Below are positions 1 to 64,000 of a stretch of 64,000 bases of DNA, piece after piece. The stretch comes from a virus: the IMG/VR virus record IMGVR_UViG_3300033145_003233, positions 310,001 to 374,000 of that record. One strand, written 5' to 3'. Below the pieces are notes generated by a model. That model was not told the DNA's origin. It did no database searches and saw only the letters and a program-made list of their open reading frames with translations. The number at the start of each line of letters is the position of its first letter. The first letter of the stretch is position 1. The translations under genes and the position numbers were made by a program.

Positions 1-445
1 GGCAAATCATCACGTTTCGCGAAGGTGTTTCTTCTACTACTTCTTCTTCTTCTTTCTCCCATCCCCGTATCCCCGCCTTACCTGAAGCAACGCCCGCTAT
101 GATACACCACGCATTTCTCTCCCTATGTGAACCCTTTATCCATTCTTTATCAGAAGCATTGCTTGTCAAACAAGGATCTCCTTTGACATTATATTTAGCG
201 GTAAAAATGCCATTAATTCTCAACCTTTCGAATGCATGACGAAGAGAATCATTCTGACCTGGTATATCTAAATGTTTTGATAGAGAAAATAAATTAGCTT
301 GCACTCCCTCTATAACAGATATGACACAAGCTATGCCAAGACACCCCTCCCAATCTGAATCTGATAATTGAGCGTACTCCTCAATTCCACAAATAGTTTT
401 TAAAAGAGGCTCGTACCTTTTTAGTCCATTGAAATTTCTACTCAT
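1..445 (-). CDS. Hypothetical protein, 3' end beyond the window
   Basis: An open frame on the minus strand runs off the left edge. I prefer the ATG at 445 (protein starts MSRNFNGLKRYEPLL) because GGGGG lies 5 bases upstream; the in-frame ATG at 457 has no ribosome site. The visible part, about 148 residues, is soluble and mixed. It ends in an acidic run (GWEKEEEEVVEE) followed by basic and hydrophobic residues at the edge. I do not recognise a family. It lies downstream of the nucleotidyltransferase gene on the same strand and is probably co-transcribed with it. Confidence 0.6.
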   Translation of the reverse strand, partial: MSRNFNGLKRYEPLLKTICGIEEYAQLSDSDWEGCLGIACVISVIEGVQANLFSLSKHLDIPGQNDSLRHAFERLRINGIFTAKYNVKGDPCLTSNASDKEWIKGSHRERNAWCIIAGVASGKAGIRGWEKEEEEVVEETPSRNVMIC

Positions 446-484
446 TCTTTCCCCCATGGAAATTTAAATTTTACTATCGTTGAT

Positions 485-1393
485 CTAATCTATGGCAAGG
501 TCTACTGGCAACATCGATAGAAACTTTTCATCCCTATTGATTACCCCCGCAACCGCCTCCATATAGAGCTTCCAAACTTTCTTCACATCTGGTTTATCGC
601 GAAGAACAGATTTAGGACGCATCTCTTCTGCTTTTTTAACTACTTCATCATGAAGCACTTCAAGTTCTTCCTTAGTATATTTTCCAGCTCTAATATCCAA
701 AAGTTCTTGAGCATTAGGCCTTGGAAAAGTCATCGTTCCAGTTTCCATTAATTCTGTAAGTTGTTGAACAAGACGAATAGAGTGAGCAGCACTTTTACGA
801 CAGAAACCGTATTTTTCAATATCTGCTTTTCTCTTAGCTCCAAGTCCGGTCATAGAGGAGATACATTTCTTTTCATCTACAGAATTAAGAATGTCAATAA
901 TTTGATCTATCTTTTCTTTCTTGAGCTGCCAATGACTACGAACATCATTAATAACTTCTTTTTTACTTTTATTAAATCTAGTAGAAACCAGTTTAACAGC
1001 CATAGCCTTACGCCATTCACCTGTACTATATCCCATAATCCTACCATAGATAGCATTACTGATGATATGTTCCTTTAACTCCATAATAACTTTTCCCAGA
1101 GGAGTCACAATCTTAATATGTTCAGTAGGCGCAAAAAATAATTCTGAGCATTGAGGATCTCCCTTAAGAACAAGCCTAATAAAAGCTAAAATGCTATAAA
1201 TCTTGGTGTCCCCTTCCATTTCTTGACTATCAAATTTCTTTACCCCAATAAGATAAGGAAAGGGAGGAGCTACAAACCCTCTTAGATCGTAATCTGACGT
1301 AGGAGTGGCCATGCCATAAAGATAGCTGCCAGACTCACAAAGGAAATCTGGGTTAGCTAAAGCAATTTGTAGTAATTCTTCGTCTTTTTTCAT
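485..1393 (-). CDS. RlaP-type predicted nucleotidyltransferase
   Basis: A 302-residue protein with the N-terminal signature of the DNA polymerase beta-like nucleotidyltransferase superfamily: a GSYLYG motif at about residues 22-27 followed by SDYD with two acidic residues (D34, D36). This matches the RlaP (RNA ligase-adjacent polymerase) group, which is common in large phages and bacteria and is linked to RNA repair; its exact substrate is not established. The C-terminal half is helical and charged. There is no RNA ligase gene next to it here, so an RNA repair role is inference only. It is the only gene near the left edge that is not part of sugar metabolism. Confidence 0.75.
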   Translation of the reverse strand: MKKDEELLQIALANPDFLCESGSYLYGMATPTSDYDLRGFVAPPFPYLIGVKKFDSQEMEGDTKIYSILAFIRLVLKGDPQCSELFFAPTEHIKIVTPLGKVIMELKEHIISNAIYGRIMGYSTGEWRKAMAVKLVSTRFNKSKKEVINDVRSHWQLKKEKIDQIIDILNSVDEKKCISSMTGLGAKRKADIEKYGFCRKSAAHSIRLVQQLTELMETGTMTFPRPNAQELLDIRAGKYTKEELEVLHDEVVKKAEEMRPKSVLRDKPDVKKVWKLYMEAVAGVINRDEKFLSMLPVDLAID

Positions 1394-1482
1394 TTTCTCT
1401 ATTTTCTTTAGGATACACTAAAATCTTTCACTTTCAACTACTTTTTAAAAAAAACATTTGTCTGGAAATTTAGATTATTATC

Positions 1483-1944
1483 TTATCCAAATATCTGACC
1501 TATTTCAGGTATCTCATCATCCATGATTTCCAGGATTAAAGTCCCCTCTTCTTCTTCATAAGTATTTTCACCTGGATAAACCGTGAAAACTACTTGCGTC
1601 TTCATCTCTATCTTATTGTACTTCAATTCTACATCTCTAATAGTATTCTCTATAGTAGGAGCATCAGTTACAGCAGACGCAAAAGTAAGTTTCTTTTTAG
1701 TCATCTGAACTTTATTTATTATAGAATAAATATCTGCCATAAATATCTTATTCCTTCTTTTCCTCTTTTTCTTCTTTGTTCTTTTCTTTCTAACATTTTT
1801 TACAACCTTCTTCTTACGTCTTGTAACAGCCTTTTTCTTAGTTTTTCTTTTTACAACTTTCTTCTTTTTCTGTTTCTTTAATTTTACACTCTTTTTTTTC
1901 ACTTTGATAGTTCTTTTTTTTATTTTTTTCTTAGTTTTTTTCAC
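1483..1944 (-). CDS. Lysine-rich basic protein with small C-terminal domain
   Basis: The gene starts at GTG 1944, overlaps the upstream stop as GTGA, and has GGGGGAG five bases upstream. Residues 1-66 contain about 44 Lys or Arg. A compact, acidic-leaning domain of about 85 residues follows, starting MADIYSIINK. An in-frame ATG at 1740 with AAGGA upstream could start that domain alone, so two products are possible. The basic tail suggests nucleic-acid or polyanion binding (inference). I recognise no family for the C-terminal domain. The coding strand of the tail is very A-rich, so the composition could partly reflect slippage in an AAA/AAG tract. Confidence 0.6.
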   Translation of the reverse strand: MKKTKKKIKKRTIKVKKKSVKLKKQKKKKVVKRKTKKKAVTRRKKKVVKNVRKKRTKKKKRKRRNKIFMADIYSIINKVQMTKKKLTFASAVTDAPTIENTIRDVELKYNKIEMKTQVVFTVYPGENTYEEEEGTLILEIMDDEIPEIGQIFG

Positions 1945-2195
1945 TCATACTCCCCCAGTCCTTCGCAGTTATCAGCCCTAGCAGACATTTTTTCAGCAAT
2001 TGCCATTTGATCCAATTTCTCTTTAGCAGGGCTTTTTTTCATACATACATAACCTATGCTCGACAATGACAGATATCGACATGTTTCATGTTGATGATAT
2101 ATTTTACAGACAGCATCCAGATGTGCCTTAGGAATTTTTCTACTCTCATCCAGTAGATAATCATTCAACTGATTTTGAAAATCTATATAATACAT
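1941..2195 (-). CDS. Small Cys/His-containing hypothetical protein
   Basis: An 84-residue protein with four cysteines and two histidines in the order C..H.H..C.....C...........C (CKIYHQHETCRYL, GYVCMKK, DNCEGL). This spacing suggests a zinc or iron-sulfur site. The start overlaps the stop of the upstream DUF115-like gene, and the end overlaps the GTG of the lysine-rich gene, so the three genes look translationally coupled. I recognise the general look of phage-encoded Cys-cluster proteins but no named family, and I assign no function. Confidence 0.6.
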   Translation of the reverse strand: MYYIDFQNQLNDYLLDESRKIPKAHLDAVCKIYHQHETCRYLSLSSIGYVCMKKSPAKEKLDQMAIAEKMSARADNCEGLGEYE

Positions 2196-3019
2196 TATCT
2201 TTTAAAAATCTTTCTATATTGATTTCTATCCATTTTCTTAGGTTTCAACTTCTTTATAACATCTGATAATTTCTCTTTATCCCACAATCTATTATCGCTA
2301 CAATTATGAATGGGCACAGGGCAATTCTCATCTACCCATTTCATAGCCGCTTTGCACATTTTTAAAGTATATGGTTTATGATCTCTATTTTTGCCATAAA
2401 AATCAGTTTTCCTACCCTTACCATATTTGCAATCTGTTCCCAACAGAACTATATCTGAACATCCTAAGGCAACAGCTACCTGAACGGCCAACACCCCAGT
2501 ATTCCCCTTACCATGGAGAACTCCTATATTAGAACCAAATTTAAATTCAGTATCCAATACCCTAAAATTAATAAAAATTCTTCCCGGATCTCCCGTGGAA
2601 CTAGACATCTTTATAGCCTGTTGTCTTATTATATTTTTTTTGTCGCTATTCCAAACCTGCTTATCTTGCCACAACAAAACAGTAGGATCATAAATATAAA
2701 AAATTCTATTTGTGCCTATAGTGAAATATGGATTCAGCAACTTTAAATCTTCTCTAGCTATGCTTGGGGCATTACCTAGTATAAAAGCAACATGACCCTT
2801 TAACAGCCCATTCCACCCTGATAAGGATTTATATCTTATTCTATCCCCTGTTTCCCATTTGCCAAGAATCGATGAAGTAATTTTTAACTTATTTTTCTTC
2901 TTAGGTCTGGTTTTCGTTATTGGGATAATATCTCTTTTCCTGGTTTTTTTTGATTTCTTGCTTTTTCTACCTCTAGGAGATATTTTTAAATCAGATATTT
3001 TTTTCCTATTCGGGTGCAT
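2195..3019 (-). CDS. DUF115/Maf-like (GT42-like fold) protein
   Basis: A 274-residue protein with a Lys/Arg-rich first 45 residues, then a Rossmann-like domain. It shows ILGNAPSI (the G-x-G/A-x-S type N-terminal signature of DUF115/MptE-like and sialyltransferase-like proteins), GTNRIFY, and late VLLGTDCKYG. DUF115 is the catalytic domain of Maf proteins, which transfer CMP-nonulosonic acids to flagellin; the family also includes a pterin diphosphokinase. With CMP-sugar synthesis genes in this window I favour a glycosyltransferase role (inference). It is one of four such proteins here (22380, 32133 and 45003 are the others). The basic N-terminus is shared in style with the lysine-rich neighbour. 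Confidence 0.55.
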   Translation of the reverse strand: MHPNRKKISDLKISPRGRKSKKSKKTRKRDIIPITKTRPKKKNKLKITSSILGKWETGDRIRYKSLSGWNGLLKGHVAFILGNAPSIAREDLKLLNPYFTIGTNRIFYIYDPTVLLWQDKQVWNSDKKNIIRQQAIKMSSSTGDPGRIFINFRVLDTEFKFGSNIGVLHGKGNTGVLAVQVAVALGCSDIVLLGTDCKYGKGRKTDFYGKNRDHKPYTLKMCKAAMKWVDENCPVPIHNCSDNRLWDKEKLSDVIKKLKPKKMDRNQYRKIFKR

Positions 3020-3028
3020 CTTTTCCTA

Positions 3029-3964
3029 TCATATAATCTTTCTAAAATAATCTATTGTCATATCCATTCCTTCCTCAAGCTTAATATCCGGGAACCAATC
3101 AATTAGTTCAATAGCAAGCTCTATATCAGGATTCCTTCTTTGAGGATCATCTTCTGGCAAACTCCTATAAACTATCTTAGACTTACTATTCGTCATTAGA
3201 ATTATCTTATGAGCTAACTCCAGAATATTTATTTCATGAGGATTACCCAGATTAATAGGGCCAGTTATATCCTTCTTAGATTCCATTAGTTTTATCATTC
3301 CCCATACTGTATCATCCACATAACAAAAACTTCTAGTTTGTTTCCCCTCTCCATATATAGTGATATCCTCGTCCCTTAAAGATTGAACTATAAAATTACT
3401 CACTACTCTTCCATCATTAATAGACATATTAGATCCATATGTATTAAAAATTCTAGCCACTTTAATTTCTAAACCATATTGTCTATGATAATCAAAGAAC
3501 AAAGTCTCCGCACAACGCTTCCCCTCATCGTAACAAGATCTGATACCTATAGGATTAACATTCCCCCAATATGTTTCTATCTGAGGAGAGATAAGTGGAT
3601 CTCCATATATTTCGCTAGTAGATGCTTGTAAAACCTTAGCTCCTGTTTTTCTAGCAGATTCCAGAACATTAATAGTCCCCTGCACATTAGTCTTTATAGT
3701 TTTAACTGGATCATATTGATAATAAAAAGGAGAAGCAGGACAAGCAAGATTATATATCTCATCTGCCTCAATAATAAAAGGATCACATATATCGTGTCTT
3801 ATTATCTCAAAATTATCCAACCGGCATAAATGATCGATATTTCTTTTACTACCTGTAAAAAAATTATCCAGACAAATAACGTCATTTCCCTTTTCTAGCA
3901 AAATTTCGCAGAGGTGAGAACCTATAAACCCACCTCCCCCAGTCACTAAGCTTATTTTATTCAT
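3029..3964 (-). CDS. uxs: UDP-glucuronate decarboxylase (UDP-xylose synthase)
   Basis: An extended short-chain dehydrogenase of about 311 residues. It has the NAD-binding [10 protein letters not shown] near residue 8, the UXS-specific [14 protein letters not shown] (S117, E118) and SCYDEGKR carrying the catalytic Tyr145/Lys149, then RSFCYVDD. These motifs are diagnostic for decarboxylation of UDP-glucuronate to UDP-xylose. I use the ATG at 3964 ([10 protein letters not shown]); it overlaps the stop of the upstream small gene as ATGAATAA. Further in-frame ATGs at 3973 and 3997 would only add a charged extension. UDP-glucose dehydrogenase, needed to make the substrate, is not in the window, so the host may supply UDP-glucuronate. 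Confidence 0.9.
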
Positions 3965-4409
3965 GGCCTTCATCGTCCTGTTTATCTCCCTCTCCAAACA
4001 TACTTATTTTCCAATCCTTGAACTCTTCAGCCAAACAATCTGTTTTCCAGTCTAACCTCTCTTCTGGGCCAATCAAGCTACTAATAAAATTCTGAGATCT
4101 ATTTCTTATACCATTTAAACCATGAGTTAATTTTAAAAGATGTAAATCCTGATCATCTTTTCCCTGTCTAACTTTAGATTCATTATACCAAATATGAGCA
4201 TTTATCTGGGCCAATACTACAACCGCCCTTATTAAATCTCCAGAAATTTTAATGTCTTTTTCTTTTATAATATGATCTAAATCATTAACAATGTGTTTCA
4301 TCTCTTTACCATAAGTCTCTTTACGCTCAGTAATAAAAACTTCTTTTAATTGATGTATAGTTAATCTATCTATTAATTCCGAAAATGTAGGAAGAAATTT
4401 TCTAACCAT
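3957..4409 (-). CDS. Small unknown protein, SELID family copy A
   Basis: A helical protein of about 150 residues beginning [16 protein letters not shown]. The ATG at 4409 is chosen because AAGGAGG sits six bases upstream; the GTG at 4415 would touch the ribosome site. It shares a clear pattern with two other genes (8059 and 8484): SELID.L.I.Q.KE, a central D[LI][DN].......[KR]DIK, then Q.N.[HY]IW and L.L[TS]H..N.IRN. The three copies sit next to epimerase-like genes. I do not know the function. Possible roles are a small partner of the sugar enzymes or a stand-alone sugar-binding protein. Confidence 0.7.
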
Positions 4410-4434
4410 CTCCACCCTCCTTATAAATAATTTA

Positions 4435-5388
4435 TTATTTTTTTATTCTTTTATACCATTCTACTGTTTTTCTTATACCTTCTTCTAATGATGTTTGAGG
4501 ATTAAACCCCAACATTTTTATGGCCTTATCAATATTTATTGCTCTCCTGGGAATCATAGTGGGCTTAGATTTATCAAAAACGATATTAGCATTTTCATAT
4601 CCATCTATTTTCAGAATTACATCCAATGTTTTTTTAATAGTATGAGATTCACCAGATGCTAAATTAATAATATCAAAACCATCTACTTTCTCCATGGCCA
4701 GAATTAGTCCATCTACCATATCAGATATATAGGTTATATCTTTAGAATCAAGACCATCGCCCCAAACTCCTATAGGATCATGTCTCTCTACAACTCTTCT
4801 TATCAAAGCTGCTGTAGAATGTGATGTTTCCCATTCATAATCATCATATTCTCCGTACAAATTACCCACTCGTGCAACAATAGTAGTCATAGGATTTTTA
4901 ATTTTGGTAGAGTACATTTCGCACATAACTTCTGAAAACTTTTTCATAGATGCCACGCAAAAATATTTATGAAAAAATTCTCCATTATCATCCTCTTCCT
5001 TAAGGGGAAAATCTACCAATGGATAAACTGTAGTACTACTAACAAATAAAAACTTCTTCACTTTGGCATGATAAGCTGCTTCTAGCATTAAAGTGTTTAT
5101 CAGTACATTAGGAGTGACATGTGCTAATGGATTATATTCCATTACGGCTGCTCCAGACGTATTGGCGGCACACATAAAAACATAATCCTGATTTTTACAA
5201 ATCTTATTACAAAAATTCTTATCTGTCAAATCCCCCCATACAAAAGAAATATTTTCATTTTCGAATTGAGGACCTTTACGATGTAAAGTTGCCTTAACAT
5301 TAGCCCCTAGATCTACTAATCTTTTAATTAAATTTGTTCCTATAAAACCACTTCCACCAGTTACTAGTATCTTCTTACCTTTTAACAT
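4435..5388 (-). CDS. NAD-dependent epimerase/dehydratase (SDR), atypical active site
   Basis: An extended SDR of 317 residues with the cofactor motif TGGSGFIGTN (residues 10-19), substrate-side VSSTTVYP (about 116-123), WGDGLDSKDITYISD and the C-terminal LEEGIRKTVEWY. It resembles GDP-fucose synthase or 4-ketoreductase-type nucleotide-sugar enzymes. In the YxxxK position I read V145-A-S-M-K149 followed by KFSE, so the usual catalytic tyrosine appears to be replaced; the nearest Tyr is 142. It starts at ATG 5388, with AAGGAG six bases upstream, just after rmlC. The exact product cannot be fixed from sequence. Confidence 0.75.
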   Translation of the reverse strand: MLKGKKILVTGGSGFIGTNLIKRLVDLGANVKATLHRKGPQFENENISFVWGDLTDKNFCNKICKNQDYVFMCAANTSGAAVMEYNPLAHVTPNVLINTLMLEAAYHAKVKKFLFVSSTTVYPLVDFPLKEEDDNGEFFHKYFCVASMKKFSEVMCEMYSTKIKNPMTTIVARVGNLYGEYDDYEWETSHSTAALIRRVVERHDPIGVWGDGLDSKDITYISDMVDGLILAMEKVDGFDIINLASGESHTIKKTLDVILKIDGYENANIVFDKSKPTMIPRRAINIDKAIKMLGFNPQTSLEEGIRKTVEWYKRIKK

Positions 5389-5400
5389 TTTAACTCCTTA

Positions 5401-5931
5401 TTAAGTTATTTCCCCTGTCATGTCTCTTTTAGACAAAATGGGATCAGATATAGGCCACCAAACATTAAAACGAGGATCATCATACTTTACTGTAAATTGA
5501 TTAGCCATACCCTTATAAATACAAGATTGCTTATAAAAGAACATTGCCTCTTCACTCATGACTACATATCCATTCCCATGTTTTGGAGGGATCAAGAGTT
5601 GTTTTTTATTTTCTCCGCTTAATACAAAAGGTTGATACTTTCCAAAATTAGAAGAATCTTTATCATAATTTAAAACATTAACATACATTCTGCCATATAA
5701 ACATGTTACTAATTTCCATGTCCTATCATCACCATGAAAGCCCCTCAAAACATGACGAGAAGACACGGCAATATTATCTTCTAAGAATTCTATTTCTTCA
5801 CCTACAGCTTCTTTTATAGCTTTTGTATAATCTATTTTATTATATAGCTCTTCATAGGTTCCCCTATGATCCTCAAAACTAGAACGATCAAATAAAAAAA
5901 CATTATCCATACTTGTAGTTTGTGCTATCAT
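5401..5931 (-). CDS. rmlC: dTDP-4-dehydrorhamnose 3,5-epimerase-like (RmlC family)
   Basis: A 176-residue cupin with the RmlC hallmarks: VLRGFHGDD (catalytic His66), WKLVTCLYG, IPPKHGNGYVV, FFYKQS (Tyr133) and WPISDPILSKRD. RmlC-type enzymes epimerise C3 and/or C5 of dTDP-4-keto-6-deoxyhexoses. RmlA, RmlB and RmlD are not recognisable nearby, so it may act on another 4-keto sugar made by the neighbouring SDRs (inference). A GGAGG lies upstream of ATG 5931, inside the end of the preceding epimerase gene. Length is normal for the family. Confidence 0.85.
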   Translation of the reverse strand: MIAQTTSMDNVFLFDRSSFEDHRGTYEELYNKIDYTKAIKEAVGEEIEFLEDNIAVSSRHVLRGFHGDDRTWKLVTCLYGRMYVNVLNYDKDSSNFGKYQPFVLSGENKKQLLIPPKHGNGYVVMSEEAMFFYKQSCIYKGMANQFTVKYDDPRFNVWWPISDPILSKRDMTGEIT

Positions 5932-5933
5932 AT

Positions 5934-6929
5934 TTAAACAACCTCCTCTGCAAAATAATTCTTTCTACTTTTATATTCTTCAGAATTGTCAACAAACCAT
6001 TCCCAAGTTTTTCTCAAGCCTTCCTCTAATGATGTAGATGGTTCATAATGAATCAGTTTTTTAGCAAGAGATATATCCATTACTCTTTTAGGGAAACCTG
6101 AGGGTTTAGTAGTATCAAACTCATAATTAAAGTTTAAAAAACTTTTCAAGGTTTCTACTAATTCTCTAATAGTAACACCTCTCCCACTCCCTAGATTAAC
6201 AAATTTACTATCTGTTCCATAATATAAAGCTTGAATTATTCCTTCTGCGACATCTCTACTGTAAGCAAAATCTCTAATGGCAGAACCGTCGCCCCATATA
6301 ACAACAGGATCTTCCTTGTTATAAATTCTCTGCATAAGAGTAGGAATAACCATAGCGTTCTCAGGATCAAAGTTGTCTCCTGGTCCATAAATATTGGCTG
6401 GCCTAACAATAGCAAAATTCTTCAAACCATATTGAATGTCATAGGCTTCAATTTGTTTTTCTGCCATTCTCTTTGCCCATCCTGGAAACATATCCATAGG
6501 AGGACCATCGAGATTATTATCTTCTTTAAATACCTCTGCGCTTGAATATGCTCCCACAGAGCTAGTGTACACAATCTTTTTCACATTATTATAACGACAA
6601 GCCTCTAACACATTCGTATTCATCATAAGCAATGGAACAAAAAAGCTAGCCGGTTTTTCTTTTGTTACTTTTACAGACCCCTTAATCCCCGCGATATGAA
6701 AGACATAATCAACATCTTTAGTCCATTTCAAACATAAAACATAATCATTCAAATCACCTACTATATGATGAGCGCCTGGAACTCTTATGTTATGATCTAA
6801 AGACACAATAGAAACCTTAGCACCAGCATCTATCAATATCTTAACAACCTGTCGGCCTATTAAACCCGTTCCTCCGGTCACTAAACATTTCTTATCTCTA
6901 AAACTTTCTAAAATATCTTTCTCGATCAT
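5934..6929 (-). CDS. NAD-dependent epimerase/dehydratase (SDR), atypical active site
   Basis: A 331-residue extended SDR. Cofactor motif TGGTGLIGRQ is at about 18-27; YTSSVGAYS at about 121-129 carries the active-site serine; RPANIYGPGDNFDPENA and WGDGSAIRDFAYSRD follow. The YxxxK position reads P149-G-W-A-K153 with RMAE after it, so Tyr is replaced by Pro. Overall it resembles UDP-glucose 4-epimerase/GDP-fucose synthase-like proteins and is closest in this window to the genes at 4435 and 8893. It is tightly packed, two bases before rmlC. Confidence 0.75.
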   Translation of the reverse strand: MIEKDILESFRDKKCLVTGGTGLIGRQVVKILIDAGAKVSIVSLDHNIRVPGAHHIVGDLNDYVLCLKWTKDVDYVFHIAGIKGSVKVTKEKPASFFVPLLMMNTNVLEACRYNNVKKIVYTSSVGAYSSAEVFKEDNNLDGPPMDMFPGWAKRMAEKQIEAYDIQYGLKNFAIVRPANIYGPGDNFDPENAMVIPTLMQRIYNKEDPVVIWGDGSAIRDFAYSRDVAEGIIQALYYGTDSKFVNLGSGRGVTIRELVETLKSFLNFNYEFDTTKPSGFPKRVMDISLAKKLIHYEPSTSLEEGLRKTWEWFVDNSEEYKSRKNYFAEEVV

Positions 6930-6941
6930 ATTGATATCCTA

Positions 6942-8069
6942 CTATTTCTTTCTTACATTAACTAGAATCGGCTCTTTCCAATCAAAAGCTATAACCCATG
7001 CCCAATAACGAACTCTGCCCTCTATTAACTCATAGTCATAAAATCCTGTAGGGTCATCAATGGGAGAAACTTTAACTGGATTACATTTTTTATCTTCTTT
7101 TATTCTTTCAGACAACTCAACAGGACTAGGAGCAAATTTCATATCATTAGCTACAGCTTCTTCCACTGTCTTATATACTTTTCTATTACCTCTTCCTCCA
7201 TCATCAACTCTTATTTTTTCTGGATACACATATATTTTTTCTTTCTTAAAGACCCTGCCTATATCAGAAAAATCTTTTTCTGACATATCAAAATCAGAAG
7301 CTCTAGAATTATCTTCAATATGAGAGATATTAGTACTAGCAGGAATAGCCACTACTGAATCATTATGAGTTAACCAATTTAAAATAAGCTGAACAGAAGT
7401 TATGTCGTATTTGTCTATATATTTCTCAAAGATAATTTTTTCTTTATTATTGCCATAAAATTGTCCCTGATCTAAAGGGCTATAAGCTATCAGCGTGATA
7501 TCATTTTTGTCGCAATAAGAAAGAATTTCTTCCTCCACCCCTCTTTCAAAGAGATTATATTCAAGTTGCATAGAAACAATGTCATATTCAAAATTATTAC
7601 GAGCTTTTACAAACTCTTTAAAAGAAAAATTACTAACACCAACATGTTTAATTTTACCTTCCCTAATAAGCTTACCCATAGTCCACATAGTTTCTCCTAT
7701 GGGGATTTTATAATTCGGCCAGTGGATCTGATATAGATCTATACAATCTATACGTAATCTTTTTAAGCTTTCTTCTGCCGATTTTATAACATCATTAGAA
7801 GATAAATGCTCTGGTGACACTTTTGTAGCTATAACTATTTTATCCTTTTTATGTTGTGGAATACTTCCTATAAGTTCTTCAGCATGACCATTACCATAAG
7901 ATTCAGCAGTATCAAAAAAATTAATCCCACAATCTATGGCTTTTTCTATAGCTCTTTTACATTTTTCATCATTAGAAGTATCTGGCTCTAGATAACCGCC
8001 TATCCCCATTGACCCGAAACCAATAGAGGATATATTTATATCAGTATTGCCTAATTTTTTATATTTCAT
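6942..8069 (-). CDS. Aldo/keto reductase fused to a ParB/sulfiredoxin-like domain
   Basis: Residues 1 to about 285 form a complete aldo/keto reductase with the catalytic tetrad D53, Y58 (FFDTAESYG), K83 (ATKV) and H116 (YQIHWP). After a linker, residues about 312-375 read like the start of a ParB-type domain: SPVELSERI, then YELIEGRVRYWAWV and EPILVNV, matching the h-x-G-x-R-Y/H-x-A pattern. The reductase probably reduces a keto-sugar or aldehyde made by its neighbours. The role of the added domain is unknown; some ParB-fold proteins are nucleotide-dependent kinases. It overlaps the SELID copy B gene upstream. Confidence 0.8.
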   Translation of the reverse strand: MKYKKLGNTDINISSIGFGSMGIGGYLEPDTSNDEKCKRAIEKAIDCGINFFDTAESYGNGHAEELIGSIPQHKKDKIVIATKVSPEHLSSNDVIKSAEESLKRLRIDCIDLYQIHWPNYKIPIGETMWTMGKLIREGKIKHVGVSNFSFKEFVKARNNFEYDIVSMQLEYNLFERGVEEEILSYCDKNDITLIAYSPLDQGQFYGNNKEKIIFEKYIDKYDITSVQLILNWLTHNDSVVAIPASTNISHIEDNSRASDFDMSEKDFSDIGRVFKKEKIYVYPEKIRVDDGGRGNRKVYKTVEEAVANDMKFAPSPVELSERIKEDKKCNPVKVSPIDDPTGFYDYELIEGRVRYWAWVIAFDWKEPILVNVRKK

Positions 8070-8502
8070 TTTTTCTCACATTATTAATAATATCTAAATA
8101 CCATGCATCAGGAGATATAAATGTGGCCTTTGCCCCAGGAGTAGTAAGCTCCCCAACGCTACCCGAAATCATATTCTTGATAGAATTTTTTATACCATTA
8201 TTAAATTCCTGAGATAATATAAGCTTATCCGTATAGATATCATGATTATCTTCTAATTCCATTTCGTCCTTCAGGGACCATATATGCAGATTAGCTTGTG
8301 ACATCAAAATTATCTGTCTTATTAGCTTGGGTGTTAATTTTATATCTTTCTCATCTAACACGTAATCTATATCATGCGCTAACTTTTTTATTTCTCCCGA
8401 CCAATCAGCAGATAATAACATTTCTTTTATCTGACAAATAGATAACTTATCTATTAACTCAGCAAAAGTAAAATTAACTTTTTTTACAAGCTTATCGTCC
8501 AT
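8059..8502 (-). CDS. Small unknown protein, SELID family copy B
   Basis: A 147-residue helical protein, second of three paralogues. It shows FAELIDKLSICQIKE near the N-terminus, HDIDYVLDEKDIKL in the middle, then SQANLHIW and an L..SQEFN.GI.N segment. Its end overlaps the start of the aldo/keto reductase and its start overlaps the end of copy C, so it is embedded in the sugar operon and probably co-translated. I cannot name the family. Conserved Q.N.HIW and H..N residues could form a ligand site. Confidence 0.7.
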   Translation of the reverse strand: MDDKLVKKVNFTFAELIDKLSICQIKEMLLSADWSGEIKKLAHDIDYVLDEKDIKLTPKLIRQIILMSQANLHIWSLKDEMELEDNHDIYTDKLILSQEFNNGIKNSIKNMISGSVGELTTPGAKATFISPDAWYLDIINNVRKNEI

Positions 8503-8900
8503 CCTTCTAACCCATCCACATTAATATTTGTTTTAATATCAACTGTATTCGACTCATCTACTTCCTGCATAATAATATTTTTAATTCTATTTCTAATACC
8601 ATTTAACTGATGAGACAATATGAGATGCTTCCCATAATCTTCACCAGAGCTTTTTTTCATTTTCTCTTTCTCTTTCCATATATAAAGATTAATTTGAGAC
8701 AAAATAATAATTAACCTAATAAATGTTGATGATGGTTTAATATCTCTCTTTTCTAAATCTACATTTATATCATGCATTAGATAACCAATCTCTTTTTCAA
8801 AATCATCTATCTCTGCAATATTATCAACCTCTTTAATTTGCTGTATAGACAAATTATCAATCAAATCTGAAAAAGACAAATGACATTCTCTTCTACCCAC
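8484..8900 (-). CDS. Small unknown protein, SELID family copy C
   Basis: The third paralogue, about 138 residues. FSDLIDNLSIQQIKE is followed by MHDINVDLEKRDIK, SQINLYIW and LSHQLNGIRNR. I place the start at GTG 8900 because GGGGAAG lies seven bases upstream; GTG 8906 would be too close. The start overlaps the TAG of the upstream epimerase gene. Copies B and C are tandem, while copy A lies about 4 kb away beside UDP-xylose synthase. Divergence between copies suggests distinct partners or ligands rather than recent duplication. Confidence 0.68.
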   Translation of the reverse strand: MGRRECHLSFSDLIDNLSIQQIKEVDNIAEIDDFEKEIGYLMHDINVDLEKRDIKPSSTFIRLIIILSQINLYIWKEKEKMKKSSGEDYGKHLILSHQLNGIRNRIKNIIMQEVDESNTVDIKTNINVDGLEGWTISL

Positions 8901-9912
8901 TAACACACTTCCCCACTTTTCTACTAGCTATGAATTTATTATTTTTATACCATTCCATAGTCTTTTTGATGCCTTCTTCCAAATTAACTCTAGGAACAAA
9001 AGAAAGCAAGGCCTTAGCTCTATTCGTATCAAGTATTCTTATCCTGTCACCAGAAGGCTTACTACTATCCCATTTCACTTCTATCTCTTCCGGCATCAAA
9101 TCGACAAGAGTTTCAACTAATTCTTTGATAGAAATTCCTCGTCCACTTCCTAAATTTATAGGAGTACAGGGAGGAGCATCTTTACATGCCATTAAAATTC
9201 CATCTACAACATCATCTACAAATATAAAATCTCTTTCAGCAGTCCCATCTCCTGCTATTTTCATGGGGTTCTCCCCATTTACCGCTCTACTAATTAAGGC
9301 CGGAATAACCTGTGCTGTTTCGGGATCGAAATCATCATAAGGACCATATACATTTGACAATCTTACAATCCTACCTGCGTCCCATCCATATTGAAGCATA
9401 TATGCTTCCGCTTGAGCTTCTCCGACTCTCTTAGCAATCCCGGCAAATCTATCATTAGCATGGGGAGGACCATCCCAAACTGAATCTTCGTGCCGTACTG
9501 AGAGATTGGGGTATTCACAAATACTACCAACAAACAAAAACCTTTTGACATTAGCTAATCTAGAAGCTTCCATCAAATTAGTATCAGCCATCAACAATGG
9601 AACGAAAGTACTAGCAACTTTCGATTCCCCTATTTGTGTACTCCCCTTTACACAGACTAAATTAAAAACATAATCGTAATCATGAACTAGGTCCTTACAA
9701 GCTTGGAAATCAGTTAAATCTACATATAAATTATAAACATCATATCCCTTAAAAACAGCCATAACCCTTTCCACTGAATCAATAGAAGCGACTGTTACAT
9801 ATGCCCCCATATCCATAAGCCGCTTAACTAATGGAGTTCCTATAGTTCCACTTCCTCCAGCCACTAATATATTTTTATCTTTATAAAATGAAATAAGATG
9901 TTCTGGAAACAT
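8893..9912 (-). CDS. NAD-dependent epimerase/dehydratase (SDR), atypical active site
   Basis: A 339-residue extended SDR: AGGSGTIGTP at about 18-27, FVGSICEYP around 128-135, RLSNVYGPYDDFDPE, GDGTAERDFIFVDD and LEEGIKKTMEWY. The YxxxK position reads A157-G-I-A-K161 followed by RVGE, so the tyrosine is replaced by alanine. It is the third member of the atypical group (with 4435 and 5934). The start overlaps the end of the TylF-like gene, and the end overlaps SELID copy C. It probably acts on a nucleotide-activated hexose; direction and product are unknown. Confidence 0.75.
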   Translation of the reverse strand: MFPEHLISFYKDKNILVAGGSGTIGTPLVKRLMDMGAYVTVASIDSVERVMAVFKGYDVYNLYVDLTDFQACKDLVHDYDYVFNLVCVKGSTQIGESKVASTFVPLLMADTNLMEASRLANVKRFLFVGSICEYPNLSVRHEDSVWDGPPHANDRFAGIAKRVGEAQAEAYMLQYGWDAGRIVRLSNVYGPYDDFDPETAQVIPALISRAVNGENPMKIAGDGTAERDFIFVDDVVDGILMACKDAPPCTPINLGSGRGISIKELVETLVDLMPEEIEVKWDSSKPSGDRIRILDTNRAKALLSFVPRVNLEEGIKKTMEWYKNNKFIASRKVGKCVSG

Positions 9913-10636
9913 ATCTATATCTTTCTAATTTAATATTATTCAAACCCATCACCTCTCTTAATGCTACCGTCTCTCCTGGAGAATCCCGATCATTTAACTC
10001 GTCAAATCCCAACACGCTCCCCTTAACCAAATAAGGCTTTATAATTTCGAGACATTTTTTAGTAGGCTCATATAAATCAAAATCAAAATAAGCTAAAGAT
10101 ACAATAGTTTCTGGATGCGCCTTTAAATATTCAGCTAATTTCTTAGGGCCATCTCCCTTTAATATCTCAAATTTCTTTATATGAGAAATAGGATTGTCTT
10201 TTTCTTGTAAAGTTAAAATGTGTTCTAAATATTTTTCATAGTTGTTAGTTACATTATCTGCCCCATCAACCATCAAAGCAGATTTTCCATCTTTTTTATT
10301 AATATTTATAAAACCTTCAAAAGTATCAAAAGCTAATATCTTTCTATGTCTATTAAATGGCTCATATATACCTCTCAATGCAGCTAAAATAGATGCGTTT
10401 TGTCCCCACCGAGTACCAAATTCTATAATAATTCCATGCTTATCAATTATCTTGTTATATAAAAAATCAAAAAACAAAATACGAGAAAGATTTTTAGAAT
10501 TTAGAAATAACCCCAGATTAGATAAAATTTCATCATCAGGAAGAGGGTTCTCCTTAAAAGCAGTAAGCATTTCATTCCTAGCTTCTTCCTCTTTATCGCT
10601 ACTAAAATCTATATTTCCCAATTTTGTTTTACTCAT
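9881..10636 (-). CDS. TylF/macrocin O-methyltransferase-like protein
   Basis: A 251-residue class I methyltransferase fold. IIEFGTRWGQNAS (about 90-102) is motif I, AFDTFEGF the following acidic loop, and AYFDFDLYEPTKK with GFDELND the metal-binding/active-site part typical of TylF-type sugar O-methyltransferases. It is related to the gene at 57931, which has the same D-x-DLYEP element. Likely substrate is a deoxysugar hydroxyl in nucleotide-linked or glycosidic form. It lies between the three SDRs and the transketolase genes. Confidence 0.75.
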   Translation of the reverse strand: MSKTKLGNIDFSSDKEEEARNEMLTAFKENPLPDDEILSNLGLFLNSKNLSRILFFDFLYNKIIDKHGIIIEFGTRWGQNASILAALRGIYEPFNRHRKILAFDTFEGFININKKDGKSALMVDGADNVTNNYEKYLEHILTLQEKDNPISHIKKFEILKGDGPKKLAEYLKAHPETIVSLAYFDFDLYEPTKKCLEIIKPYLVKGSVLGFDELNDRDSPGETVALREVMGLNNIKLERYRYVSRTSYFIL

Positions 10637-10637
10637 T

Positions 10638-11597
10638 TTATAATTTTTCCCAAACAGTTATAGAATAACCATCTCCCAATAGGCTTCCACATGGGACTCT
10701 CACCATTTTAATTATTTTAATTATTTTCTCTTTTTCCATCCTCATTAATTTTGTAAAGAAACCTTTCAAATAATTTCTATTATTTTCTAACTTACAAATA
10801 ATATAATCAGTCAAATTAGTGTCAGTATCATAAAACTCTAACATCGAATTGACATGTACATGTCTACTAAAAGGCTTGTCTAGTAAAAATTGTAAAAAAT
10901 CACCATATCTATTGCCTAGTTGTTCCAATGCTCCCAAAGTAAAGCTAACCCCGCCATCTTGAACTAAAAAATCATTATCAGGATAAAACATATCAAAAAT
11001 GCCACCATGAATATCATAATGAAATTTATCTCTGATAAGATTAATGATTGCTTGCGGTTGGCGGACCCAATCAACACCATAATAACTTTTTTCTGGAGCC
11101 ATCTCACAAAAAGATAACAAATTAGCACATGAGCCACAACCGAACTCGTAGATATTATCCTTGTCTTTTAAAAATGAATCAAAAACAAATGCTCTTATTA
11201 AATCTACAAAATTTTTCTCAAAATTATCATCCACTGATCTCACATAATCTCCAAACAAACGAATAGGAGAACCGCTCCTGAAATACTGAGGAGCCAAAGC
11301 AGCTTTGTCATACCCACTCTCAATAAAATTATCTTGTATTTCCCCCCAACCCTTCTCCCATTTTTCTTTTTTACCTTCACCAGATTTAGTAAAAATCTCT
11401 GCATCTATTCTTTTTATGAGTTCAAGTATTATTTTATCTCTTTCCCTCCTATCAATATGCCTATACCTAAAATCCCTATTATTAATTATATTAACACAGG
11501 ATAATGGCATCTCATTTTGATCAATATCAAAAATCATAGAGAAATCTTTAACGGTAAGATTGTGAATGTTTTCTCCCACTTTATTATTTTTCCACAA
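10638..11597 (-). CDS. SAM-dependent methyltransferase
   Basis: A 319-residue protein. About 140 N-terminal residues of unknown type precede a class I methyltransferase domain with IYEFGCGSCANLLSF as motif I, YYGVDWV as the acidic loop and later VSFTLGALEQLG. The start at 11597 overlaps the transketolase C-terminal gene by 14 bases. The N-terminal extension is longer than in simple methyltransferases and could hold a substrate-binding domain. I cannot tell whether the acceptor is sugar, lipid or protein; context favours sugar. Confidence 0.65.
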   Translation of the reverse strand: MWKNNKVGENIHNLTVKDFSMIFDIDQNEMPLSCVNIINNRDFRYRHIDRRERDKIILELIKRIDAEIFTKSGEGKKEKWEKGWGEIQDNFIESGYDKAALAPQYFRSGSPIRLFGDYVRSVDDNFEKNFVDLIRAFVFDSFLKDKDNIYEFGCGSCANLLSFCEMAPEKSYYGVDWVRQPQAIINLIRDKFHYDIHGGIFDMFYPDNDFLVQDGGVSFTLGALEQLGNRYGDFLQFLLDKPFSRHVHVNSMLEFYDTDTNLTDYIICKLENNRNYLKGFFTKLMRMEKEKIIKIIKMVRVPCGSLLGDGYSITVWEKL

Positions 11598-12543
11598 AAG
11601 ATAAAATAGATTTAATTATACTATCTTTATCGAGTCCATATTCAGAACGAATCCAATTTCTGTCCCCGTATTTTTTACAAAATTCATCTGGCAAAGATAT
11701 TTTCTTTAATGGCTTATATATATTATTCTCAACCATAAGCTCACTTATTATACTTCCCAATCCACCGATACAAGAATGCTCCTCCACCACAACTACTCTT
11801 TTAGAACCTGATATTATTCTAGCTGCTTCTTTATCATTAAATGGTTTAATCCTAAATACATCTCTATAAGTAGTGAATACTCCTTCTTTATGAGTTAAAT
11901 ATTCTGCTGCTTCTATTACATCATACATGTTAGTCCCAGTAGAAAAAATTACAACATCTGGTTTCCCATAAGGACCACATATTCCAAGACTAAACGGAAC
12001 TGAGTCCTTATTTGGTTCTGGAAAAATAAAGTTATCATATTCTGGCAAGGGAGAATAATCACCCTTATCTAATCTAATATATGTTGGACCATCATTCTCA
12101 TATGCCTTCTGAGCAACATAAGAATTCATAACTGGACCTGAAGGACTATATATAGTTAAATTAGGAAGAGTTCTCATGATCGCGATATCATTAAGAGAAT
12201 GATGAGTAGGCCCATCATTACTAAACGTAAGACCAGCCCCGATACCAATAATTGTAACAGGTAAATTCATGCAACATAAGTCAATTTTTATCTGCTCAAA
12301 ACACCTTTCTGTTACAAATGGAGTGATAGTATAAACACAAACTTTTTTGCCAGCTTTGGCTAACCCAGCCGCTACACTTATCATATTCTGTTCAGCTACG
12401 CCAACATTGATAAATCTACGCCCCAGTTTTTCTTTAAACTTAGATAAACTAAATGCCCACATATCAGCAGTAAGAAAATAAAAATTATCATCATCTTTAA
12501 CTAAATCATATAATCTGTCAAAAAATGCGTCTCTAAGGTCCAT
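11584..12543 (-). CDS. Transketolase-like, C-terminal subunit (Pyr + C domains)
   Basis: A 319-residue protein matching the second half of transketolase. GVAEQNMISVAAGLA contains the catalytic glutamate that activates the thiamine diphosphate aminopyrimidine; FSNDGPTHHS and the later IRSEYGLDKD-type tail are typical. With the adjacent N-terminal subunit it should form an alpha2-beta2 enzyme that moves two-carbon ketol units between sugars. Split transketolases of this type occur in archaea, many bacteria and sugar antibiotic or polysaccharide loci. It overlaps the N-subunit gene by 11 bases, consistent with coupled synthesis. Confidence 0.85.
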   Translation of the reverse strand: MDLRDAFFDRLYDLVKDDDNFYFLTADMWAFSLSKFKEKLGRRFINVGVAEQNMISVAAGLAKAGKKVCVYTITPFVTERCFEQIKIDLCCMNLPVTIIGIGAGLTFSNDGPTHHSLNDIAIMRTLPNLTIYSPSGPVMNSYVAQKAYENDGPTYIRLDKGDYSPLPEYDNFIFPEPNKDSVPFSLGICGPYGKPDVVIFSTGTNMYDVIEAAEYLTHKEGVFTTYRDVFRIKPFNDKEAARIISGSKRVVVVEEHSCIGGLGSIISELMVENNIYKPLKKISLPDEFCKKYGDRNWIRSEYGLDKDSIIKSILSFVEK

Positions 12544-13312
12544 TTATTTCCCTCCTAGCAATTTCTAATTGTTCATCATTAGGAACTCCGTGATGCCATT
12601 TGGGAACATTCTCCATATAAGATATCCCCTTTCCCTTAACAGTATTAGCTATAATAACCAATGGTTGATATGGATTAACTTTCTTACCCTTCTTAATATA
12701 TTCAATTATCTGTTTTACATCATGGCCATTAATATTACAAACTGCCCATCCACACTGACGAAGCCGACCTCCCAAATATTGTAATGAACAAGAATCCTTC
12801 ATAAAATCAGTGGCGCAAATATTATTCTTATCTATAATTAAAATTATATTATTTAAACTGTGTTGAGCAGCAAATAAAATAGATTCCCAAACAGATCCCT
12901 CATTACATTCTCCATCCCCCATCAGAACATATATGTCCCCTTTTTCTTCATCATTTATTCTAGCCAATGCCATACCACAAGCGACACCAAGACCATGACC
13001 TAAGGACCCAGTATCAAATTCAACTCCCTTAATATTTATATCTGGATGGCCTCCCAATGGATTCCCATTTAAATAACATTCTTCATAATCCTTATCATTT
13101 ATATATCCCAAATCATGCAAAATAGGATAGAACGCCATAGAAACATGTCCTTTACTTAAAATAAATTTATCATCTTCCTCAAGAATTCCACCATAATAAA
13201 GGGCCACCAATATTTCCACACATGAAAGAGCACCTCCGACATGTCCTTTCTTAGATCTATATAATATATCTAAGATCTCATTTCTTAACCATTTACATTT
13301 ATCTTCCAGCAT
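12533..13312 (-). CDS. Transketolase-like, N-terminal subunit (TPP-binding domain)
   Basis: A 259-residue protein with SKGH (about 53-56), TGSLGHGLG (101-109) and the thiamine diphosphate/Mg motif MGDGECNEG with the distal DKNN. The length equals the N-terminal third of a standard transketolase. It is followed directly by the partner subunit and preceded, with a shared base, by the E1 beta gene. The two TPP enzymes in one operon suggest carbon-skeleton building of an unusual sugar. Confidence 0.87.
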   Translation of the reverse strand: MLEDKCKWLRNEILDILYRSKKGHVGGALSCVEILVALYYGGILEEDDKFILSKGHVSMAFYPILHDLGYINDKDYEECYLNGNPLGGHPDINIKGVEFDTGSLGHGLGVACGMALARINDEEKGDIYVLMGDGECNEGSVWESILFAAQHSLNNIILIIDKNNICATDFMKDSCSLQYLGGRLRQCGWAVCNINGHDVKQIIEYIKKGKKVNPYQPLVIIANTVKGKGISYMENVPKWHHGVPNDEQLEIARREINGP

Positions 13313-14358
13313 TAAAATGGACCTTTAAATTTATTTTCATAATTATAAAATTCTTCACCTTCCACATTAATAGAAGATAAACCGAACATCTTTTCAACTG
13401 TTCTAATAATATCAACAGAATCAGGATAAAACTCATTTTCTAGATGTCTAGCCGTAGGACAAGGAGTGTGAGCGAAACCCATTCTTTCTATAGGGCAATC
13501 TAATAACCGGAAACAACTACTATATATTGTCGCTGCCAGTTCCGCACCAAAACCGCAGTGAACCCAGTCATAATCTGCTATTATACATTTACGAGTTTTG
13601 CTAACAGACTCAACCATTGGTTTCAAATCTACAGACGATATACACCTAGCATCTATTATCTCAACAGATATCCCGTACTTCTCTAAAACTTGAGCGGCTC
13701 TCAATGCCTCGACATTCATCCACGAGGTAGCTATAATAGTAACATCCTCTCCGTCCCTTATCTTGCTGGCCTTATCTAGGGGAACTCTAAAACTCTTTTC
13801 TTCTACTTCTCCCTCCTGGAAATATAACCACCTATGTTCCATAATCATAACCGGATTATCATCACGAATAGCTGCTATCATCATTCCCTTTACATCTCTT
13901 ACAGTTGTGGGCATCACAACTTTTAAACCTGGGATATGAGCGAAAATAGATTGCATAGTTTTAGTATGTTGACATCCCTGCCCCCAACCCCTACCTATAA
14001 TATTCCTTATTACGATAGGAATTTTCAATTTACCATCAGACATATATCTAAAACTTGATATTTGATTAATTAATTGATTCATAGCTAGAAGAGAAAAGTC
14101 AACTCTCATATGAACAAGGATAGGTCTCAACCCATTAATTGCTGCTCCAAGAGCAAACCCTGTTAGACTATCTTCAGATAAAGGAGTATCAAAACACCTA
14201 TCTTTTCCAAAAGTTTCTTGCAATCTTTCAGTTGTGCCAAAAATCTTCTTACAATCAGGAACGCCTATGCCATAAATAAAGACATTCTTATCCCTTTCCA
14301 TTTCTTGATAAATAGCCTCGTTAATTGCTTCTTTATATGTTATTTTTTTATCTCTCAT
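13312..14358 (-). CDS. 2-oxoacid dehydrogenase-type E1 beta subunit
   Basis: A 348-residue protein resembling pyruvate/acetoin dehydrogenase E1 beta: DTPLSEDSLTGFALGAA with catalytic Glu62, RGWGQGCQHTKTMQSIF, and a C-terminal domain with TSWMNVEALRAA and HTPCPTARHLE. The partner alpha domain is the C-terminal half of the gene immediately upstream. There are no E2 or E3 genes here, so an oxidative decarboxylase complex is unlikely. Orphan E1 alpha/beta pairs in avilamycin and aldgamycin-type pathways attach a two-carbon unit to a keto-sugar; I propose the same here. Confidence 0.85.
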   Translation of the reverse strand: MRDKKITYKEAINEAIYQEMERDKNVFIYGIGVPDCKKIFGTTERLQETFGKDRCFDTPLSEDSLTGFALGAAINGLRPILVHMRVDFSLLAMNQLINQISSFRYMSDGKLKIPIVIRNIIGRGWGQGCQHTKTMQSIFAHIPGLKVVMPTTVRDVKGMMIAAIRDDNPVMIMEHRWLYFQEGEVEEKSFRVPLDKASKIRDGEDVTIIATSWMNVEALRAAQVLEKYGISVEIIDARCISSVDLKPMVESVSKTRKCIIADYDWVHCGFGAELAATIYSSCFRLLDCPIERMGFAHTPCPTARHLENEFYPDSVDIIRTVEKMFGLSSINVEGEEFYNYENKFKGPF

Positions 14359-14360
14359 AA

Positions 14361-16187
14361 TTACTCAAATAAAACATTATTATAAAGTTCACTAACATCT
14401 GAAGATTCTGATACCTTAGCAAATTCCAAACTTCTATATATTTGCTCATCTATTTCTTTATTTACTTTTTCTATGTCCAAATCCGGATGATCTTTAAGCA
14501 ACAAATCTCTTGAATATTCTAAAGGATCTTCTACCTTATTCAACTCATCTCTACTACGATACCCAGCTTCCCAATCATCGCATACTCCAACATGTTCCAG
14601 ACATCTAAGATAATTAAATGACATGAAATGAGGTCGATTAGTTGCCCTTATATCTTCTACTATTTTTTTTGTATCATGATAAATATGATCAACTTTTGTA
14701 GTTTTGTAATTATGCACAGTTAACCTGAAATTATCCATAAAGTCACATATATCATCATAACCATGTCTTTCTTTTTTTGAAGTACACACAGCTAAATCAT
14801 TATCTTCATACACAAATAGAACTGGAAGTTGCCATAAAGATGCCATATTTATACTTTCCCAAAAATTCCCCTCATCAACAGCCCCGTCCCCAAAGAACAC
14901 AACCACTACTCTACCATTTTTTTTCATTTTATTAGCAAACGCTGCCCCAGTCGCTACAGAAATATTGCTAGCAACGATAGCAGATGATGACATATACCCC
15001 TCTTCAGGACAAGCTATATGCATAGAACCAGCTTTGCCTCTAGCCTCTCCAGTTTTTTTCCCATACATTTCTGCAAAAAAGCCATGAGTATCTCTTGTTT
15101 TAGCCAGATATGGAGCATGAGTGCGATATGTAGTAAAAATTTGATCGTCATCATTCAAAGCTCCTATAATTCCAACTGATATAGCTTCTTCTCCTCTCGA
15201 CATATGCATAGGAGTTTTCATTTCATCATCAAAATAATTATCTATTATTACACTCTCTGCTTTTCTAATTAAATAAATCTTTTTATACAACTCCAAACTC
15301 AAGTCCCACTTTTCACTTGTCCTGCCCTGAGAAATAGTAGTCAACTTCTTATCATTAACATATGTTGCAACTGGATCAGATCTCTTAGACCTTGCCACTA
15401 CAATGCATCTCTCCACCTGTCTTTTTGTTGCCCTAATAATTCTGTCAATTCCATATTTTTCTGAAGAATTTAATCTCCATTCACACCACAAAGAAGAAAA
15501 TAAAGCTGCATCTCGAGCTGCTAGAGATGGACTAATAGAACCATAACCTTCATTATTCTCTACTGTTCTAACTTCTTTTACATAAATAGATTGCCCGCCA
15601 GCTTCATAAAGACGCATAGCAAAATCTTCAGCATAATAACTACAAATAAAATTCTTATCAATTCCACCTAACTTGAAATATGCTTCCTTATGGAACATTA
15701 AACCAGCCCCATTAGGGAGAAAAGGACAATAATAACCCCTGCTTAAATGTTTACCACTACGCTTACCAAAAAAGAACCTACTAGGACTAGCTCTTTTACA
15801 TATCACAAATTTATCTATCTTAGGCTTATAAATATAACGACCCAATGCACCTGCTGAAAAATTATATTCATTATTACCTAATTCTATCAAATGATCATAT
15901 AAGCAATCTAATGCATTCTTATTGGGATAACTCAAATCATCACCACTATTAAAAATAAAATCTCCTCTGGCCTCCAACATTCCTATATGAAAACACTGAG
16001 CTGGTTTTACTTCGGCATAAATATATCTAAAATTTTCAGGTAGTTCAAAATCCGGTCTTATATGTCCAATAAAAATAACTTCAAATGGTATATAATTCTC
16101 TTGTAAGCCATCATAATACTCTTTCCAAAAATCTATTTTAATAGCTGGAGAAACAACACTTACTATTGGTTTTATATAAGAACACAT
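14361..16187 (-). CDS. Glycosyltransferase (GT-A) fused to E1 alpha subunit
   Basis: A 608-residue fusion. Residues 1-295 are a GT-A-like glycosyltransferase: AEVKPAQCFHIG, NSGDDLSYPN (acidic pair 83-84), PNGAGLMFHKEAYFKLGG and YAEDFAMRLYEAG. This half is paralogous to the whole protein at 41560, and both end with TISQG-x4-KWD (here 284-295). Directly after KWD, residues 296-608 form a pyruvate/acetoin dehydrogenase E1 alpha with MHMSRGEEA, GSMHI, the TPP motif GDGAVDEG (433-440) and EDND. E1 beta follows three bases downstream. Both halves look intact. The fusion could channel a modified sugar or simply reflect loss of a stop codon. Confidence 0.88.
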   Translation of the reverse strand: MCSYIKPIVSVVSPAIKIDFWKEYYDGLQENYIPFEVIFIGHIRPDFELPENFRYIYAEVKPAQCFHIGMLEARGDFIFNSGDDLSYPNKNALDCLYDHLIELGNNEYNFSAGALGRYIYKPKIDKFVICKRASPSRFFFGKRSGKHLSRGYYCPFLPNGAGLMFHKEAYFKLGGIDKNFICSYYAEDFAMRLYEAGGQSIYVKEVRTVENNEGYGSISPSLAARDAALFSSLWCEWRLNSSEKYGIDRIIRATKRQVERCIVVARSKRSDPVATYVNDKKLTTISQGRTSEKWDLSLELYKKIYLIRKAESVIIDNYFDDEMKTPMHMSRGEEAISVGIIGALNDDDQIFTTYRTHAPYLAKTRDTHGFFAEMYGKKTGEARGKAGSMHIACPEEGYMSSSAIVASNISVATGAAFANKMKKNGRVVVVFFGDGAVDEGNFWESINMASLWQLPVLFVYEDNDLAVCTSKKERHGYDDICDFMDNFRLTVHNYKTTKVDHIYHDTKKIVEDIRATNRPHFMSFNYLRCLEHVGVCDDWEAGYRSRDELNKVEDPLEYSRDLLLKDHPDLDIEKVNKEIDEQIYRSLEFAKVSESSDVSELYNNVLFE

Positions 16188-16192
16188 AAAAA

Positions 16193-16897
16193 TTACCCTT
16201 TACCATTTTTTAAACAAGATAAAACTTCATTTATTTCCAAATTGGCTCTATAGGCTGAAACCTTATCTATTTTATAAAGTTTTTTAACCAACTGAATCTT
16301 ATCATTATCAACAATAGAAGTATTAATATATACCACTTCACGCCATTTAGGACTTTTTTTATTAATAATCCTTGCTGGCACAAAAGAACAAGCTGACAAA
16401 AAATCATGCACAACATTTAAAAGAGGGATACCCTCATAACATCTTTTAAGCCACATTTCTAAATGAATAACAATAATCTGGTTCATATAATTCTTTACAT
16501 TCTTCAAGATATCATATTCAGAACCTTGAGCATCTATCTTTAAAACATCAATACCGTGACCACTTTGTTCTATAATCTTAGCAAGGCTCTTACATTTGAC
16601 AGGCTTAGAATCAACGACTTCCATACAATCAAATTCTATACGATCATCTTTATAATATTTCATATCGGGAACAAAAAGAGAACTATTTTGCCCATCTTTA
16701 GTTATATAAAGAATCTTCTCTTTCCCATCTGAAATAGCACAATCATAATAGAAATATTTATCATCTATTACCTTATTGCTTTCAAATCTAGGATCCAAAC
16801 CGATATACTTTTCTATGTATTTGCGATATCTTTTTTTATCAAAAGGAAAAACAAATCCACCAAAAGCACCTACATCAAAATATATTAACTTACTTAT
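16193..16897 (-). CDS. FkbM-family methyltransferase with no ATG/GTG/TTG start
   Basis: The frame encodes an FkbM methyltransferase: motif I IYFDVGAFGGF (about residues 5-15), then IDVLKIDAQGSEYDIL and a VIHLEMW segment. Motif I lies upstream of the first usable start codon, a TTG at 16798 that would delete it. Between the in-frame TAA at 16925-16927 and that TTG the only near-cognate candidates are ATA 16897 and ATT 16909, so I give 16897. A GGAGAG lies near 16913-16918. The gene overlaps the end of the dehydratase gene in another frame. The start codon may be mutated, noncanonical, or reached by coupling or frameshift. Confidence 0.6.
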   Translation of the reverse strand: MSKLIYFDVGAFGGFVFPFDKKRYRKYIEKYIGLDPRFESNKVIDDKYFYYDCAISDGKEKILYITKDGQNSSLFVPDMKYYKDDRIEFDCMEVVDSKPVKCKSLAKIIEQSGHGIDVLKIDAQGSEYDILKNVKNYMNQIIVIHLEMWLKRCYEGIPLLNVVHDFLSACSFVPARIINKKSPKWREVVYINTSIVDNDKIQLVKKLYKIDKVSAYRANLEINEVLSCLKNGKG

Positions 16898-17870
16898 TTC
16901 TTGCGTAATATTCTCTCCAGAAATTTAAAGTATCTTTTAATGTAATATCAAAATCAATGGTAGGCTCCCATCCAGTTTCTTTTTTAAATTTATCAACACA
17001 TGGAATTTGCAATGTCACATCAGATGGCCTTAGTAAAGACTTATCAACTATAACCTTCATATTTTTCGTAGTTGACATCCCTATTAATTTATCCAACATC
17101 TCTCTAATAGTCATTGTGAAATTACCACCTATGTTATATACTTCTCCATATTTACACTCATTAACCATCATCCAGTATGCCCTCACTGTGTCCCTAACAT
17201 CAGCAAATGTCCTAACGCTATCCAAATTACCCACTTTAATAATAGGCTCTTGCAATCCAGCTTCTATCTTTGCTATCTGTTTAGCAAAAGCCGCAACTAC
17301 AAAAACATCTCCTCTTTTAGGCCCAGTATGTGTAAACATTCTTGACCTAATAGTTTTTATTCCGTAAGAAATCCAATATTGTAACCCAAGCATATCCTCC
17401 CCAACCTTAGAAACGGCGTAAGGAGAAGCAGGCTTAAGAGGACAATCTTCTTCTATAGGAATATCTTTTTCATCAACCTGTCCGTACACTTCTGAGGACG
17501 AACAAATATGAACAATAGGATCATAGTCTTCCTCTTCTTTTATAATCTTAATCGCCTCTAATAAATTACATGTCCCTATCACATTTGAATCCAATGTGGC
17601 GGCAGGAACATCAAAACTATATGGTACGTAAGACTGAGCAGCCAAATGAAAAATATATTTTGGCATAACCTTCTTAATTATACGATATAAAGAAGAAAAA
17701 TCTGTTAAATCTCCATGATGAAAAGTTACAGAATCCAGCAAATGCAAAATATTTTCTTTTGGAGATCTCCATCTAGTTAACCCATGAACCTCTACATCTG
17801 TTTCTGCTAACAAATAATCTGCTAAATGACTTCCTACAAAACCAGTTACTCCAGTAATAAATGCTTTCAT
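16890..17870 (-). CDS. gmd: GDP-mannose 4,6-dehydratase-like SDR
   Basis: A 326-residue extended SDR with TGVTGFVGSHL at the N-terminus, HLAAQSYVPYSF, CSSSEVYGQV, an intact SPYAVSK (Tyr/Lys pair) and the C-terminal LRPSDVTLQIPCVDKFKKET, which is the GDP-mannose dehydratase family element (RP-[AS]-[ED]-V). The likely product is GDP-4-keto-6-deoxymannose, feeding GDP-fucose, GDP-rhamnose or GDP-perosamine-like sugars. A GDP-6-deoxy-4-keto reductase role is possible. Unlike the three SDRs at 4.4-9.9 kb it keeps the standard active site. Confidence 0.8.
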   Translation of the reverse strand: MKAFITGVTGFVGSHLADYLLAETDVEVHGLTRWRSPKENILHLLDSVTFHHGDLTDFSSLYRIIKKVMPKYIFHLAAQSYVPYSFDVPAATLDSNVIGTCNLLEAIKIIKEEEDYDPIVHICSSSEVYGQVDEKDIPIEEDCPLKPASPYAVSKVGEDMLGLQYWISYGIKTIRSRMFTHTGPKRGDVFVVAAFAKQIAKIEAGLQEPIIKVGNLDSVRTFADVRDTVRAYWMMVNECKYGEVYNIGGNFTMTIREMLDKLIGMSTTKNMKVIVDKSLLRPSDVTLQIPCVDKFKKETGWEPTIDFDITLKDTLNFWREYYARNK

Positions 17871-17906
17871 AATTTACTCCCTAACTTTATTAAAATAAAA
17901 AATATT

Positions 17907-18578
17907 TTATTGTTCAACTTCCTTTGCCCCATAAGAGTCCCAGCATTTAACCCTTATTTTTTTCAACACTATGCCAGCACAAACCGCTGCCCTCCGATTG
18001 CCCCATAATAATTTATATCCCTTGCTCCCATCAGGAGAGACATATCCCCTTACAACATTAATAAGATTACCATCATTATTATATTCTCCCTGACAATATC
18101 CATGTTTTTTTATACTTTCTGTTAATTCTATTAATCGAGAGGCTGATTTAAGAGCCTGATTTCCTTTTTTAAGCCTCCTTGTATGAATATTATCTATATT
18201 TTTTTTAGCTATTATAAATGTTTCAATCGCCCATTTTGTCAATACATGATTATCTAAATTCTCCAATACTCCCAAACCCATCCTAAGATAATCCCTAACG
18301 AATGTTGCCCATGGAGAATTACCAATTCTAAGAACATTATCTCCATCTTCCCTCCAATATTTCAAAAAAGGATCTTGCCATTCTCGATAAGGATAATATA
18401 ATGATTCTATATCTATAACCTTTATCTTTTTAGGAATCTCTGAAAATATCTTGGCTCTTTTTTTTCTTCTGCCTATCCTGGCTAAATGCTTCGGCAGTTT
18501 TCGAATAAACCTGGCCCTATATTTAGCCCTTTTTCTTGCCCTTCTTCTTGCTTCTTTTTTTTCTTTTTCGCTATCCAT
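17907..18578 (-). CDS. ParB-fold-like protein with basic N-terminus
   Basis: About 223 residues from ATG 18578 (MDSEKEKKEARRR). An upstream in-frame start at 18623 overlaps the preceding gene and lacks a ribosome site. Residues 1-50 are Arg/Lys-rich. The rest shares YYPY, KYWREDGDN, GNSPWA, a KHGYCQGEY element and a final WGNRRAAVCAGIVLKKIRV with the gene at 51427 (KHGYCEGKY, KHRAAVCCALGIKKVRI). The G-x-H/R-R-A-A pattern is that of ParB/sulfiredoxin-fold domains. Function unknown; this fold covers DNA-binding CTPases and small-molecule kinases. Confidence 0.55.
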   Translation of the reverse strand: MDSEKEKKEARRRARKRAKYRARFIRKLPKHLARIGRRKKRAKIFSEIPKKIKVIDIESLYYPYREWQDPFLKYWREDGDNVLRIGNSPWATFVRDYLRMGLGVLENLDNHVLTKWAIETFIIAKKNIDNIHTRRLKKGNQALKSASRLIELTESIKKHGYCQGEYNNDGNLINVVRGYVSPDGSKGYKLLWGNRRAAVCAGIVLKKIRVKCWDSYGAKEVEQ

Positions 18579-18588
18579 TGTAATTAAC

Positions 18589-19206
18589 TTAAAAAGTGCA
18601 TTTAAAAATAGATCTACGGACATGATCTCTTATATTGCCTATAAATTCTATTTTTTTAGCTTTAACATTCAAAGACAGTACTTCCTGTAATTCTTCTCGA
18701 CTATTCCTTCTATGTCCTTCAAACCAGCAGGTATCTCCACAATAACGATTGATTATATTCCATAAAACATTTTTGTCCTTAACATGATGATAAATAGAGA
18801 GAGCAAATATATAATCAAATTTTTCTTCTCCCAAAACTCCTGCAATCGACTCAAAACCCTGTTTGTTTAGATCATAACTAATAAGAGATATGTCACAATT
18901 ATGTCTAGAAAAGATATTAGAAGAAGCATTTAAAAGAATAGAATTTTTATCTAGCCCGACAACACGACCAGCTCCCCTGATTTTAGCATTATGGCACATG
19001 GCCCCCAAATTACATCCTATATCTAATACTGATTTTCCCTCAAAATCATTTGGTAGCTTCATAAATTTGCATCTTGCTTCCGTATCTCTAGTCCCTTTTA
19101 TAAGTCCAATTGTTTGATAAGGCTTTTTTCGATGTTTCTTATTAGTAAGTTTTGCTGCTTTCAAAATTTCCTTTTTATCCTGATCACTTAAATCTATTTT
19201 TTTCAT
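18589..19206 (-). CDS. SAM-dependent methyltransferase
   Basis: About 205 residues from ATG 19206 (MKKIDLSDQD), chosen because AAAAGG lies eight bases upstream; an in-frame GTG at 19248 is less likely. Motif I is VLDIGCNLGAM, the acidic loop GLDKNS, and FALSIYHHV is motif IV-like. It is a class I methyltransferase without a recognisable acceptor domain. It lies between the HAD phosphatase and the ParB-like gene. Confidence 0.7.
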   Translation of the reverse strand: MKKIDLSDQDKKEILKAAKLTNKKHRKKPYQTIGLIKGTRDTEARCKFMKLPNDFEGKSVLDIGCNLGAMCHNAKIRGAGRVVGLDKNSILLNASSNIFSRHNCDISLISYDLNKQGFESIAGVLGEEKFDYIFALSIYHHVKDKNVLWNIINRYCGDTCWFEGHRRNSREELQEVLSLNVKAKKIEFIGNIRDHVRRSIFKCTF

Positions 19207-19248
19207 ACTTATTACCTTTTTAATATATCGATTAATACTTCTAAGCAC

Positions 19249-19896
19249 CTATAACAATTCAGATAGATTGTGAATTATCGTAATATTTTTATCTGCAAAA
19301 TAACTTCTCCAGTCATACATATTCGTGTACCCGCTAACAAAAATAAAATCCATGTTATTCTCAACCGATACTTCATAATCATATTTCGCATCACCCACAA
19401 AGATAGCTGGTTCTAAATAGCCCTCCTCTCTTATAGATGAAATTATTTCATTCTTAGTTCTTGGGCTACCATAAACTCCCTTAAAATTTTTATGCAACCC
19501 CCTAAGACGTAAAACATTATCCACTTCTTCTTGCTTCCCTCCAGAAACAACAAATATATCCTTCCCACTACCTATAACTCTCGCCAGAAACTTCAATGCC
19601 CCCTGAGTTTCCCTACAACCAGTTAATAAACGAGCACATTCTTTACCAAATTCATCTACTAACATTTGCACTGTTTTGTCATTAATATCTTCTTTTAAAA
19701 CTTCAAAAACAAATTTATTTATTTTTTCATACCTTGTAACCCCTCCCATCTCCTTATGTAGCATTACAAACTTGCGAGCTGCACACTCTCCGTATAGCAT
19801 ACCTATTCTATGAAAAGCTTTAGTTTTAACCCAATTCGAATCAATCAAAACTCCATCGCAATCAAAAAACCATGTATTATATTTTGTTAAGTCCAT
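19249..19896 (-). CDS. HAD-superfamily phosphatase
   Basis: A 215-residue HAD hydrolase: motif I DCDGVLIDSN (nucleophile near residue 12), motif II FVVSGG, and motif IV FVGDAKYDYEV, with a helical cap between I and II (subclass I). It overlaps the aldolase gene by ten bases. In ulosonic acid pathways a HAD phosphatase removes phosphate from the aldol product (as KdsC does for KDO-8-phosphate). Here it could do so for the product of the neighbouring HpcH-type aldolase (inference). Confidence 0.8.
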   Translation of the reverse strand: MDLTKYNTWFFDCDGVLIDSNWVKTKAFHRIGMLYGECAARKFVMLHKEMGGVTRYEKINKFVFEVLKEDINDKTVQMLVDEFGKECARLLTGCRETQGALKFLARVIGSGKDIFVVSGGKQEEVDNVLRLRGLHKNFKGVYGSPRTKNEIISSIREEGYLEPAIFVGDAKYDYEVSVENNMDFIFVSGYTNMYDWRSYFADKNITIIHNLSELL

Positions 19897-20669
19897 AATC
19901 TTTGCTGTATCCCCCTTTTCAAAAATTCTCTACATTTTTCTTCCATAAAAACAGCGTCAGTCCCCACAGCTATCATCCGATAACCTTGAATAGTAGCTTC
20001 TTTAATTTTTTCCACAGTTGGCCTCACTACATGAATACCCATAGGTATATTATGCTCTTTAGACCTTTCTTGATAAAAAGATAAAATATTCTTATAATCT
20101 TTGCTTTCAAAATCGCCTGGCTTACCGAGAGAACCAGATAAATCATATGGGCCAATAAAAGTTCCATCAATCCCCTTAACACTCAAAATAAAATCTAAAT
20201 CTACCATCGCATCAACATGCTCAATCTGAAGAATAATAGAAATCTCATTATTGGCATTTCTCACGTAATTATCAAAATCGCTTCCGTACCAATTAGCACG
20301 ACTATAACCAAAACTTCTTCTTCCAAGAGGAGGATATAAAGCCTCTCCTACCGCCTGCTCAGCCTCACTATGATTTTTTATCATCGGTATAATTAAACCC
20401 TTGGCCCCGGCGTCCAAAACTCTGTGAATCCATATATAATCATTCTTAGGAATCCTAACTATAGGAGTTATATCAAACCTTTCAATAGTTCTTATAAGAT
20501 TAGTCATGGACTCCATACCAATAACCCCATGCTCCATATCTATACAAATCCATTTAAGATTATTATTACAATTATTGGCCATTATTTCAATAATAGCAGG
20601 ATGAGGTATTTGTATCCAAGCCCCAAAACAAGCCGAATTGTTTTTCAAAGAATCTTTTAATTTATTCAA
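19887..20669 (-). CDS. HpcH/HpaI-family aldolase
   Basis: A 260-residue TIM-barrel aldolase: GAWIQIPHPAI, ICIDMEHG, VRIPKNDYIW, LDAGAKGLIIPM, RSFGYSRANWYG and TFIGPYDLSGSLG. These are the conserved elements of class II, metal-dependent 2-keto-3-deoxy-aldonate aldolases, which join or split pyruvate and an aldehyde. Beside a KdsB-like cytidylyltransferase and a HAD phosphatase, it may build the carbon chain of a 3-deoxy-ulosonic acid in place of a PEP-dependent synthase (inference). It overlaps the dehydrogenase gene by eight bases. Confidence 0.82.
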   Translation of the reverse strand: MNKLKDSLKNNSACFGAWIQIPHPAIIEIMANNCNNNLKWICIDMEHGVIGMESMTNLIRTIERFDITPIVRIPKNDYIWIHRVLDAGAKGLIIPMIKNHSEAEQAVGEALYPPLGRRSFGYSRANWYGSDFDNYVRNANNEISIILQIEHVDAMVDLDFILSVKGIDGTFIGPYDLSGSLGKPGDFESKDYKNILSFYQERSKEHNIPMGIHVVRPTVEKIKEATIQGYRMIAVGTDAVFMEEKCREFLKRGIQQRLWT

Positions 20670-21615
20670 AATCTTCCTCCGTAACTAAATTTAATGGCTC
20701 TGCTCCATTTAAAACTCTAATACAATTTTGAGCTGCCCCCAGTTCCATCAAAAATCTAGAATTTCTATCTGAAGCTCCAATATGAGCAGTAAAAAGGACA
20801 TTATCATATTCTCTCAAACCACCATCATAAGGTTCATTTTCAAATACATCTAACGCTGCACCCCCTAAATGATGATTATAAATACAACTCTCTAAATCTT
20901 TCTCATTTAATATAGGACCTCTCGATGTATTAACGATATAAGATCCCTTTTTCATACTCGACATATCGTTGAGAGTTACAAAATGATAATTTTTTTCATT
21001 CAAAGGAATATGGATAGTAACCAAATCGCTTTTTTCAAACAACTCATTTTTATTTACCCACTTAATCCCATCTATACCAGCATTCGGTTTTATATCACAA
21101 GCATATATATTTTTAGGATTAAATGGTTTTAATCTTTCTATAACTCTACTACCTATTCTTCCTACTCCCAAGACACCTATTGATAAATCTCTTATAGATG
21201 CCCCAAGAATACGATTCCATCTCTTATCTCTTACCGATTTATCAGAAATAACAATGCCCCTAAACAAGTTTATTATTTGAGCAATAGCTAGATCTGCCAC
21301 AGAATCACAAGGAGCATTAGGGGTATAGGCAACTGTAATATTATTTTTCTGACAATACGGAAAATCTATACCATCTAAACCAGATCCCACTCTTGAAATA
21401 ACTTTCAATTCTTTGAAATCCTTAATAAATTCACCTGCATATGATTCCGTTCCAGCTATAACCCCATCTATGCCGTCCAATAAATCTCTCACTTCTCCCT
21501 TTTTTATTCTTCTCCCTAGTGAATTATAAGTTATATTCCATCCTGTTTCATTAAGAAGCTTAACTGGCAAATCTCCACATAAACCAAATGGATAAGTAGC
21601 TATAAATATATTCAT
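20662..21615 (-). CDS. D-isomer-specific 2-hydroxyacid dehydrogenase
   Basis: A 317-residue dehydrogenase of the phosphoglycerate/lactate dehydrogenase type. The NAD motif is GVLGVGRIGSRV; catalytic residues lie in ISRVGSG (Arg), FENEP (Glu) and AHIGA (His); VNTSRGPILNE is also conserved. There is no ACT domain. It sits between the aldolase and the cytidylyltransferase with small overlaps. It may reduce or oxidise an alpha-keto or hydroxy acid used as precursor in that pathway. A second member is at 38003, next to the NeuA gene. Confidence 0.8.
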   Translation of the reverse strand: MNIFIATYPFGLCGDLPVKLLNETGWNITYNSLGRRIKKGEVRDLLDGIDGVIAGTESYAGEFIKDFKELKVISRVGSGLDGIDFPYCQKNNITVAYTPNAPCDSVADLAIAQIINLFRGIVISDKSVRDKRWNRILGASIRDLSIGVLGVGRIGSRVIERLKPFNPKNIYACDIKPNAGIDGIKWVNKNELFEKSDLVTIHIPLNEKNYHFVTLNDMSSMKKGSYIVNTSRGPILNEKDLESCIYNHHLGGAALDVFENEPYDGGLREYDNVLFTAHIGASDRNSRFLMELGAAQNCIRVLNGAEPLNLVTEEDFE

Positions 21616-22376
21616 ATAGATCTATCCTCTCCCTTTATAGTAGAGCGTTTTTTTATTATTTCCACAATCCTATTTCTATCTTCTGGAGTGTCCACACTAA
21701 TGCTATCATGCTCAGTATATCTCATATGTATCTCTATGTCATTTTCTATCAATCTGTTCAACCCTATGCCCTCCATATTTTCCAATGGTGATGATTTTAA
21801 ATAGCTATATAGTTTTAACATCTCCCCAGAAAATGCATATACTCCTATTTGTTTTATTATCTTAACATCATCATTCGTTCTTTTTGTTTTCTCATCATGA
21901 TATGGTATAGAATATCTAGAAAAATATAGCGCCTTTTGATTCCTTGACACCACAACTTTGACAGCATTGCTATCATACATATCGTAAGGATCATGCACCT
22001 CAGTATAAAAATTAACAATTGAAGGAGACAAATCCACATTTAATGTTTCGGTGTTGAATAAAGGCTCATCTCCCTGAATAACAATATACCTATCCGCAAA
22101 TGTCCCGCTATCTTCCAATCTTTCAACAACTTCTGCTGCCCTGTCTAGACAATCTGTATGACTATCCTTAGTCATTATAAAAGGAATAGAAAAATCCGTA
22201 CATTTTCTAGCTATGTCTGAACTATCAGTAGCAACAAAAACTTTGTCCCATTTATCCCAGACCATAACGGAATCATAGACACGTTTTATCATTGGCATCC
22301 CCAGGATATCACACAAAGGCTTACCTGGAAAACGAGAAGACTGATAACGAGCAGGTATAATACCTATATATTTCAT
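21612..22376 (-). CDS. KdsB-like CMP-ulosonate cytidylyltransferase
   Basis: A 254-residue protein with the nucleotidyltransferase signature IIPARYQSSRFPGKPL (residues 6-21), VATDS and VIQGDEPLF, as in 3-deoxy-manno-octulosonate cytidylyltransferase. It should activate a keto-deoxy sugar acid with CTP. KdsA and KdsD are not recognisable here, while an HpcH aldolase, a 2-hydroxyacid dehydrogenase and a HAD phosphatase are directly downstream. The sugar may therefore be an unusual relative of KDO, or KDO from the host. Confidence 0.8.
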   Translation of the reverse strand: MKYIGIIPARYQSSRFPGKPLCDILGMPMIKRVYDSVMVWDKWDKVFVATDSSDIARKCTDFSIPFIMTKDSHTDCLDRAAEVVERLEDSGTFADRYIVIQGDEPLFNTETLNVDLSPSIVNFYTEVHDPYDMYDSNAVKVVVSRNQKALYFSRYSIPYHDEKTKRTNDDVKIIKQIGVYAFSGEMLKLYSYLKSSPLENMEGIGLNRLIENDIEIHMRYTEHDSISVDTPEDRNRIVEIIKKRSTIKGEDRSI

Positions 22377-22379
22377 TTT

Positions 22380-23060
22380 TTACTTTACCTCCTTTAATAT
22401 TCCATTAACATAAAAACTATCAAATTTAGTTGGTGTTATAATTTTAAAATCTATCCCATATTCCCATAAAGAAAACAAACATTCATCTACTAACCTATCC
22501 TTCTCTAGACATTCTTTCCAAGTCGCATCATCAGTATACCCGTCCCCATAACAATGATGATTTTCTTCTTCTTTATCTAATTGACCTTTTGGATGCAAAG
22601 TAAAACCATCCATACCAACCACATATATATTTTCTGCCCCCATCAAATGAGCTAACATAATAGCTAAAGCACCAGCTGTCCTAAAATGACCAGATATCTT
22701 CCCATCCTTATACCCAATACTCTCTTTTCTCGCCTTTAACAATCTAAATGTATAATCAACAACATAATAATCTCCATCATAATGACGTTTTATAAGCTTC
22801 TCTGGCATACCAATACCAAATAAAAATGAAGATTTCTTATCAACACATTGACCCAAATCTCGATATCTTTGTTTATTTGTCCATAAATGATAATCAGGAG
22901 TACACAATGAAGACATATAATTTATTCCTATAGTTTTTATATTTTTCTCAATTATTAAATTAAGTATCTCATCCTTATATTTTTTTATAGATGAACCACT
23001 ACCAATAACTATAATATCTTTACCTTTTTCTATGCCCTCACACTTTTTAAATTCTATCAT
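22380..23060 (-). CDS. DUF115/Maf-like (GT42-like fold) protein
   Basis: A 226-residue Rossmann-like protein. VIGSGSSIKKYKDE is near residue 18, IGINYMSSLCTPDYHLWTN follows, and YVVGMDGF lies later. The same two elements (G-x-x-x-S-I and hhG-x-D) occur in the proteins at 2195, 32133 and 45003. It directly precedes the KdsB-like gene, so it is a good candidate for the transferase that uses the CMP-sugar (inference from Maf and GT42 families). No membrane segment. Confidence 0.55.
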   Translation of the reverse strand: MIEFKKCEGIEKGKDIIVIGSGSSIKKYKDEILNLIIEKNIKTIGINYMSSLCTPDYHLWTNKQRYRDLGQCVDKKSSFLFGIGMPEKLIKRHYDGDYYVVDYTFRLLKARKESIGYKDGKISGHFRTAGALAIMLAHLMGAENIYVVGMDGFTLHPKGQLDKEEENHHCYGDGYTDDATWKECLEKDRLVDECLFSLWEYGIDFKIITPTKFDSFYVNGILKEVK

Positions 23061-23797
23061 TATATATTACTTCTCCTGACAAATTTATAAAAACTTATAT
23101 CATATTTATTAATTTCCTTTAACAAATCTTGAATACTTTTATCTTCCCAAGGAAACTTAATAGAGCGTTTTGAAACCCTCTTCATTACTTCACCATATTT
23201 TCTAAGTCCATAATAGTCGCATAGTCTTATTTGATCCTTGTGCCCATTATCAACATATCCTACAAAATCTATTTTTTCTTTTATATTGTATTTAGCAACT
23301 TGTAACATTTCTTCCATATCTTTATCCGTATTGTGCTCTTTGCGAGCATTCCATCCAAACATACCATGATAACCAAAATCCTTATCTGCACTATATTTCC
23401 TTGTGGCTACAGATTTAACATTTTCTTTTTTCTCCAGCCCAGATATCTGTTTAACCATCAAATTACATGCTACTTCTTTTTCCAAGCACCAATTCATAAA
23501 TCTCTTTAAATCTCTTTTATTCCTATTAAACAATTCACTTCCCCAAGAATCCTCTGATTCTATCCCATGATAAAATTGAGATATCCACCTTTGCACTGGA
23601 TCTCTAAGAAAAGTAAAATAAGAAAATTCTTCAGTATCAAATTGTTTATGCACTCCATATGGGAAATGTCCAGATATAATATCTGGAACATGTCCTTTTT
23701 TTGCGAAATATTTAAACCAAAAACTAAATTTTTGATTTTTCAAAATATAATTAATAGAGCTTCCTGATGTTTTCTGTATATGTAGAAAGATAATCAC
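23060..23797 (-). CDS. Sulfotransferase family protein
   Basis: About 245 residues from GTG 23797 (MIIFLHIQKTSGSS); AGGTGG lies five bases upstream and the start overlaps the TAG of the preceding gene by one base. HIQKTSGSS is the 5'-phosphosulfate-binding loop for PAPS and FLRDPVQRWISQFYHG the 3'-phosphate-binding segment, as in the carbohydrate sulfotransferases (Sulfotransfer_2-like). It would add sulfate to a glycan. PAPS synthesis genes are absent, so the host would supply it. A second member is at 49473. Confidence 0.8.
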   Translation of the reverse strand: MIIFLHIQKTSGSSINYILKNQKFSFWFKYFAKKGHVPDIISGHFPYGVHKQFDTEEFSYFTFLRDPVQRWISQFYHGIESEDSWGSELFNRNKRDLKRFMNWCLEKEVACNLMVKQISGLEKKENVKSVATRKYSADKDFGYHGMFGWNARKEHNTDKDMEEMLQVAKYNIKEKIDFVGYVDNGHKDQIRLCDYYGLRKYGEVMKRVSKRSIKFPWEDKSIQDLLKEINKYDISFYKFVRRSNI

Positions 23798-24459
23798 TAG
23801 TTCCACCTTCCGGTTAGGGTAAGGTGTCTCTCGTCTCTATGAATATCCATTTTTCTATTTTTAGCAAAATATTCCTTGTTAAAATCAGTTCTTTCCGTGT
23901 CCATGCCAGTTAAAAATTTTTGTTCTATAACTCCATATTTAGAAATTAAATTCATTAATTTAAAAATATTAAAAGGGGTACTATAATATTTTTTCTTACG
24001 AATATACTTTGATTCCAAATCACCATTCTTCCCCATCCTCCACATAAACAAATTAAAATAAAATTCCTTACTCACTCTAGAAACCTCTTTAATCGTCTTG
24101 CAAATATTAGGAGAATGCTCTATAACAGAACTCATATATATTATATCAAAAGATTTTTCTTTAAAAGGAAGCTCAACCATGTCCGCTTTATAAACCTTAA
24201 CATCCTTAACTTCTCTCGCCATATCTAGAAAAAAATCTGATATGTTAGCTGTACTATATGATATATAAGGAGCTTTTTCTAGGATAAGACAAGCCTCCCT
24301 CATTTCTCCCCCGCCTACTTCTAATATATTTTTTATATCCTTTCTCCTTATAATATAATTAACATATTCTTCCCTACAGGGATGATACCTATTTGTATTA
24401 ATCCATTTTACCTTACCAACCTTATAGTTGTTCCATTTTGTTGTATATTCATGTTCCAT
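23797..24459 (-). CDS. SAM-dependent methyltransferase
   Basis: A 220-residue class I methyltransferase: motif I ILEVGGGEMREA, then ADMVELPF and SFDIIYMSSVIEHSP (motif IV region), and a C-terminal basic part. The UbiE/Methyltransf_11-like layout fits small-molecule or sugar methylation. It lies just before the sulfotransferase with a one-base overlap. Confidence 0.7.
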   Translation of the reverse strand: MEHEYTTKWNNYKVGKVKWINTNRYHPCREEYVNYIIRRKDIKNILEVGGGEMREACLILEKAPYISYSTANISDFFLDMAREVKDVKVYKADMVELPFKEKSFDIIYMSSVIEHSPNICKTIKEVSRVSKEFYFNLFMWRMGKNGDLESKYIRKKKYYSTPFNIFKLMNLISKYGVIEQKFLTGMDTERTDFNKEYFAKNRKMDIHRDERHLTLTGRWN

Positions 24460-24470
24460 AATTTTATTTC

Positions 24471-25004
24471 CTATAAGCTCTTATATCTTTCGTGTACCTT
24501 GCCATAACACTGATTAGTACCTGGCATCTCATCTTCAGCCAAAATAACCCTAACACGATCAATTCCCAATGCTAATAATGCCCCTATCCTATGATGTCCC
24601 ATAAATACCTCAGGAGATTTAATAGAAATATTCTTAACATTGTACCTTGAAACCACCAATGGGATATCCAACAAAACTATATAATTATTATTATATCCAT
24701 TTCTTAAATACCCCTCCTTAATAGAATCTAACAAGTGAATCTTTCTCATAGAAAGATATTTTTTACCATTTACGATACAACTAGCAATATGATATTTCGT
24801 ATTCTCATAATTTTCTTCCATCCATTTAAGACCCCGGCTATAATACAAAGAAGCGAACTCATAGTGAGGAGAATTTAACATTGATCTATCTATAACCCCA
24901 TCCGAATTTCTTAATATCTCTTCCATATCTGGAAAATATTGCATATAGGTTTTTTTTAAATCAACTTTGCTAATATTCTTACTTCTTAACCCATATCTTT
25001 TCAT
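24471..25004 (-). CDS. ParB-fold-like protein
   Basis: A 177-residue protein. The C-terminal third reads IVLLDIPLVVSRYNV, then VFMGHHRIGALLALGIDRVRVIL, the G-H-H/R-R-x-x-A-x-x-x-G-x-x-x-x-V-x pattern of ParB/sulfiredoxin-fold domains. There is no helix-turn-helix DNA-binding domain of true ParB. It is surrounded by methyltransferases and glycosyltransferases. Its role is unknown; a small-molecule kinase or nucleotide-binding role is as likely as a nuclease. Confidence 0.55.
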   Translation of the reverse strand: MKRYGLRSKNISKVDLKKTYMQYFPDMEEILRNSDGVIDRSMLNSPHYEFASLYYSRGLKWMEENYENTKYHIASCIVNGKKYLSMRKIHLLDSIKEGYLRNGYNNNYIVLLDIPLVVSRYNVKNISIKSPEVFMGHHRIGALLALGIDRVRVILAEDEMPGTNQCYGKVHERYKSL

Positions 25005-25027
25005 ATAATTAAGTGAGTCTCTTTTTG

Positions 25028-25666
25028 CTATGATATTCTCCTTTCCCCAATAACAATAGGTTTTTGATAGTTATTCCATCTGTAAACCCTGTATATAGAA
25101 TAGGAATGTTTTTCTAATATTTCTTTCATCCCCTCTACCCCAGCTTCTTTCTGGTTCTTTTTTACAACCCTTGGGATATTACCTTGTAATACTATAAAGC
25201 GATGATTGGGAATATTCTTAATTAAATTACTAAAAACTTTTTCCTGATAAGGCCTCAAATGATACAAAACGCAAAACATCGTTACTATATTAATGGCATT
25301 AGATTCAATAATCTCCTCAGTGATATTTAATCTCTTAATTTTCGGTTTCCACTTTTTACCCCTATTCTCAATCATAAATTTTTTATAGAATTCTATATGA
25401 TCCGTATTCATATCTATTGCCAAAACATCTGCCCCCATCCTTGTCATCTCATGATCATACAATCCCATATTACATCCTATATCTAGGACAGACGGACGAT
25501 CAAAAAGAGAAAACAACTCATTCATAACTGGCTTAATCCTATTCCAGTTATATACTCCCAGCGCCTCATCTCTTTTCTTTTTAGCATTAACCTCGACACC
25601 ATCAAAATTATAATAATAGTACCAGTGTTTATCTTTTATAAAAGCTTCTATTTCTTTTTTATTCAT
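25028..25666 (-). CDS. SAM-dependent methyltransferase
   Basis: A 212-residue class I methyltransferase with VLDIGCNMGLYDHE as motif I, LAIDMNTDH as the acidic loop and VTMFCVLYHL near motif IV. It resembles tRNA-cmo5U-type or DUF1698-like methyltransferases in layout, but nothing fixes the substrate. Its start overlaps the end of the GT8-like gene by four bases. Confidence 0.68.
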   Translation of the reverse strand: MNKKEIEAFIKDKHWYYYYNFDGVEVNAKKKRDEALGVYNWNRIKPVMNELFSLFDRPSVLDIGCNMGLYDHEMTRMGADVLAIDMNTDHIEFYKKFMIENRGKKWKPKIKRLNITEEIIESNAINIVTMFCVLYHLRPYQEKVFSNLIKNIPNHRFIVLQGNIPRVVKKNQKEAGVEGMKEILEKHSYSIYRVYRWNNYQKPIVIGERRIS

Positions 25667-26469
25667 AATTCCAATTCTACAATTTTTTTCCTGAATTTCT
25701 CCTTCTCATTATCCTTACCAAAATAATGATCAAAATAATCCTTATGCTCTGGACAAAAGAAACGAGAGCCACCGCTCCAGTCTATGTCTAAAATATTAAT
25801 AGCTGCATTCATAGGTTTTTGATCTCCACCACCTTCATGAGATCCAAATCTAGTAGAATTATGCACACAGCATTCATACGTTAACTTAAGTACCTTTTCA
25901 TGATCCCTAGGGTGTAATAAATACAAGCCAGCAACCGCTTCTCTATCTGGTATTTTTTTACATCCATATTTCACCATAAGATGTGCCTGTGGCTCACTAC
26001 ACCATTCTTTAAGAGAATTAACATCCGTAACATCTATTTGAGACTTGGAATATTTAGACCTAGATTCTAAATCTTTTCCATGGTGGAACCACGTCTTGCT
26101 ACATTTGGTTTCAAAAAATTCTGCTGGATTTTTATACCACAGAACATCACCATCAAAATAAATCATATATTTATTTTCAACAGGTTTGGGAAAAGCCTTA
26201 TATAAAGAAGCTATCTTAAACAAAGAATATTTTCTTTTTCCCTTAGAATACTTCCAAACCACTTTGCTCAAATCCTCATTAATAAGATATATATTTTCCA
26301 ATTCTGGTAACATTCTTTTAATGCATTTTTTATCATCTTTATTATTTACTGCAAGATGAATATCTGACACCCCAACCCCAGCCTTAATCAAAGACTTAAT
26401 AGAATATTTAGTATAATTATTTAAGAAGAGCCTGCCAGAACCAGCTGTAACATAATAAAATTTACCCAT
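25663..26469 (-). CDS. GT-A glycosyltransferase (GT8-like)
   Basis: A 268-residue protein with YMIYFDGDVLWYKNP, where D-G-D is the metal-binding DxD motif of a GT-A fold, plus an N-terminal strand pattern YYVTAGSGRLF and a late DIDWSGGSRFF. It looks like GT8-type or related nucleotide-diphosphosugar transferases that act on soluble acceptors. There are no transmembrane segments. Donor and acceptor are unknown. Confidence 0.65.
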   Translation of the reverse strand: MGKFYYVTAGSGRLFLNNYTKYSIKSLIKAGVGVSDIHLAVNNKDDKKCIKRMLPELENIYLINEDLSKVVWKYSKGKRKYSLFKIASLYKAFPKPVENKYMIYFDGDVLWYKNPAEFFETKCSKTWFHHGKDLESRSKYSKSQIDVTDVNSLKEWCSEPQAHLMVKYGCKKIPDREAVAGLYLLHPRDHEKVLKLTYECCVHNSTRFGSHEGGGDQKPMNAAINILDIDWSGGSRFFCPEHKDYFDHYFGKDNEKEKFRKKIVELEL

Positions 26470-26477
26470 TATTTACC

Positions 26478-27365
26478 CTATATTTTAATAACTATTTTTT
26501 CAGAACCATGCTTACCCATAGTAGAAGGAGTCCATCCATCAGGAATACACAAGTCCTCTATAAAAGAAAATCTTTTCTTATCTTGGTTTCTTCTTATTTT
26601 TTCTATTTTACCTTGCGGCAATATTTTCAAATAATGCTTATTAGGTGGAGGGAAATATTTACCAAATCGCTCATGCCCTCTCACATAAGCACAATCAAAT
26701 ATCATCCCAGCATTAGCCATATAACAAACTGCTCTTTTATATCCATATTTCGAACATCTCTTACCGAACCATAACTCACCATTCATCTTTCCAACATATC
26801 TATCTTTGCCGTGTCCCCAGCTAATTGCCTTAGAAGGATATGCTCCAACCTTATTATAAACAGAAACTCTAGTAAATCCATTATCACAAGGGTTCTTGTC
26901 CATCATAATGGCATAATTAAATTTAGAATTTATATTCTTTAATTTACCATGCCTATCTTTCTTCCTCTTCCACATTAAATTAGTATTTATTTGAACTACA
27001 TTATCATTTGAATTAAAAATGTTAATTACATCATCTAATAAATCATCATTCCTATATAAAAATTGAAAATCATCTTGAATCAGATTAACTATATCATATT
27101 TACATTTTTTAGCATATTCTATCGTCCAGTTCATAGCTCTATATAATTCGTTTCTTGTTCTGTCCTCAAATCTTTTTACAGTTATATTTTTATTATTTGC
27201 TATATTATTAAGATACTCTTCATACCCGTCCTCTATAGAACAATTGTCACAAATAAGAACATCTATCCTATCAAGATCATGACATTCTAAAATAGATTCT
27301 ATACAATTCTTAAGATAATAAAATCTATTACACGTAAAAATAGCAAATAATATTTTTTTATTCAA
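26478..27365 (-). CDS. Glycosyltransferase family 2-like
   Basis: A 295-residue GT-A protein beginning MNKKILFAIFTCNRFYYL from a TTG start at 27365, right after the stop of the frameshifted FkbM gene. IDVLICDNCS is the nucleotide-binding strand; VNLIQDDFQFLY carries the acidic DD in place of DxD. The C-terminus is basic. A typical cytosolic GT2; sugar and acceptor unknown. Confidence 0.68.
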   Translation of the reverse strand: MNKKILFAIFTCNRFYYLKNCIESILECHDLDRIDVLICDNCSIEDGYEEYLNNIANNKNITVKRFEDRTRNELYRAMNWTIEYAKKCKYDIVNLIQDDFQFLYRNDDLLDDVINIFNSNDNVVQINTNLMWKRKKDRHGKLKNINSKFNYAIMMDKNPCDNGFTRVSVYNKVGAYPSKAISWGHGKDRYVGKMNGELWFGKRCSKYGYKRAVCYMANAGMIFDCAYVRGHERFGKYFPPPNKHYLKILPQGKIEKIRRNQDKKRFSFIEDLCIPDGWTPSTMGKHGSEKIVIKI

Positions 27366-28036
27366 TTATTCTTTTCCCCAATCTAAATCCTTATTTTTGA
27401 AAAGCACATCTCCATAATGACGAAAACTTCCATCAGCATTATAATAAGCAAAAATATTTACTACCTCAAAACAAGGGGCAACTAATTCTATTAATTCAGG
27501 CAAAAGAGCCATACCCTCGTACATCTCTTTTTCATTATATTCGCAATAAAGATATCTTGTATTTTTTAATGTCTCTTTAGCTCCATTTATCATGTCCCTT
27601 TCTGAACCTTCTACATCAGACCATATAAAATCTATAACTTCTAATCCGGATTCTTTATACCAAGTGTCTAATCTAATTGTTTTAACCTTTATAGGAGAAC
27701 TATTATATTTTCTCGGTTGTAAACAAGTTGGTTTTCTCAGAGATGAAGAATCCTTATGAGATACATCCAAATAAAAATCTGCTTCCCGTCCCTATCAGAT
27801 ACTGCCATATTATAAAAAGTGCAAGAAGAGAATAGCGGACCCATCCTTTTTCTTAAACGTTTAAAAAGACCATGATGAGGTTCAAATCCAAAAACATGAG
27901 CATCTGGAGAATATTTAAAAAAACTAGCAATTTCTTTGCCCTTATTTACTCCTATATCTAGTATGATTTTTGATCTGGCTATAATAGGAAAAATTATAAA
28001 CTTCGCCCTATCTACATCAATTTTTTTTTCGTTCAT
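27366..28036 (-). pseudogene. FkbM-family methyltransferase broken by a one-base frameshift
   Basis: Two partial frames join into one FkbM protein. The first (from ATG 28036) has motif I IILDIGVNKGKEIASFF and GFEPHH, and runs to VSDRDGK. The second carries on as ADFYLDVSHKDSS, then VIDFIWSDVEGSERDM and LYCEYNEKEMYEGM. The break is a one-base deficit in GGGAAG at about 27782-27787; the span of 671 bases is one short of a multiple of three. No standard slippery heptamer is in phase. It may be a real mutation or an assembly error. An intact gene would be about 223 residues. Confidence 0.75.
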
Positions 28037-28037
28037 T

Positions 28038-28724
28038 TTATAATCTACCCATATGGTTATAAAAATTAGTTTTATATTTCTTATTCAACTTTCTTAAGAA
28101 ACCTCTCCTCAACTCATATTGTTGTTCCAACGTCATTTTGAAATTGCCCATGTGCTTTCTTAGCCATTTTTCTTTGCTCTTAAAATTATCTCCAGTAGCT
28201 TCTCCTCTCATACTCCAGTATTCGAGATGTTCAGAAATAGTAGAACAAGCATGTATGGCTAATAAATCATCGGTATAAACAACTTTAAACCCTAAATTTT
28301 TAGAATCTTTAGTAAAAGGTTTATCTATTTTACCAAGATGATCTATTCTAAAACCTATTTTTTTAGCATTTTTAAGATTATAAACCTTAATCCCCTTACA
28401 CCTTTTATTGCTCCATGGCTCCCATAATCTCCAACCTCTTAACGATACTTTAGACGACAATCCAGAAACACAATTATACATAAATTTTAAAGCATATGGA
28501 TTAAGCATCATGTCATCATCTACTCTTAAAAAAAAATTAGATCCACAATCTTTTAATATTTTTTCATGAGCAGAAAGCCAGTCCATATTTTCATGGACTC
28601 TTAAATTAAAATTAATGCCCTTCTGTTCCTCCACTGATTTCATACAATAGGGAAAAGTAGATCTTCCATTAGTTATAATGAAGACATCTATTATTCCATT
28701 TAAATCTATCAAATGTCTATTCAC
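28038..28724 (-). CDS. GT-A glycosyltransferase
   Basis: A 228-residue protein beginning with a GT2-like nucleotide-binding strand (DVFIITNGRSTFPYC). FFLRVDDDMMLNP carries the triple-Asp metal site. The rest is basic. It overlaps the downstream end of the GT4 gene by eight bases. Donor unknown. Confidence 0.65.
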   Translation of the reverse strand: MNRHLIDLNGIIDVFIITNGRSTFPYCMKSVEEQKGINFNLRVHENMDWLSAHEKILKDCGSNFFLRVDDDMMLNPYALKFMYNCVSGLSSKVSLRGWRLWEPWSNKRCKGIKVYNLKNAKKIGFRIDHLGKIDKPFTKDSKNLGFKVVYTDDLLAIHACSTISEHLEYWSMRGEATGDNFKSKEKWLRKHMGNFKMTLEQQYELRRGFLRKLNKKYKTNFYNHMGRL

Positions 28725-29631
28725 CTTTTAAAAATTTAATCCAATACCCTATTTTTTTACTCCAACAATGATACTCAACTACATCTTTTCTAATATTCTT
28801 ACTCATAAAACTTCTAAAATCATTATCCTTCATTATCTCTATTTTCTCGGCTATATCTTTTACATTTCTCTCGACAAACAACCCGTTTATACTATGTTTT
28901 ATTAGTTCCATACATCCTGTTATCCTCGTAGAGATAATAGGTATTCCACAAGAAGCAGCCTCGAGAACACTCAGAGAAAATCCTTCAGATGAAGAAGCAC
29001 ATATATAAGCATCTAATGTATTGTAAAAATTAGGCATCTCCTCCAGAGGAATATAAGTGTTGGTTCCCCTCATCGCTAATTTTGTTTTAACTTGAGCTTT
29101 CTGAGCAGCAGGAATAATGAACTCCGATATCCCTTTCCTCCAGTCATGTGTCTTTGTCCCTGAATAACCTACAGTAAAATCACCAGTCATGGTATCATTG
29201 GAAGGCACAAACAACGTAGTGTCAACTCCATTAGGAGTATAGTAAAGTTTTTTTAATCCTGCCTCTTTAAATAAATCATATAAATATTTAGAAACAGCAC
29301 CAACTCTTAAGAAAGTATTCAAAAGATTCACCAATTCTGTGGATGGAGTAACTATATCTGTTGGGCTAGTTTTTTTGCCGTCCCATGAATGACAAGAGTG
29401 TATCCCTACTATAGTTTTTTCTTTAGGTAAAAAATTTATTCTATCATATGTTTTAAAACCCATAACATAAAACAAATCATATTTACTATATATTTTTCTT
29501 ATATTCTTTTCATTACCCTTAATGGGATGGATATCAAGATTAAGTTTGCTATCATAATTAAATTTTAACAAATTCTTGGCGATGGTGTCAAAAGCCCAGT
29601 TAGGCTTATCTGTGAGAATGAGAACTCTCAA
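28717..29631 (-). CDS. Glycosyltransferase family 4
   Basis: A 304-residue GT-B protein: MRVLILTDKPNWAF at the start, YTPNGVDTTLF in the hinge, TVGYSGTKTHDWRKG opening the donor domain, and EGFSLSVLEAASCGIPII as the retaining GT4 EX7E-type element. It is paralogous to the gene at 30131, and each follows a ParB-fold gene, suggesting a duplicated unit. Cytosolic, with no membrane anchor seen. Confidence 0.8.
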   Translation of the reverse strand: MRVLILTDKPNWAFDTIAKNLLKFNYDSKLNLDIHPIKGNEKNIRKIYSKYDLFYVMGFKTYDRINFLPKEKTIVGIHSCHSWDGKKTSPTDIVTPSTELVNLLNTFLRVGAVSKYLYDLFKEAGLKKLYYTPNGVDTTLFVPSNDTMTGDFTVGYSGTKTHDWRKGISEFIIPAAQKAQVKTKLAMRGTNTYIPLEEMPNFYNTLDAYICASSSEGFSLSVLEAASCGIPIISTRITGCMELIKHSINGLFVERNVKDIAEKIEIMKDNDFRSFMSKNIRKDVVEYHCWSKKIGYWIKFLKGE

Positions 29632-29639
29632 ATTTTCCC

Positions 29640-30131
29640 CTATAAATTATAAGTTTTCAACCTGTAATCTAAATTAGCTTTTCTTATCCTTTTAGATTCT
29701 TTTTCTGAAAAAAGCTTTTCATATATAAATAGATTAACTTCGGTTTCAAGAATATTTAAATGTAATAAAATAGATAATCTATGAGATCCATCTATCCTAC
29801 ACCCATCGTCTGTAATAATAATTGAAGAGCCATTGTCAAAAGACTTATAACCATATCTTCTTATATCTTCATATCGCTTTTTGTAGTAACTTATTTTAGA
29901 AATAACTGCATTCTCCGGTTTCTTACCCTTATAATAATTCCAATACTCACTTTGTTCAAAATTAGATACATGTCCATCAAACAGGTATAATAATTCTCTA
30001 TGACGACTGCACTCATAACAGAAATCTGAGATATTAGCTTTGACAAGATTAGGATGTTTCTTAGCAAATTTGAAAGCTTTTTTCTGCCATGGAGATGAGG
30101 GCAGTCCTATTACCGGAGTTTTTATATTCAT
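29640..30131 (-). CDS. ParB-fold-like protein
   Basis: A 163-residue protein related to the one at 31604. Both share a C-[YF]-ECSRH[RK]ELL..LFD element, a W-x-Y-[YF]-K segment, and GSSIIIT[DE]DG followed by [IV]DG[SG]HRLSIL.HLNI, the ParB/sulfiredoxin-fold signature. The paired cysteines in C-x-x-C could bind metal. It is tightly packed between two GT4 genes. Function unknown. Confidence 0.58.
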   Translation of the reverse strand: MNIKTPVIGLPSSPWQKKAFKFAKKHPNLVKANISDFCYECSRHRELLYLFDGHVSNFEQSEYWNYYKGKKPENAVISKISYYKKRYEDIRRYGYKSFDNGSSIIITDDGCRIDGSHRLSILLHLNILETEVNLFIYEKLFSEKESKRIRKANLDYRLKTYNL

Positions 30132-31006
30132 TAAATTGCAATCCTATTAAAAAAATCTATATATTTCTTATATATTATCGACCAATCCCATTCCATTACA
30201 CTATTTCTGGCAGCGGCACTCATATAATAATATCTATTTTCTGAGATATCCTTATTATCATTTATGCAACTAATAAAAGATTTTAAATTATCTTCACAGA
30301 GAAAACCACCCACACTATCATTAACTATTTCAGCCATATTGCCAACTCGAGTAGAAATAACGGGAACACCACACGACAATGCTTCTAATCCAGGGTTAGG
30401 AGTCCCCTCAGCGGAGCTAGTTATTAAAAAGAAATCTAACGAATGATAAAAATCTTTCATTTCTTCAACATTCAACAAATCGTTATATTTAGACTTTTTA
30501 TAGGTGGCTACCTCCTTAAAAATAACTCCTGACATTTTCTTTTTCAAAGGCTTCATAATAGAGTGATAATTTTTTACTGCTCTATCCACATTACCCACCC
30601 ATCCCATAACCAATTTTTTACTCCGAGATTTATTCTTAAAAGAAAAATGATCGGTATCCACACCGCTAGGAGTGTAGCACAACCCGTTTACCTTATCTTT
30701 AAATATATTGAAAAGGATAAGACTATTAACAGACACCGCATCGAAAACCTTCAAAACCTGTAAGGTTTTTTTCATATTATTGAGACATTTATGGCTTGTA
30801 ACAGTGGCTACCTTCTTATTGTCGCAAGGTCTTTTCTTATATAACGAGAAATGAGTATAATAAACTAAATCATATTTTTCAGGACAAAATTTATCATTTA
30901 AAGAAATAACATCTATATAATACTCTTTAATATATCTCTTCAATATATGCATAATATTATACAAGCACCATCCCTGCTTATCTGTGACACATAATAATTT
31001 CTTCAT
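30131..31006 (-). CDS. Glycosyltransferase family 4
   Basis: A 291-residue GT-B enzyme: KKLLCVTDKQGWCL, YTPSGVDTDHF, LVMGWVGNVDRAVKNYH and EGTPNPGLEALSCGVPVI with the conserved glutamates. It is paralogous to the gene at 28717. It shares a base with the ParB-fold gene downstream and with the methyltransferase upstream. Substrates unknown. Confidence 0.78.
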   Translation of the reverse strand: MKKLLCVTDKQGWCLYNIMHILKRYIKEYYIDVISLNDKFCPEKYDLVYYTHFSLYKKRPCDNKKVATVTSHKCLNNMKKTLQVLKVFDAVSVNSLILFNIFKDKVNGLCYTPSGVDTDHFSFKNKSRSKKLVMGWVGNVDRAVKNYHSIMKPLKKKMSGVIFKEVATYKKSKYNDLLNVEEMKDFYHSLDFFLITSSAEGTPNPGLEALSCGVPVISTRVGNMAEIVNDSVGGFLCEDNLKSFISCINDNKDISENRYYYMSAAARNSVMEWDWSIIYKKYIDFFNRIAI

Positions 31007-31548
31007 TAGTCGATATCTTTCCTAAATAACATAACAATATTACATTTAGATGGAGTTTTGCAGAACTTGCCGCAGAAAATAAGATTATCATATCTAAATA
31101 AATGCCTCAACTGCTCAATAGGAATATATTGTTTATGATGCTTATTACGCAAACATAACTTCTTATTCTCAGGAACAGTAATACAGATAATTCCATTAAT
31201 TTTAACAACCCTTCTTATCTCATCTACTGCTTTCAATATGTCTTTATCATCAAGATGTTCCAACGTCTCAGAACAAATAAAAACATCAGCATAGCAATCA
31301 TCACACGGAAGGTCACAAATACTAGAGATGGCGGCAGTGACACCCCTCTCAACAGCCGCTGAAACACATCCCTTCGATATATCATAACCAGTAACATCTA
31401 AATCAGCGGAACTTAAAATATGAGAACCGTATCCGTCTCCACAAGCACAATCTATTACCTTTGAACCAGCGTTCACCCCATATCTCAAAAGATGTTTAAG
31501 TATGTATTCATATCTTTTATTCCTGGGCTTAGCCATCCCGAACTCCAT
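31006..31548 (-). CDS. SAM-dependent methyltransferase
   Basis: A 180-residue class I methyltransferase: KVIDCACGDGYGSHIL as motif I, VTGYDIS as the acidic loop, ADVFICSETLEHL as motif IV and a short tail. The UbiE/Methyltransf_11-type fold is complete but small, with no extra domain. It probably methylates a sugar or a precursor. Confidence 0.7.
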   Translation of the reverse strand: MEFGMAKPRNKRYEYILKHLLRYGVNAGSKVIDCACGDGYGSHILSSADLDVTGYDISKGCVSAAVERGVTAAISSICDLPCDDCYADVFICSETLEHLDDKDILKAVDEIRRVVKINGIICITVPENKKLCLRNKHHKQYIPIEQLRHLFRYDNLIFCGKFCKTPSKCNIVMLFRKDID

Positions 31549-31603
31549 AATATCTAATAACGATACTCTTTATTATTTTGAATTTTTATTTTTTTACTTT
31601 TTT

Positions 31604-32140
31604 CTATCTTACTTTTTTCTCCAAATTTCTTCTATGTCTTTTATTCCTTCCTTCTATTCGTGAAGATTCTATATCAGAAAATAACCTTTTATACTTAAAA
31701 ACGCTCATATAAATTTCTAATATATTTAGATGCTTTAGAATAGATAACCTGTGCCCTCCATCTACAAGAATCCCGTCTTCTGTAATAATAATTGAAGATC
31801 CATGCTTATGCCTATGTCTGAAATTTTTCCCACTTTCAATTCTTTTTTTTATACCACAATATAATTTTATAAATTTTTCTATTTTTTCTGAAATGATATA
31901 GTTTCCCAATCCTCGTTCTTTAAAATATGTCCAATATTCAGTATCCTTAAAATATTTTTCTTTTTTATCGAATAATGACAACAATTCTTTATGACGACTA
32001 CACTCAAAGCAGAGATCAAGTATATTTAACTTAACGAAATTACGTTTTTCCCTTTTTCTAACAAACCTAATAACATCCGCATACCAAGGACGTATTTTTT
32101 CATATAAAATAGGAATAACAATATACCTTACATTAGCCAT
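31604..32140 (-). CDS. ParB-fold-like protein
   Basis: A 178-residue protein, paralogue of the one at 29640, with LCFECSRHKELLSLFD, GSSIIITEDGILVDGGHRLSIL and a strongly basic C-terminus. The fold assignment rests on the G-x-H-R-x-x-x-x-x-x-L pattern after a beta strand. It overlaps the DUF115-like gene upstream by eight bases. Function unknown. Confidence 0.58.
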   Translation of the reverse strand: MANVRYIVIPILYEKIRPWYADVIRFVRKREKRNFVKLNILDLCFECSRHKELLSLFDKKEKYFKDTEYWTYFKERGLGNYIISEKIEKFIKLYCGIKKRIESGKNFRHRHKHGSSIIITEDGILVDGGHRLSILKHLNILEIYMSVFKYKRLFSDIESSRIEGRNKRHRRNLEKKVR

Positions 32141-32873
32141 CCCAAACTCCTAGATAATTAGCTAACAAAGATTTCTTGTTATAAACATACATCCTAAGCT
32201 TAAAACGATTTTTCTTAACCTCTCTGATTAAATTAACAATATCTTTCGCGGTTTGGTGTTGAGAATTCATATCCTTATTTTTTTCTTTGACAGAATATCT
32301 GGTCTCATTATCATCTAGCCAAAAATATCTTGAATCATATAGATCGAAACCCACAAAGATTATCTTCTTATATCTCATCCAAACAGCAAAATGTAGAGCA
32401 TTAGTCAAAGTATTTTTACCATGATATATACCTCTTTCAAAAATACTCTTTTTTCTCCACAATCCCACACCAGGATTGTTGCCCCTTAACTTCTTATCTT
32501 TAACAACAATGTATTGACTTTTAAACTTTTCCCTATTATCTTTTAAAGAATAATCATAAGCATGAGGAGAATGTTCTGATAAATCATGAAGGATCAAACA
32601 ACTATCTTTATAACTACAATTCATTATGCTATAAAAATTATCTATGTTTTCTTCTCCATGTACCCTCTTTTTTATATTCGCTTGTTCTCTCACTAGGTAG
32701 TAAGTGGTAGGAATATCAGAGAAACAAAACCAATTAAATGAACAAGAATCATAACAGGACAACCTTTCAAATTCATGTTCTTTTAATTTATTTATAGACG
32801 ATCCGCATCCATAAATAATAATAGTTTTTGATTTTTTAAACTCTTTTAATTTATTTTCGTTTATTAAAGGCAT
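32133..32873 (-). CDS. DUF115/GT42-like protein
   Basis: A 246-residue protein. TIIIYGCGSSINKLKE near residue 17 is the G-x-G-x-S signature; FNWFCFSDIPTTYYLV and KNTLTNALHFAVWM with IIFVGFDLYDSRYFW follow the layout of sialyltransferase-like GT42 and DUF115 proteins, in which a donor-binding Rossmann region is followed by a hG-x-D turn. A role in transferring a CMP-activated acid is plausible (inference). It overlaps the GIY-YIG gene. Confidence 0.52.
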   Translation of the reverse strand: MPLINENKLKEFKKSKTIIIYGCGSSINKLKEHEFERLSCYDSCSFNWFCFSDIPTTYYLVREQANIKKRVHGEENIDNFYSIMNCSYKDSCLILHDLSEHSPHAYDYSLKDNREKFKSQYIVVKDKKLRGNNPGVGLWRKKSIFERGIYHGKNTLTNALHFAVWMRYKKIIFVGFDLYDSRYFWLDDNETRYSVKEKNKDMNSQHQTAKDIVNLIREVKKNRFKLRMYVYNKKSLLANYLGVWDG

Positions 32874-33660
32874 CTTTCATTCTCTGCACATATTTTAACC
32901 TACTTTTTCTCATTTTTTCTCTAGTTTTTTCTGAAGGCTTTCTACCCTTATTAGCCTCTGAAATTTTTCTCTTAACTGCTTCTGATCTTGGCCCCCTCTT
33001 AACTCCAGACAGCTTTTCACTCATTTTCTTTTTAGCTTCATCAGTATGCTTATGACCCTTGTGAAAACTAGTCCCTATTTTAGCTTTACTCATCTTTGTT
33101 CTAGATTCCTTACTAACTGAGTGCCCCATCAAAGATCTACTAATCTTCTTTTTTGTCATAGAGGAATGTTTTTTATTATGAGATTGTTTGTCTATATTAT
33201 ATCCAATTTGTCTATCATACGATCTAAAACTGTTTAAATAAAAATCTTCTCTCAATCTTAAAATATTTACATTTACCAGCTCTATGATGAAAAAAGAAAA
33301 ATTATTCTCTCCATACTTTAAAAAAGCATTTTGCAAATGAGGATTAGGATGGTTGTGATTTTTTAATAAAGATATATGACTTTTTTTTCTTTGCCCATAA
33401 TCAACGGTGCTGCCGATATATAGCTTAGAATTAATGATATTTTTTATCCCATAAACACATGATATTCTGCCATAAGGCTCATCAAAAACTCCAGTAATTA
33501 ATATATTTTCTATTTTTTCCAAAGAATATCTTCGATGCCCACCTGATGTGATCAAATCAGCTTTCAACCTACCAGTTTTATGCCACTCAGATATAGTGCG
33601 AGAACTTACTCCGAACATTTTAGCCAAATCACCTGATCTTATCATATCCCCTTTATTCAT
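32851..33660 (-). CDS. GIY-YIG endonuclease with MerR-like HTH and NUMOD3 repeats
   Basis: A 269-residue protein. Residues about 6-50 are a MerR/excisionase-type winged helix (SGDLAKMFGVSSRTISEWH, then GGHRRYS). Residues about 65-155 are a GIY-YIG nuclease (CVYGIKNIINSKLYIGST, then an R in GQRKKSH and E in REDFYLN). The rest is a chain of NUMOD3-like motifs (KKKISRSLMGH, KMSEKLSG, KISEANKG). It looks like a free-standing homing endonuclease whose usual DNA-binding part has an extra HTH in front. An AAGGAG lies about 38 bases upstream, too far to use; GGGG before the ATG at 33645 could make MIRSGDL the true start. Confidence 0.82.
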   Translation of the reverse strand: MNKGDMIRSGDLAKMFGVSSRTISEWHKTGRLKADLITSGGHRRYSLEKIENILITGVFDEPYGRISCVYGIKNIINSKLYIGSTVDYGQRKKSHISLLKNHNHPNPHLQNAFLKYGENNFSFFIIELVNVNILRLREDFYLNSFRSYDRQIGYNIDKQSHNKKHSSMTKKKISRSLMGHSVSKESRTKMSKAKIGTSFHKGHKHTDEAKKKMSEKLSGVKRGPRSEAVKRKISEANKGRKPSEKTREKMRKSRLKYVQRMKDAFNKRK

Positions 33661-33791
33661 AATATTTTCTTATATTTTACTTTTTTTTATTAACTCCTTG
33701 TTATTATTTAAATTTAAATTAATTCCTATTTCTCTAAAATTTAACTAATTTAATATAATATCATCACAGAAAAATAATATGATATGGACAT

Positions 33792-33836
33792 AAAAAAAAA
33801 CATATCATTATTGAAACTTTTCAATAATGATATGTT
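33792..33836 (-). terminator. Rho-independent terminator, minus strand
   Basis: A perfect inverted repeat: arms at 33799-33816 and 33819-33836 pair over 18 bases with a minimal loop. The A-run at 33792-33800 reads as a U-tract after the hairpin on the minus-strand transcript. It lies 38 bases past the stop of the gene at 33874. It ends the long transcript coming from the right, so the GIY-YIG gene and genes to its left need their own promoter in 33661-33791, an AT-rich stretch where I see no clear consensus. Confidence 0.85.
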
Positions 33837-33873
33837 AAAGCCAAACTCTTAAATATTTTAAACACTTATCCCA

Positions 33874-34518
33874 TTAATGTTCCCATCCTTTTATATGATG
33901 ATCTTGTCTTAATGTGTCAAAAACTTCCGGAAATAATTTAGCACATATCCCACCCATCTTCTCAAAATTATTCATTAAGACACGTTCTCTAGGATTGCCC
34001 CCATTATACTTTATAAAATCAGGAATAATAGATGATCGTATCAAAGCAGGATTGAAACCCGCGTGATAATTACATTTAGATAAACGATATCCTTCAAATG
34101 TTTCTTCTTTTTCATATCTTATCTTCTCTCCCGTAATTATATTCTTCTTCTTATCCTTTTTTTTATTCAATCTTATGTAACACACACCCCTATTATTATC
34201 CATATAGTTCTCTAGTGCACTGAATGGAATACGCTTAGTACAAGGAAAATCATTTTGTAGATTAAGAACGAAATCATAACCCATATTCATTCCTTCCATC
34301 CATGCCTTAGTAGAAGCTCTGAATATGCCCTCATTTGTTTTGTTTTTTATGATTCTATAGCCATGCTCTTCAAGGAAACCCACTGTTCCATCTTCTGAGC
34401 CATTGTCAACAAACAAAAAGTCCAATTCTTTTCCGTTATGTTTGTATAATGTATTAAGGGTATGCCGGGTTTTTTTAAGCCTATTCCATGTCAGAATGAC
34501 AATTAAAGTCCTATTCAC
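33874..34518 (-). CDS. Glycosyltransferase family 2-like
   Basis: About 214 residues from GTG 34518 (MNRTLIVILTWNRLKK), chosen because GGGG lies five bases upstream and the conserved GT2 strand starts at once; the frame is open back to 34593 inside neuB. FLFVDNGSEDGT binds the nucleotide, and DFVLNLQNDFPC replaces DxD. Two bases after the start lies the neuB stop. It is the last gene before the terminator. Confidence 0.7.
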   Translation of the reverse strand: MNRTLIVILTWNRLKKTRHTLNTLYKHNGKELDFLFVDNGSEDGTVGFLEEHGYRIIKNKTNEGIFRASTKAWMEGMNMGYDFVLNLQNDFPCTKRIPFSALENYMDNNRGVCYIRLNKKKDKKKNIITGEKIRYEKEETFEGYRLSKCNYHAGFNPALIRSSIIPDFIKYNGGNPRERVLMNNFEKMGGICAKLFPEVFDTLRQDHHIKGWEH

Positions 34519-34519
34519 A

Positions 34520-35311
34520 TTAACCCCATCTTCCTTTTTGATATTTCCTGTAATCTTTTTCGCATTCTTGGATTTCCAATCCCCTCTCTTCATTCATTCT
34601 CTCATAGATATTTAAAAATTCCCTTATCTCTGCAAATTCATTAGGAAGAAGAGCAAATTTATTATCTCTACCTGGAAGGCCATGATCTATCGTGAAATGT
34701 TTTTCTATAACAGTAGCCCCGTAACAAATAGCTACAATGGCATCATACACTCCAGACAAATGTCCACTATAGCCAACCCTATCTGTTAATGTTTGTAAAA
34801 ATCTAAATTTATTAAAATTAATACTATCATAATCACAAGGATAGGAAGAGACACAATGTAACAACGTAACATTAGAGTATTCCGCCCATTTGAGATATTC
34901 ATCTGGATAGGAAGCTCCAGTAGACAAATAAACTTCTTCAAATTCATCCACAGATTTTCTCATTAGCTCATAATCATATGCTTCTGGACTAGGTATTTTA
35001 ATCTCATTTGTGAATTTTTTTATTAAATCTATATCATCCACACAGAAACAAGAAGTCAGAAATTTAATGCCTATCTGATCACAAAAATCTTTTACTATTT
35101 GATGTTTCTTTTCAGTTAACTCGGCTTTCTCGTAAATTTTTCTCCTGCCATCCTCATCCCACGGACCTTTTCTTAATCTTTCTACCTTCCATGTTTGAAA
35201 TTTAGCATAATCTGCTCCAGCTTCCTTAGCAGCATGAATCATTTTCTTAGCTATCTCCATATCACCCATATGATTCCAGCCTAGTTCAGCTATTAATTTA
35301 ACTTTTTTCAT
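34520..35311 (-). CDS. neuB: NeuB-type nonulosonic acid synthase, short form
   Basis: A 263-residue TIM barrel with LIAELGWNHMGDMEIAKKMI, GADYAKFQTWK, FLTSCFCVDD, IKIPSPEAY, YLSTGAS, VGYSGHL and IEKHFTID. These are the NeuB/PEP-dependent sialic, legionaminic or pseudaminic acid synthase elements. The C-terminal SAF (antifreeze-like) domain is missing, unlike the second copy at 48000. It should condense PEP with an amino sugar or aldehyde. NeuA is 2 kb upstream in the same operon. Confidence 0.85.
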   Translation of the reverse strand: MKKVKLIAELGWNHMGDMEIAKKMIHAAKEAGADYAKFQTWKVERLRKGPWDEDGRRKIYEKAELTEKKHQIVKDFCDQIGIKFLTSCFCVDDIDLIKKFTNEIKIPSPEAYDYELMRKSVDEFEEVYLSTGASYPDEYLKWAEYSNVTLLHCVSSYPCDYDSINFNKFRFLQTLTDRVGYSGHLSGVYDAIVAICYGATVIEKHFTIDHGLPGRDNKFALLPNEFAEIREFLNIYERMNEERGLEIQECEKDYRKYQKGRWG

Positions 35312-35322
35312 ATTTTCTCCCT

Positions 35323-36018
35323 TTAGTTCCTAATTTTTTCTTTAAATTTATTTATAGCATCGCCCAGCAAAGGATAAAATACTTCTTTCCTTTGTTTCTT
35401 ACTCAATGTTCTATGTCCCTTAGGATAATGAGACAGTAGCTCCCTTTCTGTGGTATAATGGTATCTCCCAATTTTTCTTGCTAATTCTGATATCCACCTA
35501 TCAACATTGGGAACGGGAGCTACACACCCAAGAACATCACACCACTCTCTAGTAACTATATTAATACCACATATTTGTTTATATCCCTTTCCATTATCCA
35601 TCGGAACAGCTATATTGAATATATTATCTTTATACATCTTCTTATCTAAAATTTTCAGAATAGATCTTCTCCAATCTCCACGAATTATTCTACAGTCAGG
35701 ACCTATGGCCCATATTAATTCACCTGATGAAATACCATATAGATTATTATAAGCTATGTGATTAGATAATATCCTATTAAGAGGTGGATAAATAAGTATC
35801 TTATATTTAAAAATACTATTGTCTAAAATTTTGAAATATTTCTCTATATCAGTATGATCATCTGTTTTAAGAAGTATCTCAACATCATCAAATGTATTAG
35901 ATGAAGATAATAGGGTATCGCACATCAACTCAAATTGATTGTAGTCCTTACAAGAAACCAGCAGGCTTACTCTAACACCTGTATAGGGATCAGCTATTAT
36001 TTCTTTTATATTTTCCAC
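35323..36018 (-). CDS. Glycosyltransferase-like protein (GT-A)
   Basis: A 231-residue protein with a GT2-like start (VSLLVSCKDYNQFELM), KTDDHTD early and LIWAIGPDCRII where a DxD would be expected. The later VTREWCDVLGC resembles the acceptor-side region of other GTs here. The metal motif is atypical (GPD), so activity is less certain. It lies between neuB and a methyltransferase. Confidence 0.55.
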   Translation of the reverse strand: MENIKEIIADPYTGVRVSLLVSCKDYNQFELMCDTLLSSSNTFDDVEILLKTDDHTDIEKYFKILDNSIFKYKILIYPPLNRILSNHIAYNNLYGISSGELIWAIGPDCRIIRGDWRRSILKILDKKMYKDNIFNIAVPMDNGKGYKQICGINIVTREWCDVLGCVAPVPNVDRWISELARKIGRYHYTTERELLSHYPKGHRTLSKKQRKEVFYPLLGDAINKFKEKIRN

Positions 36019-36020
36019 CT

Positions 36021-36626
36021 TTAACTTCCTTTTCTCCTTCTTCGTAAAAGTCTTATAATATAATTTCTATTCCCCTTACTTCTTTTTTTATACATATAAT
36101 TATATTTCGGATCTAACACCCTGTAATCATGAACCCATTTCCGCTTTTCCCCCTTCATAGTCCCCACAGAAGTTTCTCTTAAAAGAATATATTCTGGTTT
36201 CCATTTATCTCTTAATGCATCTAGAACAAAAGAAGCACAATTGGGAGGCAAATGCATTAAATGATCAGAAGAAATAAATAAATCAACCTTATGAGTTTCT
36301 TTTCCAAACAAGAGAAAAGTATCTTTTTCTATAAAGACAATCTTCTCTTTCAAAATATCTTCCATATAACGAAAACATTCTTTTTTTACAAGGTCATTCC
36401 CGAAATATTGCATGTTATAACCAGTTTTTTCTATACAAGATAAGTTTCTTCCGCAACCGCACCCAGCTTCAAATATTTTCATACCATTAGATAAAATTTT
36501 ATTCTTCTTGAGAATACTCACTAATTCCAATGAATTTTTTTTCAATTTTTTCGACATGGATATATGCTTTTGATAATTCTTTTTTAAATTTTGTTTAAGC
36601 CAGTTATTTAAAATCTTTTTTTTCAT
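36021..36626 (-). CDS. SAM-dependent methyltransferase
   Basis: A 201-residue protein with a Lys-rich first 40 residues, then IFEAGCGCGRNLS as motif I, YFGNDLV as the acidic loop and VDLFISSDHLMHLPP near motif IV. A basic C-terminus follows. Class I methyltransferase; substrate unknown. Confidence 0.66.
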   Translation of the reverse strand: MKKKILNNWLKQNLKKNYQKHISMSKKLKKNSLELVSILKKNKILSNGMKIFEAGCGCGRNLSCIEKTGYNMQYFGNDLVKKECFRYMEDILKEKIVFIEKDTFLLFGKETHKVDLFISSDHLMHLPPNCASFVLDALRDKWKPEYILLRETSVGTMKGEKRKWVHDYRVLDPKYNYMYKKRSKGNRNYIIRLLRRRRKGS

Positions 36627-36644
36627 TATCTTTGATCCGTTTTT

Positions 36645-37331
36645 CTAAAGTTTTTTATTTTTCCAAATTTCATTTATATTGTGTGTCTTTACCACACAGC
36701 GAAATCCCATCTTTTTGAGAAAAGGCGCGATCTTCTTCGAAGAGTCAAAATAACTATTTTTCTCAAAATGAATATATCTCACATAAGGCAACACATCCCT
36801 ACTATCCTCGAGAATATCAATCTCCCTACCCTCAACATCTATCTTTATAAGATCGATATTAGTTATACTACGTGTTTTAACAAAATCTGCTAACCTGATT
36901 ACCTTACAAGTTATTTCCTTGCTCAATTTCTTCTTCCCGACTTTAATAGTATATAAACCATTATTCCCCTCGCGCTTGCGGCCAGGAGGTATCCCCATAA
37001 TTACATCTCCCTCCTTACTATCAAAACCTAAATTAAAAGGCTCAATAAATTTTTCAAAATTATTAAGTTTTATGTTTTTAACAAGAATTTCATAATTAAC
37101 TGGAACGGGTTCAAAAGCATATATCTTTATATTATTACTCCTAAATCTTTTAGCAAACAATAAAGAATATACCCCAATAAAGGCCCCTATATCCAAAACC
37201 ATGCTGGTGCTTTTGCCCGTAATCTTCCTTATACTCCTCATTTCTTTCTCAGTCTTCCATAAGGTGCGGTTAAGAGGATGCTGAACTAATTTTATTTTAC
37301 TTCTTTTCAATCTCTCCCCCACGAACTTCAT
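36645..37331 (-). CDS. FkbM-family methyltransferase
   Basis: Up to 228 residues. VLDIGAFIGVYSLLF is motif I, AFEPVPVNYEIL the next strand, IDLIKIDVEGREIDIL the FkbM signature and YIHFEKN the end. It overlaps the neuA end by 35 bases if ATG 37331 is used; a TTG at 37310 just after GGGGGAG is an alternative start. FkbM enzymes O-methylate sugars and polyketides. It is intact, unlike the copies at 16193 and 27366. Confidence 0.75.
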   Translation of the reverse strand: MKFVGERLKRSKIKLVQHPLNRTLWKTEKEMRSIRKITGKSTSMVLDIGAFIGVYSLLFAKRFRSNNIKIYAFEPVPVNYEILVKNIKLNNFEKFIEPFNLGFDSKEGDVIMGIPPGRKREGNNGLYTIKVGKKKLSKEITCKVIRLADFVKTRSITNIDLIKIDVEGREIDILEDSRDVLPYVRYIHFEKNSYFDSSKKIAPFLKKMGFRCVVKTHNINEIWKNKKL

Positions 37332-38010
37332 TGCTCAAAAGCAATCTAGCGCATTCTAAATCTATAGGCTCATCTATATTTATACTTCGCTCTTCCGACA
37401 TAATATATGGCCTAATCAAACCACTCAATCTAATCCCAGTTTCTAGTAATCTATCCATAGAAGTAATATAAATAGATCCATTTCTAACATATGCAAATGG
37501 AGTTAAATCTTGCCTTCTAGTTTCGGGGGTTTCTGGGAAAAAGTCATAAAGCTGGTCTCCTTGTATAAACTTCACTCTAGATGGGTGATGATCCCATATC
37601 CTAACAACCGAGACTACAGAATCAGCATCAGTAGAATCTATTTTTTCGATACAACCATCAATATCTTCAACTGTTTTTAATGGATTAGTACACATTATTT
37701 CAACAATATAATAATATTCTTCGTCAAGGCTCTTGACCAATTCAATAATAGCATCAGAAGATTTGGCAGTGTCAGAAGCATATTTTTTACCCCGATAAAA
37801 ATACCAAACACCCAACTCTAAACAAACATTAATTATTTCCTGATCATCAGTAGAAACAATATATGTATCTATATACTTACTTTTTTTAACTTCATCAGTT
37901 GTATACTGTAATAACGGTTTTCCACCGATATCAGCTATATTTTTTTTCTTTATTTTAGTAGAGCCACCCCTGGCCAAAGTAATAGCAATTACTTTTTTAC
38001 CATTAATCAT
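37297..38010 (-). CDS. neuA: CMP-nonulosonate cytidylyltransferase (NeuA-type)
   Basis: A 237-residue protein: ITLARGGSTKIKKKNI (residues 11-26) is the CTP-binding loop, IVSTDDQEI and VSVVRIWDHHP follow, and INIDEPIDLE is the C-terminal metal site. It activates sialic, legionaminic or pseudaminic-type acids with CTP. It is co-directional with neuB (34520) and overlaps the 2-hydroxyacid dehydrogenase by eight bases. Confidence 0.85.
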   Translation of the reverse strand: MINGKKVIAITLARGGSTKIKKKNIADIGGKPLLQYTTDEVKKSKYIDTYIVSTDDQEIINVCLELGVWYFYRGKKYASDTAKSSDAIIELVKSLDEEYYYIVEIMCTNPLKTVEDIDGCIEKIDSTDADSVVSVVRIWDHHPSRVKFIQGDQLYDFFPETPETRRQDLTPFAYVRNGSIYITSMDRLLETGIRLSGLIRPYIMSEERSINIDEPIDLECARLLLSNEVRGGEIEKK

Positions 38011-38965
38011 TTTTATCCCCTATGTACTTTTTTAATTTATCTATAGAATTAAGATAAGCTATTTCCTGTGCTTCTTTAGTCATACCTGCTATGTGGGGGC
38101 TAATAATGATATTCAAACCATTATTCATAGCATCTATTAATGGACTATCCTTTATATCATCACTTAACTCATTAGATATTACATCGGTAGCATAACCCAT
38201 TAATTTCCGATTTCTGATGGCATCTATAACCTCTACCTCATTAACCACATCCCCCCTAGACGTATTAACCAAATAAGGAATCTTCTTCATTTTGGATATC
38301 GCATTTTTATTTATCATATGATATGTTTCTTGGTTTAGATGAACATGCAAAACTATTACATCTGATTTTTCTAACAACTCATCTAGTTCCACTTTAACAT
38401 ACCCACTCACATCCTTATACGGATCTGTAATTAATATTTCTTTAAAGAATGGAGAACAAAATCTAGCATAATGCTCTCCCAATCTACCATATCCTATTAT
38501 ACCAACTGTGAGATGATCTAATTGTCTTCCTATATATTTTTCATAATCCCACTCATATTTATGAACTCCCATAATTGCACTAGGAAGATTCCTGATAAGA
38601 GACAACATCAAAGTAAATGCCATCTCTGCGGTAGAAGTTATTTTTTTTATTATGTCATAATCTTTAGTTAAGGATAATACAACCATGTTATTATTTCTAC
38701 AATATGCCATATCTATATGATTTGTTCCCGTAGAAGCAGTACTAATTATTTTTACAGAACTACCACATAATAACTCTTTATCAATTCTAAAAGTTTGCTT
38801 GTTAGGATTGGTAAAAATAATATTTATATTCTCTGATAGTAGTCTATCTCTAAGAGATGATTTATCTATATCCGGAAAATAATAGGTTTCTCCACATTTT
38901 CCTAGTTTGTCAGATGCTCCATCAATATGCTTAATAGGTGTAATGCAAATTATTTTTTCATTCAT
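38003..38965 (-). CDS. D-isomer-specific 2-hydroxyacid dehydrogenase
   Basis: About 320 residues from ATG 38965 (MNEKIICITPIKHI), with GGGG eight bases upstream; an ATG at 38977 is possible. NAD motif GIIGYGRLGEHYA, VNTSRGDVVNE, and SPHIAGMT with the catalytic His. It is the first gene of the minus-strand operon that starts at the divergent region. As at 20662, this enzyme class is found next to a cytidylyltransferase, which hints at a shared biochemical step. Confidence 0.8.
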   Translation of the reverse strand: MNEKIICITPIKHIDGASDKLGKCGETYYFPDIDKSSLRDRLLSENINIIFTNPNKQTFRIDKELLCGSSVKIISTASTGTNHIDMAYCRNNNMVVLSLTKDYDIIKKITSTAEMAFTLMLSLIRNLPSAIMGVHKYEWDYEKYIGRQLDHLTVGIIGYGRLGEHYARFCSPFFKEILITDPYKDVSGYVKVELDELLEKSDVIVLHVHLNQETYHMINKNAISKMKKIPYLVNTSRGDVVNEVEVIDAIRNRKLMGYATDVISNELSDDIKDSPLIDAMNNGLNIIISPHIAGMTKEAQEIAYLNSIDKLKKYIGDKND

Positions 38966-38984
38966 TATGTGCCCCATTAAATCA

Positions 38985-39014
38985 CGATATATCTATATAT
39001 CGACAAATATTCAA
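38985..39014. promoter_or_regulatory. Divergent intergenic region with palindrome and candidate promoter
   Basis: This is the only divergent gene junction in the window. A palindrome at 38985-39002 (CGATATA-TCTA-TATATCG) lies between the two start codons. On the minus strand, TTGAAT (39009-39014) and TATATC (38986-38991) are spaced 17 bases and could form a weak sigma-70-like promoter overlapping the palindrome. On the plus strand AAGAGG (39012-39017) is the ribosome site of the fucosyltransferase-like gene. The palindrome could be an operator (inference). Confidence 0.3.
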
Positions 39015-39025
39015 GAGGCCTTTAA

Positions 39026-39940
39026 ATGAGAAGAAAGTTTTTATATATAACTAGAAGCAGCAAAAAAGCTAGCATAACATCTATCTTCTTACAGGTACTA
39101 GATAATCTCAGTAAATGTGAAAAAGAGAATTTAATCCCTATTGTCAGTCTTAAAAATACTAATTTATTATGTTATGATTCTAGATATGGAGACAACTTAT
39201 GGGAATACTACTTTGAACCAGTATCTCCTTTCTCAGATGAGATTTTAAGCGAAAAAGATAAAAAAAACAAAAAAATTAGATCATCATTCATGTCAAAACC
39301 ACAACATTTAAATTATCTTCTAGGAATAGCAGGAAAAGAACACTCTTATACATCAAAATTTAAAAATAGAGTTCCACCTGAATTTGATCTTTCCCACAGA
39401 AACCATTTTAAAAAAATAATAGACAAATATATAAAAATAAAACCATACATTTTAGAAGAAGAAAATGATTTCTATAATAAATACATGAAAAATAAAAAAA
39501 TCACCGGAGTATTTGTTAGAGGAACTAACAAGTTTAATAAAAAATCTGGAGGAACAACTTTTAAAAAAAGAAAAAAATTAACGATAAAAGACTATATGAT
39601 TACATGCAAAGAAGAAATGAATAGAACCGGAACAGATTACATATATTTAGCATCAGATAGCCATGAATCTGTGGAAATATTCAAAAAAGAATTCAATAAT
39701 AATCTTATATATCAAAAAAATAACATAAGATACAAATATCATTCTTCTGATATAGATCCTCCTTGGGGAGATCCTGATTTTGGACCAATGAAAGGAAAAA
39801 CCAAAGGAGATTTGGGCAAAGAAAATATAATAGAAACCCTATGTTTGTCAAAATGCAAATCACTAATTCATACAGAAACTAATATAGCAATTGCAGCTAT
39901 GCTATATAATCCTAATCTTGAAAATAAATTTATATCATAA
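39026..39940 (+). CDS. Fucosyltransferase-like GT-B protein
   Basis: A 304-residue protein on the opposite strand to almost everything else. GVFVRGTNKF resembles the H-V-R-R-G motif of alpha-1,2/1,6 and O-fucosyltransferases; YIYLASDS and the late GKENIIETLCLSKCKSLIHTETN match the following donor-domain elements. Overall layout fits GT11/GT23/NodZ-like enzymes using GDP-fucose. The gmd-like gene at 16890 would supply part of the donor pathway. AAGAGG is nine bases upstream of the ATG. Confidence 0.6.
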   Translation: MRRKFLYITRSSKKASITSIFLQVLDNLSKCEKENLIPIVSLKNTNLLCYDSRYGDNLWEYYFEPVSPFSDEILSEKDKKNKKIRSSFMSKPQHLNYLLGIAGKEHSYTSKFKNRVPPEFDLSHRNHFKKIIDKYIKIKPYILEEENDFYNKYMKNKKITGVFVRGTNKFNKKSGGTTFKKRKKLTIKDYMITCKEEMNRTGTDYIYLASDSHESVEIFKKEFNNNLIYQKNNIRYKYHSSDIDPPWGDPDFGPMKGKTKGDLGKENIIETLCLSKCKSLIHTETNIAIAAMLYNPNLENKFIS

Positions 39941-39953
39941 TAAAGGAGATCTC

Positions 39954-40553
39954 ATGAAAAATCAACTATTGAAAAATTTATTAAACCTATCAAAAATAGA
40001 GAGTGATATAAATGAGCACTTACCCCTCATGACCATTCTTTGCACATTAATGAAGCCTAAAACCATAGTAGAATTAGGAGTTAGAGCAGGAGTGTCAACT
40101 CAAGCCTTCTTAGCTTACGTAGAAGCAAACAATGATTCAAGACTATACAGCTATGACATTAGAGACGTTTGTTCAGAAAGCTATTATAAAAATTGTGGAA
40201 TACTAGAAAGATTTCCGAAAGCTAAAAATTTTGATTTCTGGAATTTCGAAATAGGGGACAGCCTGAAGGTCCATAATAAATGGGAAGATAATTCTATAGA
40301 TATCTTATTTATAGACACTAAACACAAACCAGAACAACTAAGACTAGAGCTAGAATCATGGCATAAAAAAGTAAAATCTAATGGCATAATAATTATGCAT
40401 GATGTCGTCCTGAAAAAAGCAAAATTAAAAATAGGAATAACCCAATTTCAAGAAAAACATCCTTCTTTTAAATATATGGAATGTGATTATAATTATGGGT
40501 TAGGAATATTATATCAACCTATTGAATGGATAGAAACTCTTCTAAAAAATTAA
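39954..40553 (+). CDS. CmcI-like class I methyltransferase
   Basis: About 199 residues from ATG 39954, with AAGGAG six bases upstream, 13 bases after the stop of the fucosyltransferase-like gene. IVELGVRAGVSTQAF is motif I; DILFIDTKHKPEQ and IIIMHDVV carry the acidic residues and histidine typical of metal-dependent TylF/CmcI-type methyltransferases. It ends convergent with the minus-strand gene, stops overlapping, so there is no room for a terminator. Confidence 0.72.
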   Translation: MKNQLLKNLLNLSKIESDINEHLPLMTILCTLMKPKTIVELGVRAGVSTQAFLAYVEANNDSRLYSYDIRDVCSESYYKNCGILERFPKAKNFDFWNFEIGDSLKVHNKWEDNSIDILFIDTKHKPEQLRLELESWHKKVKSNGIIIMHDVVLKKAKLKIGITQFQEKHPSFKYMECDYNYGLGILYQPIEWIETLLKN

Positions 40554-41560
40554 ATATCAAAAACCTTATAAGGTCCTTTCTTAGCATAATCATATTTATA
40601 AAACTCATATAAAAGAGTTCCTTTATACTTTTTTTTAACCTTCTCAAAAGTCTTTGGATATTGATGATCCCACCCCCATATCTTAATCCATTCTTTAGGA
40701 CCATGTCCAGAAGCACTATGATACTTGTTTTTCCCTTTCTTAACTGGCTTAACAGAGAGATATGGCAAATCAAATTTTCTTTTAGAGTCTGGCCTGTGCT
40801 CTACATAAAAATCTGGCAATACCAAATTATACACATTATGCAATAAAAATTGAAGAGAAATATCATCCCACGATTTAAAATAATAAAATGGACGATTTTT
40901 GTCAATGTGCTCCCTATAAGTCTTAACATTTATACCTTGACAAAAGAAATTAGCCTCTGAACATGCAAATGGTTTAGAAAATAATTCTTTAGAAATAGGA
41001 TGTAATATCCTACTTTTAACTTTATATCCACAATAATATAAATCTCCTGGCCCCACAGATTCTAAATGAGATCTCGTCAGAACACCCAGAGGCTTCTTGC
41101 CTTCTTCAAACTCTTTAAAAATCTCATCAAATTGATTATCATGTTTAAACATATTTTGAGCCAATGCATTAAAAGTCAGCAATCCAAACTTAGATAATTT
41201 GTCTTGTGATACTAATTCATTAAGTCTATAAAAGAAATCTTTTTGAATGGGCCAACAATCATGTTGAAACCAAACTAAATACTTAATGTCTTCTCCAAAA
41301 AAACGAATAGCAGTGTCGATATTATGATGCATACCAGGCTCTTCTCTATCCATGTAGGTCATATTTTTATATTTATCACATATCTTTCTACCTTTATTCT
41401 TTTCTTCCTCAGTAGAATCCTCATCTATATTTAAAATTTTGATATTATTAATATCACAATCAACAAGAGTTTTTCTAGCCCATACAGCGTCCATATAATC
41501 ATAATTATTCCTACTTGTCATTACTATAGCTATACTTGGCTTATCCCAATTATTATTCAT
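40550..41560 (-). CDS. GT-A glycosyltransferase-like protein
   Basis: A 336-residue protein: IAIVMTSRNNYDYM at the start, EEPGMHHNIDTA, and YLVWFQHDCWPI with H-D-C in place of DxD; FYYFKSWDDISLQF later. The C-terminal 60 residues are rich in Lys and aromatic residues. It is related in style to other GT2-like proteins here. It starts one base into the end of the next gene. Confidence 0.6.
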   Translation of the reverse strand: MNNNWDKPSIAIVMTSRNNYDYMDAVWARKTLVDCDINNIKILNIDEDSTEEEKNKGRKICDKYKNMTYMDREEPGMHHNIDTAIRFFGEDIKYLVWFQHDCWPIQKDFFYRLNELVSQDKLSKFGLLTFNALAQNMFKHDNQFDEIFKEFEEGKKPLGVLTRSHLESVGPGDLYYCGYKVKSRILHPISKELFSKPFACSEANFFCQGINVKTYREHIDKNRPFYYFKSWDDISLQFLLHNVYNLVLPDFYVEHRPDSKRKFDLPYLSVKPVKKGKNKYHSASGHGPKEWIKIWGWDHQYPKTFEKVKKKYKGTLLYEFYKYDYAKKGPYKVFDI

Positions 41561-42417
41561 TATCTATCCCATTTACCAAATACACTACCTTGAGATATCG
41601 TTAAAATATCTTTATCATCAAATGGCTCAAATTCTTTTTGCCTATTCTTCGGTATATATCCTCTTCTATTGTATACATAAAAAGGATCTCCACTTTGCTT
41701 AAGCTCTACTTTATTCTTGTATTTTTTTGTTCCTATTCTTTTTATAAATTTATCTTTATTCCAATAACACCACCACAATTCATGGAAATATTTTTTATCT
41801 ATACGCCCCGTGACACTGCTCAATTCTGTATGGTCCTTATTTTTATCAGGACATTCATAAAATTTGTCCCTACTAAGAACACATTTTCCCCCTATTTCCA
41901 GAATCCTCATCATAAGGTCCCAATGATGAACCAAAGATATAAAATTCCTATCCAATCCTCCCATTTTTTTATATAGTTCATTCGTCAAGAAAAAATCCAT
42001 TGGCAATTCCTGATTAGGCTGAGCGTTACCTGTCCACAATCTACATGTTCTTCTTTGTGTATCCCTTCCAAAATAATGCAAACCACCTACAATTATTTTA
42101 TCTGTAGAAAACTTCTCAACTTGTTTCTTATGAAAAGCTAACATACTATCATAATAACCATCTTCATGATAACAGTCATCTGATACCATAGCCACATATT
42201 TTCCACTACAGTTCCTTGCAGCTATCTCAAAACATTGAGATGGTTTTACTTCACTATAAATAAACTTGAAATTTAAAGGCAATTTATAAGATGGATACTT
42301 GTCTCCAACAAAAACCAATTCAATAGACACTTTGTTTTTCATAAAACTTTTATATATCTTTTTCCACATATCTGGTCTAACAGCAGAAGAAAAAAGACTT
42401 ATATCATATTCGCTCAT
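41560..42417 (-). CDS. GT-A glycosyltransferase, stand-alone paralogue of the fusion N-half
   Basis: A 285-residue protein paralogous to residues 1-295 of the fusion at 14361. Shared elements are SEVKPSQCFEIA, MVSDDCYHEDG, a KK[ML]GG[LI]D[RK]NFI segment and the C-terminal TISQG-x4-KWD, after which only one residue follows before the stop. It shows the natural end of this GT type. GT2-like fold with a DD metal site; the sugar is unknown. Confidence 0.7.
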   Translation of the reverse strand: MSEYDISLFSSAVRPDMWKKIYKSFMKNKVSIELVFVGDKYPSYKLPLNFKFIYSEVKPSQCFEIAARNCSGKYVAMVSDDCYHEDGYYDSMLAFHKKQVEKFSTDKIIVGGLHYFGRDTQRRTCRLWTGNAQPNQELPMDFFLTNELYKKMGGLDRNFISLVHHWDLMMRILEIGGKCVLSRDKFYECPDKNKDHTELSSVTGRIDKKYFHELWWCYWNKDKFIKRIGTKKYKNKVELKQSGDPFYVYNRRGYIPKNRQKEFEPFDDKDILTISQGSVFGKWDR

Positions 42418-42437
42418 GCACTCGCTCCTTATAAAAA

Positions 42438-42977
42438 TTATTTAATAGCTTCCACATTAAGATGCATTAACTTACCATTCTCTTTATCCATATGTGGCAA
42501 ATAAGCCTGGCTAAAATCATCTATATGAGAATGTTCTGTTTCTCTCCAGTCATATCTATGAATGTTTTTAAAACCCATTTCTTCTAGGTCTCTTTTTAAG
42601 CTATCAAAATCCCAGCACATGTGATGAAAATTTTGATCGTAATCTTGGCCTCCATATAAGAGACCTATAAGAGAATCTATGACATTATTATGATTATAAT
42701 AATGATCTACAATAGCCTCAAAATCAGGAACACCCAATCTTAATATCCCTCCCGGCTTTAATAGCTCATACCACCTCCTAAGAACGTTCTTGTATTCCCA
42801 TCTTGAAAAATGCTCCAGTACCGAACAGCTATAAATAACATCAACCGTAGAGAGCTTAAACGACCTAAGATATTTTATGTTATCAACTTTATTAACACTA
42901 TCCATATATCTAATATCTATATTAATATATCCATCAATATGCTTCTCTCCGCAACCCAAATGTAATTTTAAAGACAT
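42438..42977 (-). CDS. SAM-dependent methyltransferase
   Basis: A 179-residue protein: LKLHLGCGEKHIDGYINIDI (motif I and acidic loop), VIYSCSVLEHF and LLKPGGILRLGVPDFE. This is the predicted methyltransferase type often found with polysaccharide genes. It overlaps the GT-B gene upstream by ten bases. Confidence 0.72.
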   Translation of the reverse strand: MSLKLHLGCGEKHIDGYINIDIRYMDSVNKVDNIKYLRSFKLSTVDVIYSCSVLEHFSRWEYKNVLRRWYELLKPGGILRLGVPDFEAIVDHYYNHNNVIDSLIGLLYGGQDYDQNFHHMCWDFDSLKRDLEEMGFKNIHRYDWRETEHSHIDDFSQAYLPHMDKENGKLMHLNVEAIK

Positions 42978-44122
42978 GTGATCTCTCCATCTAAAATTTT
43001 ATTTATGTAATCTATATATATATCAGAAGAATTATATTCTACTCCACCAGCAATCGTGTCAGCGATAAAATCTAAATCTCTACCTTTATCTTCTTGCTTT
43101 TTAAAAGACACTCTCATCTTTTTAGCATTAGGGCGCATTAGCCCTGAAAAATTACCAAAATTACCATTCATACCAAACTTACTTAAAACAACTGTTGGGA
43201 CACCTAGCTGAATTGGCTTAAACGTTAAAGTAGATGGAGCACTTATAACACAACATGAATCTGCCATAAGTTTATTATCATCTTCACAAACACTCATAAA
43301 TTTAACTATACTTTTATATTTCTTTAAAGATTTTCTCAATGATAAATCTTCATAATACAATCTATATTTCTCTTTTATAAGAATCGGACAATTATATTCT
43401 TCACTCAACTTAGCTAATTTTAATTCTTTAAATGTTTCTATAGTAAATGGTTTTTGCCAAGATGTTTGCCCCCCCTGTGGTGGCCGTTTAGTAAAATTAA
43501 CAATTAACAAAATATGATCTTTATTTCTTGGATAATCTTTTAATTTATCACTCGCTGGAAGACCAGCAGGCAACAATCTATCAGCGTTACCGACATATTT
43601 TCGATCAATCTTACATAATTTTCTTTTCTCCTTTTCCCCGAAAACAAAAGAAAAATCATATAATCTTCCCACCCTTTTAAGAGCCTTATACCTCAAATAA
43701 TCTTTATTACCATGAGGGCAAGCAAGATAAGGTATATTTTGTTCAGCGAAATGACGATAGATTGGTCCCAATCCCATTCTTTTCCAATGAGTATTATTAT
43801 CGATCATAACCAAATCATAATAATTACGCTTAAACACATTATCTAAATTCTCACGAAACTTAATATAAGTCTTTACATTAACCTCTTTATCGCTAACAAC
43901 CTTAGGAGCATGCATAGTTTTTATACCCAGACTATCACACCACTTATAAAACTTCTGTCTTGGATCAAGCTCCCATTTGCCCTTCCATGCAGTATACTTA
44001 GACATCTGAAATAAATTTAAGACATCTATATTATGTATTTTGCTTAATTTAGGAAAAATAGGATAAACTATATTTCCTGTTCCATAAGCTGTCGTCATAA
44101 ATAGAATATTTTTTCTTTCCAT
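42968..44122 (-). CDS. GT-B glycosyl/glycerophosphotransferase-like protein
   Basis: A 384-residue protein with a two-Rossmann layout: ILFMTTAYGTGNIVYPI, LACPHGNKDYLRY and DRLLPAGLPASDK between the domains, then SCCVISAPSTLTFKP and GVPTVVLSKFG. The HGN and P-x-G-x-P elements recall CDP-glycerol glycerophosphotransferase or capsule synthesis (KpsC/S-like) proteins. I cannot separate these by eye. Confidence 0.5.
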   Translation of the reverse strand: MERKNILFMTTAYGTGNIVYPIFPKLSKIHNIDVLNLFQMSKYTAWKGKWELDPRQKFYKWCDSLGIKTMHAPKVVSDKEVNVKTYIKFRENLDNVFKRNYYDLVMIDNNTHWKRMGLGPIYRHFAEQNIPYLACPHGNKDYLRYKALKRVGRLYDFSFVFGEKEKRKLCKIDRKYVGNADRLLPAGLPASDKLKDYPRNKDHILLIVNFTKRPPQGGQTSWQKPFTIETFKELKLAKLSEEYNCPILIKEKYRLYYEDLSLRKSLKKYKSIVKFMSVCEDDNKLMADSCCVISAPSTLTFKPIQLGVPTVVLSKFGMNGNFGNFSGLMRPNAKKMRVSFKKQEDKGRDLDFIADTIAGGVEYNSSDIYIDYINKILDGEITCL

Positions 44123-44137
44123 GTCCTTACCTATATA

Positions 44138-44959
44138 TTATCTACGTGGTATTTTTTTTAAAATACATTCTTCACAAATATCTACAGCAGCTTTTTTACT
44201 TTTTTCAATATCCCCATCTGTTCTAAGATATTCTTCATAATCTAAATAGTTATCAATAAGCTCTCTATTTTTCTGCACCGAGTGCCAATTTATATGAACT
44301 TTCCTACCAAAACTTTCTAAAGAATAAGATTCACAACCCTTAATTAAATCATTTCTTATAAAAAATAAATCTGTGCCCTTAACAACATGAACAAGAGTAT
44401 ATCCGAATTGATTTCCCACCATCTTCAGAGCCTTTAAAGATGCTCCATACATCCTTCTTTTCTGAGGCCCTTTTAATTCAGAAACTACTAACTTAGTATC
44501 ATTTGATATGGTTATTGCCCTATCTATCGGAAAATGAGCATTATACTCAACAGATGCAACCATTGGGCTATATTTCGACAAAACACCCCTAAATAGCCAC
44601 AAGTCTATAGAATCAACATCAATACTAAGATACTCAAATTCTTTTGGAACTTCATAGGATTTAAAAATATCACATATATTTTCTTCTGTTAAAAAATGTT
44701 TGTATAAATTAATTTCAGGATTTTCATAATCTCCGTCTAACAACAAACATTCCCAACCCTTATTCTTAACCAAATTTGCGACATTTGACCCAGAGCCACC
44801 CTTTAAAGAAGATGAGTTAAATCCAAATTCAATACAAAAGGGCGGACTATTCTTTGTTGATATATTATTAAAAATATAATCAAGAACTCCATCCTGTCCT
44901 AACTGAGAATATTTTTTTTTCTCATGTCTTCCTATTTTCAACATCCATTTCTTATTCAT
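44138..44959 (-). CDS. FkbM-like methyltransferase
   Basis: A 273-residue protein. YSQLGQDGVLDYIF and FCIEFGFNSSSLKGG precede a glycine-poor motif I; EYLSIDVDSIDLWLFRGV and SVEYNAH are FkbM-domain strands. This is the SQ-x-G-Q-D type of FkbM-like protein found in glycan clusters. A basic C-terminus with two Cys (ICEECI) follows. Activity is uncertain because motif I is degenerate. Confidence 0.55.
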   Translation of the reverse strand: MNKKWMLKIGRHEKKKYSQLGQDGVLDYIFNNISTKNSPPFCIEFGFNSSSLKGGSGSNVANLVKNKGWECLLLDGDYENPEINLYKHFLTEENICDIFKSYEVPKEFEYLSIDVDSIDLWLFRGVLSKYSPMVASVEYNAHFPIDRAITISNDTKLVVSELKGPQKRRMYGASLKALKMVGNQFGYTLVHVVKGTDLFFIRNDLIKGCESYSLESFGRKVHINWHSVQKNRELIDNYLDYEEYLRTDGDIEKSKKAAVDICEECILKKIPRR

Positions 44960-45002
44960 TTGCCACCTTAACTCTAATAAAATATTTTTCTCATGTAATT
45001 AT

Positions 45003-45680
45003 CTATATCCTTATAATATGCAAATTTTCTTTCGACTTAATAGTGTTACAACAAGTGTACAAATGAAAATTTATATCTTTTTCAGTTTTGCATAAAAGTT
45101 TAAAAAATTCTATCATCTCGGCAGTTCTACCTCTATTTTTTGAAGCACTGACTTGAAATCTTTCTCTAGCAAAATAGGAAGAACAATAAAAATCAAGTCC
45201 AATGATATGTATGTTTTTAGGCTCAAAGGATGCTGCTAAATCAACCCCAAATAAACCAGTGGTTGGATACGCCCCTGGACTTTCAGAGACCTTCCTCTTA
45301 GATCTAAAACGATTATTCCTGCTCTTAAAAGCCGAAGGAAGGGGATGAACCTTTAACCATCTATTCTTCTTCCTATTCCTTTTAAATTTATGAGCTTTTC
45401 TCTGACTTAAAGTAGGGTCCATAGCAACCTGCATATCTATTATATTATATTTCTCGCATACTAATGGATTTGTCTTAAAGATAATTCCCCCTGTTACCTG
45501 AATCAGCTTACTTTTTTTAAGATGCTTACCTATTATTTTCAAAGACTCCTCATGTTGCCCCACCAAAAAAGAATAAGTAAAATGTTTTTTGTATTCACCT
45601 ATTTTGCCCAAAGAAGCTCCTCGGCAAATCACACCTATCTTATCAAGACCGCTAGCATTACCGCACTGATATATTGGCAT
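45003..45680 (-). CDS. GT42/DUF115-like protein
   Basis: About 225 residues from ATG 45680 (MPIYQCGNASGLDK); the frame is open back to 45779 but that part overlaps the preceding gene. IGVICRGASLGKIGEY matches the G-x-x-x-S-L signature and HIIGLDFYCSS the later hG-x-D turn of sialyltransferase-like and Maf proteins. It lies about 2.3 kb from the NeuB-SAF-cupin gene, so it may use that CMP-sugar (inference). Confidence 0.52.
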   Translation of the reverse strand: MPIYQCGNASGLDKIGVICRGASLGKIGEYKKHFTYSFLVGQHEESLKIIGKHLKKSKLIQVTGGIIFKTNPLVCEKYNIIDMQVAMDPTLSQRKAHKFKRNRKKNRWLKVHPLPSAFKSRNNRFRSKRKVSESPGAYPTTGLFGVDLAASFEPKNIHIIGLDFYCSSYFARERFQVSASKNRGRTAEMIEFFKLLCKTEKDINFHLYTCCNTIKSKENLHIIRI

Positions 45681-45696
45681 CTTTATACTAATTATA

Positions 45697-46395
45697 CTAA
45701 ATCCTCCACGTAGTAGATTTCCTAGATATTCCGCCAATCCCTGCCGTTGCCTTCCATTCTCTTCCAATATCCTGAACAATACTAGGGGCGTGAGCTTTAC
45801 GTTTCATAAATGAATTTGTAAATAAATATGCATTTGTTCGAGATAATTTAAGTTCCTTATTAATTTTTATTCTTGCCCTGCTTTTAGGCATCTTCATACT
45901 CTGTTCTGGATTTTTATTTGAAGAAATAAAATGAGATATTTTTAAAAACTTACTTTTGAATAAGGACGGAGCTAATAATATCCTATCATTCTTGCCCTCT
46001 CTACCCCCTCCGATATTACGCAATCTGACGCATACAATAGTAGGATCGGTAGCATACACATCAATTAATTCATCTACATTAACCTGAGTTAAAAGTTTCC
46101 AATCCTCCTCCAAATGAAAAACATATGGAGTTTTAAAATTATTGCCCCAACACCATTTAAGAGCCTGAGCGAAATTGGGCTTTTTATTAACATGATGTAC
46201 AACCTTACCAAAAAAACTTTTAGAAATCTCAATACTTTTCTCGATACTACCCATCTTCTTGTAACAATCCAGATTTAAGAATAAAGTTGATTTAGAGAAA
46301 TCCACCCCTTTAAATTTTTCAGCAAAACTGCTATAGGTAATAGCTAATAAATCAGACATACAACAAGATGTGGTTGTAAAAGTAATTGGCAGCAA
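45697..46395 (-). CDS. GT-A glycosyltransferase-like protein
   Basis: A 232-residue protein: FTTTSCCMSDLLAITYSSF at the start, YVFHLEEDWKLL carrying the acidic E-E-D, and basic residues late (SRARIKINKELKLSR). It resembles GT2-type transferases that act on protein or glycan acceptors. It ends 16 bases before the start of the GT42-like gene, whose initiation may be coupled to it. Confidence 0.58.
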   Translation of the reverse strand: MLPITFTTTSCCMSDLLAITYSSFAEKFKGVDFSKSTLFLNLDCYKKMGSIEKSIEISKSFFGKVVHHVNKKPNFAQALKWCWGNNFKTPYVFHLEEDWKLLTQVNVDELIDVYATDPTIVCVRLRNIGGGREGKNDRILLAPSLFKSKFLKISHFISSNKNPEQSMKMPKSRARIKINKELKLSRTNAYLFTNSFMKRKAHAPSIVQDIGREWKATAGIGGISRKSTTWRI

Positions 46396-46399
46396 TCTC

Positions 46400-47353
46400 T
46401 TATCCTATCTTGTTATTTTTTAATGTAATTAATATAACATTTTTTTCTCTATAAATGACATCATAATCTTTAATATCATATTTCTCTATATCCTCCATAT
46501 CTCTACACAAGATAATATCATAAGAATATTCATGCGGCATATCCCTACTAAAATATATGTTATCTTTATTATAATATTTCTTTATCTCATCTGATATTTT
46601 TAATTTATAAGATGAAGGAGTGATACCATAAATAGACTTACAATGATCAGATAAATTTACATCTAAATATCCATTATCATCTATAAGATTTAATATATTT
46701 CTATTTCTTATGATTGCTAAAAATTCCTTATCTACTAAAAGATCATTACTATCAAACTCTCCTCTCAATCCAAGATCTGCAATATTATATCTAAATTCTC
46801 CTTTAATTTTTCCACTGATCACTCCTTTTATAAATAAATTATTAATTTTTCTCCTGAATAATAATTTATCTATAATTTCAGCAGGCATGCCAACAAAATG
46901 TCTTGAAGATACGCTCCTATCCCTGTGGGGATGATTCCATATACTATCATCTTCAGTGGGAATAACATGAGCACTCATATGAGAATGACCTAGTACATAT
47001 GCGGCAGGAAGTCTTGTCTGCCCACCCGCTGGATAATAAAAACCTGTTTTTTTCTGATAAGAAAAACGAACATTTTTCAATATCTGACCCTCGTGAAAGC
47101 CTGTCTTCCATGCAAATTTTGTAGTCTTTACTGGGGTATCTTTAATTGCCTTAAACCACTTCATTAAATATTTATGGGTATAAGTTTTTTTCCTATTTCC
47201 TTTTCTACCGTGATCTACCCTTCGCCACAAATCAGCAGCGTCAACATCATTAGTCATTAATATATATATTTTAAATGCCGCAGCATCTTTATAGTCATAA
47301 CAAATTCTATTTAAAGGAACATTGGCGACTGGATAGCTTTCTGGACGAGGCAT
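46400..47353 (-). CDS. ParB-fold domain protein with unknown C-terminal part
   Basis: A 317-residue protein. The N-terminal third has PLNRICYDY and a central FYYPAGGQTRLPAAYVLGHSH, close to the ParB pattern G-G-x-x-R-x-x-A. The rest (about 150-317) is charged and unrecognised, with repeated Asp/Ile-rich strands. It is the largest of the ParB-fold proteins here. Function unknown. Confidence 0.55.
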   Translation of the reverse strand: MPRPESYPVANVPLNRICYDYKDAAAFKIYILMTNDVDAADLWRRVDHGRKGNRKKTYTHKYLMKWFKAIKDTPVKTTKFAWKTGFHEGQILKNVRFSYQKKTGFYYPAGGQTRLPAAYVLGHSHMSAHVIPTEDDSIWNHPHRDRSVSSRHFVGMPAEIIDKLLFRRKINNLFIKGVISGKIKGEFRYNIADLGLRGEFDSNDLLVDKEFLAIIRNRNILNLIDDNGYLDVNLSDHCKSIYGITPSSYKLKISDEIKKYYNKDNIYFSRDMPHEYSYDIILCRDMEDIEKYDIKDYDVIYREKNVILITLKNNKIG

Positions 47354-47368
47354 GGTATTCTTTTCTCC

Positions 47369-48007
47369 TTATAAAATTTCCATATTAAAAATTACGGACT
47401 GTTTATGAACATTACAATACTTCACTTCAGTTTCTTTAAGTTTTCTTAAAAACTTATCTTGCTGCGATTGATATTTTCTATTTATTAAAACACCAGAATA
47501 TATCCCTAAAGATTTATACATCATAATGATATAATCATCTTTGTTTATGGCTTGTATATCATATTCATAATGATGGTCTTCCGCATCATGAAATACTACG
47601 AAATCAAAATATTTATATAAATTCACAAGAGCTATATTCCTCAATCCCCTGAAATTATCTATAAATAGAAAATCTATTTTATTATTATTTATAATATCAA
47701 TATAGTAATTTACATATTCTGTTTTGATCAATTCTGAAATATTTTTACACCTTGTCCCCTTTGTTATCCCCTCAATTTTATGAAGGATAAGTTCATTGCC
47801 ACCAATAAAATCTATAGAGCCGCTCAATTTCTCAAACCACTCTTCATCATTCTCTACGCTGATACATTTCATATCCTTATCATGAAAATATTTGGTACTA
47901 AATCTACCCGCTCCAAGTTCTAAAACCGATTCAGGAGAGAATACCTCACAAATAGCCCTAACAACAGGACGATGAGAACCAAATTTAAATCTTTTTAATT
48001 TAGGCAT
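47369..48007 (-). CDS. Class I methyltransferase-like protein
   Basis: A 212-residue protein: SVLELGAGRFSTKYF as motif I, CISVENDEEW as the acidic loop, and IDFLFIDNFRG. The layout resembles the protein at 53628 (ILELGSGKGT, FSVEHDKRW, LLLVDGPPR). It overlaps the NeuB-SAF-cupin gene by eight bases. The substrate is unknown, and it may be a catalytic variant. Confidence 0.62.
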   Translation of the reverse strand: MPKLKRFKFGSHRPVVRAICEVFSPESVLELGAGRFSTKYFHDKDMKCISVENDEEWFEKLSGSIDFIGGNELILHKIEGITKGTRCKNISELIKTEYVNYYIDIINNNKIDFLFIDNFRGLRNIALVNLYKYFDFVVFHDAEDHHYEYDIQAINKDDYIIMMYKSLGIYSGVLINRKYQSQQDKFLRKLKETEVKYCNVHKQSVIFNMEIL

Positions 48008-49457
48008 AAAAATTAATATTTATCTTTCTATCTGATATGTCTAATTTGTTTATATTAAAATCGGCATAAATTGAATCATCTGTGTAATGTGTGGTAGAGA
48101 CTTCTTCAATAACGCAACCCTCATTACTTTTAAAAGAATGATTAACACCTCTTGGTATCAAAATAGGCAATCCTCGTCTCATGCTAATCATAGTTCCATC
48201 TTTCTGAAGATCACAATCTCCAAACAACAATTCAAAAGATTCTTCCTTCCTTAAATGTCTATGAGAAGGATGGGACTGACCACCCAAAACAACAATAATT
48301 TTCTTACAATATTCTCTATTAATTTTAGAAACTATCAGAACCCCTACATCAAAAAAATTCTCAATTCCATAATGACAAGATAATTCCACCTGATCTTTTT
48401 CAGATAAAGCCACATTTGCACTATCAAGCAATTCTCTAGTTTCCCTCTTAATCCTATCAATGATAGTATTATGAGAATAAGATTTAAAAAAAGATTCCAC
48501 CAATTTAGAATCTGACTTTATATTAACTAATGTTATTTTACCCAAACACTCATACACCATAGAAGCATCCATCTGATCTTCTTGAATAGGCATAGATAAA
48601 TAAATATCATTTTCTCTTAGAATTTCGCCCTTCTTTATATCTCTTTTAGCATATAAGCCTCTTTTTAATTTCTTCAGGGTCTTTACTTCTTCATCGGATT
48701 TACCCCTATAAGCTGCTTCAAAGATAGATATTTCAGCTAATAAAGATCTAATATCATCAGGACAACAAGAATAGGCATTTAAATCAGCCGCAAACCCCAC
48801 ATGTTTTTCAATTATAGAACATCCCATAGCCATAGCATATAAAACCATAGATTTATCTCTGGGACTTTCATGAGTAGAGAATCCTATCTCTATATCAGGG
48901 AATTCCTGTTTCAGAATATTAATCTTACTCAAATTAGCGTGACTAGTCATGGTAGGATATTCTCCCACACAATGTAAAAAAGCAAAATCTCTATTCTTGC
49001 TTTTAAATATATTATATACTTTTTTCAGAGTTTTAAGACTCGCCCCACCAGTAGATATAATAATCTTTTTATTAATTTCGCAAATATCTTTTAATAACAA
49101 CCAATCATCTATAGAACAACTAGCGACCTTAACAACTTCGATATCTAAATCACTTAGCCATTTAATAGATTTATTATCAAATGGGGTAGCTACAGTTTTA
49201 AGCCCCTTGAGCCTCACATAATCTGATAGTTCAGCAAATTCTTTTTTAGACAATTTAGTTTCTTTAAATCTTTTCACATATTTTAAATCAGAATTTATAA
49301 AATCCTTATGTATAAATGAAGATAATTGTCTGAACTGAAACTTAATACCAGCATTAATACCATAATCTTGAGCTATTTGCGAAAATTGGTCTATAATCAT
49401 TTTAGCATGATTAATGTCCCCCATATGATTATTGGCCATTTCAAATATATAAAACAT
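48000..49457 (-). CDS. neuB: NeuB-SAF-cupin fusion, nonulosonic acid synthase
   Basis: A 485-residue three-domain protein. Residues 1 to about 245 form the NeuB barrel (FEMANNHMGDINHAKMII, GIKFQFR, VATPFD, KVASCSIDD, IISTGG, IEKHV). Residues about 267-333 form a SAF/antifreeze-like domain (RGLYAKRDIKKGEIL, LGKITLVNI). Residues about 385-475 form a cupin (GGQSHPSHRHLRKEESFELL, then LIPRGVNHSF) like that of D-lyxose isomerase-type proteins. The cupin may isomerise or bind the sugar substrate of the synthase (inference). The barrel keeps the PEP and metal residues. The NeuA-like gene is about 700 bases upstream. Confidence 0.85.
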   Translation of the reverse strand: MFYIFEMANNHMGDINHAKMIIDQFSQIAQDYGINAGIKFQFRQLSSFIHKDFINSDLKYVKRFKETKLSKKEFAELSDYVRLKGLKTVATPFDNKSIKWLSDLDIEVVKVASCSIDDWLLLKDICEINKKIIISTGGASLKTLKKVYNIFKSKNRDFAFLHCVGEYPTMTSHANLSKINILKQEFPDIEIGFSTHESPRDKSMVLYAMAMGCSIIEKHVGFAADLNAYSCCPDDIRSLLAEISIFEAAYRGKSDEEVKTLKKLKRGLYAKRDIKKGEILRENDIYLSMPIQEDQMDASMVYECLGKITLVNIKSDSKLVESFFKSYSHNTIIDRIKRETRELLDSANVALSEKDQVELSCHYGIENFFDVGVLIVSKINREYCKKIIVVLGGQSHPSHRHLRKEESFELLFGDCDLQKDGTMISMRRGLPILIPRGVNHSFKSNEGCVIEEVSTTHYTDDSIYADFNINKLDISDRKININFYA

Positions 49458-49472
49458 AATTTCACCTAATAC

Positions 49473-50132
49473 TTATTGTTTTAATTCCGCAACAGATGGA
49501 AGCTCTCCATAACTATCAAAAGAATAATTAAGATTATCTAAATCCCATTTATAAAATTCTTTTATAATATTTTTTTCATCATCTCCGTACTGATCTTTAT
49601 AACCCCTAGTATCAACAGGAAGATTGCATCGAGGAATATGCACATCTATTCCTCTCTCCTTCAATATGTTTCCTAACTCTTTCTCAAACATTTCAAACCT
49701 ATATAATCTATACCTTTTATCCATCTTATCTATAGATGTTTTCATAGATTGAAAATGAGGATTCTCTACAAATAAAAACCTAAATAATTCTCCTTTTAAA
49801 AATTCACCGAACTTCATAGTTCTTACAATAGGGTATTTGTTCCAATTCAGAAAATATCTATATGAACTAAAAACTCTATCATAAGGATTTCTCATAAAAG
49901 CGATAAAAATATATTCACTTGTGTCCTTAGGCTTACGACGCATCTCTGGTTTGTATTCTGTAATAATACGCCTATATTCAGAATGCCCATGTGACGGATC
50001 TGAAGTTATCGGTATTCCTCCCAGCAAATGAGGATAATCAAGAGCAAAAGCCAACCTATAGATAGAAGATGTCCCTGTCTTATGAATATGACAAAAAGCT
50101 AACCTACATTTCCTAATATATATTTTTTTCAC
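49473..50132 (-). CDS. Sulfotransferase family protein
   Basis: A 219-residue protein. CHIHKTGTSSIYRL is the PAPS 5'-phosphosulfate loop; FIAFMRNPYDRVFSSYRYF is the 3'-phosphate segment. It is of the same Sulfotransfer_2-like type as the protein at 23060 but not closely similar. It lies between the NeuA-like and NeuB-SAF-cupin genes, so a sulfated nonulosonic acid or neighbouring sugar is possible. Confidence 0.8.
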   Translation of the reverse strand: MKKIYIRKCRLAFCHIHKTGTSSIYRLAFALDYPHLLGGIPITSDPSHGHSEYRRIITEYKPEMRRKPKDTSEYIFIAFMRNPYDRVFSSYRYFLNWNKYPIVRTMKFGEFLKGELFRFLFVENPHFQSMKTSIDKMDKRYRLYRFEMFEKELGNILKERGIDVHIPRCNLPVDTRGYKDQYGDDEKNIIKEFYKWDLDNLNYSFDSYGELPSVAELKQ

Positions 50133-50811
50133 GTTTGTAATAAGATTCTAATAATTTAAATTGCCATTCATAATCTATATCTAAAGATTCTTCTTCTTTA
50201 ACCTCAAACATAACTGGATCATTCGGCTTCTTAAAAGTTCCCAACCATATATTATTTTCTATTGACTTAATGCTACTAGCCCCAATACAATGAGCAGCCT
50301 CGTATAGAGGTTCTACCAACTTAGTATTAGTGAACTCTGTCTCTGATGACCAGCTATTAAGCATAATCCCCTCTTTGTCCATAAAGAAATTTTTCTTTTT
50401 AATGACAGAAAATAATCCGTCTTGTTCATTTTCTAAATAAGTTTTTACAAACTCTTCAACAGTATTAACAGTTAAAAAAGGGCAACATGCGTTTATCATA
50501 ACTGCATATTTATAACGATCTTTAGCAAATTCGTACCACTCAAATAAACTTTTCAAATTATATTCTTCATTTATGGATTTATGGCTCCTCTTAAAAATAT
50601 TTAGAATATATTTTTCCCCCAGCTCAATTAACTTTTTATCTCCCACGCAAAGATAAAAATTGTCCTTTGGAATCAATTCTGAAGATAGAATTTTATTGAT
50701 AGCTATATCCATTAAAGTAGTCTCAGCAAAAGGTCTAAGCATCTTATTAGGAACTCTTTCTGAATTCAACCTAGCTTGGATAAAGAAAAAAACATCATTA
50801 ATATCTTTCAT
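50113..50811 (-). CDS. NeuA/SpsF-like cytidylyltransferase
   Basis: About 232 residues from ATG 50811 (MKDINDVFFFIQAR), following a GGGAGGGG site; the open frame extends to 50862 but overlaps the preceding gene. FIQARLNSERVPNKML is the CTP-binding loop, MINACCPFL the second motif and LDIDYEW the C-terminal metal region. It fits activation of the NeuB-SAF-cupin product with CTP. Confidence 0.78.
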   Translation of the reverse strand: MKDINDVFFFIQARLNSERVPNKMLRPFAETTLMDIAINKILSSELIPKDNFYLCVGDKKLIELGEKYILNIFKRSHKSINEEYNLKSLFEWYEFAKDRYKYAVMINACCPFLTVNTVEEFVKTYLENEQDGLFSVIKKKNFFMDKEGIMLNSWSSETEFTNTKLVEPLYEAAHCIGASSIKSIENNIWLGTFKKPNDPVMFEVKEEESLDIDYEWQFKLLESYYKREKNIY

Positions 50812-50815
50812 AATA

Positions 50816-51427
50816 TTATCCCCTCCCAAATAAAAAAATATGCTGAATTGCATCTCTATCAAAAGTAGTGACTATCTTATTATTTTCACATTTTTTCGTA
50901 GAAAAGCCAATCTCACTGCATATATCTAGCATATTTTTAACAGAAAATCCTTTATTATGGAAATCATGCTGGCTATCAAGATCTATATCTTCAACAGTAG
51001 TAAGAAATAAACCACCACCCGGCTTTAAATTGCGATAACATGAATTAAGAAACCCCTCATAATTATCCAAATGTTCAATAGTTTCAATAGAGCATATAAA
51101 ATTGACATTACCCAGCAAAATATCATTATTTAAATCAAAGTTTATAAAACTCCTATTTAAAGCAGTATATTTATCTCGAGCAAAATCAATAGCATCTTTA
51201 GATATGTCCATACCGACATACGTATTCTTTTTAAAAATAAGAGAGCCATACCCGCAGCCACAAGCGACATCAAGAACCATACCCCTTTGAGGGGCGAATT
51301 CAGAAGCTTCATTATATCTATCAAGATGTCTGATTGTATTCATCTCATTAAAATTTGATATCTTCTTCACATCATCATAGAATATACGTTCAAGAGTTAA
51401 AAATCTTTTATCTTTATATATTTTCAT
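50816..51427 (-). CDS. SAM-dependent methyltransferase
   Basis: A 203-residue protein: MVLDVACGCGYGSLIF as motif I, VGMDISKDAI as the acidic loop, VNFICSIETIEHLD and LKPGGGLFLTTV. A standard class I methyltransferase similar to the one at 31006. It abuts the ParB-fold gene upstream, sharing one base. Confidence 0.72.
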   Translation of the reverse strand: MKIYKDKRFLTLERIFYDDVKKISNFNEMNTIRHLDRYNEASEFAPQRGMVLDVACGCGYGSLIFKKNTYVGMDISKDAIDFARDKYTALNRSFINFDLNNDILLGNVNFICSIETIEHLDNYEGFLNSCYRNLKPGGGLFLTTVEDIDLDSQHDFHNKGFSVKNMLDICSEIGFSTKKCENNKIVTTFDRDAIQHIFLFGRG

Positions 51428-51906
51428 TATGTTAATTTAATCCTAACTTTTTTAATACCCAATGCACAACAAACTGCCGCCCTATGTTTCCTACTTTTCA
51501 ATACATATGATTTTTTATCTGGAGAATATTTATCATGATTTGAAGTTTTATAAGCCCTTATCAAATGCCTCGTCTTATCATATTTCCCCTCACAATAACC
51601 ATGTTCCTTTATAGACTCCACCATTCTTATCACTCTATTAGCAGCATTATATTTGTGTCTGTCATCTTTCACTGTTTCAGCATCAGAATATCTATCATAT
51701 TCATATTGTATAAATATATGAGAGTCCAAATTATCCAGAATATCTTTACCATGCTTAAGATAGTCTTCTGCGAAGATGGCAAGAGGATGATTTCCCATCC
51801 ATAAATAATTACCATCTTTTCTCCAGTACTTTTTGTAATAAGATTTTAAATCAGGCTTATAAGGGAAGAACAACAAGTCTATAGGTATCGTTATAATAGA
51901 TGGCAT
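51427..51906 (-). CDS. ParB-fold-like protein
   Basis: A 159-residue homologue of the protein at 17907 without the basic N-terminus. KYWRKDGNYLWMGNHPLAIF, KEHGYCEGKYD and KHRAAVCCALGIKKVRI are shared. The H-R-A-A-V-x-x-A-L-G pattern is typical of ParB/sulfiredoxin folds. It sits between a GT4 and a methyltransferase. Function unknown. Confidence 0.57.
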   Translation of the reverse strand: MPSIITIPIDLLFFPYKPDLKSYYKKYWRKDGNYLWMGNHPLAIFAEDYLKHGKDILDNLDSHIFIQYEYDRYSDAETVKDDRHKYNAANRVIRMVESIKEHGYCEGKYDKTRHLIRAYKTSNHDKYSPDKKSYVLKSRKHRAAVCCALGIKKVRIKLT

Positions 51907-51907
51907 A

Positions 51908-52819
51908 TTATATCTCCAAAACTTTATAAAAAAAATCCAGATAGTTCCTAGCTATATATCCGATATCCAATCCAGGAGCTTTAGGGTATATAGGATTGTC
52001 ATTCATTGACAATAGGGCTTTAGCAATAGCATCTACATCTAATATCGGAGGCTTATACAAAAAAACTGGTGAGAAATCCCACTGAACATCTTTTATGGCA
52101 ATACCTCCCAACCTTCCTATCTCTCCCGAACCTCCGGAATCGGAATAAAGCACGGGACAACCAGCTACCAAAGATTCTACCATAGCATTAGGGCACCAAT
52201 CCAGCCATGACAAATGAATAGTAGCAATAGCATGAGATAAATGCTTTTTTATTTTATCCTGAGATATCCACCCTAGATATTTAATATTGGGATGGTTTAT
52301 TCTTTCATTCTTATCTATATCTCCGGCTATATACAGAAAAGAATCCAGCCCATTTTCTAATGCTCTAATAAAACCATCACATATATTATTTAATCTTTTG
52401 TGAGGCCTCCATCGACAATAAGAAAAAAAATAATTATGCACATCTCTTTTAAGGAATTCCCTGGGATCAGCACCATTATGAAGACAAGTATTATATTTTT
52501 TAACCTTCAAGAATTTTTCATATGCCTTTTTACAAAATACTCCCTGATAGATTATAGCATCGCTTTTCCCTATATATCTAAGGATCTTTTTATTTTTCTT
52601 CTCATATGATTGAGCCTTATTTAATATCAGGCCATCAACCCTCATTATTATTTTCTTAGCCCTTAATTTACTTATTTTTCTACCTATATGCAATAATACA
52701 TCAGCATCGTTGTCCACTATTTTTATACCTATATGTCTCAATTCAGTTGACAACCTATTAAGAAATTTATGCTTACCAGAATCCGTTCTTCTTATATCTT
52801 CTGAAAAACACAATCTCAT
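51908..52819 (-). CDS. Glycosyltransferase family 4-like
   Basis: A 303-residue GT-B protein: IIMRVDGLILNK, SDAIIYQGVF, CLHNGADPREF, WRPHKRLNNICDGF, LYIAGDIDKNERI and WCPNAMVESLVAGCPVLY with the conserved E. It is paralogous to the gene at 56996, with the same RVDG, YQ, HNG and PN..[VI]E segments. Cytosolic; sugar unknown. Confidence 0.74.
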   Translation of the reverse strand: MRLCFSEDIRRTDSGKHKFLNRLSTELRHIGIKIVDNDADVLLHIGRKISKLRAKKIIMRVDGLILNKAQSYEKKNKKILRYIGKSDAIIYQGVFCKKAYEKFLKVKKYNTCLHNGADPREFLKRDVHNYFFSYCRWRPHKRLNNICDGFIRALENGLDSFLYIAGDIDKNERINHPNIKYLGWISQDKIKKHLSHAIATIHLSWLDWCPNAMVESLVAGCPVLYSDSGGSGEIGRLGGIAIKDVQWDFSPVFLYKPPILDVDAIAKALLSMNDNPIYPKAPGLDIGYIARNYLDFFYKVLEI

Positions 52820-53628
52820 TAAATTCTCATATTCTTTATCATTCTCTGTATGCAGTCATTTTTAGAATTCTTTTTATAATAAGAAAAAACTTCTCTCCAT
52901 TTCTTCTTATGAGTACTTTTTAAATACTTAGCACAATCCATAGCTTTAACCAAATAACCTTGCTTAGAACTAGGACAATGCTTTTCCATTTGCTTAAGAG
53001 TTCTTAGGACATAAGATAATGCCGCATCATGTTCTCCCAACCGAGCAAAATATTTAAAACACCAGAAAAAAGGAGTAAACATTTGTTTAAGGCTATTACA
53101 TTTATAAGCCTCTTCAGCAGACTTTAAATAACATCGTTCCATCTCTATTTTCTTATCATCTTCCGAATTTAAAAAAGCCTCGTCCCCCAATCTATGAGCT
53201 TCCATCTCATAAAAGAGACACAAACCATAATATTTTTTCTGTTCTTTAAATTTATCTTTCAAAGCCAACATAAATTTACGAGAAAGATCCCAATCTATAT
53301 CTTCTCCCTGCATCCTCTGTAAGTCTTGCTCTGACCTTAATATCCCCTGTTTCTCAAATTGCCCATATATATATCTAATACAAGCAGCATAACCAACATG
53401 ATTGTTAGGTGGCTCATAAGGATATCTCTCGCTAAGAACATCAACAATGATTTTAAATTGCACCTCATCTAATTTAGGCAAAGCAAAATATACATCTTTT
53501 CCTGGCCGGCCCAAATATTCCCCACCATTAAATGCTCCCTCCATGTTTCCTGGCCCTTTAGGAACTTTTGCCAATATTTTTTTTGAGCACAATTCAACCA
53601 AATTATCAAAACTTAATTTGTATTCCAT
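52819..53628 (-). CDS. Helical repeat protein of unknown function
   Basis: A 269-residue protein. Residues 1 to about 90 hold a charged, Gly/Pro-rich part (KGPGNMEGAFNGGEYLG), and the rest is alpha-helical with a TPR-like rhythm (CYLKSAEEAYKC, CFKYFARLGEHDAALSYVL, YLVKAMDCAKYL). It is wedged between GT4 and methyltransferase genes with single-base overlaps. It could be a scaffold for the transferases; I do not recognise a family. Confidence 0.55.
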   Translation of the reverse strand: MEYKLSFDNLVELCSKKILAKVPKGPGNMEGAFNGGEYLGRPGKDVYFALPKLDEVQFKIIVDVLSERYPYEPPNNHVGYAACIRYIYGQFEKQGILRSEQDLQRMQGEDIDWDLSRKFMLALKDKFKEQKKYYGLCLFYEMEAHRLGDEAFLNSEDDKKIEMERCYLKSAEEAYKCNSLKQMFTPFFWCFKYFARLGEHDAALSYVLRTLKQMEKHCPSSKQGYLVKAMDCAKYLKSTHKKKWREVFSYYKKNSKNDCIQRMIKNMRI

Positions 53629-54125
53629 TATTCCACCTTATCAAAAATAGCGAACCACGTTCCCTTCCCTCTATGATCTCTTCCCTTATAATTAGTATAG
53701 TCCCTTCCAACTTTATCCTTAACTGCCTGAATCAACTTCGCCTCTCTGCCCCTATCAGAATCATCAAATAACATAATAACATTTGTGTTAAACAAGTCCA
53801 TAAATTCTGACATTTTCTTCCTACCAACCTTAGTTCCATCAACTTTTCTTGGTGGGCCATCTACCAATAATAAATCATAATGCTTAGGCAACTTCTTGCG
53901 TAGAGCTTTTACATCGTACCATCCATCTTTTATTGACGCATATATATATGTAGAATTATATTTATTCATCCACCTTTTATCATGTTCTACCGAAAACATC
54001 TTATATTTTTCAGCCAACCTAGCTGTTCCCTTACCGCTGCCTAATTCTAGAATAGTACTACCTTCAGGTAAATTATCATGAATCCATTCATGTATTTCAT
54101 CACACATTAGAAACCCTTTTCCCAT
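53628..54125 (-). CDS. Small class I methyltransferase-like protein
   Basis: A 165-residue protein: TILELGSGKGTARLAE as motif I, FSVEHDKRW as the acidic loop, YDLLLVDGPPRK and VIMLFDDSDR. The DGPP and D-D elements are like those of the TylF group. GGGGGAAGG precedes the ATG at 54125. Substrate unknown. Confidence 0.66.
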   Translation of the reverse strand: MGKGFLMCDEIHEWIHDNLPEGSTILELGSGKGTARLAEKYKMFSVEHDKRWMNKYNSTYIYASIKDGWYDVKALRKKLPKHYDLLLVDGPPRKVDGTKVGRKKMSEFMDLFNTNVIMLFDDSDRGREAKLIQAVKDKVGRDYTNYKGRDHRGKGTWFAIFDKVE

Positions 54126-54143
54126 CTTCCTTCCCCCTTTCTT

Positions 54144-55151
54144 TTATAATTTAGTTAAAAAACGAGACAATTCCTCATATGCCACATAGGAATATTTCTT
54201 ATGGCCTTCTATCTTATTAATAATAGAGGCCAGTCTTTTAGATGTCCTTTTAAAACCATATTTACTCATATAATCTCGCCTAATAGAATCTCCATTAAAC
54301 TCTTTATCTTTCATCTCCAAAAGAGATGTTTTTATTTCATTATAATAATATTCTTCATTATCATTTATATCATCTAATGAAGATGGAGAATCAAAAAACA
54401 ACCCATTTGTCTCATTAATATATTTCCACCCTCCCCAGATATTCTTATTCATCAGAACGGGTTTGCCCCTTAACAATGTTTCGGGTATAGTTCTTGGACT
54501 AGCATCCCGAGTATTGGGAAATAAAACGAATTTGCATTTCTGCATTAATCTAGTAATTTCTTTTTGACTTTTTACACCTCTTTTTATTACCAGATTATCA
54601 CAATCCTTTAACTCCTCTCTTACTATATGTGCCTGACCAGAGCTAGATTCTTTTAACTCCTTACTATAATTAGGCCTAGGAAACACATGATAATAATCTA
54701 AGACTATTCCCCTCATCCCTAGTTCATCAGCTACTCTAGAAATCATTGGCAAAGCATGATATCCCTTACACCTAATTCCCTGAACACTGTCAATAGTAAA
54801 ACAAAAAAAATCATATTCATATTTTTTCCGATCTTCACAAACCCTTATATCTCCCATCCATTCGTTATCGCAAAAATCAGATTCAGAAAAAAGATATAAA
54901 TCTCTATCTGTAGGAAATATTTTAGTTTCATCAAAAGGATGGCAAATAGCTTTTATATTTTTAGACCATCCCCTAGTCTTGTACTTAAATACAAAATTAC
55001 ACACTATGCAAATAGAATTAGAATTTAATTTTCTATCTTGTTCTTCCTTCCACTTGAGCTTTCTCATCACCATATTAGGAATCTTAACCAATTTTTTTCC
55101 CTTTTTGGTTATAGCCATCAACTTCTTATATACAGATGGTTTTATGTTCAT
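54144..55151 (-). CDS. Glycosyltransferase (GT-B, family 4-like)
   Basis: A 335-residue protein with a basic N-terminus (MNIKPSVYKKLMAITKKGKK) and a GT-B C-domain: KGYHALPMISRVADEL, QKCKFVLFPNTRD, and TIPETLLRGKPVLM with the conserved E. The N-domain is unusual for GT4 and rich in Cys and acidic residues. No signal peptide or membrane anchor is seen. Confidence 0.62.
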   Translation of the reverse strand: MNIKPSVYKKLMAITKKGKKLVKIPNMVMRKLKWKEEQDRKLNSNSICIVCNFVFKYKTRGWSKNIKAICHPFDETKIFPTDRDLYLFSESDFCDNEWMGDIRVCEDRKKYEYDFFCFTIDSVQGIRCKGYHALPMISRVADELGMRGIVLDYYHVFPRPNYSKELKESSSGQAHIVREELKDCDNLVIKRGVKSQKEITRLMQKCKFVLFPNTRDASPRTIPETLLRGKPVLMNKNIWGGWKYINETNGLFFDSPSSLDDINDNEEYYYNEIKTSLLEMKDKEFNGDSIRRDYMSKYGFKRTSKRLASIINKIEGHKKYSYVAYEELSRFLTKL

Positions 55152-55154
55152 GTA

Positions 55155-55895
55155 TTAATATCTTTCCATAAAAGTATCATAAGTATATTTCTTACCCTTA
55201 TCCATAACTGTCTTACTATGATCTAAAATGAGATTATGGGCAACAGCATAATCAATAAATTGTCTTCTATAGCACTTCCCATCTTTATAAAAATTAGTTC
55301 TCTCAATAACATTATCTTTCACACAATACGATCTCATGTTATGGCTTGTTTTGTTTCTTACTGCCCGCCTAGTCGTTTTTGCTCCCCTTCTTTCGTAGTC
55401 CCAAGCATCTAAACCAGGTTGTAAAGTCAATTCAAAATATTTCCTCCTCCATAATGATGGCTGCAAAGAAATATGATAACGATATCTAGTAGAGATAGGG
55501 AATATATCTTTCTTTTCCGATCCACTATCAGGCATTACTTTGTGCTTAGTATTGGACAATCTTAAAAACCCCATATCTGAATGAGATTCAAAATAATTAA
55601 AATAATGCTCCCACCTATTAATATCATTTTTATCTGTAAAAATATGATCATCACAACATACTAAAAAAATATCTTCTTCTACATATTTTAACGCATGTAA
55701 CATATTAGAGCTAAACTGTAGATCTTTCTTTAATCTTATTATCTGACAGTTATCTCCCAAATCAATTTCTCCCTTATAATCCGTTACAATATAAAACTTA
55801 TCAAAGAAACCAAATCTATTAGCCTCATTATAAAATGCGGGAATAACCTCAAAAAGAAAAGCCGGAGTTTGAACTAAAATAACTCTTTTACTCAT
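55155..55895 (-). CDS. GT-A glycosyltransferase-like protein
   Basis: About 246 residues from ATG 55895 (MSKRVILVQTPAF), which overlaps the cupin stop as ATGAGTAA; an in-frame start at 55928 is possible. IFLVCCDDHIFTD carries the acidic DD metal site and WRRKYFELTLQPGLDAWDYE is an acceptor-side segment. It resembles GT2-type enzymes. Donor and acceptor unknown. Confidence 0.6.
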   Translation of the reverse strand: MSKRVILVQTPAFLFEVIPAFYNEANRFGFFDKFYIVTDYKGEIDLGDNCQIIRLKKDLQFSSNMLHALKYVEEDIFLVCCDDHIFTDKNDINRWEHYFNYFESHSDMGFLRLSNTKHKVMPDSGSEKKDIFPISTRYRYHISLQPSLWRRKYFELTLQPGLDAWDYERRGAKTTRRAVRNKTSHNMRSYCVKDNVIERTNFYKDGKCYRRQFIDYAVAHNLILDHSKTVMDKGKKYTYDTFMERY

Positions 55896-56244
55896 GTATA
55901 CCAAACCCCCCAACGCTATCTCTAACAATATCTTTAGAATCTAACTCAACCCAATAAACCTCATAAGCTACACTATCTTTAAGCACAGTAAACTTATGAT
56001 ATTCACCAGGAGAGACTATGCAAGATTGACCTGCTTTCAAAATGGTTTTATCAACTAAATTATAATCATTCTTCCATATGCTTATCCTAATTTCCCCCTT
56101 TTCCAAAAAAAACATATTGAATTTATGATCGTGTTTGTGTTTAGAACAATGATGATTCTTCTTTCCCTCTATTCTGTGAATCTCAACATTATTCTTATCA
56201 AATATTTTAGAGGTACTCCCCCAAATTTTTCCACTTATATCCAT
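55888..56244 (-). CDS. Single-domain cupin
   Basis: A 118-residue cupin: HHCSKHKHDHKFNMFFLEKGEI holds the first metal-binding His cluster and VSPGEYHKFTVL the second His. Such cupins include sugar-phosphate isomerases and epimerases. It is followed by glycosyltransferase genes. The substrate cannot be told; it may act on the sugar added by its neighbours. Confidence 0.7.
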   Translation of the reverse strand: MDISGKIWGSTSKIFDKNNVEIHRIEGKKNHHCSKHKHDHKFNMFFLEKGEIRISIWKNDYNLVDKTILKAGQSCIVSPGEYHKFTVLKDSVAYEVYWVELDSKDIVRDSVGGFGIHE

Positions 56245-56253
56245 CTCTCCCTC

Positions 56254-56994
56254 CTATCTCAAAAATTCGACTCCAGATAAATCTGTTTTCCTCTTCTCTA
56301 TTAAAGATAAAACTTTTCTTTGTAATTGTTTATTAATCTTTAATTTTTCCTTAGATCTATGCATTTGCCTTTTATGCCTACGATACATACTAACATATTT
56401 ATCGACATATCCGATTTTAAATCTATGATTGAATACTCTTGCCCACATTTCCCTATCGCTTTTGCTTCTTAAAGATTCATCATACAAACCTATCTTCCGA
56501 TGAATATCTTTTTTAAGCATAACGCTTTGAGCGTGTACTAGTTTATAACATGAAGCATCTTTTTTGCCATTTAGCCATTTCTGCCAAAGCCTCGATTCTT
56601 TTGTTTTAATACTATCCTCTCTAACACTAAAATCAAGAACTGGGCCATGAACAAAATCAAAACCTTGTTTAATCTTCTCATATCTTAGGGCTATACCATT
56701 TTCTGTAGTCATATCATCAGCGTCCAACATCACTAAAATATCAGCACTAGCCATATTTATACCGACATTCTTAGCATGAGAATAGCCACAGTTTTTACGA
56801 AGTTTAATATATTTAACTCTATCTGATATGTATTTTTTTATATTTGGATAAGGATTATCAATAGAATTATCATCAACTATAATCATCTCTGAATTTTTAA
56901 AATTTTGCTTGAGGAAAGATTCAATACAATCAACGATATAGTCTCTGTAATTATACAATGTTGTTATAACTGAAATTTCATACGTAATACCCAT
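56254..56994 (-). CDS. Glycosyltransferase family 2
   Basis: A 246-residue GT2: ISVITTLYNYRDYIVDCI, IIVDDNSIDNPY and DILVMLDADDMTT with DxDD. C-terminal SKSDREMWARVF is the acceptor region. It is a standard soluble GT2, one base upstream of which the GT4 gene ends. Confidence 0.8.
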   Translation of the reverse strand: MGITYEISVITTLYNYRDYIVDCIESFLKQNFKNSEMIIVDDNSIDNPYPNIKKYISDRVKYIKLRKNCGYSHAKNVGINMASADILVMLDADDMTTENGIALRYEKIKQGFDFVHGPVLDFSVREDSIKTKESRLWQKWLNGKKDASCYKLVHAQSVMLKKDIHRKIGLYDESLRSKSDREMWARVFNHRFKIGYVDKYVSMYRRHKRQMHRSKEKLKINKQLQRKVLSLIEKRKTDLSGVEFLR

Positions 56995-56995
56995 T

Positions 56996-57934
56996 CTATA
57001 TTTCGCTTCTCAACACGCTAACATATTTTTTAACCACATATTTAATATCTAAATCAGAACGATCTGATCGTTTCCCATTATCTTTGCTAATAAGTTTATG
57101 AATACCCTTAGCTACTATACTTGGATTAATATTGTCCTTACATCTAATGGTTAAAGGATGAAAATCCCACTTATCAATATCTAAAATAACACCATCATCT
57201 TTCACAATTTCCCTAGTCCCGCCTAGATTAGTATATAATATCCTCAAACCACATGATAGCCCTTCTATAATAGAGTTAGGGCATGAATCTATTTGTGTCA
57301 AATGTATTTGATACGAACATGCTTTAAAAACAGATATAACTCTCTCGAAAGTACATTCCCCTAGGAAATGTATTCTTTTATTTTCTTTATATCGTTCTAT
57401 TTTATTATCAACCTTAGAATGACCACCTATTATATATAAATGATTCTTAACAGATGCTTTTAAAAAACCCTTGATCATAGAAAAAGGTCTTTTGTTCTTC
57501 CTCCATATAGCGCATGCCACAAACGAGCCAGGAGGAATTTCCTTATCTGGTTGTATATTCTTAATACTATCTAAATCAATTCCATTATGAATAACGGTAT
57601 CGGGCTTTTTGATATTCATGACTCCCTTACACATTTTTCTAGAGAAATCAGATTGATAAATTACATATTTAGATTTATTAATAGAATTTTTATATACCTC
57701 ATTCATCTTTTCATGATCCCCACCATGATAACATCCATCCACCCTTATAATAATAGGTTTATTATGAGATACCTGATGGCGCAAAAAACACAACTCTCCA
57801 TCAAATTCTTTTGTTGGATCATGTACTATTTCTATATCTTCATCAGCAGCATATTTGAGAAAAGCATCAACTAATCTCTGACGAAAAATTTTAGGACCAC
57901 CGCTAAACTTTTTCATAATTACTAATATTTTCAT
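56996..57934 (-). CDS. Glycosyltransferase family 4-like
   Basis: A 312-residue GT-B: FSGGPKIFRQRLVDAFL, IIIRVDGCYHGG, TVIHNGIDLDSI, IWRKNKRPFSMIKGFL and SCPNSIIEGLSCGLRIL with the key E. It is paralogous to the gene at 51908. It overlaps the TylF-like gene upstream by four bases. Confidence 0.76.
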   Translation of the reverse strand: MKILVIMKKFSGGPKIFRQRLVDAFLKYAADEDIEIVHDPTKEFDGELCFLRHQVSHNKPIIIRVDGCYHGGDHEKMNEVYKNSINKSKYVIYQSDFSRKMCKGVMNIKKPDTVIHNGIDLDSIKNIQPDKEIPPGSFVACAIWRKNKRPFSMIKGFLKASVKNHLYIIGGHSKVDNKIERYKENKRIHFLGECTFERVISVFKACSYQIHLTQIDSCPNSIIEGLSCGLRILYTNLGGTREIVKDDGVILDIDKWDFHPLTIRCKDNINPSIVAKGIHKLISKDNGKRSDRSDLDIKYVVKKYVSVLRSEI

Positions 57935-58596
57935 TGATCTTCCTTAACTATCTGTTCCCAGATACTCTTACTAAATTCAGATTTACCCTTGACCAAACAA
58001 CATGAACGTAATTTTTTCTTATTAAATGGATGAAAATATGCACTATCATTGTTTTCACTTAAAAATTCATCAACTACTTTTTTAATCCCGTACCATTTTT
58101 TATCCCCATAATCGTGAAAGAATACAACTCCACCCTCAGTCATTAAGGGCCAAAAAGAATCAAATGAAATTTGAGCAGGTTCATATAAATCTGTATCTAT
58201 ATGAAGCATCATAATAGACAACTCTTTATTTTCTTCCACAAAAAGAGGAACTGTTTTTAAAATATCTCCTCTAATCATGGTACATAAATGTATAACCCCA
58301 TTTTTAGTCAAGCTCTCTAAACAATCATCATAAGTGTCAGAAGCATTTTCAATCCTCTCTTTAAATTTCTCTGGATTTGTGAAAGGAGTAAGATCTATTT
58401 TAGAAAAATGAGGAAAGCCATGCCACGTATCAAACAAATAACCTTTAATATACAAACTAGTAGCCATAATGACCGAAGCCGTTCCCTGTTTCACTCCACA
58501 CTCCACAAAACTAACATCTTCTCTATTTCCCACATATTTAAAAAGTATTTGAGAGATTCTCTTTATAAAAAGACGATGCCACTGTTTTTTTGTCAT
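57931..58596 (-). CDS. TylF/macrocin O-methyltransferase-like protein
   Basis: A 221-residue protein: SFVECGVKQGTASVIM as motif I, GYLFDTWHGFPH, MMLHIDTDLYEPAQISFD and GGVVFFHDYGD. The D-T-D and H-D residues coordinate the metal in TylF enzymes. It would O-methylate a deoxysugar. It is related to the gene at 9881. Confidence 0.82.
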   Translation of the reverse strand: MTKKQWHRLFIKRISQILFKYVGNREDVSFVECGVKQGTASVIMATSLYIKGYLFDTWHGFPHFSKIDLTPFTNPEKFKERIENASDTYDDCLESLTKNGVIHLCTMIRGDILKTVPLFVEENKELSIMMLHIDTDLYEPAQISFDSFWPLMTEGGVVFFHDYGDKKWYGIKKVVDEFLSENNDSAYFHPFNKKKLRSCCLVKGKSEFSKSIWEQIVKEDQ

Positions 58597-59354
58597 ATCT
58601 CACCTTCTATTATTGGATAAGGTTTTAAATTGTATTTTTCTCTTCTCACAATAGCTTCTTGAACCAATCTCTTCCATGTTACCTTAGTGCTCTCTTTAGA
58701 CACTATGCTTCTTTTAACGCCTTGTCTATACCTATAGCAAATTCTATTAATAAACATACCATTTCCAAGTTCTTCTAATCTATATCCCATATATTTATCA
58801 ACAGCGCACCTTAATCCTTTAGGCAACAAGTGTTTTAAATCATTACAACGCCGAGAAAAAGTTCTCCAATGAGAATAAACATGTTTTCTTCTCTCCCCAG
58901 AATCCAGCATAGACCCCCACTTAGTAGGCATTCTACAAAAACCCACCTTTATATCTTTCATATTAACATTGCAAATCTTGAATTGAGTATAGATCCACGC
59001 TATATCTTTGTATTTATTATATTTTCTCATGATATATTCTACAGCATCATTTACTAACATATCGTCAGCATCTAATACCCCCATAAAATCTCCAGTTGCA
59101 TTATTAATTGCCACCCTATAAGAACTACTACAATGCATCCTTTTCTTATTTGTTATATGTTTAAATGAAATATCTGAATCATTAAATTTGCCCATTAATT
59201 TTTGTATGATGTTATTAGTATTATCTCCCGAGCGGTCATCTACAAATACAACCTCTAGAGGCCTATATTCCTGCTTCAAAATAGATTGGCCCCATTCATG
59301 CAAATATTTTTCCTTATTAAAACTAGATGTTACAATAGTAAATTTAGATTCCAA
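58593..59354 (-). CDS. Glycosyltransferase family 2
   Basis: A 253-residue GT2: FTIVTSSFNKEKYLHEW, VVFVDDRSGDNT, and FMGVLDADDMLV with DxDD; WRTFSRRCND and LEELGNGMFINRICY in the acceptor region. It is closely paralogous to residues about 378-629 of the next gene, so the pair arose by duplication. Confidence 0.85.
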   Translation of the reverse strand: MESKFTIVTSSFNKEKYLHEWGQSILKQEYRPLEVVFVDDRSGDNTNNIIQKLMGKFNDSDISFKHITNKKRMHCSSSYRVAINNATGDFMGVLDADDMLVNDAVEYIMRKYNKYKDIAWIYTQFKICNVNMKDIKVGFCRMPTKWGSMLDSGERRKHVYSHWRTFSRRCNDLKHLLPKGLRCAVDKYMGYRLEELGNGMFINRICYRYRQGVKRSIVSKESTKVTWKRLVQEAIVRREKYNLKPYPIIEGEI

Positions 59355-61244
59355 TTAAAAATCCTTGCATATATCAATCTTAAATGGAGATAAACTATAT
59401 CTCTTCCTTCTATGTGTAGCTTCATCCATAATGCTATGCCAAACTTTTATTGCTTCTTTAGTAGATGACACTGAATTAGGAGACCCTACTGGATGTTGAC
59501 GATACTTATAACACACTCTATTCACGAACATGCCAGGTCCAAATTCTTCTAATCTATACCCCATAAATTTATCAACCCCGCATTTTAATTTTCTATTAAA
59601 TAATTTACGAGGTTTTTCTATTTTATAATTAAATGTTCTCCAGTGACCAAAACCATGAACTCTTTTTTTACCGATATCGAGTAAACAATCTGACCCAGAC
59701 GGAGCAGAACAAAATCCTTTTCTTTTCTTATTCATCTTCATATCACATATTTGAAATTGGGTATATATCCATGCAACATCAGGATACTTATTATATAATT
59801 TCATTATAAATTCCACCGAATCATCTACCAAAGCATCATCAGCATCCACCACCCCAAAAAAAGAACCAGTAGCCGAATTAAACAAATTATGATATGATGC
59901 TCCACAATATAATCGTTGTGGACTTTTAACTAATTTAAATTCTATATCATTTTTAGAAAAATCTTCTTGCATTGTCTTTATTAATTGAGAAGTGCCATCA
60001 TTGGAACAATCATCAGCAAATACCACTTCTAGAGGTCTATATTTTTGTTTAAGAATAGAATGATGCCAATCCATTAAATAAGGAACCTTATTAAAACTTG
60101 ATGTCAAAATGCTAAATTTATCATTATCTCTTTTCGTTTTTACGCTTGCTATGGATGGTTTCTCATCTATTATCTTCACTGGAGCATAATCATCTTTAAT
60201 GCCGCATAATTTATTAATGACACTAATATAGCCTCTAGCCATATATTTAGCATCCAGCTGTTCTTTAAAATATTCTTTCGTACTTATCTTAAGCCTCTCC
60301 AACTTATCAGGATTTTTTATTAAATTAGATAATATCTTTTTGGCTCTTTTTCTATCACTAAAAATATATCCATTAACTCCATGTTTTATGATTTCTTTAT
60401 TGCCATAATTATCGCTACAAACAACAGGAATACCACACGCCATAGCTTCCAAGATTGCCATACTAATACCTTCATCCCTGTTTGTCTCATAAAGAAAAAT
60501 GTCCCAATCTTTCATCATAGCAACTTTTGTTTTAAAATCATTAACTCCTCCCAACATTTGTACTTCATTTTTTCCCCGCTTAGTCATATTCCTAGAACGT
60601 CTATGCCCAGATACTTTATCTCCTATATAATGATGAATCAACCGGCATGGTAAATCAACCTCCGCACACCATTTCAGCCATCCGTCAGAATGCTTCCAGC
60701 TACATACCCTATTGATCCTACCAGTAAGCAAAGCTCCCTTCTTATTCATCCCCCTTGGAGTTATAGGCTCATATCTTTCTTGATTCACCCCATTGTAGAT
60801 AAAACAATGTTTAAGATGAGGATACCATTTACCAAGTTGACGATTCATATTATCGCTTACACCTATCATCAAATCTAATTCCCTCAATCTACCCCATGAA
60901 GTTGTTTTAAATAAAGTATGGTTTATAGCTATAACCTTAGCTTTAGTCCCTTTTTTTATTTGCCTTACAAGATTAACACTAGAATTGGCTAGTTTATGAT
61001 ATAATACAACAGCATTTTTATATTCAGCTATTGTATTTACTATCTTTCTTTCATCTTTCATCCTAACACACGGAACGGCAGAGGTAGAAACAAATAAACT
61101 ATTATAATATCTCTCCGTAGTATAAATAACTATTTGTTTGTGTTCAGGATGGTATTTTTTAATGGCATAATAAAGCTCAAACAACATACTCTGTGCTCCT
61201 CCCACCCCCATGTTGTCAATAATATGAAAAATACAAAAAGACAT
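59355..61244 (-). CDS. Bifunctional GT4-GT2 glycosyltransferase fusion
   Basis: A 629-residue fusion. Residues 1 to about 345 form a GT4 (MGVGGAQSMLFELY, FIYNGVNQERYEP, DEGISMAILEAMACGIPVV). After a linker, residues about 378-629 form a GT2 (FSILTSSFNKVPYL, VVFADDCSNDGT, GVVDADDALV) like the gene just downstream. Such two-domain enzymes can add two successive sugars. There are no membrane segments. The start shares a base with the stop of the HNH gene. Confidence 0.87.
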   Translation of the reverse strand: MSFCIFHIIDNMGVGGAQSMLFELYYAIKKYHPEHKQIVIYTTERYYNSLFVSTSAVPCVRMKDERKIVNTIAEYKNAVVLYHKLANSSVNLVRQIKKGTKAKVIAINHTLFKTTSWGRLRELDLMIGVSDNMNRQLGKWYPHLKHCFIYNGVNQERYEPITPRGMNKKGALLTGRINRVCSWKHSDGWLKWCAEVDLPCRLIHHYIGDKVSGHRRSRNMTKRGKNEVQMLGGVNDFKTKVAMMKDWDIFLYETNRDEGISMAILEAMACGIPVVCSDNYGNKEIIKHGVNGYIFSDRKRAKKILSNLIKNPDKLERLKISTKEYFKEQLDAKYMARGYISVINKLCGIKDDYAPVKIIDEKPSIASVKTKRDNDKFSILTSSFNKVPYLMDWHHSILKQKYRPLEVVFADDCSNDGTSQLIKTMQEDFSKNDIEFKLVKSPQRLYCGASYHNLFNSATGSFFGVVDADDALVDDSVEFIMKLYNKYPDVAWIYTQFQICDMKMNKKRKGFCSAPSGSDCLLDIGKKRVHGFGHWRTFNYKIEKPRKLFNRKLKCGVDKFMGYRLEEFGPGMFVNRVCYKYRQHPVGSPNSVSSTKEAIKVWHSIMDEATHRRKRYSLSPFKIDICKDF

Positions 61245-61867
61245 TATGCTGCTCCATAAATAATTTTATTACCTTTTATTATATTATCTTTCGCCCACAA
61301 TGGCTGAAGATTATTTAAAGACCAACAATATTTAAATTCTACGTCATCAGTGCTTTTATATTTAAAAAATGATTTAGGGATGATATGATCAATATGCCAT
61401 TCTATTGAATTATTCCAAGACATCCCTGGCTGAAATAATTTTTCTAAATGTTCTTTTAAATCCTGAAGAGTATAACCAACAAGGAATTCCCAATGTCTAC
61501 CATTTTTAGATATGCCATTAAAATTAAGAGAATTTCTAATCCCTTTAGATATGTTCTCATTTAATCTAATTATAGGATCTTTCCTTCTCTTTGCCCAATA
61601 TTTTCTATACCATTTTGACCTACAATCTGCAATCTCTGGTCTAGATTGATATTTTCTTTTTTGAGCCATTATTTGATCTTTGTTATCTATAGCATATTTT
61701 TTTTGTTGTTCTTTAACTTTTTCTTTATTTTTTTCATAATATTCTTTCCTTTGTTCTTTAATTTTTTCTTTATTTTCTATATAATATTTCTTTCTTCTTC
61801 TCTTTATCTTTTCTTTATTTTTTTCATAATAATCTTTTTTATATTGCCTTACTTCATCTGTTCTCAT
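61244..61867 (-). CDS. HNH endonuclease with 15-residue Lys/Glu repeats
   Basis: A 207-residue protein. Residues 13-72 are four copies of a 15-residue repeat (YYEKNKEKIKRRRKK type), probably a long charged helix that binds DNA. The C-terminal part has WHIDHIIPKSFF and LNNLQPLWAKDNIIKGNK, an HNH nuclease. This is the layout of free-standing phage homing endonucleases. It overlaps the RHH gene upstream by 14 bases and may be controlled by it. Confidence 0.85.
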   Translation of the reverse strand: MRTDEVRQYKKDYYEKNKEKIKRRRKKYYIENKEKIKEQRKEYYEKNKEKVKEQQKKYAIDNKDQIMAQKRKYQSRPEIADCRSKWYRKYWAKRRKDPIIRLNENISKGIRNSLNFNGISKNGRHWEFLVGYTLQDLKEHLEKLFQPGMSWNNSIEWHIDHIIPKSFFKYKSTDDVEFKYCWSLNNLQPLWAKDNIIKGNKIIYGAA

Positions 61868-62009
61868 TTTTATCCCCTCTATTCTTCTGATCTAAATATT
61901 GATCTAAGACTTGTCTTATCAAAGAAGAAGCAGATGTTTGAATTCTTTTAGCTTCTTTCTTAAAAAACCGTTTTTGTCTTTTTGTAAAATAAATTTGAGT
62001 TCTTATCAT
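61854..62009 (-). CDS. Ribbon-helix-helix (CopG/Arc-type) regulator
   Basis: A 51-residue protein starting MIRTQIYFTKRQKRFF. A short beta strand (RTQIYF) is followed by two helices, with SASSLIRQVLDQYL as the second. This matches the RHH fold of CopG/Arc repressors and antitoxins. AGGTG lies six bases upstream of the ATG. The gene overlaps the HNH gene, so it probably controls it or, less likely, they form a toxin-antitoxin pair. Confidence 0.8.
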   Translation of the reverse strand: MIRTQIYFTKRQKRFFKKEAKRIQTSASSLIRQVLDQYLDQKNRGDKNENR

Positions 62010-62023
62010 TTTAACACCTATAT

Positions 62024-62045
62024 ACATATATCATACATATATCAT
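62024..62045. repeat. Two tandem 11-bp repeats upstream of the RHH gene
   Basis: ACATATATCAT occurs twice in exact tandem (62024-62034, 62035-62045), just upstream of the ribosome site of the ribbon-helix-helix gene. RHH proteins bind short tandem or inverted repeats as dimers, so this could be their operator (inference). The sequence is AT-rich, so chance is not excluded. Confidence 0.45.
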
Positions 62046-62134
62046 ATATTTCCAAGTATGCGCAAAAAACTCCTTTATTTCATTAAAAGAATAAAGCAAG
62101 AAATGATTAAAATTTCACTATTTAGAAGAATATT

Positions 62135-63154
62135 TTATCTATTGCTCAAATATTGTTGTTCAATCCAAACATATGTCTTCTCCATCCCCTCTTCTAAAGA
62201 AATTGATGGTTCCCAATTCAAGACTTGTCTAATAAAATTATTATCACTATTCCTACCCCTAACCCCCTCTGGAGCATTCAGGTCATAAATTTTCTCAACC
62301 TTAATATTAGCAATATCCTCAACAAGTGATACCAATCTATTAATAGAAACAAGTTGACTAGAACCAAGATTAATAGGAGTAGCTATTAATTTGTCACAAT
62401 GCATAATCATATCAATACCATTTAGACAATCTTCTATATATGTGAAAGTGCGTGTTTGTAACCCATCTCCCCATATAACTATTTTATGATTACTTGTAGC
62501 TTTAGCATCTATAACCTTGCGACAAATAGCAGCTGGAGCTTTTTCTCTTCCTCCTTTCCACGTTTCGAAAGGTCCATAAATATTATGAAAACGAGCAACA
62601 AAAGTTTTCATCTTGCGCTCGACCCAATATTCTTTACAAAACATTTCCGATATTAACTTTTCCCAGCCATAACCTCGTTCTGCCATCGCTGGATACGCAT
62701 CAGATTCTTTTAATGCAGTACTATCAGAATCACCTTGTAAAGAAATATTGTAAGCACATGCTGATGAAGAAAAAAAATAACGATTGACTCCGGCCTTGTA
62801 TGCCGCTTCAATCATATGTGTATTAATTAAAATGCTTCGAAGACAATCAACCCTGAATTTCTGAATAAAACCTATCCCCCCCATATCAGCAGCTAGATTA
62901 TATACTTCTACCGCTCCCTCACATACCCTAGCACAATTGTCCTTCTCTGTTAAATCTAGGCATAAAGATTCAACACCCTCTACTCTCTGATGCCATTCAG
63001 AAAGCGGTTTTTTATCCACAGCACGAATTCTAAAAAAACCTAGATTGCTGAAATACTTAACTAAAGAGCCTCCGATAAATCCACCCGCTCCGGTAATGAC
63101 AATCAAATCTTCCTTATCAAGCACATCAATAGCTTGCTTGTTTTCCCCCACCAT
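62135..63154 (-). CDS. gme: GDP-mannose 3,5-epimerase
   Basis: A 339-residue extended SDR with clear GME hallmarks: ITGAGGFIGGSLV, YNLAADMGGIGFIQ, SSACAYN, intact YGWEK (Tyr/Lys), FHNIYGPFETWKGGREKA, WGDGLQTRTFTYIED and PEGVRGRNSDNN. It should convert GDP-D-mannose to GDP-L-galactose or GDP-L-gulose. Best known from plants, where it serves ascorbate and cell wall synthesis. Upstream of it lies the radical SAM gene; downstream is the RHH/HNH pair. Confidence 0.9.
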   Translation of the reverse strand: MVGENKQAIDVLDKEDLIVITGAGGFIGGSLVKYFSNLGFFRIRAVDKKPLSEWHQRVEGVESLCLDLTEKDNCARVCEGAVEVYNLAADMGGIGFIQKFRVDCLRSILINTHMIEAAYKAGVNRYFFSSSACAYNISLQGDSDSTALKESDAYPAMAERGYGWEKLISEMFCKEYWVERKMKTFVARFHNIYGPFETWKGGREKAPAAICRKVIDAKATSNHKIVIWGDGLQTRTFTYIEDCLNGIDMIMHCDKLIATPINLGSSQLVSINRLVSLVEDIANIKVEKIYDLNAPEGVRGRNSDNNFIRQVLNWEPSISLEEGMEKTYVWIEQQYLSNR

Positions 63155-63175
63155 AATAACTCCCCCTTGAAAAAA

Positions 63176-63910
63176 TCATACCCCTTTATAAACGTTCTTC
63201 ACATATTTAGACAATATAAGATACGCCATAGTTAAGTTATCGGAATTAAAAACAAAATCTTCATACTTATAAGACGGTGACACTCTTAATAAATGACATG
63301 GAATAGTTGGCCTCACCAAATCCTCTGATATAAATTTACCAATCATTTCCATCTCTTCTTCTATCTTATCGTCAGAAAAATATAATGGGATGCTAATCTC
63401 TATATGAGGATTGGCAAAACGAATAGCCCAGTTATTACAAGCTTGTCGTATTCTATCTTTAATTACATAATGCTTAACACCAGCAATAGAATAAAATGAT
63501 TCCTCAGATCCCTTCCAATCTATATTAATAGCATCAGCTACCAAACAAATATATCTCCATGGCCTTTCCTCGACATAAGCATTAGTCTTTATAATAAACT
63601 TAAGATCATTCTTATGACATTCTTCTCCTAGTTCTATCAAAAATTCATAATGAATGGTAGGTTCATTAAATGTCATGCAAATACTATCACAATCGCTCTG
63701 TTTAGCCATAGTAACCAGCTGTAAGGGATCATAATGAAAAGACTTAACCTGCAAATCTTGCTGACTAATCTGCCAATTTTCACAATTATGAACTATGAAG
63801 CCATTAGCAACATAATTTTCATATCCTGGGACATTAAAATTATATACCTTCTGCTTCTTTTTTAATCTTTTAATAGATTTTATTTTTTTATATTCTAAAT
63901 TATCATCCAT
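63176..63910 (-). CDS. Split intein C-half plus radical SAM C-extein
   Basis: A 244-residue protein in two parts. Residues 1-42 (MDDNLEYKKIKSIKR to VANGFIVHN) match the C-terminal blocks of inteins, with the terminal His-Asn just before Cys43. From Cys43 the sequence reads CENWQISQQ, SICMTFNEPTIHYEF, KTNAYVEERPW and AINIDWKGSEESFY, as in radical SAM enzymes of the pyruvate formate-lyase activator/AmmeMemoRadiSam type. Cys43 would be the third Cys of the CX3CX2C cluster motif. An in-frame TGA lies eight codons upstream of the ATG, so the intein N-half is encoded elsewhere, and I find none in the window. A ribosome site is weak. Confidence 0.8.
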   Translation of the reverse strand: MDDNLEYKKIKSIKRLKKKQKVYNFNVPGYENYVANGFIVHNCENWQISQQDLQVKSFHYDPLQLVTMAKQSDCDSICMTFNEPTIHYEFLIELGEECHKNDLKFIIKTNAYVEERPWRYICLVADAINIDWKGSEESFYSIAGVKHYVIKDRIRQACNNWAIRFANPHIEISIPLYFSDDKIEEEMEMIGKFISEDLVRPTIPCHLLRVSPSYKYEDFVFNSDNLTMAYLILSKYVKNVYKGV

Positions 63911-64000
63911 AATATCATTGCACTGTCTTTCTCAGAATTACATGACTCTTATCTCACTTAATTTTAAAATGGATTGATTCTTTTATATATATGATTCGAA

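Follow-up and report, generated by a model that had tools for sequence, protein, structure and literature searches.

The window analyzed here is a stretch of 64,000 nucleotides from IMGVR_UViG_3300033145_003233, the 547,943-bp record of a huge phage whose terminase is matched by phrog_2; a search of the record for terminase with PF03237 gave no match. Within the window the two halves of a transketolase, an E1-beta gene, and an E1-alpha gene overlap or abut at 11584–16187 on the minus strand. They are accompanied by genes for SDRs, RmlC, an aldo-keto reductase (AKR), and methyltransferases, and the glycan-building gene block of the phage spans more than 60 kb. The features of the locus are as follows.

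3029–3997, minus: extended SDR, LegB/4,6-dehydratase-like (TIGR04180, 1.6e-43, below cut-off)
4435–5388, minus: extended SDR of the module (homologs in related loci)
5401–5931, minus: RmlC-type 3,5-epimerase, a cupin (PF00908, 1.3e-36)
5934–6929, minus: extended SDR (64–81% identity to module SDRs of the closest loci)
6942–8069, minus: aldo-keto reductase (PF00248, 7e-67)
8893–9912, minus: extended SDR, GDP-fucose-synthase-like (PF01370, 7e-42; NF047922, 1.6e-41, below cut-off)
9881–10636, minus: methyltransferase, weakly Methyltransf_24-like (PF13578, 9e-4, below cut-off)
10638–11597, minus: conserved module protein with a predicted class I SAM methyltransferase fold (AlphaFold/Foldseek; no Pfam match)
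11584–12543, minus: transketolase C-terminal half (PF02779, 7e-29; PF02780, 6e-16)
12533–13312, minus: transketolase N-terminal half, ThDP-binding (PF00456, 7e-30)
13312–14358, minus: E1-beta with a C-terminal extension ending FKGPF (PF02779 and PF02780; PRK09212, 2e-93)
14361–15305, minus: C-terminal part of a fusion, aa ~295–608, E1-alpha, ThDP-binding half (PF00676, 4e-39; TIGR03182, 8e-72)
15306–16187, minus: N-terminal part of the fusion, aa 1 to ~294, GT-A glycosyltransferase with GDD and ED motifs
16193–16798, minus: FkbM-family methyltransferase (PF05050, 1.6e-9)
16890–17870, minus: extended SDR, NDP-sugar 4,6-dehydratase, GDP-mannose 4,6-dehydratase-like (PF16363, 3e-80; TIGR01472 gmd, 2.5e-56)

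Successive genes are spaced by +5, +2, −1, −11, and −14 bases, a pattern like that of a single transcription unit; a scan of the locus for promoters and terminators returned nothing usable. The profile matches and this spacing of −14 to +5 bases bear out the initial annotation, which had placed E1 alpha, E1 beta, and both transketolase halves in one operon, and the SDRs, RmlC, and methyltransferases that it reported beside them are present. Its inventory holds for the genes it listed but missed the ~294-aa glycosyltransferase fused to E1-alpha. The protein encoded at 10638–11597 has homologs in 18 bacterial and 4 viral loci, and its AlphaFold model (pLDDT 93.4) has natural-product methyltransferases as top Foldseek matches (2e-8); homologs of the methyltransferase at 9881–10636, 53–65% identical, lie within the module elsewhere. 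Genes for an HpaI aldolase, a 2-hydroxyacid dehydrogenase, and a KdsB-like protein adjoin the module in the phage.

The E1 pair and its relatives

The best named matches of the E1 pair and the transketolase are PDH E1-alpha/beta and transketolase, and phages are known to carry genes of central metabolism. Both points favor the explanation that these are auxiliary genes by which the phage boosts the PDH (through E1) and the pentose phosphate pathway (through transketolase) of its host during infection. However, the NCBIfam scores of the phage genes for PDH and transketolase all lie below the cut-off. The absence of lipoyl E2 and E3 from the initial annotation extends to the whole 547,943-bp record, in which searches for E2 (PF00198), E3 (PF02852), and the lipoyl domain (PF00364) found none; the E2 and E3 that a PDH complex has encoded with its E1, or available to it, were thus not found in the phage. 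The ThDP machinery of the pair is intact, comprising the GDG...DN motif, the conserved Glu62 of E1-beta, and His131. The phage E1-alpha carries an EHVG loop, characteristic of the orphan subfamily and present in 76 of 97 sequences, in place of the GHS of the PDH control. The phage E1-beta, of 348 aa, does not end near residue 325 as expected of PDH and carries the extension FKGPF; such a C-terminal FxGPF tail is found in 91 of 96 relatives, is absent from the PDH control, and extends past the last position aligned with solved PDH/BCKDH E1-beta structures.

Relatives were found by scanning genomes with an E1-beta alignment; a first scan with the 608-aa fusion as the query returned no matches. 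The E1 pair has relatives in 72 bacterial and 23 viral loci, and E2 or E3 occurs within 10 kb of E1 in none of these 95. Five of 12 whole bacterial genomes bearing the module lack E2 altogether, and other genomes have a separate PDH-like E1-beta within about 2 kb of E2. The commonest neighbor is a 4,6-dehydratase homolog, which lies within 10 kb of E1-beta in 42 of the bacterial and 12 of the viral loci and accompanies E1 in 38 of the 49 closest loci. Co-occurrence in other genomes had been suggested as a check on the initial annotation, and E1 does recur with 4,6-dehydratase, RmlC, and SDRs in many phyla, with Omnitrophota, CPR, Planctomycetota, and Thermodesulfobacteriota among them. Cultured bacteria that carry the module include Niveispirillum and Azospirillum. 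Against these relatives without any E2, nucleotide-sugar neighbors in many phyla, and a transketolase that has lost its phosphate-binding His (see below), a role in central metabolism is highly improbable.

A terminase search of G001 and G007 found none, and their phage nature is argued from replication genes shared with G000 and IMG/VR. Matches to E1 and transketolase in phage collections were set aside: they are mostly short unannotated records at 23–40% identity that look like bacterial contamination, as does an Acinetobacter "phage" record with acoA/acoB in the same range of identity.

The lack of E2 and E3 in the 95 loci and of E2 in five of the 12 genomes, together with the conserved 4,6-dehydratase, RmlC, and SDR neighbors and the subfamily-specific residues, points to a carboligase, and comparative evidence gives good support to sugar branching as the role of the orphan E1 pair. 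Taking both ThDP enzymes together, the E1 pair is likely a phage-borne carboligase of the alpha-KADH2 type and not part of PDH, with the split transketolase as a second C2 carboligase. The pair might instead act on a small non-sugar molecule, acetoin-like or a secondary metabolite, and merely be clustered with glycan genes. A relative on a Streptomyces griseofuscus plasmid (41%), located in a polyketide-type cluster with no obvious sugar genes, speaks for this alternative. That relative is distant, however, while the close clade has the 4,6-dehydratase in most loci and E1-alpha is here fused to a glycosyltransferase, so that a non-sugar substrate appears quite improbable.

The glycosyltransferase fusion and a proposed pathway

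The open reading frame of E1-alpha encodes 608 aa, the first ~294 of which form a complete GT-A glycosyltransferase. A Pfam search of this part gave no match, and it is 24–36% identical to stand-alone glycosyltransferases that adjoin the module in loci L011, L019, L091, L099, and L097. The glycosyltransferase fold is confirmed at the level of the predicted structure (AlphaFold pLDDT 74.9, pTM 0.78), for which the top Foldseek match is the glycosyltransferase 6p61 (3e-10). Only a single contig shows the fusion, and a separate E1-alpha could also be translated from internal TTG codons close to the junction.

In the proposed scheme the donor, the acceptor, the position of the branch, the order of the steps, and the use of the product on the virion or host surface are those that we infer. 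The 4,6-dehydratase (16890–17870) would turn an NDP-hexose into a keto-sugar. The E1 pair would obtain a C2 unit, most likely by decarboxylating pyruvate, and add it to the ring ketone, creating a tertiary-alcohol branch whose own ketone would be reduced by an AKR or SDR. Across the loci the E1 pair comes with an AKR or a classical SDR, and both occur together in only two. The AKR encoded at 6942–8069 is a candidate for this reduction by analogy with Pau7, the AKR that reduces the acetyl branch in the paulomycin pathway (PMC4753412). RmlC and the SDRs would adjust stereochemistry, the methyltransferases would decorate the sugar, and glycosyltransferases would assemble the chain. The fusion of E1-alpha to a glycosyltransferase suggests that the branch may be placed on the growing glycan or at the moment of transfer. 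This fits avilamycin, in which the keto-sugar becomes part of the chain before it receives the C2 unit, as has likewise been proposed for paulomycin (PMC4425429).

The split transketolase

The phage transketolase is of the two-chain kind with ThDP motifs, and its nearest solved relatives are the N-chain of the split transketolase 6yak for the N-terminal half (9.5e-48) and 6yaj for the C-terminal half (1e-39). This enzyme of Carboxydothermus hydrogenoformans has the same two-chain split but a His at the phosphate site (6yaj), where all 12 module transketolases have Gly, numbered Gly102 in the phage enzyme. The classical transketolases elsewhere in the same bacterial genomes also keep the His, and DXS has Arg at this position. 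The module enzyme would probably be a second, dedicated C2 (ketol) carboligase acting on substrates without phosphate.

Most E1 loci lack a transketolase, which accompanies E1 in about 10 of the 72 bacterial ones, and the closely related phage contig L097 holds the E1 module without it, indicating that the transketolase is accessory. In a viral scan centered on transketolase, the E1 pair lies beside it in 7 of 10 loci with a module-type enzyme, a total that includes the near-copy of one contig, and viral locus L132 has a transketolase without the E1 pair among the same SDR, RmlC, and AKR neighbors. Such loci, the absence of transketolase from most E1 loci, and the adjoining HpaI aldolase, 2-hydroxyacid dehydrogenase, and KdsB-like genes are what might be expected if E1 branches the sugar while the transketolase serves another step, for example in making a heptulose precursor or for the neighboring ulosonic-acid genes. 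This division of labor is unlikely, in that the replacement of His by Gly at the phosphate site speaks against a sugar phosphate as substrate and the transketolase directly abuts E1 in several unrelated genomes and phages. A second C2 transfer by the transketolase is plausible, given a dedicated paralog with Gly for His and recurrent co-location, although it is the weaker part of the whole reading. The branched-sugar pathway of the initial annotation is partly supported, with good comparative evidence for the E1 pair and a plausible role for the transketolase. A role for the 2-hydroxyacid dehydrogenase in supplying hydroxypyruvate to the transketolase was considered and dropped, because its gene does not recur with the module.

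Comparison with known systems

Sugar-branching E1 precedents are AviB1/B2, Pau11/12, and KbDH (PMC12247030, PMC4425429). The alpha-KADH2 pairs, namely AviB1/AviB2 of avilamycin, Pau11/Pau12 of paulomycin, KbDH-alpha/beta of kibdelomycin, and the aldgamycin E1, resemble the phage pair, by description, in being E1 alpha/beta without E2/E3 beside deoxysugar genes; the phage likewise has paired E1s, no E2/E3, and 4,6-dehydratase and reductase genes alongside, and Pau12 (345 aa) is close in length to the phage E1-beta. Whereas the known pairs belong to actinobacterial antibiotic pathways, the present one lies in a glycan island of a huge phage with its E1-alpha fused to a glycosyltransferase, and pairs of the phage type occur also in many uncultured bacteria, in loci resembling those for surface glycans.

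Split transketolases have been proposed for branching in miharamycin and amipurimycin (PMC12247030, PMC4425429), where a two-gene enzyme would move a hydroxyacetyl unit onto a keto-sugar; this remains a proposal even for the named examples (PMC12247030), and a 2025 review describes it as never demonstrated in vitro. These enzymes are from Streptomyces, and it is by description that the phage transketolase, lacking the phosphate-binding His and located with an E1 pair, is set beside them. In yersiniose formation, the YerE-type flavoprotein also places a C2 branch onto a 4-keto-sugar of a bacterial surface glycan (PMC12247030) but is a single acetolactate-synthase-like chain of an unrelated subfamily.

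C2 branching of sugars has so far been described mainly from antibiotic-making bacteria and is here probable in a huge phage, with the E1-pair and split-transketolase types side by side in phages and many bacterial phyla. The EHVG loop, the FKGPF tail, and the Gly at the transketolase phosphate site provide marks for finding further members and correcting PDH and transketolase annotations. If the reading is true, ThDP carboligation would be added to viral capabilities, small, ready enzyme pairs would be available for tertiary alcohol synthesis, and branched sugars would be predicted on phage particles or at the cell surface of infected and uncultured bacteria. A fuller version is tentative and rather doubtful: the huge-phage sugar would receive a C2 unit from the E1 pair and another, different one from the phosphate-independent split transketolase, the E1 branch would be placed at transfer by the fusion, and the same enzyme pair would build the surface glycans of bacteria in many uncultured phyla.

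Among phages, the LPS/capsule clusters of jumbo cyanophages (P-SSM2 and others) similarly contain SDR, cupin, and glycosyltransferase genes, and the survey describing them mentions neither a transketolase nor a pyruvate enzyme (PMC7824862). Those clusters comprise about 15 genes, compared with the >60 kb containing ThDP carboligases here.

Thiamine-diphosphate enzymes and the search for partner subunits

The initial annotation described E1-alpha, E1-beta and both halves of a split transketolase (TK) in one operon with SDR, RmlC and methyltransferase genes, and profile searches bear this out:

11584–12543, minus strand, TK C-half
12533–13312, minus strand, TK N-half
13312–14358, minus strand, E1-beta
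14361–16187, minus strand, E1-alpha

These genes and one flanking gene on each side adjoin directly or share a few bases, and they are surrounded by extended SDRs, an RmlC-type epimerase, an aldo-keto reductase (AKR) and several methyltransferases. None of the four reaches the NCBIfam equivalog cut-off for PDH, DXS or TK. A search of the full genome for E2 and E3, the presence of which nearby had been named as evidence against a branched-sugar pathway, finds neither these nor a lipoyl domain anywhere in the phage record (controls positive in 10/14, 14/14 and 14/14 genomes). Loci with E1-beta relatives were fetched (80 bacterial and 30 viral), and in none of the 95 with a clear E1-beta does an E2 or E3 lie within 10 kb of it. 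E2 is wholly absent from 5 of 12 module-bearing whole genomes, a count that includes MAGs and is subject to their incompleteness, and gaps in MAGs can hardly explain five such cases. Five others have a different E1-beta within ∼2 kb of E2 on the same contig (for example, G015:C156, G016:C1:4834790, G023:C26, G025:C182 and G026:C22), with the module E1-beta elsewhere.

Alignments also set the pair apart. In place of the GHS loop of the Priestia PDH control, E1-alpha has EHVG in 76 of 97 rows, and almost all remaining rows show xH[V/C/I]G. E1-beta is extended by 20-odd residues that close with F-x-G-P-F/Y in 91 of 96 relatives and are absent from the control E1-beta; alignment with solved PDH and BCKDH E1-beta chains stops at approximately residue 325 of 348. 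Two different E1 pairs occur within one locus in three bacterial cases (L045, L048, L053) and in contig G025:C13, perhaps another route to two C2 transfers.

Glycosyltransferase fusion and transketolase residue change

The phage E1-alpha gene is a fusion of 608 residues, of which residues 1 to ∼294 match stand-alone glycosyltransferases (GTs) adjoining the same module in five loci from other genomes and phages (L011, L019, L091, L099, L097), the fusion point coinciding with the end of those GTs (...TVSQGPKGRW) and the start of E1-alpha. The N-terminal part contains GDD and ED motifs and is modeled with a GT-A fold (pLDDT 74.9, pTM 0.78), for which the best Foldseek match is a glycosyltransferase (E 3e-10), followed by the fucosyltransferase WrtF. 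The fused form is seen in the phage record only, and E1-alpha is unfused in the closest relative, L001. Separate translation of E1-alpha might also start from internal TTG codons near the fusion point.

The nearest solved relatives of the module TK are both chains of the Carboxydothermus split TK (6yaj, 6yak). Substrate phosphate is held by a His in TK (His469 of the yeast enzyme) and by an Arg in DXS; alignments place His at this position in 6yaj and Arg in DXS. It is Gly in 12 of 12 module TKs, whereas other copies in the same bacterial genomes keep the His (L150, L152, L154) or belong to DXS and have Arg; L149, a further paralog, and L156 resemble the module type. The module TK is thus an extra enzyme with a specialised role, and ordinary sugar phosphates are probably not its substrates. 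In a viral scan starting from TK, 7 of 10 loci with the Gly-type signature also contain an E1 pair, although the independent number is lower because L122, L124 and L125 duplicate the contigs of L001, L099 and L101, and L137 matches L123. AKR, methyltransferase, SDR and RmlC genes of the module recur at these loci alongside the E1 pair, which is in some cases much diverged (28–32% identity). The TK is not obligatory, since locus L097 carries the module without it.

Proposed chemistry and conserved neighbourhood

Known alpha-KADH2 pairs (AviB1/AviB2, Pau11/Pau12, aldgamycin, KbDH) take C2 units from pyruvate and attach them to ring ketones; reduction, methylation, oxidation or transamination of the branch may follow (PMC12247030). 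Reduction of the acetyl branch in paulomycin is the work of an AKR, Pau7 (PMC4753412). C2 addition in avilamycin takes place once the keto-sugar is already part of the chain, and the same order is proposed for paulomycin (PMC4425429). The phage dehydratase, E1 pair, AKR and GT fusion match the order of these pathways. For split TKs, addition of a hydroxyacetyl branch has been proposed and demonstrated for none (PMC12247030); we infer that the phage TK would add such a branch or do something close. The branched-sugar interpretation appears largely right for the E1 pair and plausible for the TK. Differences from known branching systems are the phage carrier, the GT fusion, the TK residue change and the wide spread of the module beyond actinobacterial antibiotic clusters.

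Of the 72 bacterial loci, 42 encode a homolog of the dehydratase (16890–17870) no more than 10 kb from E1-beta; the corresponding viral count is 12 of 23. In the 49 loci whose E1-beta is ≥50% identical, this homolog reaches ≥40% identity in 38; 22 have RmlC, and 21 have a homolog of the unannotated protein 10638–11597, modeled with a class I methyltransferase fold (pLDDT 93.4). An AKR or classical SDR is found in 31, and both together in only two loci; these small counts would be consistent with two reductases that can replace each other at a single step. The AKRs at 6942–8069 and at L001 13677–14780 have C-terminal extensions of ∼100 residues outside the AKR profile. Adjoining the module at 19887–22376 are, consecutively, an HpaI-type aldolase, a 2-hydroxyacid dehydrogenase and a KdsB-like cytidylyltransferase, the latter two also adjoining it in L001.

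Phage carrier and glycan island

The virus record (547,943 bp), of which the window spans bases 310001–374000, encodes a large terminase subunit at 33774–35219 (phrog_2, 3.5e-24), has a phage-type clamp and clamp loader in the flanks of the window, and shares core genes with two more module-bearing viral contigs, G001 (350,866 bp; top shared gene 61% identical in sampled stretches) and G007 (219,188 bp; replication genes in a syntenic run, identity up to 68%). The E1-beta sequences of all three form one clade (support 96), so that the carriers look like a huge-phage lineage. The G+C of the window (0.32; flanks 0.33–0.34) is as expected for resident genes. In G007 a DNA polymerase III alpha homolog is split over two ORFs (L167 8674–11152), the second opening with an intein-like end (VVHNC) ahead of CHAAGVVVSD, a possible intein.

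The glycan island extends past the window and also includes NeuB, KdsB and KdsC/NeuA-like genes, Maf-like proteins, sulfotransferases and many GTs. Weak MptE-like (Maf-type) matches occur at 2195–3019, 22380–23060 and 32133–32873; because Maf proteins attach nonulosonic acids to flagellin, virion proteins might be glycosylated. This is an alternative to O-antigen remodelling, the interpretation given to jumbo cyanophage glycan clusters (PMC7824862). Three NeuB-type synthases (34520–35311; 48000–49457, with SAF and cupin domains; and L004 5883–6746, in the same phage), a NeuA-like gene (L004 11875–12789) and a KdsC-like gene (L004 4787–5314) are predicted to provide several nonulosonic acid routes within one virus. 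Phage-type genes flanking or within the island encode an RlaP-like nucleotidyltransferase of the RNA-repair kind (485–1393) and a protein combining MerR with GIY-YIG/NUMOD3 (32851–33660).

What the first reader, a model, noticed from the sequence alone, without database searches (positions are those of the whole stretch)
63176..63910. Split intein interrupting the iron-sulfur motif of a radical SAM enzyme
The protein begins with a 42-residue C-intein (ends VHN, then Cys) and continues as a radical SAM C-extein whose +1 Cys is the last cysteine of CX3CX2C. A TGA eight codons upstream of the ATG separates it from any upstream frame, so splicing must be in trans. Trans-splicing would be required to rebuild the cluster site. 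Split inteins in environmental phages are known; one placed in a radical SAM cluster motif would be striking.
Basis: partly seen in the sequence, partly recalled or inferred. Interest (0 to 1): 0.85.

Follow-up and report, generated by a model that had tools for sequence, protein, structure and literature searches.

The report
Split intein dividing a radical-SAM enzyme
In a huge phage, the gene for an iron-sulfur enzyme is cut in two inside the cysteine motif that holds the cluster, and each half carries half of a self-splicing protein that should rejoin them; related phage elements with the same layout behave like mobile DNA aimed at that motif.

Summary
The finding is real and its key prediction is met. 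The window ORF (63176-63910, minus) is a 42-aa C-intein plus the C-terminal part of an AmmeMemoRadiSam-like radical SAM enzyme. The missing N-half lies 2.5 kb upstream, same strand, just outside the window. It ends CSLKCVF|CLPTGT...CL*, so ligation restores CSLKCVFC (CX3CX2C). A syntenic relative phage has the gene intact and intein-free; our predicted product aligns to it with no gap at the junction. An antisense HNH nuclease gene, interrupted by a frame break in this copy, lies between the halves.

It is not unique. About 36 viral contigs carry a homologous cassette (Int-N / antisense HNH / Int-C) at the same cysteine of a spore-photoproduct-lyase-like enzyme, with near-isogenic empty sites, purifying selection on both halves, and a cassette less diverged than its host gene. 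A third phage radical SAM family is split at the same cysteine. The site itself is not new: contiguous inteins occupy it in many bacterial and archaeal radical SAM proteins, one family already curated in NCBIfam. What appears new is the split form, spread over three phage enzyme families, with nuclease active-site codons antisense to Int-N. Splicing and homing remain untested.

The parts
63176..63910 (-). C-half ORF: Int-C plus C-extein of an AmmeMemoRadiSam-like radical SAM enzyme (244 aa)
63785..63910 (-). Int-C, 42 aa, MDDNLEYKK...VHN, net charge +5
   Evidence: PF14890 and TIGR01443; charge
63782..63784 (-). +1 Cys codon = third cysteine of CX3CX2C after splicing
   Evidence: alignment of predicted product with intact relative L011
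63176..63784 (-). C-extein, 202 aa, radical SAM domain from the third cluster Cys to the C-terminus (complete compared with L011)
63964..64000 (-). 3' end of a 362-aa ORF of unknown function between the halves. Beyond the window, in extrapolated window coordinates (genome = +310000): 362-aa ORF 63964-65052 (-); 82-aa ORF 65217-65465 (+); HNH nuclease gene 65683-66712 (+, two overlapping frames = a frame break); N-half ORF 66423-67115 (-, probable start 66995) with N-extein ending CSLKCVF and Int-N of 98 aa (charge -13); peptide deformylase 66976-67614 (-)

Best explanation
The phage encodes a radical SAM enzyme as two proteins. Protein 1 is the N-extein (from the Met at G000 376995, about 92 aa, up to CSLKCVF) fused to a 98-aa acidic Int-N. 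Protein 2 is a 42-aa basic Int-C fused to the 202-aa C-extein that begins with the third cluster cysteine. Int-N and Int-C associate by their opposite charges, fold into a class-1 intein (Cys1, T-x-x-H in block B, His-Asn at the end, Cys+1) and splice in trans. This gives a roughly 294-aa enzyme with an intact CX3CX2C, which can then bind its [4Fe-4S] cluster. The locus derives from a homing cassette (Int-N / antisense HNH nuclease / Int-C) whose relatives spread between phage genomes by cutting intein-free radical SAM alleles at the cluster motif. In this phage the nuclease gene is interrupted and two further ORFs have entered the gap, so this copy is probably immobile while splicing is retained. 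Shown: the two halves, the pairing, the empty sites, homology of the nuclease, selection on the exteins of the relatives, and the mobility signature in the relatives. Inferred: trans-splicing, cluster assembly, enzyme activity, and cleavage of the motif by the nuclease.
For: Only two intein matches in the whole record, complementary halves on the same strand. Predicted product aligns without a gap across the junction to the intact gene of syntenic phage L011, which has the same deformylase upstream and glycosyltransferase downstream. Product scores 183.6 bits on TIGR04337, against 76.6 for the C-half alone and 169.7 for L011. Charge segregation Int-N -13 / Int-C +5, as in all 12 other phage radical SAM split inteins examined (-11 to -16 / +4 to +8), against -7 to +8 / -8 to +2 for 14 contiguous inteins at the same site. 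HNH homologous to that of the SPL cassette, E 1e-31 and 2e-14 for its two frames. In the relatives: about 36 contigs with the cassette, near-isogenic empty sites (3100 bp joined flanks, 96.7% identity), dN/dS 0.16 and 0.20 on the two extein halves, fourfold divergence 0.54-0.63 in exteins against 0.16-0.36 in the cassette. No Rfam intron or other RNA family in the gap.
Against: No splicing assay. One genome only for this exact locus, and its nuclease gene is broken or mis-assembled. The enzyme is below the TIGR04337 cut-off (183.6 against 220) and the genome lacks AMMECR1 and Memo partners, so its substrate is unknown. The intein tree does not firmly join this intein to the SPL split inteins. 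Purifying selection after the split could be measured only in the relatives; for this locus the single intact relative is too divergent (dS about 1.4-1.7).
Confidence: 0.87

Rival explanations
1. Dead gene: the intein-bearing gene was broken by the 2.5-kb insertion and both halves are decaying remnants.
For: The nuclease gene between the halves is out of frame and two extra ORFs have entered.
Against: Both halves are full length against L011, keep all splicing and cluster residues, and each has its own start and stop at the usual split point. Charge adaptation is that of working split inteins. In the homologous SPL cassettes the exteins are under purifying selection.
Confidence: 0.08
2. Assembly artefact: a continuous intein gene was mis-assembled.
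For: Single metagenomic assembly; a frame break in the nuclease gene may be a sequencing error.
Against: The halves are separated by 2.5 kb with three ORFs; the N-half ends in two stop codons and many in-frame stops precede the C-half. The same layout recurs in about 36 viral contigs of the SPL family with constant geometry.
Confidence: 0.03
3. The gap is removed at RNA level (intron), giving a continuous cis-splicing intein.
For: Introns and inteins can share a gene in phages (PMC3322345).
Against: No Rfam hit at E up to 1 in the gap; Int-C has its own ATG with in-frame stops directly before it; the gap carries genes on both strands.
Confidence: 0.02

Closest known systems
Fractured genes with split inteins and free-standing homing endonucleases in phages (Dassa et al. 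2009, doi 10.1093/nar/gkp095, paper not held, known by citation and recall; a jumbo-phage case is MIJ3 PolB with an HNH gene between the halves, PMC6892783)
   Same: Int-N gene, nuclease gene, Int-C gene in one locus; phage host; trans-splicing expected
   Different: Here the extein is a radical SAM enzyme split inside its cluster motif; the nuclease is antisense and shares codons with Int-N; three radical SAM families are affected
NCBIfam NF038136 intein-containing Rv2578c family radical SAM protein; NF045703 intein-containing Tes
   Same: For Rv2578c: intein at the same third cysteine of CX3CX2C, shown by translation. Tes is another radical SAM family curated as intein-containing; its site was not checked here
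   Different: Contiguous, cis-splicing; LAGLIDADG domains in the cellular inteins tested; bacterial or archaeal; no charge segregation
Contiguous inteins in cellular AmmeMemoRadiSam enzymes (L149, L130, L166, L186, L167)
   Same: Same enzyme family, same cysteine
   Different: End in SN or GN, not HN; contiguous, LAGLIDADG in the two scanned; a separate clade in the intein tree (100/98), although a joint clade with ours is not rejected (p-AU 0.09)
Phage SPL-like radical SAM split-intein cassette (L012, L019-L054)
   Same: Homologous HNH, antisense; intein 47% identical; same insertion cysteine
   Different: Extein is spore photoproduct lyase-like (TIGR03886); compact gap of 548 nt without extra ORFs; nuclease intact
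NrdJ-1 split intein (PDB 8ubs)
   Same: Closest solved intein to Int-N, E 1.9e-6
   Different: Other extein (ribonucleotide reductase)

Membership tests
Split intein (class 1) | Int-N and Int-C on separate ORFs of one genome | tested here: met
Split intein (class 1) | Catalytic residues: Cys1, block B T-x-x-H, C-terminal His-Asn, Cys/Ser/Thr +1 | tested here: met
   CLPTGT, LTPEH, IVHN|C read from sequence; PF14890 matches on both halves
Split intein (class 1) | Opposite charges on the halves, typical of naturally split inteins | tested here: met
   -13 and +5; contrast with contiguous inteins
Split intein (class 1) | Trans-splicing activity | not testable with these tools
   needs co-expression
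Fractured gene with homing endonuclease | Endonuclease gene between the halves | tested here: met
   HNH gene homologous to SPL cassette HNH; interrupted by a frame break in this copy
Fractured gene with homing endonuclease | Intein-free allele at the same site in relatives | tested here: met
   L011 for this gene; L240, L241 for SPL
Fractured gene with homing endonuclease | Active homing | not testable with these tools
   only the mobility signature in SPL relatives; this copy's nuclease looks inactive
Radical SAM superfamily | CX3CX2C after splicing and superfamily profile match | tested here: met
   CSLKCVFC in the spliced product; TIGR04337 alignment 7-271
AmmeMemoRadiSam system enzyme (TIGR04337) | Score above curated cut-off of 220 | tested here: not met
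   183.6 bits; intact relative L011 169.7
AmmeMemoRadiSam system enzyme (TIGR04337) | AMMECR1 and Memo genes in the genome | tested here: not met
   no match in G000, which may be a fragment

The most novel reading that the evidence does not exclude
There is a family of phage homing cassettes specialised for the [4Fe-4S] motif of radical SAM genes. A split intein sits exactly before the third cluster cysteine, and an HNH nuclease gene runs antisense through Int-N so that its active-site codons are read from the opposite strand of the intein. Because the motif's coding DNA is conserved across the superfamily, the cassette can jump between unrelated radical SAM gene families (AmmeMemoRadiSam-like and SPL-like share homologous nuclease and intein).
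Probability: 0.5. Interest if true: 0.78.

Novelty: new variant of a known kind. Interest (0 to 1): 0.66.

Why it matters
Radical SAM enzymes cannot work without three cysteines for their cluster. An element that splits the gene within that motif makes the enzyme wholly dependent on accurate trans-splicing, and it places one mobile-element target in a superfamily present in nearly all prokaryotes. It gives a natural series (empty, contiguous, split) at one protein site for studying how split inteins arise. It also offers new split inteins with strong charge pairing for protein engineering, and an apparent case of a nuclease active site encoded antisense to an intein.

Tried and rejected
Named phage genomes hold no close relative. 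Literature searches for radical SAM with inteins or split inteins found no prior report in the held library; Dassa 2009 is not held. The intein tree leaves the position of this intein open: ours with cellular AmmeMemoRadiSam inteins p-AU 0.09, with SPL split inteins 0.375, so common origin rests on the nuclease homology. The nucleases in L232/L233 (sense orientation) showed no detectable homology to the antisense HNH. A search with our own HNH found no further cassette. The 362-aa ORF has no family above cut-off and no copy in the L011 phage. A fold of the joined intein was not attempted because joined sequences may not be submitted there.

Full report
OBSERVATION. The ORF at window 63176-63910 (-) is real. 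It begins with a 42-aa C-intein (PF14890 E 4.9e-9; TIGR01443 E 6.3e-8) ending VHN. It continues from Cys+1 as the C-terminal part of an AmmeMemoRadiSam-like radical SAM protein (TIGR04337 from model position 84). Several in-frame stops precede the start, among them the TGA eight codons upstream.

THE MISSING HALF. The window is part of a 547,943-bp virus record. A whole-record search for the intein splicing domain gives exactly two matches: this C-intein and an N-intein 2.5 kb upstream on the same strand. The second lies in an ORF at G000 376423-377115 (-), whose sequence runs ...SIGGYGCSLKCVF|CLPTGTLIST...LTPEH...CDKTCL**. Removing the intein gives CSLKCVFC-ENW, that is CX3CX2C with Cys+1 as third ligand. 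The likely start of the N-half is the Met at 376995, with AGAGGG upstream, just overlapping the end of a peptide deformylase gene.

EMPTY SITE. One other phage (L011, a 350,866-bp contig) has the same neighbours, deformylase upstream and glycosyltransferase downstream, around a single intact intein-free gene of 282 aa. Our predicted product aligns to it from the N-terminal CxxC region to the C-terminus with no gap at the junction. It scores 183.6 bits on TIGR04337 (L011: 169.7; cut-off 220). No AMMECR1 or Memo gene is in our record. The enzyme is therefore a phage relative of that family, not a proven member of the system.

WHAT LIES BETWEEN. Between the halves are a 362-aa ORF (-), an 82-aa ORF (+) and an HNH nuclease gene (+), which occupies two overlapping frames. 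No Rfam family matches there, so RNA-level joining is unlikely.

NOT ALONE: THE SPL CASSETTE. A search with the N-half led to L012 and L013, where a spore-photoproduct-lyase-like radical SAM gene (TIGR03886; PF20903) is split at the same cysteine: GCLFNCSY|CVTPET... and ...ILTHN|CYMKR. An antisense HNH gene lies between. A search with that HNH gave 36 viral contigs, nearly all with the same layout. Wherever all parts could be measured, the geometry is nearly constant. The HNH and the C-half share one palindromic start, CATG. The gap is 548 nt (539 in one). The HNH overlaps Int-N by 272 nt (up to 284). Our HNH is homologous to this one: E 1e-31 for the first frame, 2e-14 for the second; its frame break falls near profile position 150.

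MOBILITY. The best 80 matches to the SPL C-extein are mostly intein-free. L240 and L241 are near-isogenic empty alleles: the joined flanks of L012 align over 3100 bp at 96.7%. Between the near-isogenic occupied and empty alleles the C-extein shows dN 0.006 against dS 0.17. Among occupied alleles the median dN/dS is 0.16 (N-extein) and 0.20 (C-extein), so both halves remain under selection after the split. In matched pairs, fourfold-site divergence is 0.54-0.63 in the exteins but 0.16 (Int-N), 0.36 (HNH) and 0.22 (Int-C) in the cassette. The cassette is thus younger than the genes that hold it, as expected of horizontal spread.

ANTISENSE CODING. In both lineages the codons for the last part of the HNH active site (NHQYHKVVHH in L012; YHIELHR in ours) lie within the Int-N gene, on the other strand. 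The antisense frame stays open through nearly all of Int-N. Synonymous resampling of Int-N rarely reproduces this: P from 0 to 0.06 in ten sequences, 0 of 2000 in ours. The low fourfold divergence of Int-N relative to the HNH core and its raised apparent dN/dS of 0.61 agree with double coding. These are indirect statistics.

A THIRD FAMILY AND THE CONTIGUOUS COUNTERPARTS. A motif scan of viral contigs added L097 and L072, a different radical SAM protein. Its halves (L232, L233) are split at the same cysteine, with a nuclease-like ORF in the sense direction between them; no family names that ORF and the two copies are 33% identical. The scan also found L061, a QueE with a contiguous mini-intein at the same cysteine. 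A scan of bacterial and archaeal genomes found many contiguous inteins at this site: Rv2578c-like proteins in actinobacteria (NF038136), AmmeMemoRadiSam enzymes in several phyla, and a cyanobacterial family. LAGLIDADG domains were found in the examples scanned. The site is therefore an established intein position; the split form in phages is the new part.

CHARGE. The 13 split inteins at this site have Int-N charges of -11 to -16 and Int-C charges of +4 to +8. The 14 contiguous inteins at the same site range from -7 to +8 and -8 to +2, with no overlap. Our copy (-13, +5) has the signature of a working split intein, not of a recently broken contiguous one. That opposite charges drive association of natural split inteins is from general knowledge of DnaE-type inteins.

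LIMITS. The intein tree (136 columns) does not settle whether our intein is sister to the SPL split inteins; the shared antisense nuclease is the stronger link. Splicing, cluster assembly, enzymatic role and nuclease specificity are inferred. No held paper reports split inteins in radical SAM enzymes, but the library is partial and Dassa 2009 could not be read. A jumbo-phage PolB with split intein and HNH is the nearest described layout (PMC6892783).

Noticed in passing
L242, L243, L244, L277, L281, L288, L301: Intein-free phage SPL-like proteins with one extra residue between the first two cluster cysteines (CX4CX2C, e.g. GCIGFNCSYC). Could be alleles altered at the cassette's target site.
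   Followed up: partly
L061:6497-7639 (-): QueE of a phage contig with a contiguous mini-intein at the third cluster cysteine, in a queuosine-type gene cluster.
   Followed up: partly
L234:1492-4473 (+), G004: The phage with the intein-free radical SAM gene has a contiguous intein in a UvrD-like helicase.
   Followed up: no
L014:7020-10037 (+), also L015, L016: Ribonucleotide reductase gene split by an intein with a nuclease-like ORF between the halves; its halves lack the charge pattern (-3/-7).
   Followed up: partly
L017:90-1778 (+): Terminase-like N-part running into an N-intein and then a GIY-YIG-like sequence in one frame; the following ORF (2262-3566) shows no evident Int-C.
   Followed up: no
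window 61244-63154 (-): An HNH nuclease gene and an NAD-dependent epimerase gene lie between the C-half and the glycosyltransferase gene here, but not in the syntenic L011.
   Followed up: no
G000:C1 395817-397704 and 197127-198932 (-): Groups of further radical SAM genes in this phage, intein-free as far as the family search shows.
   Followed up: no
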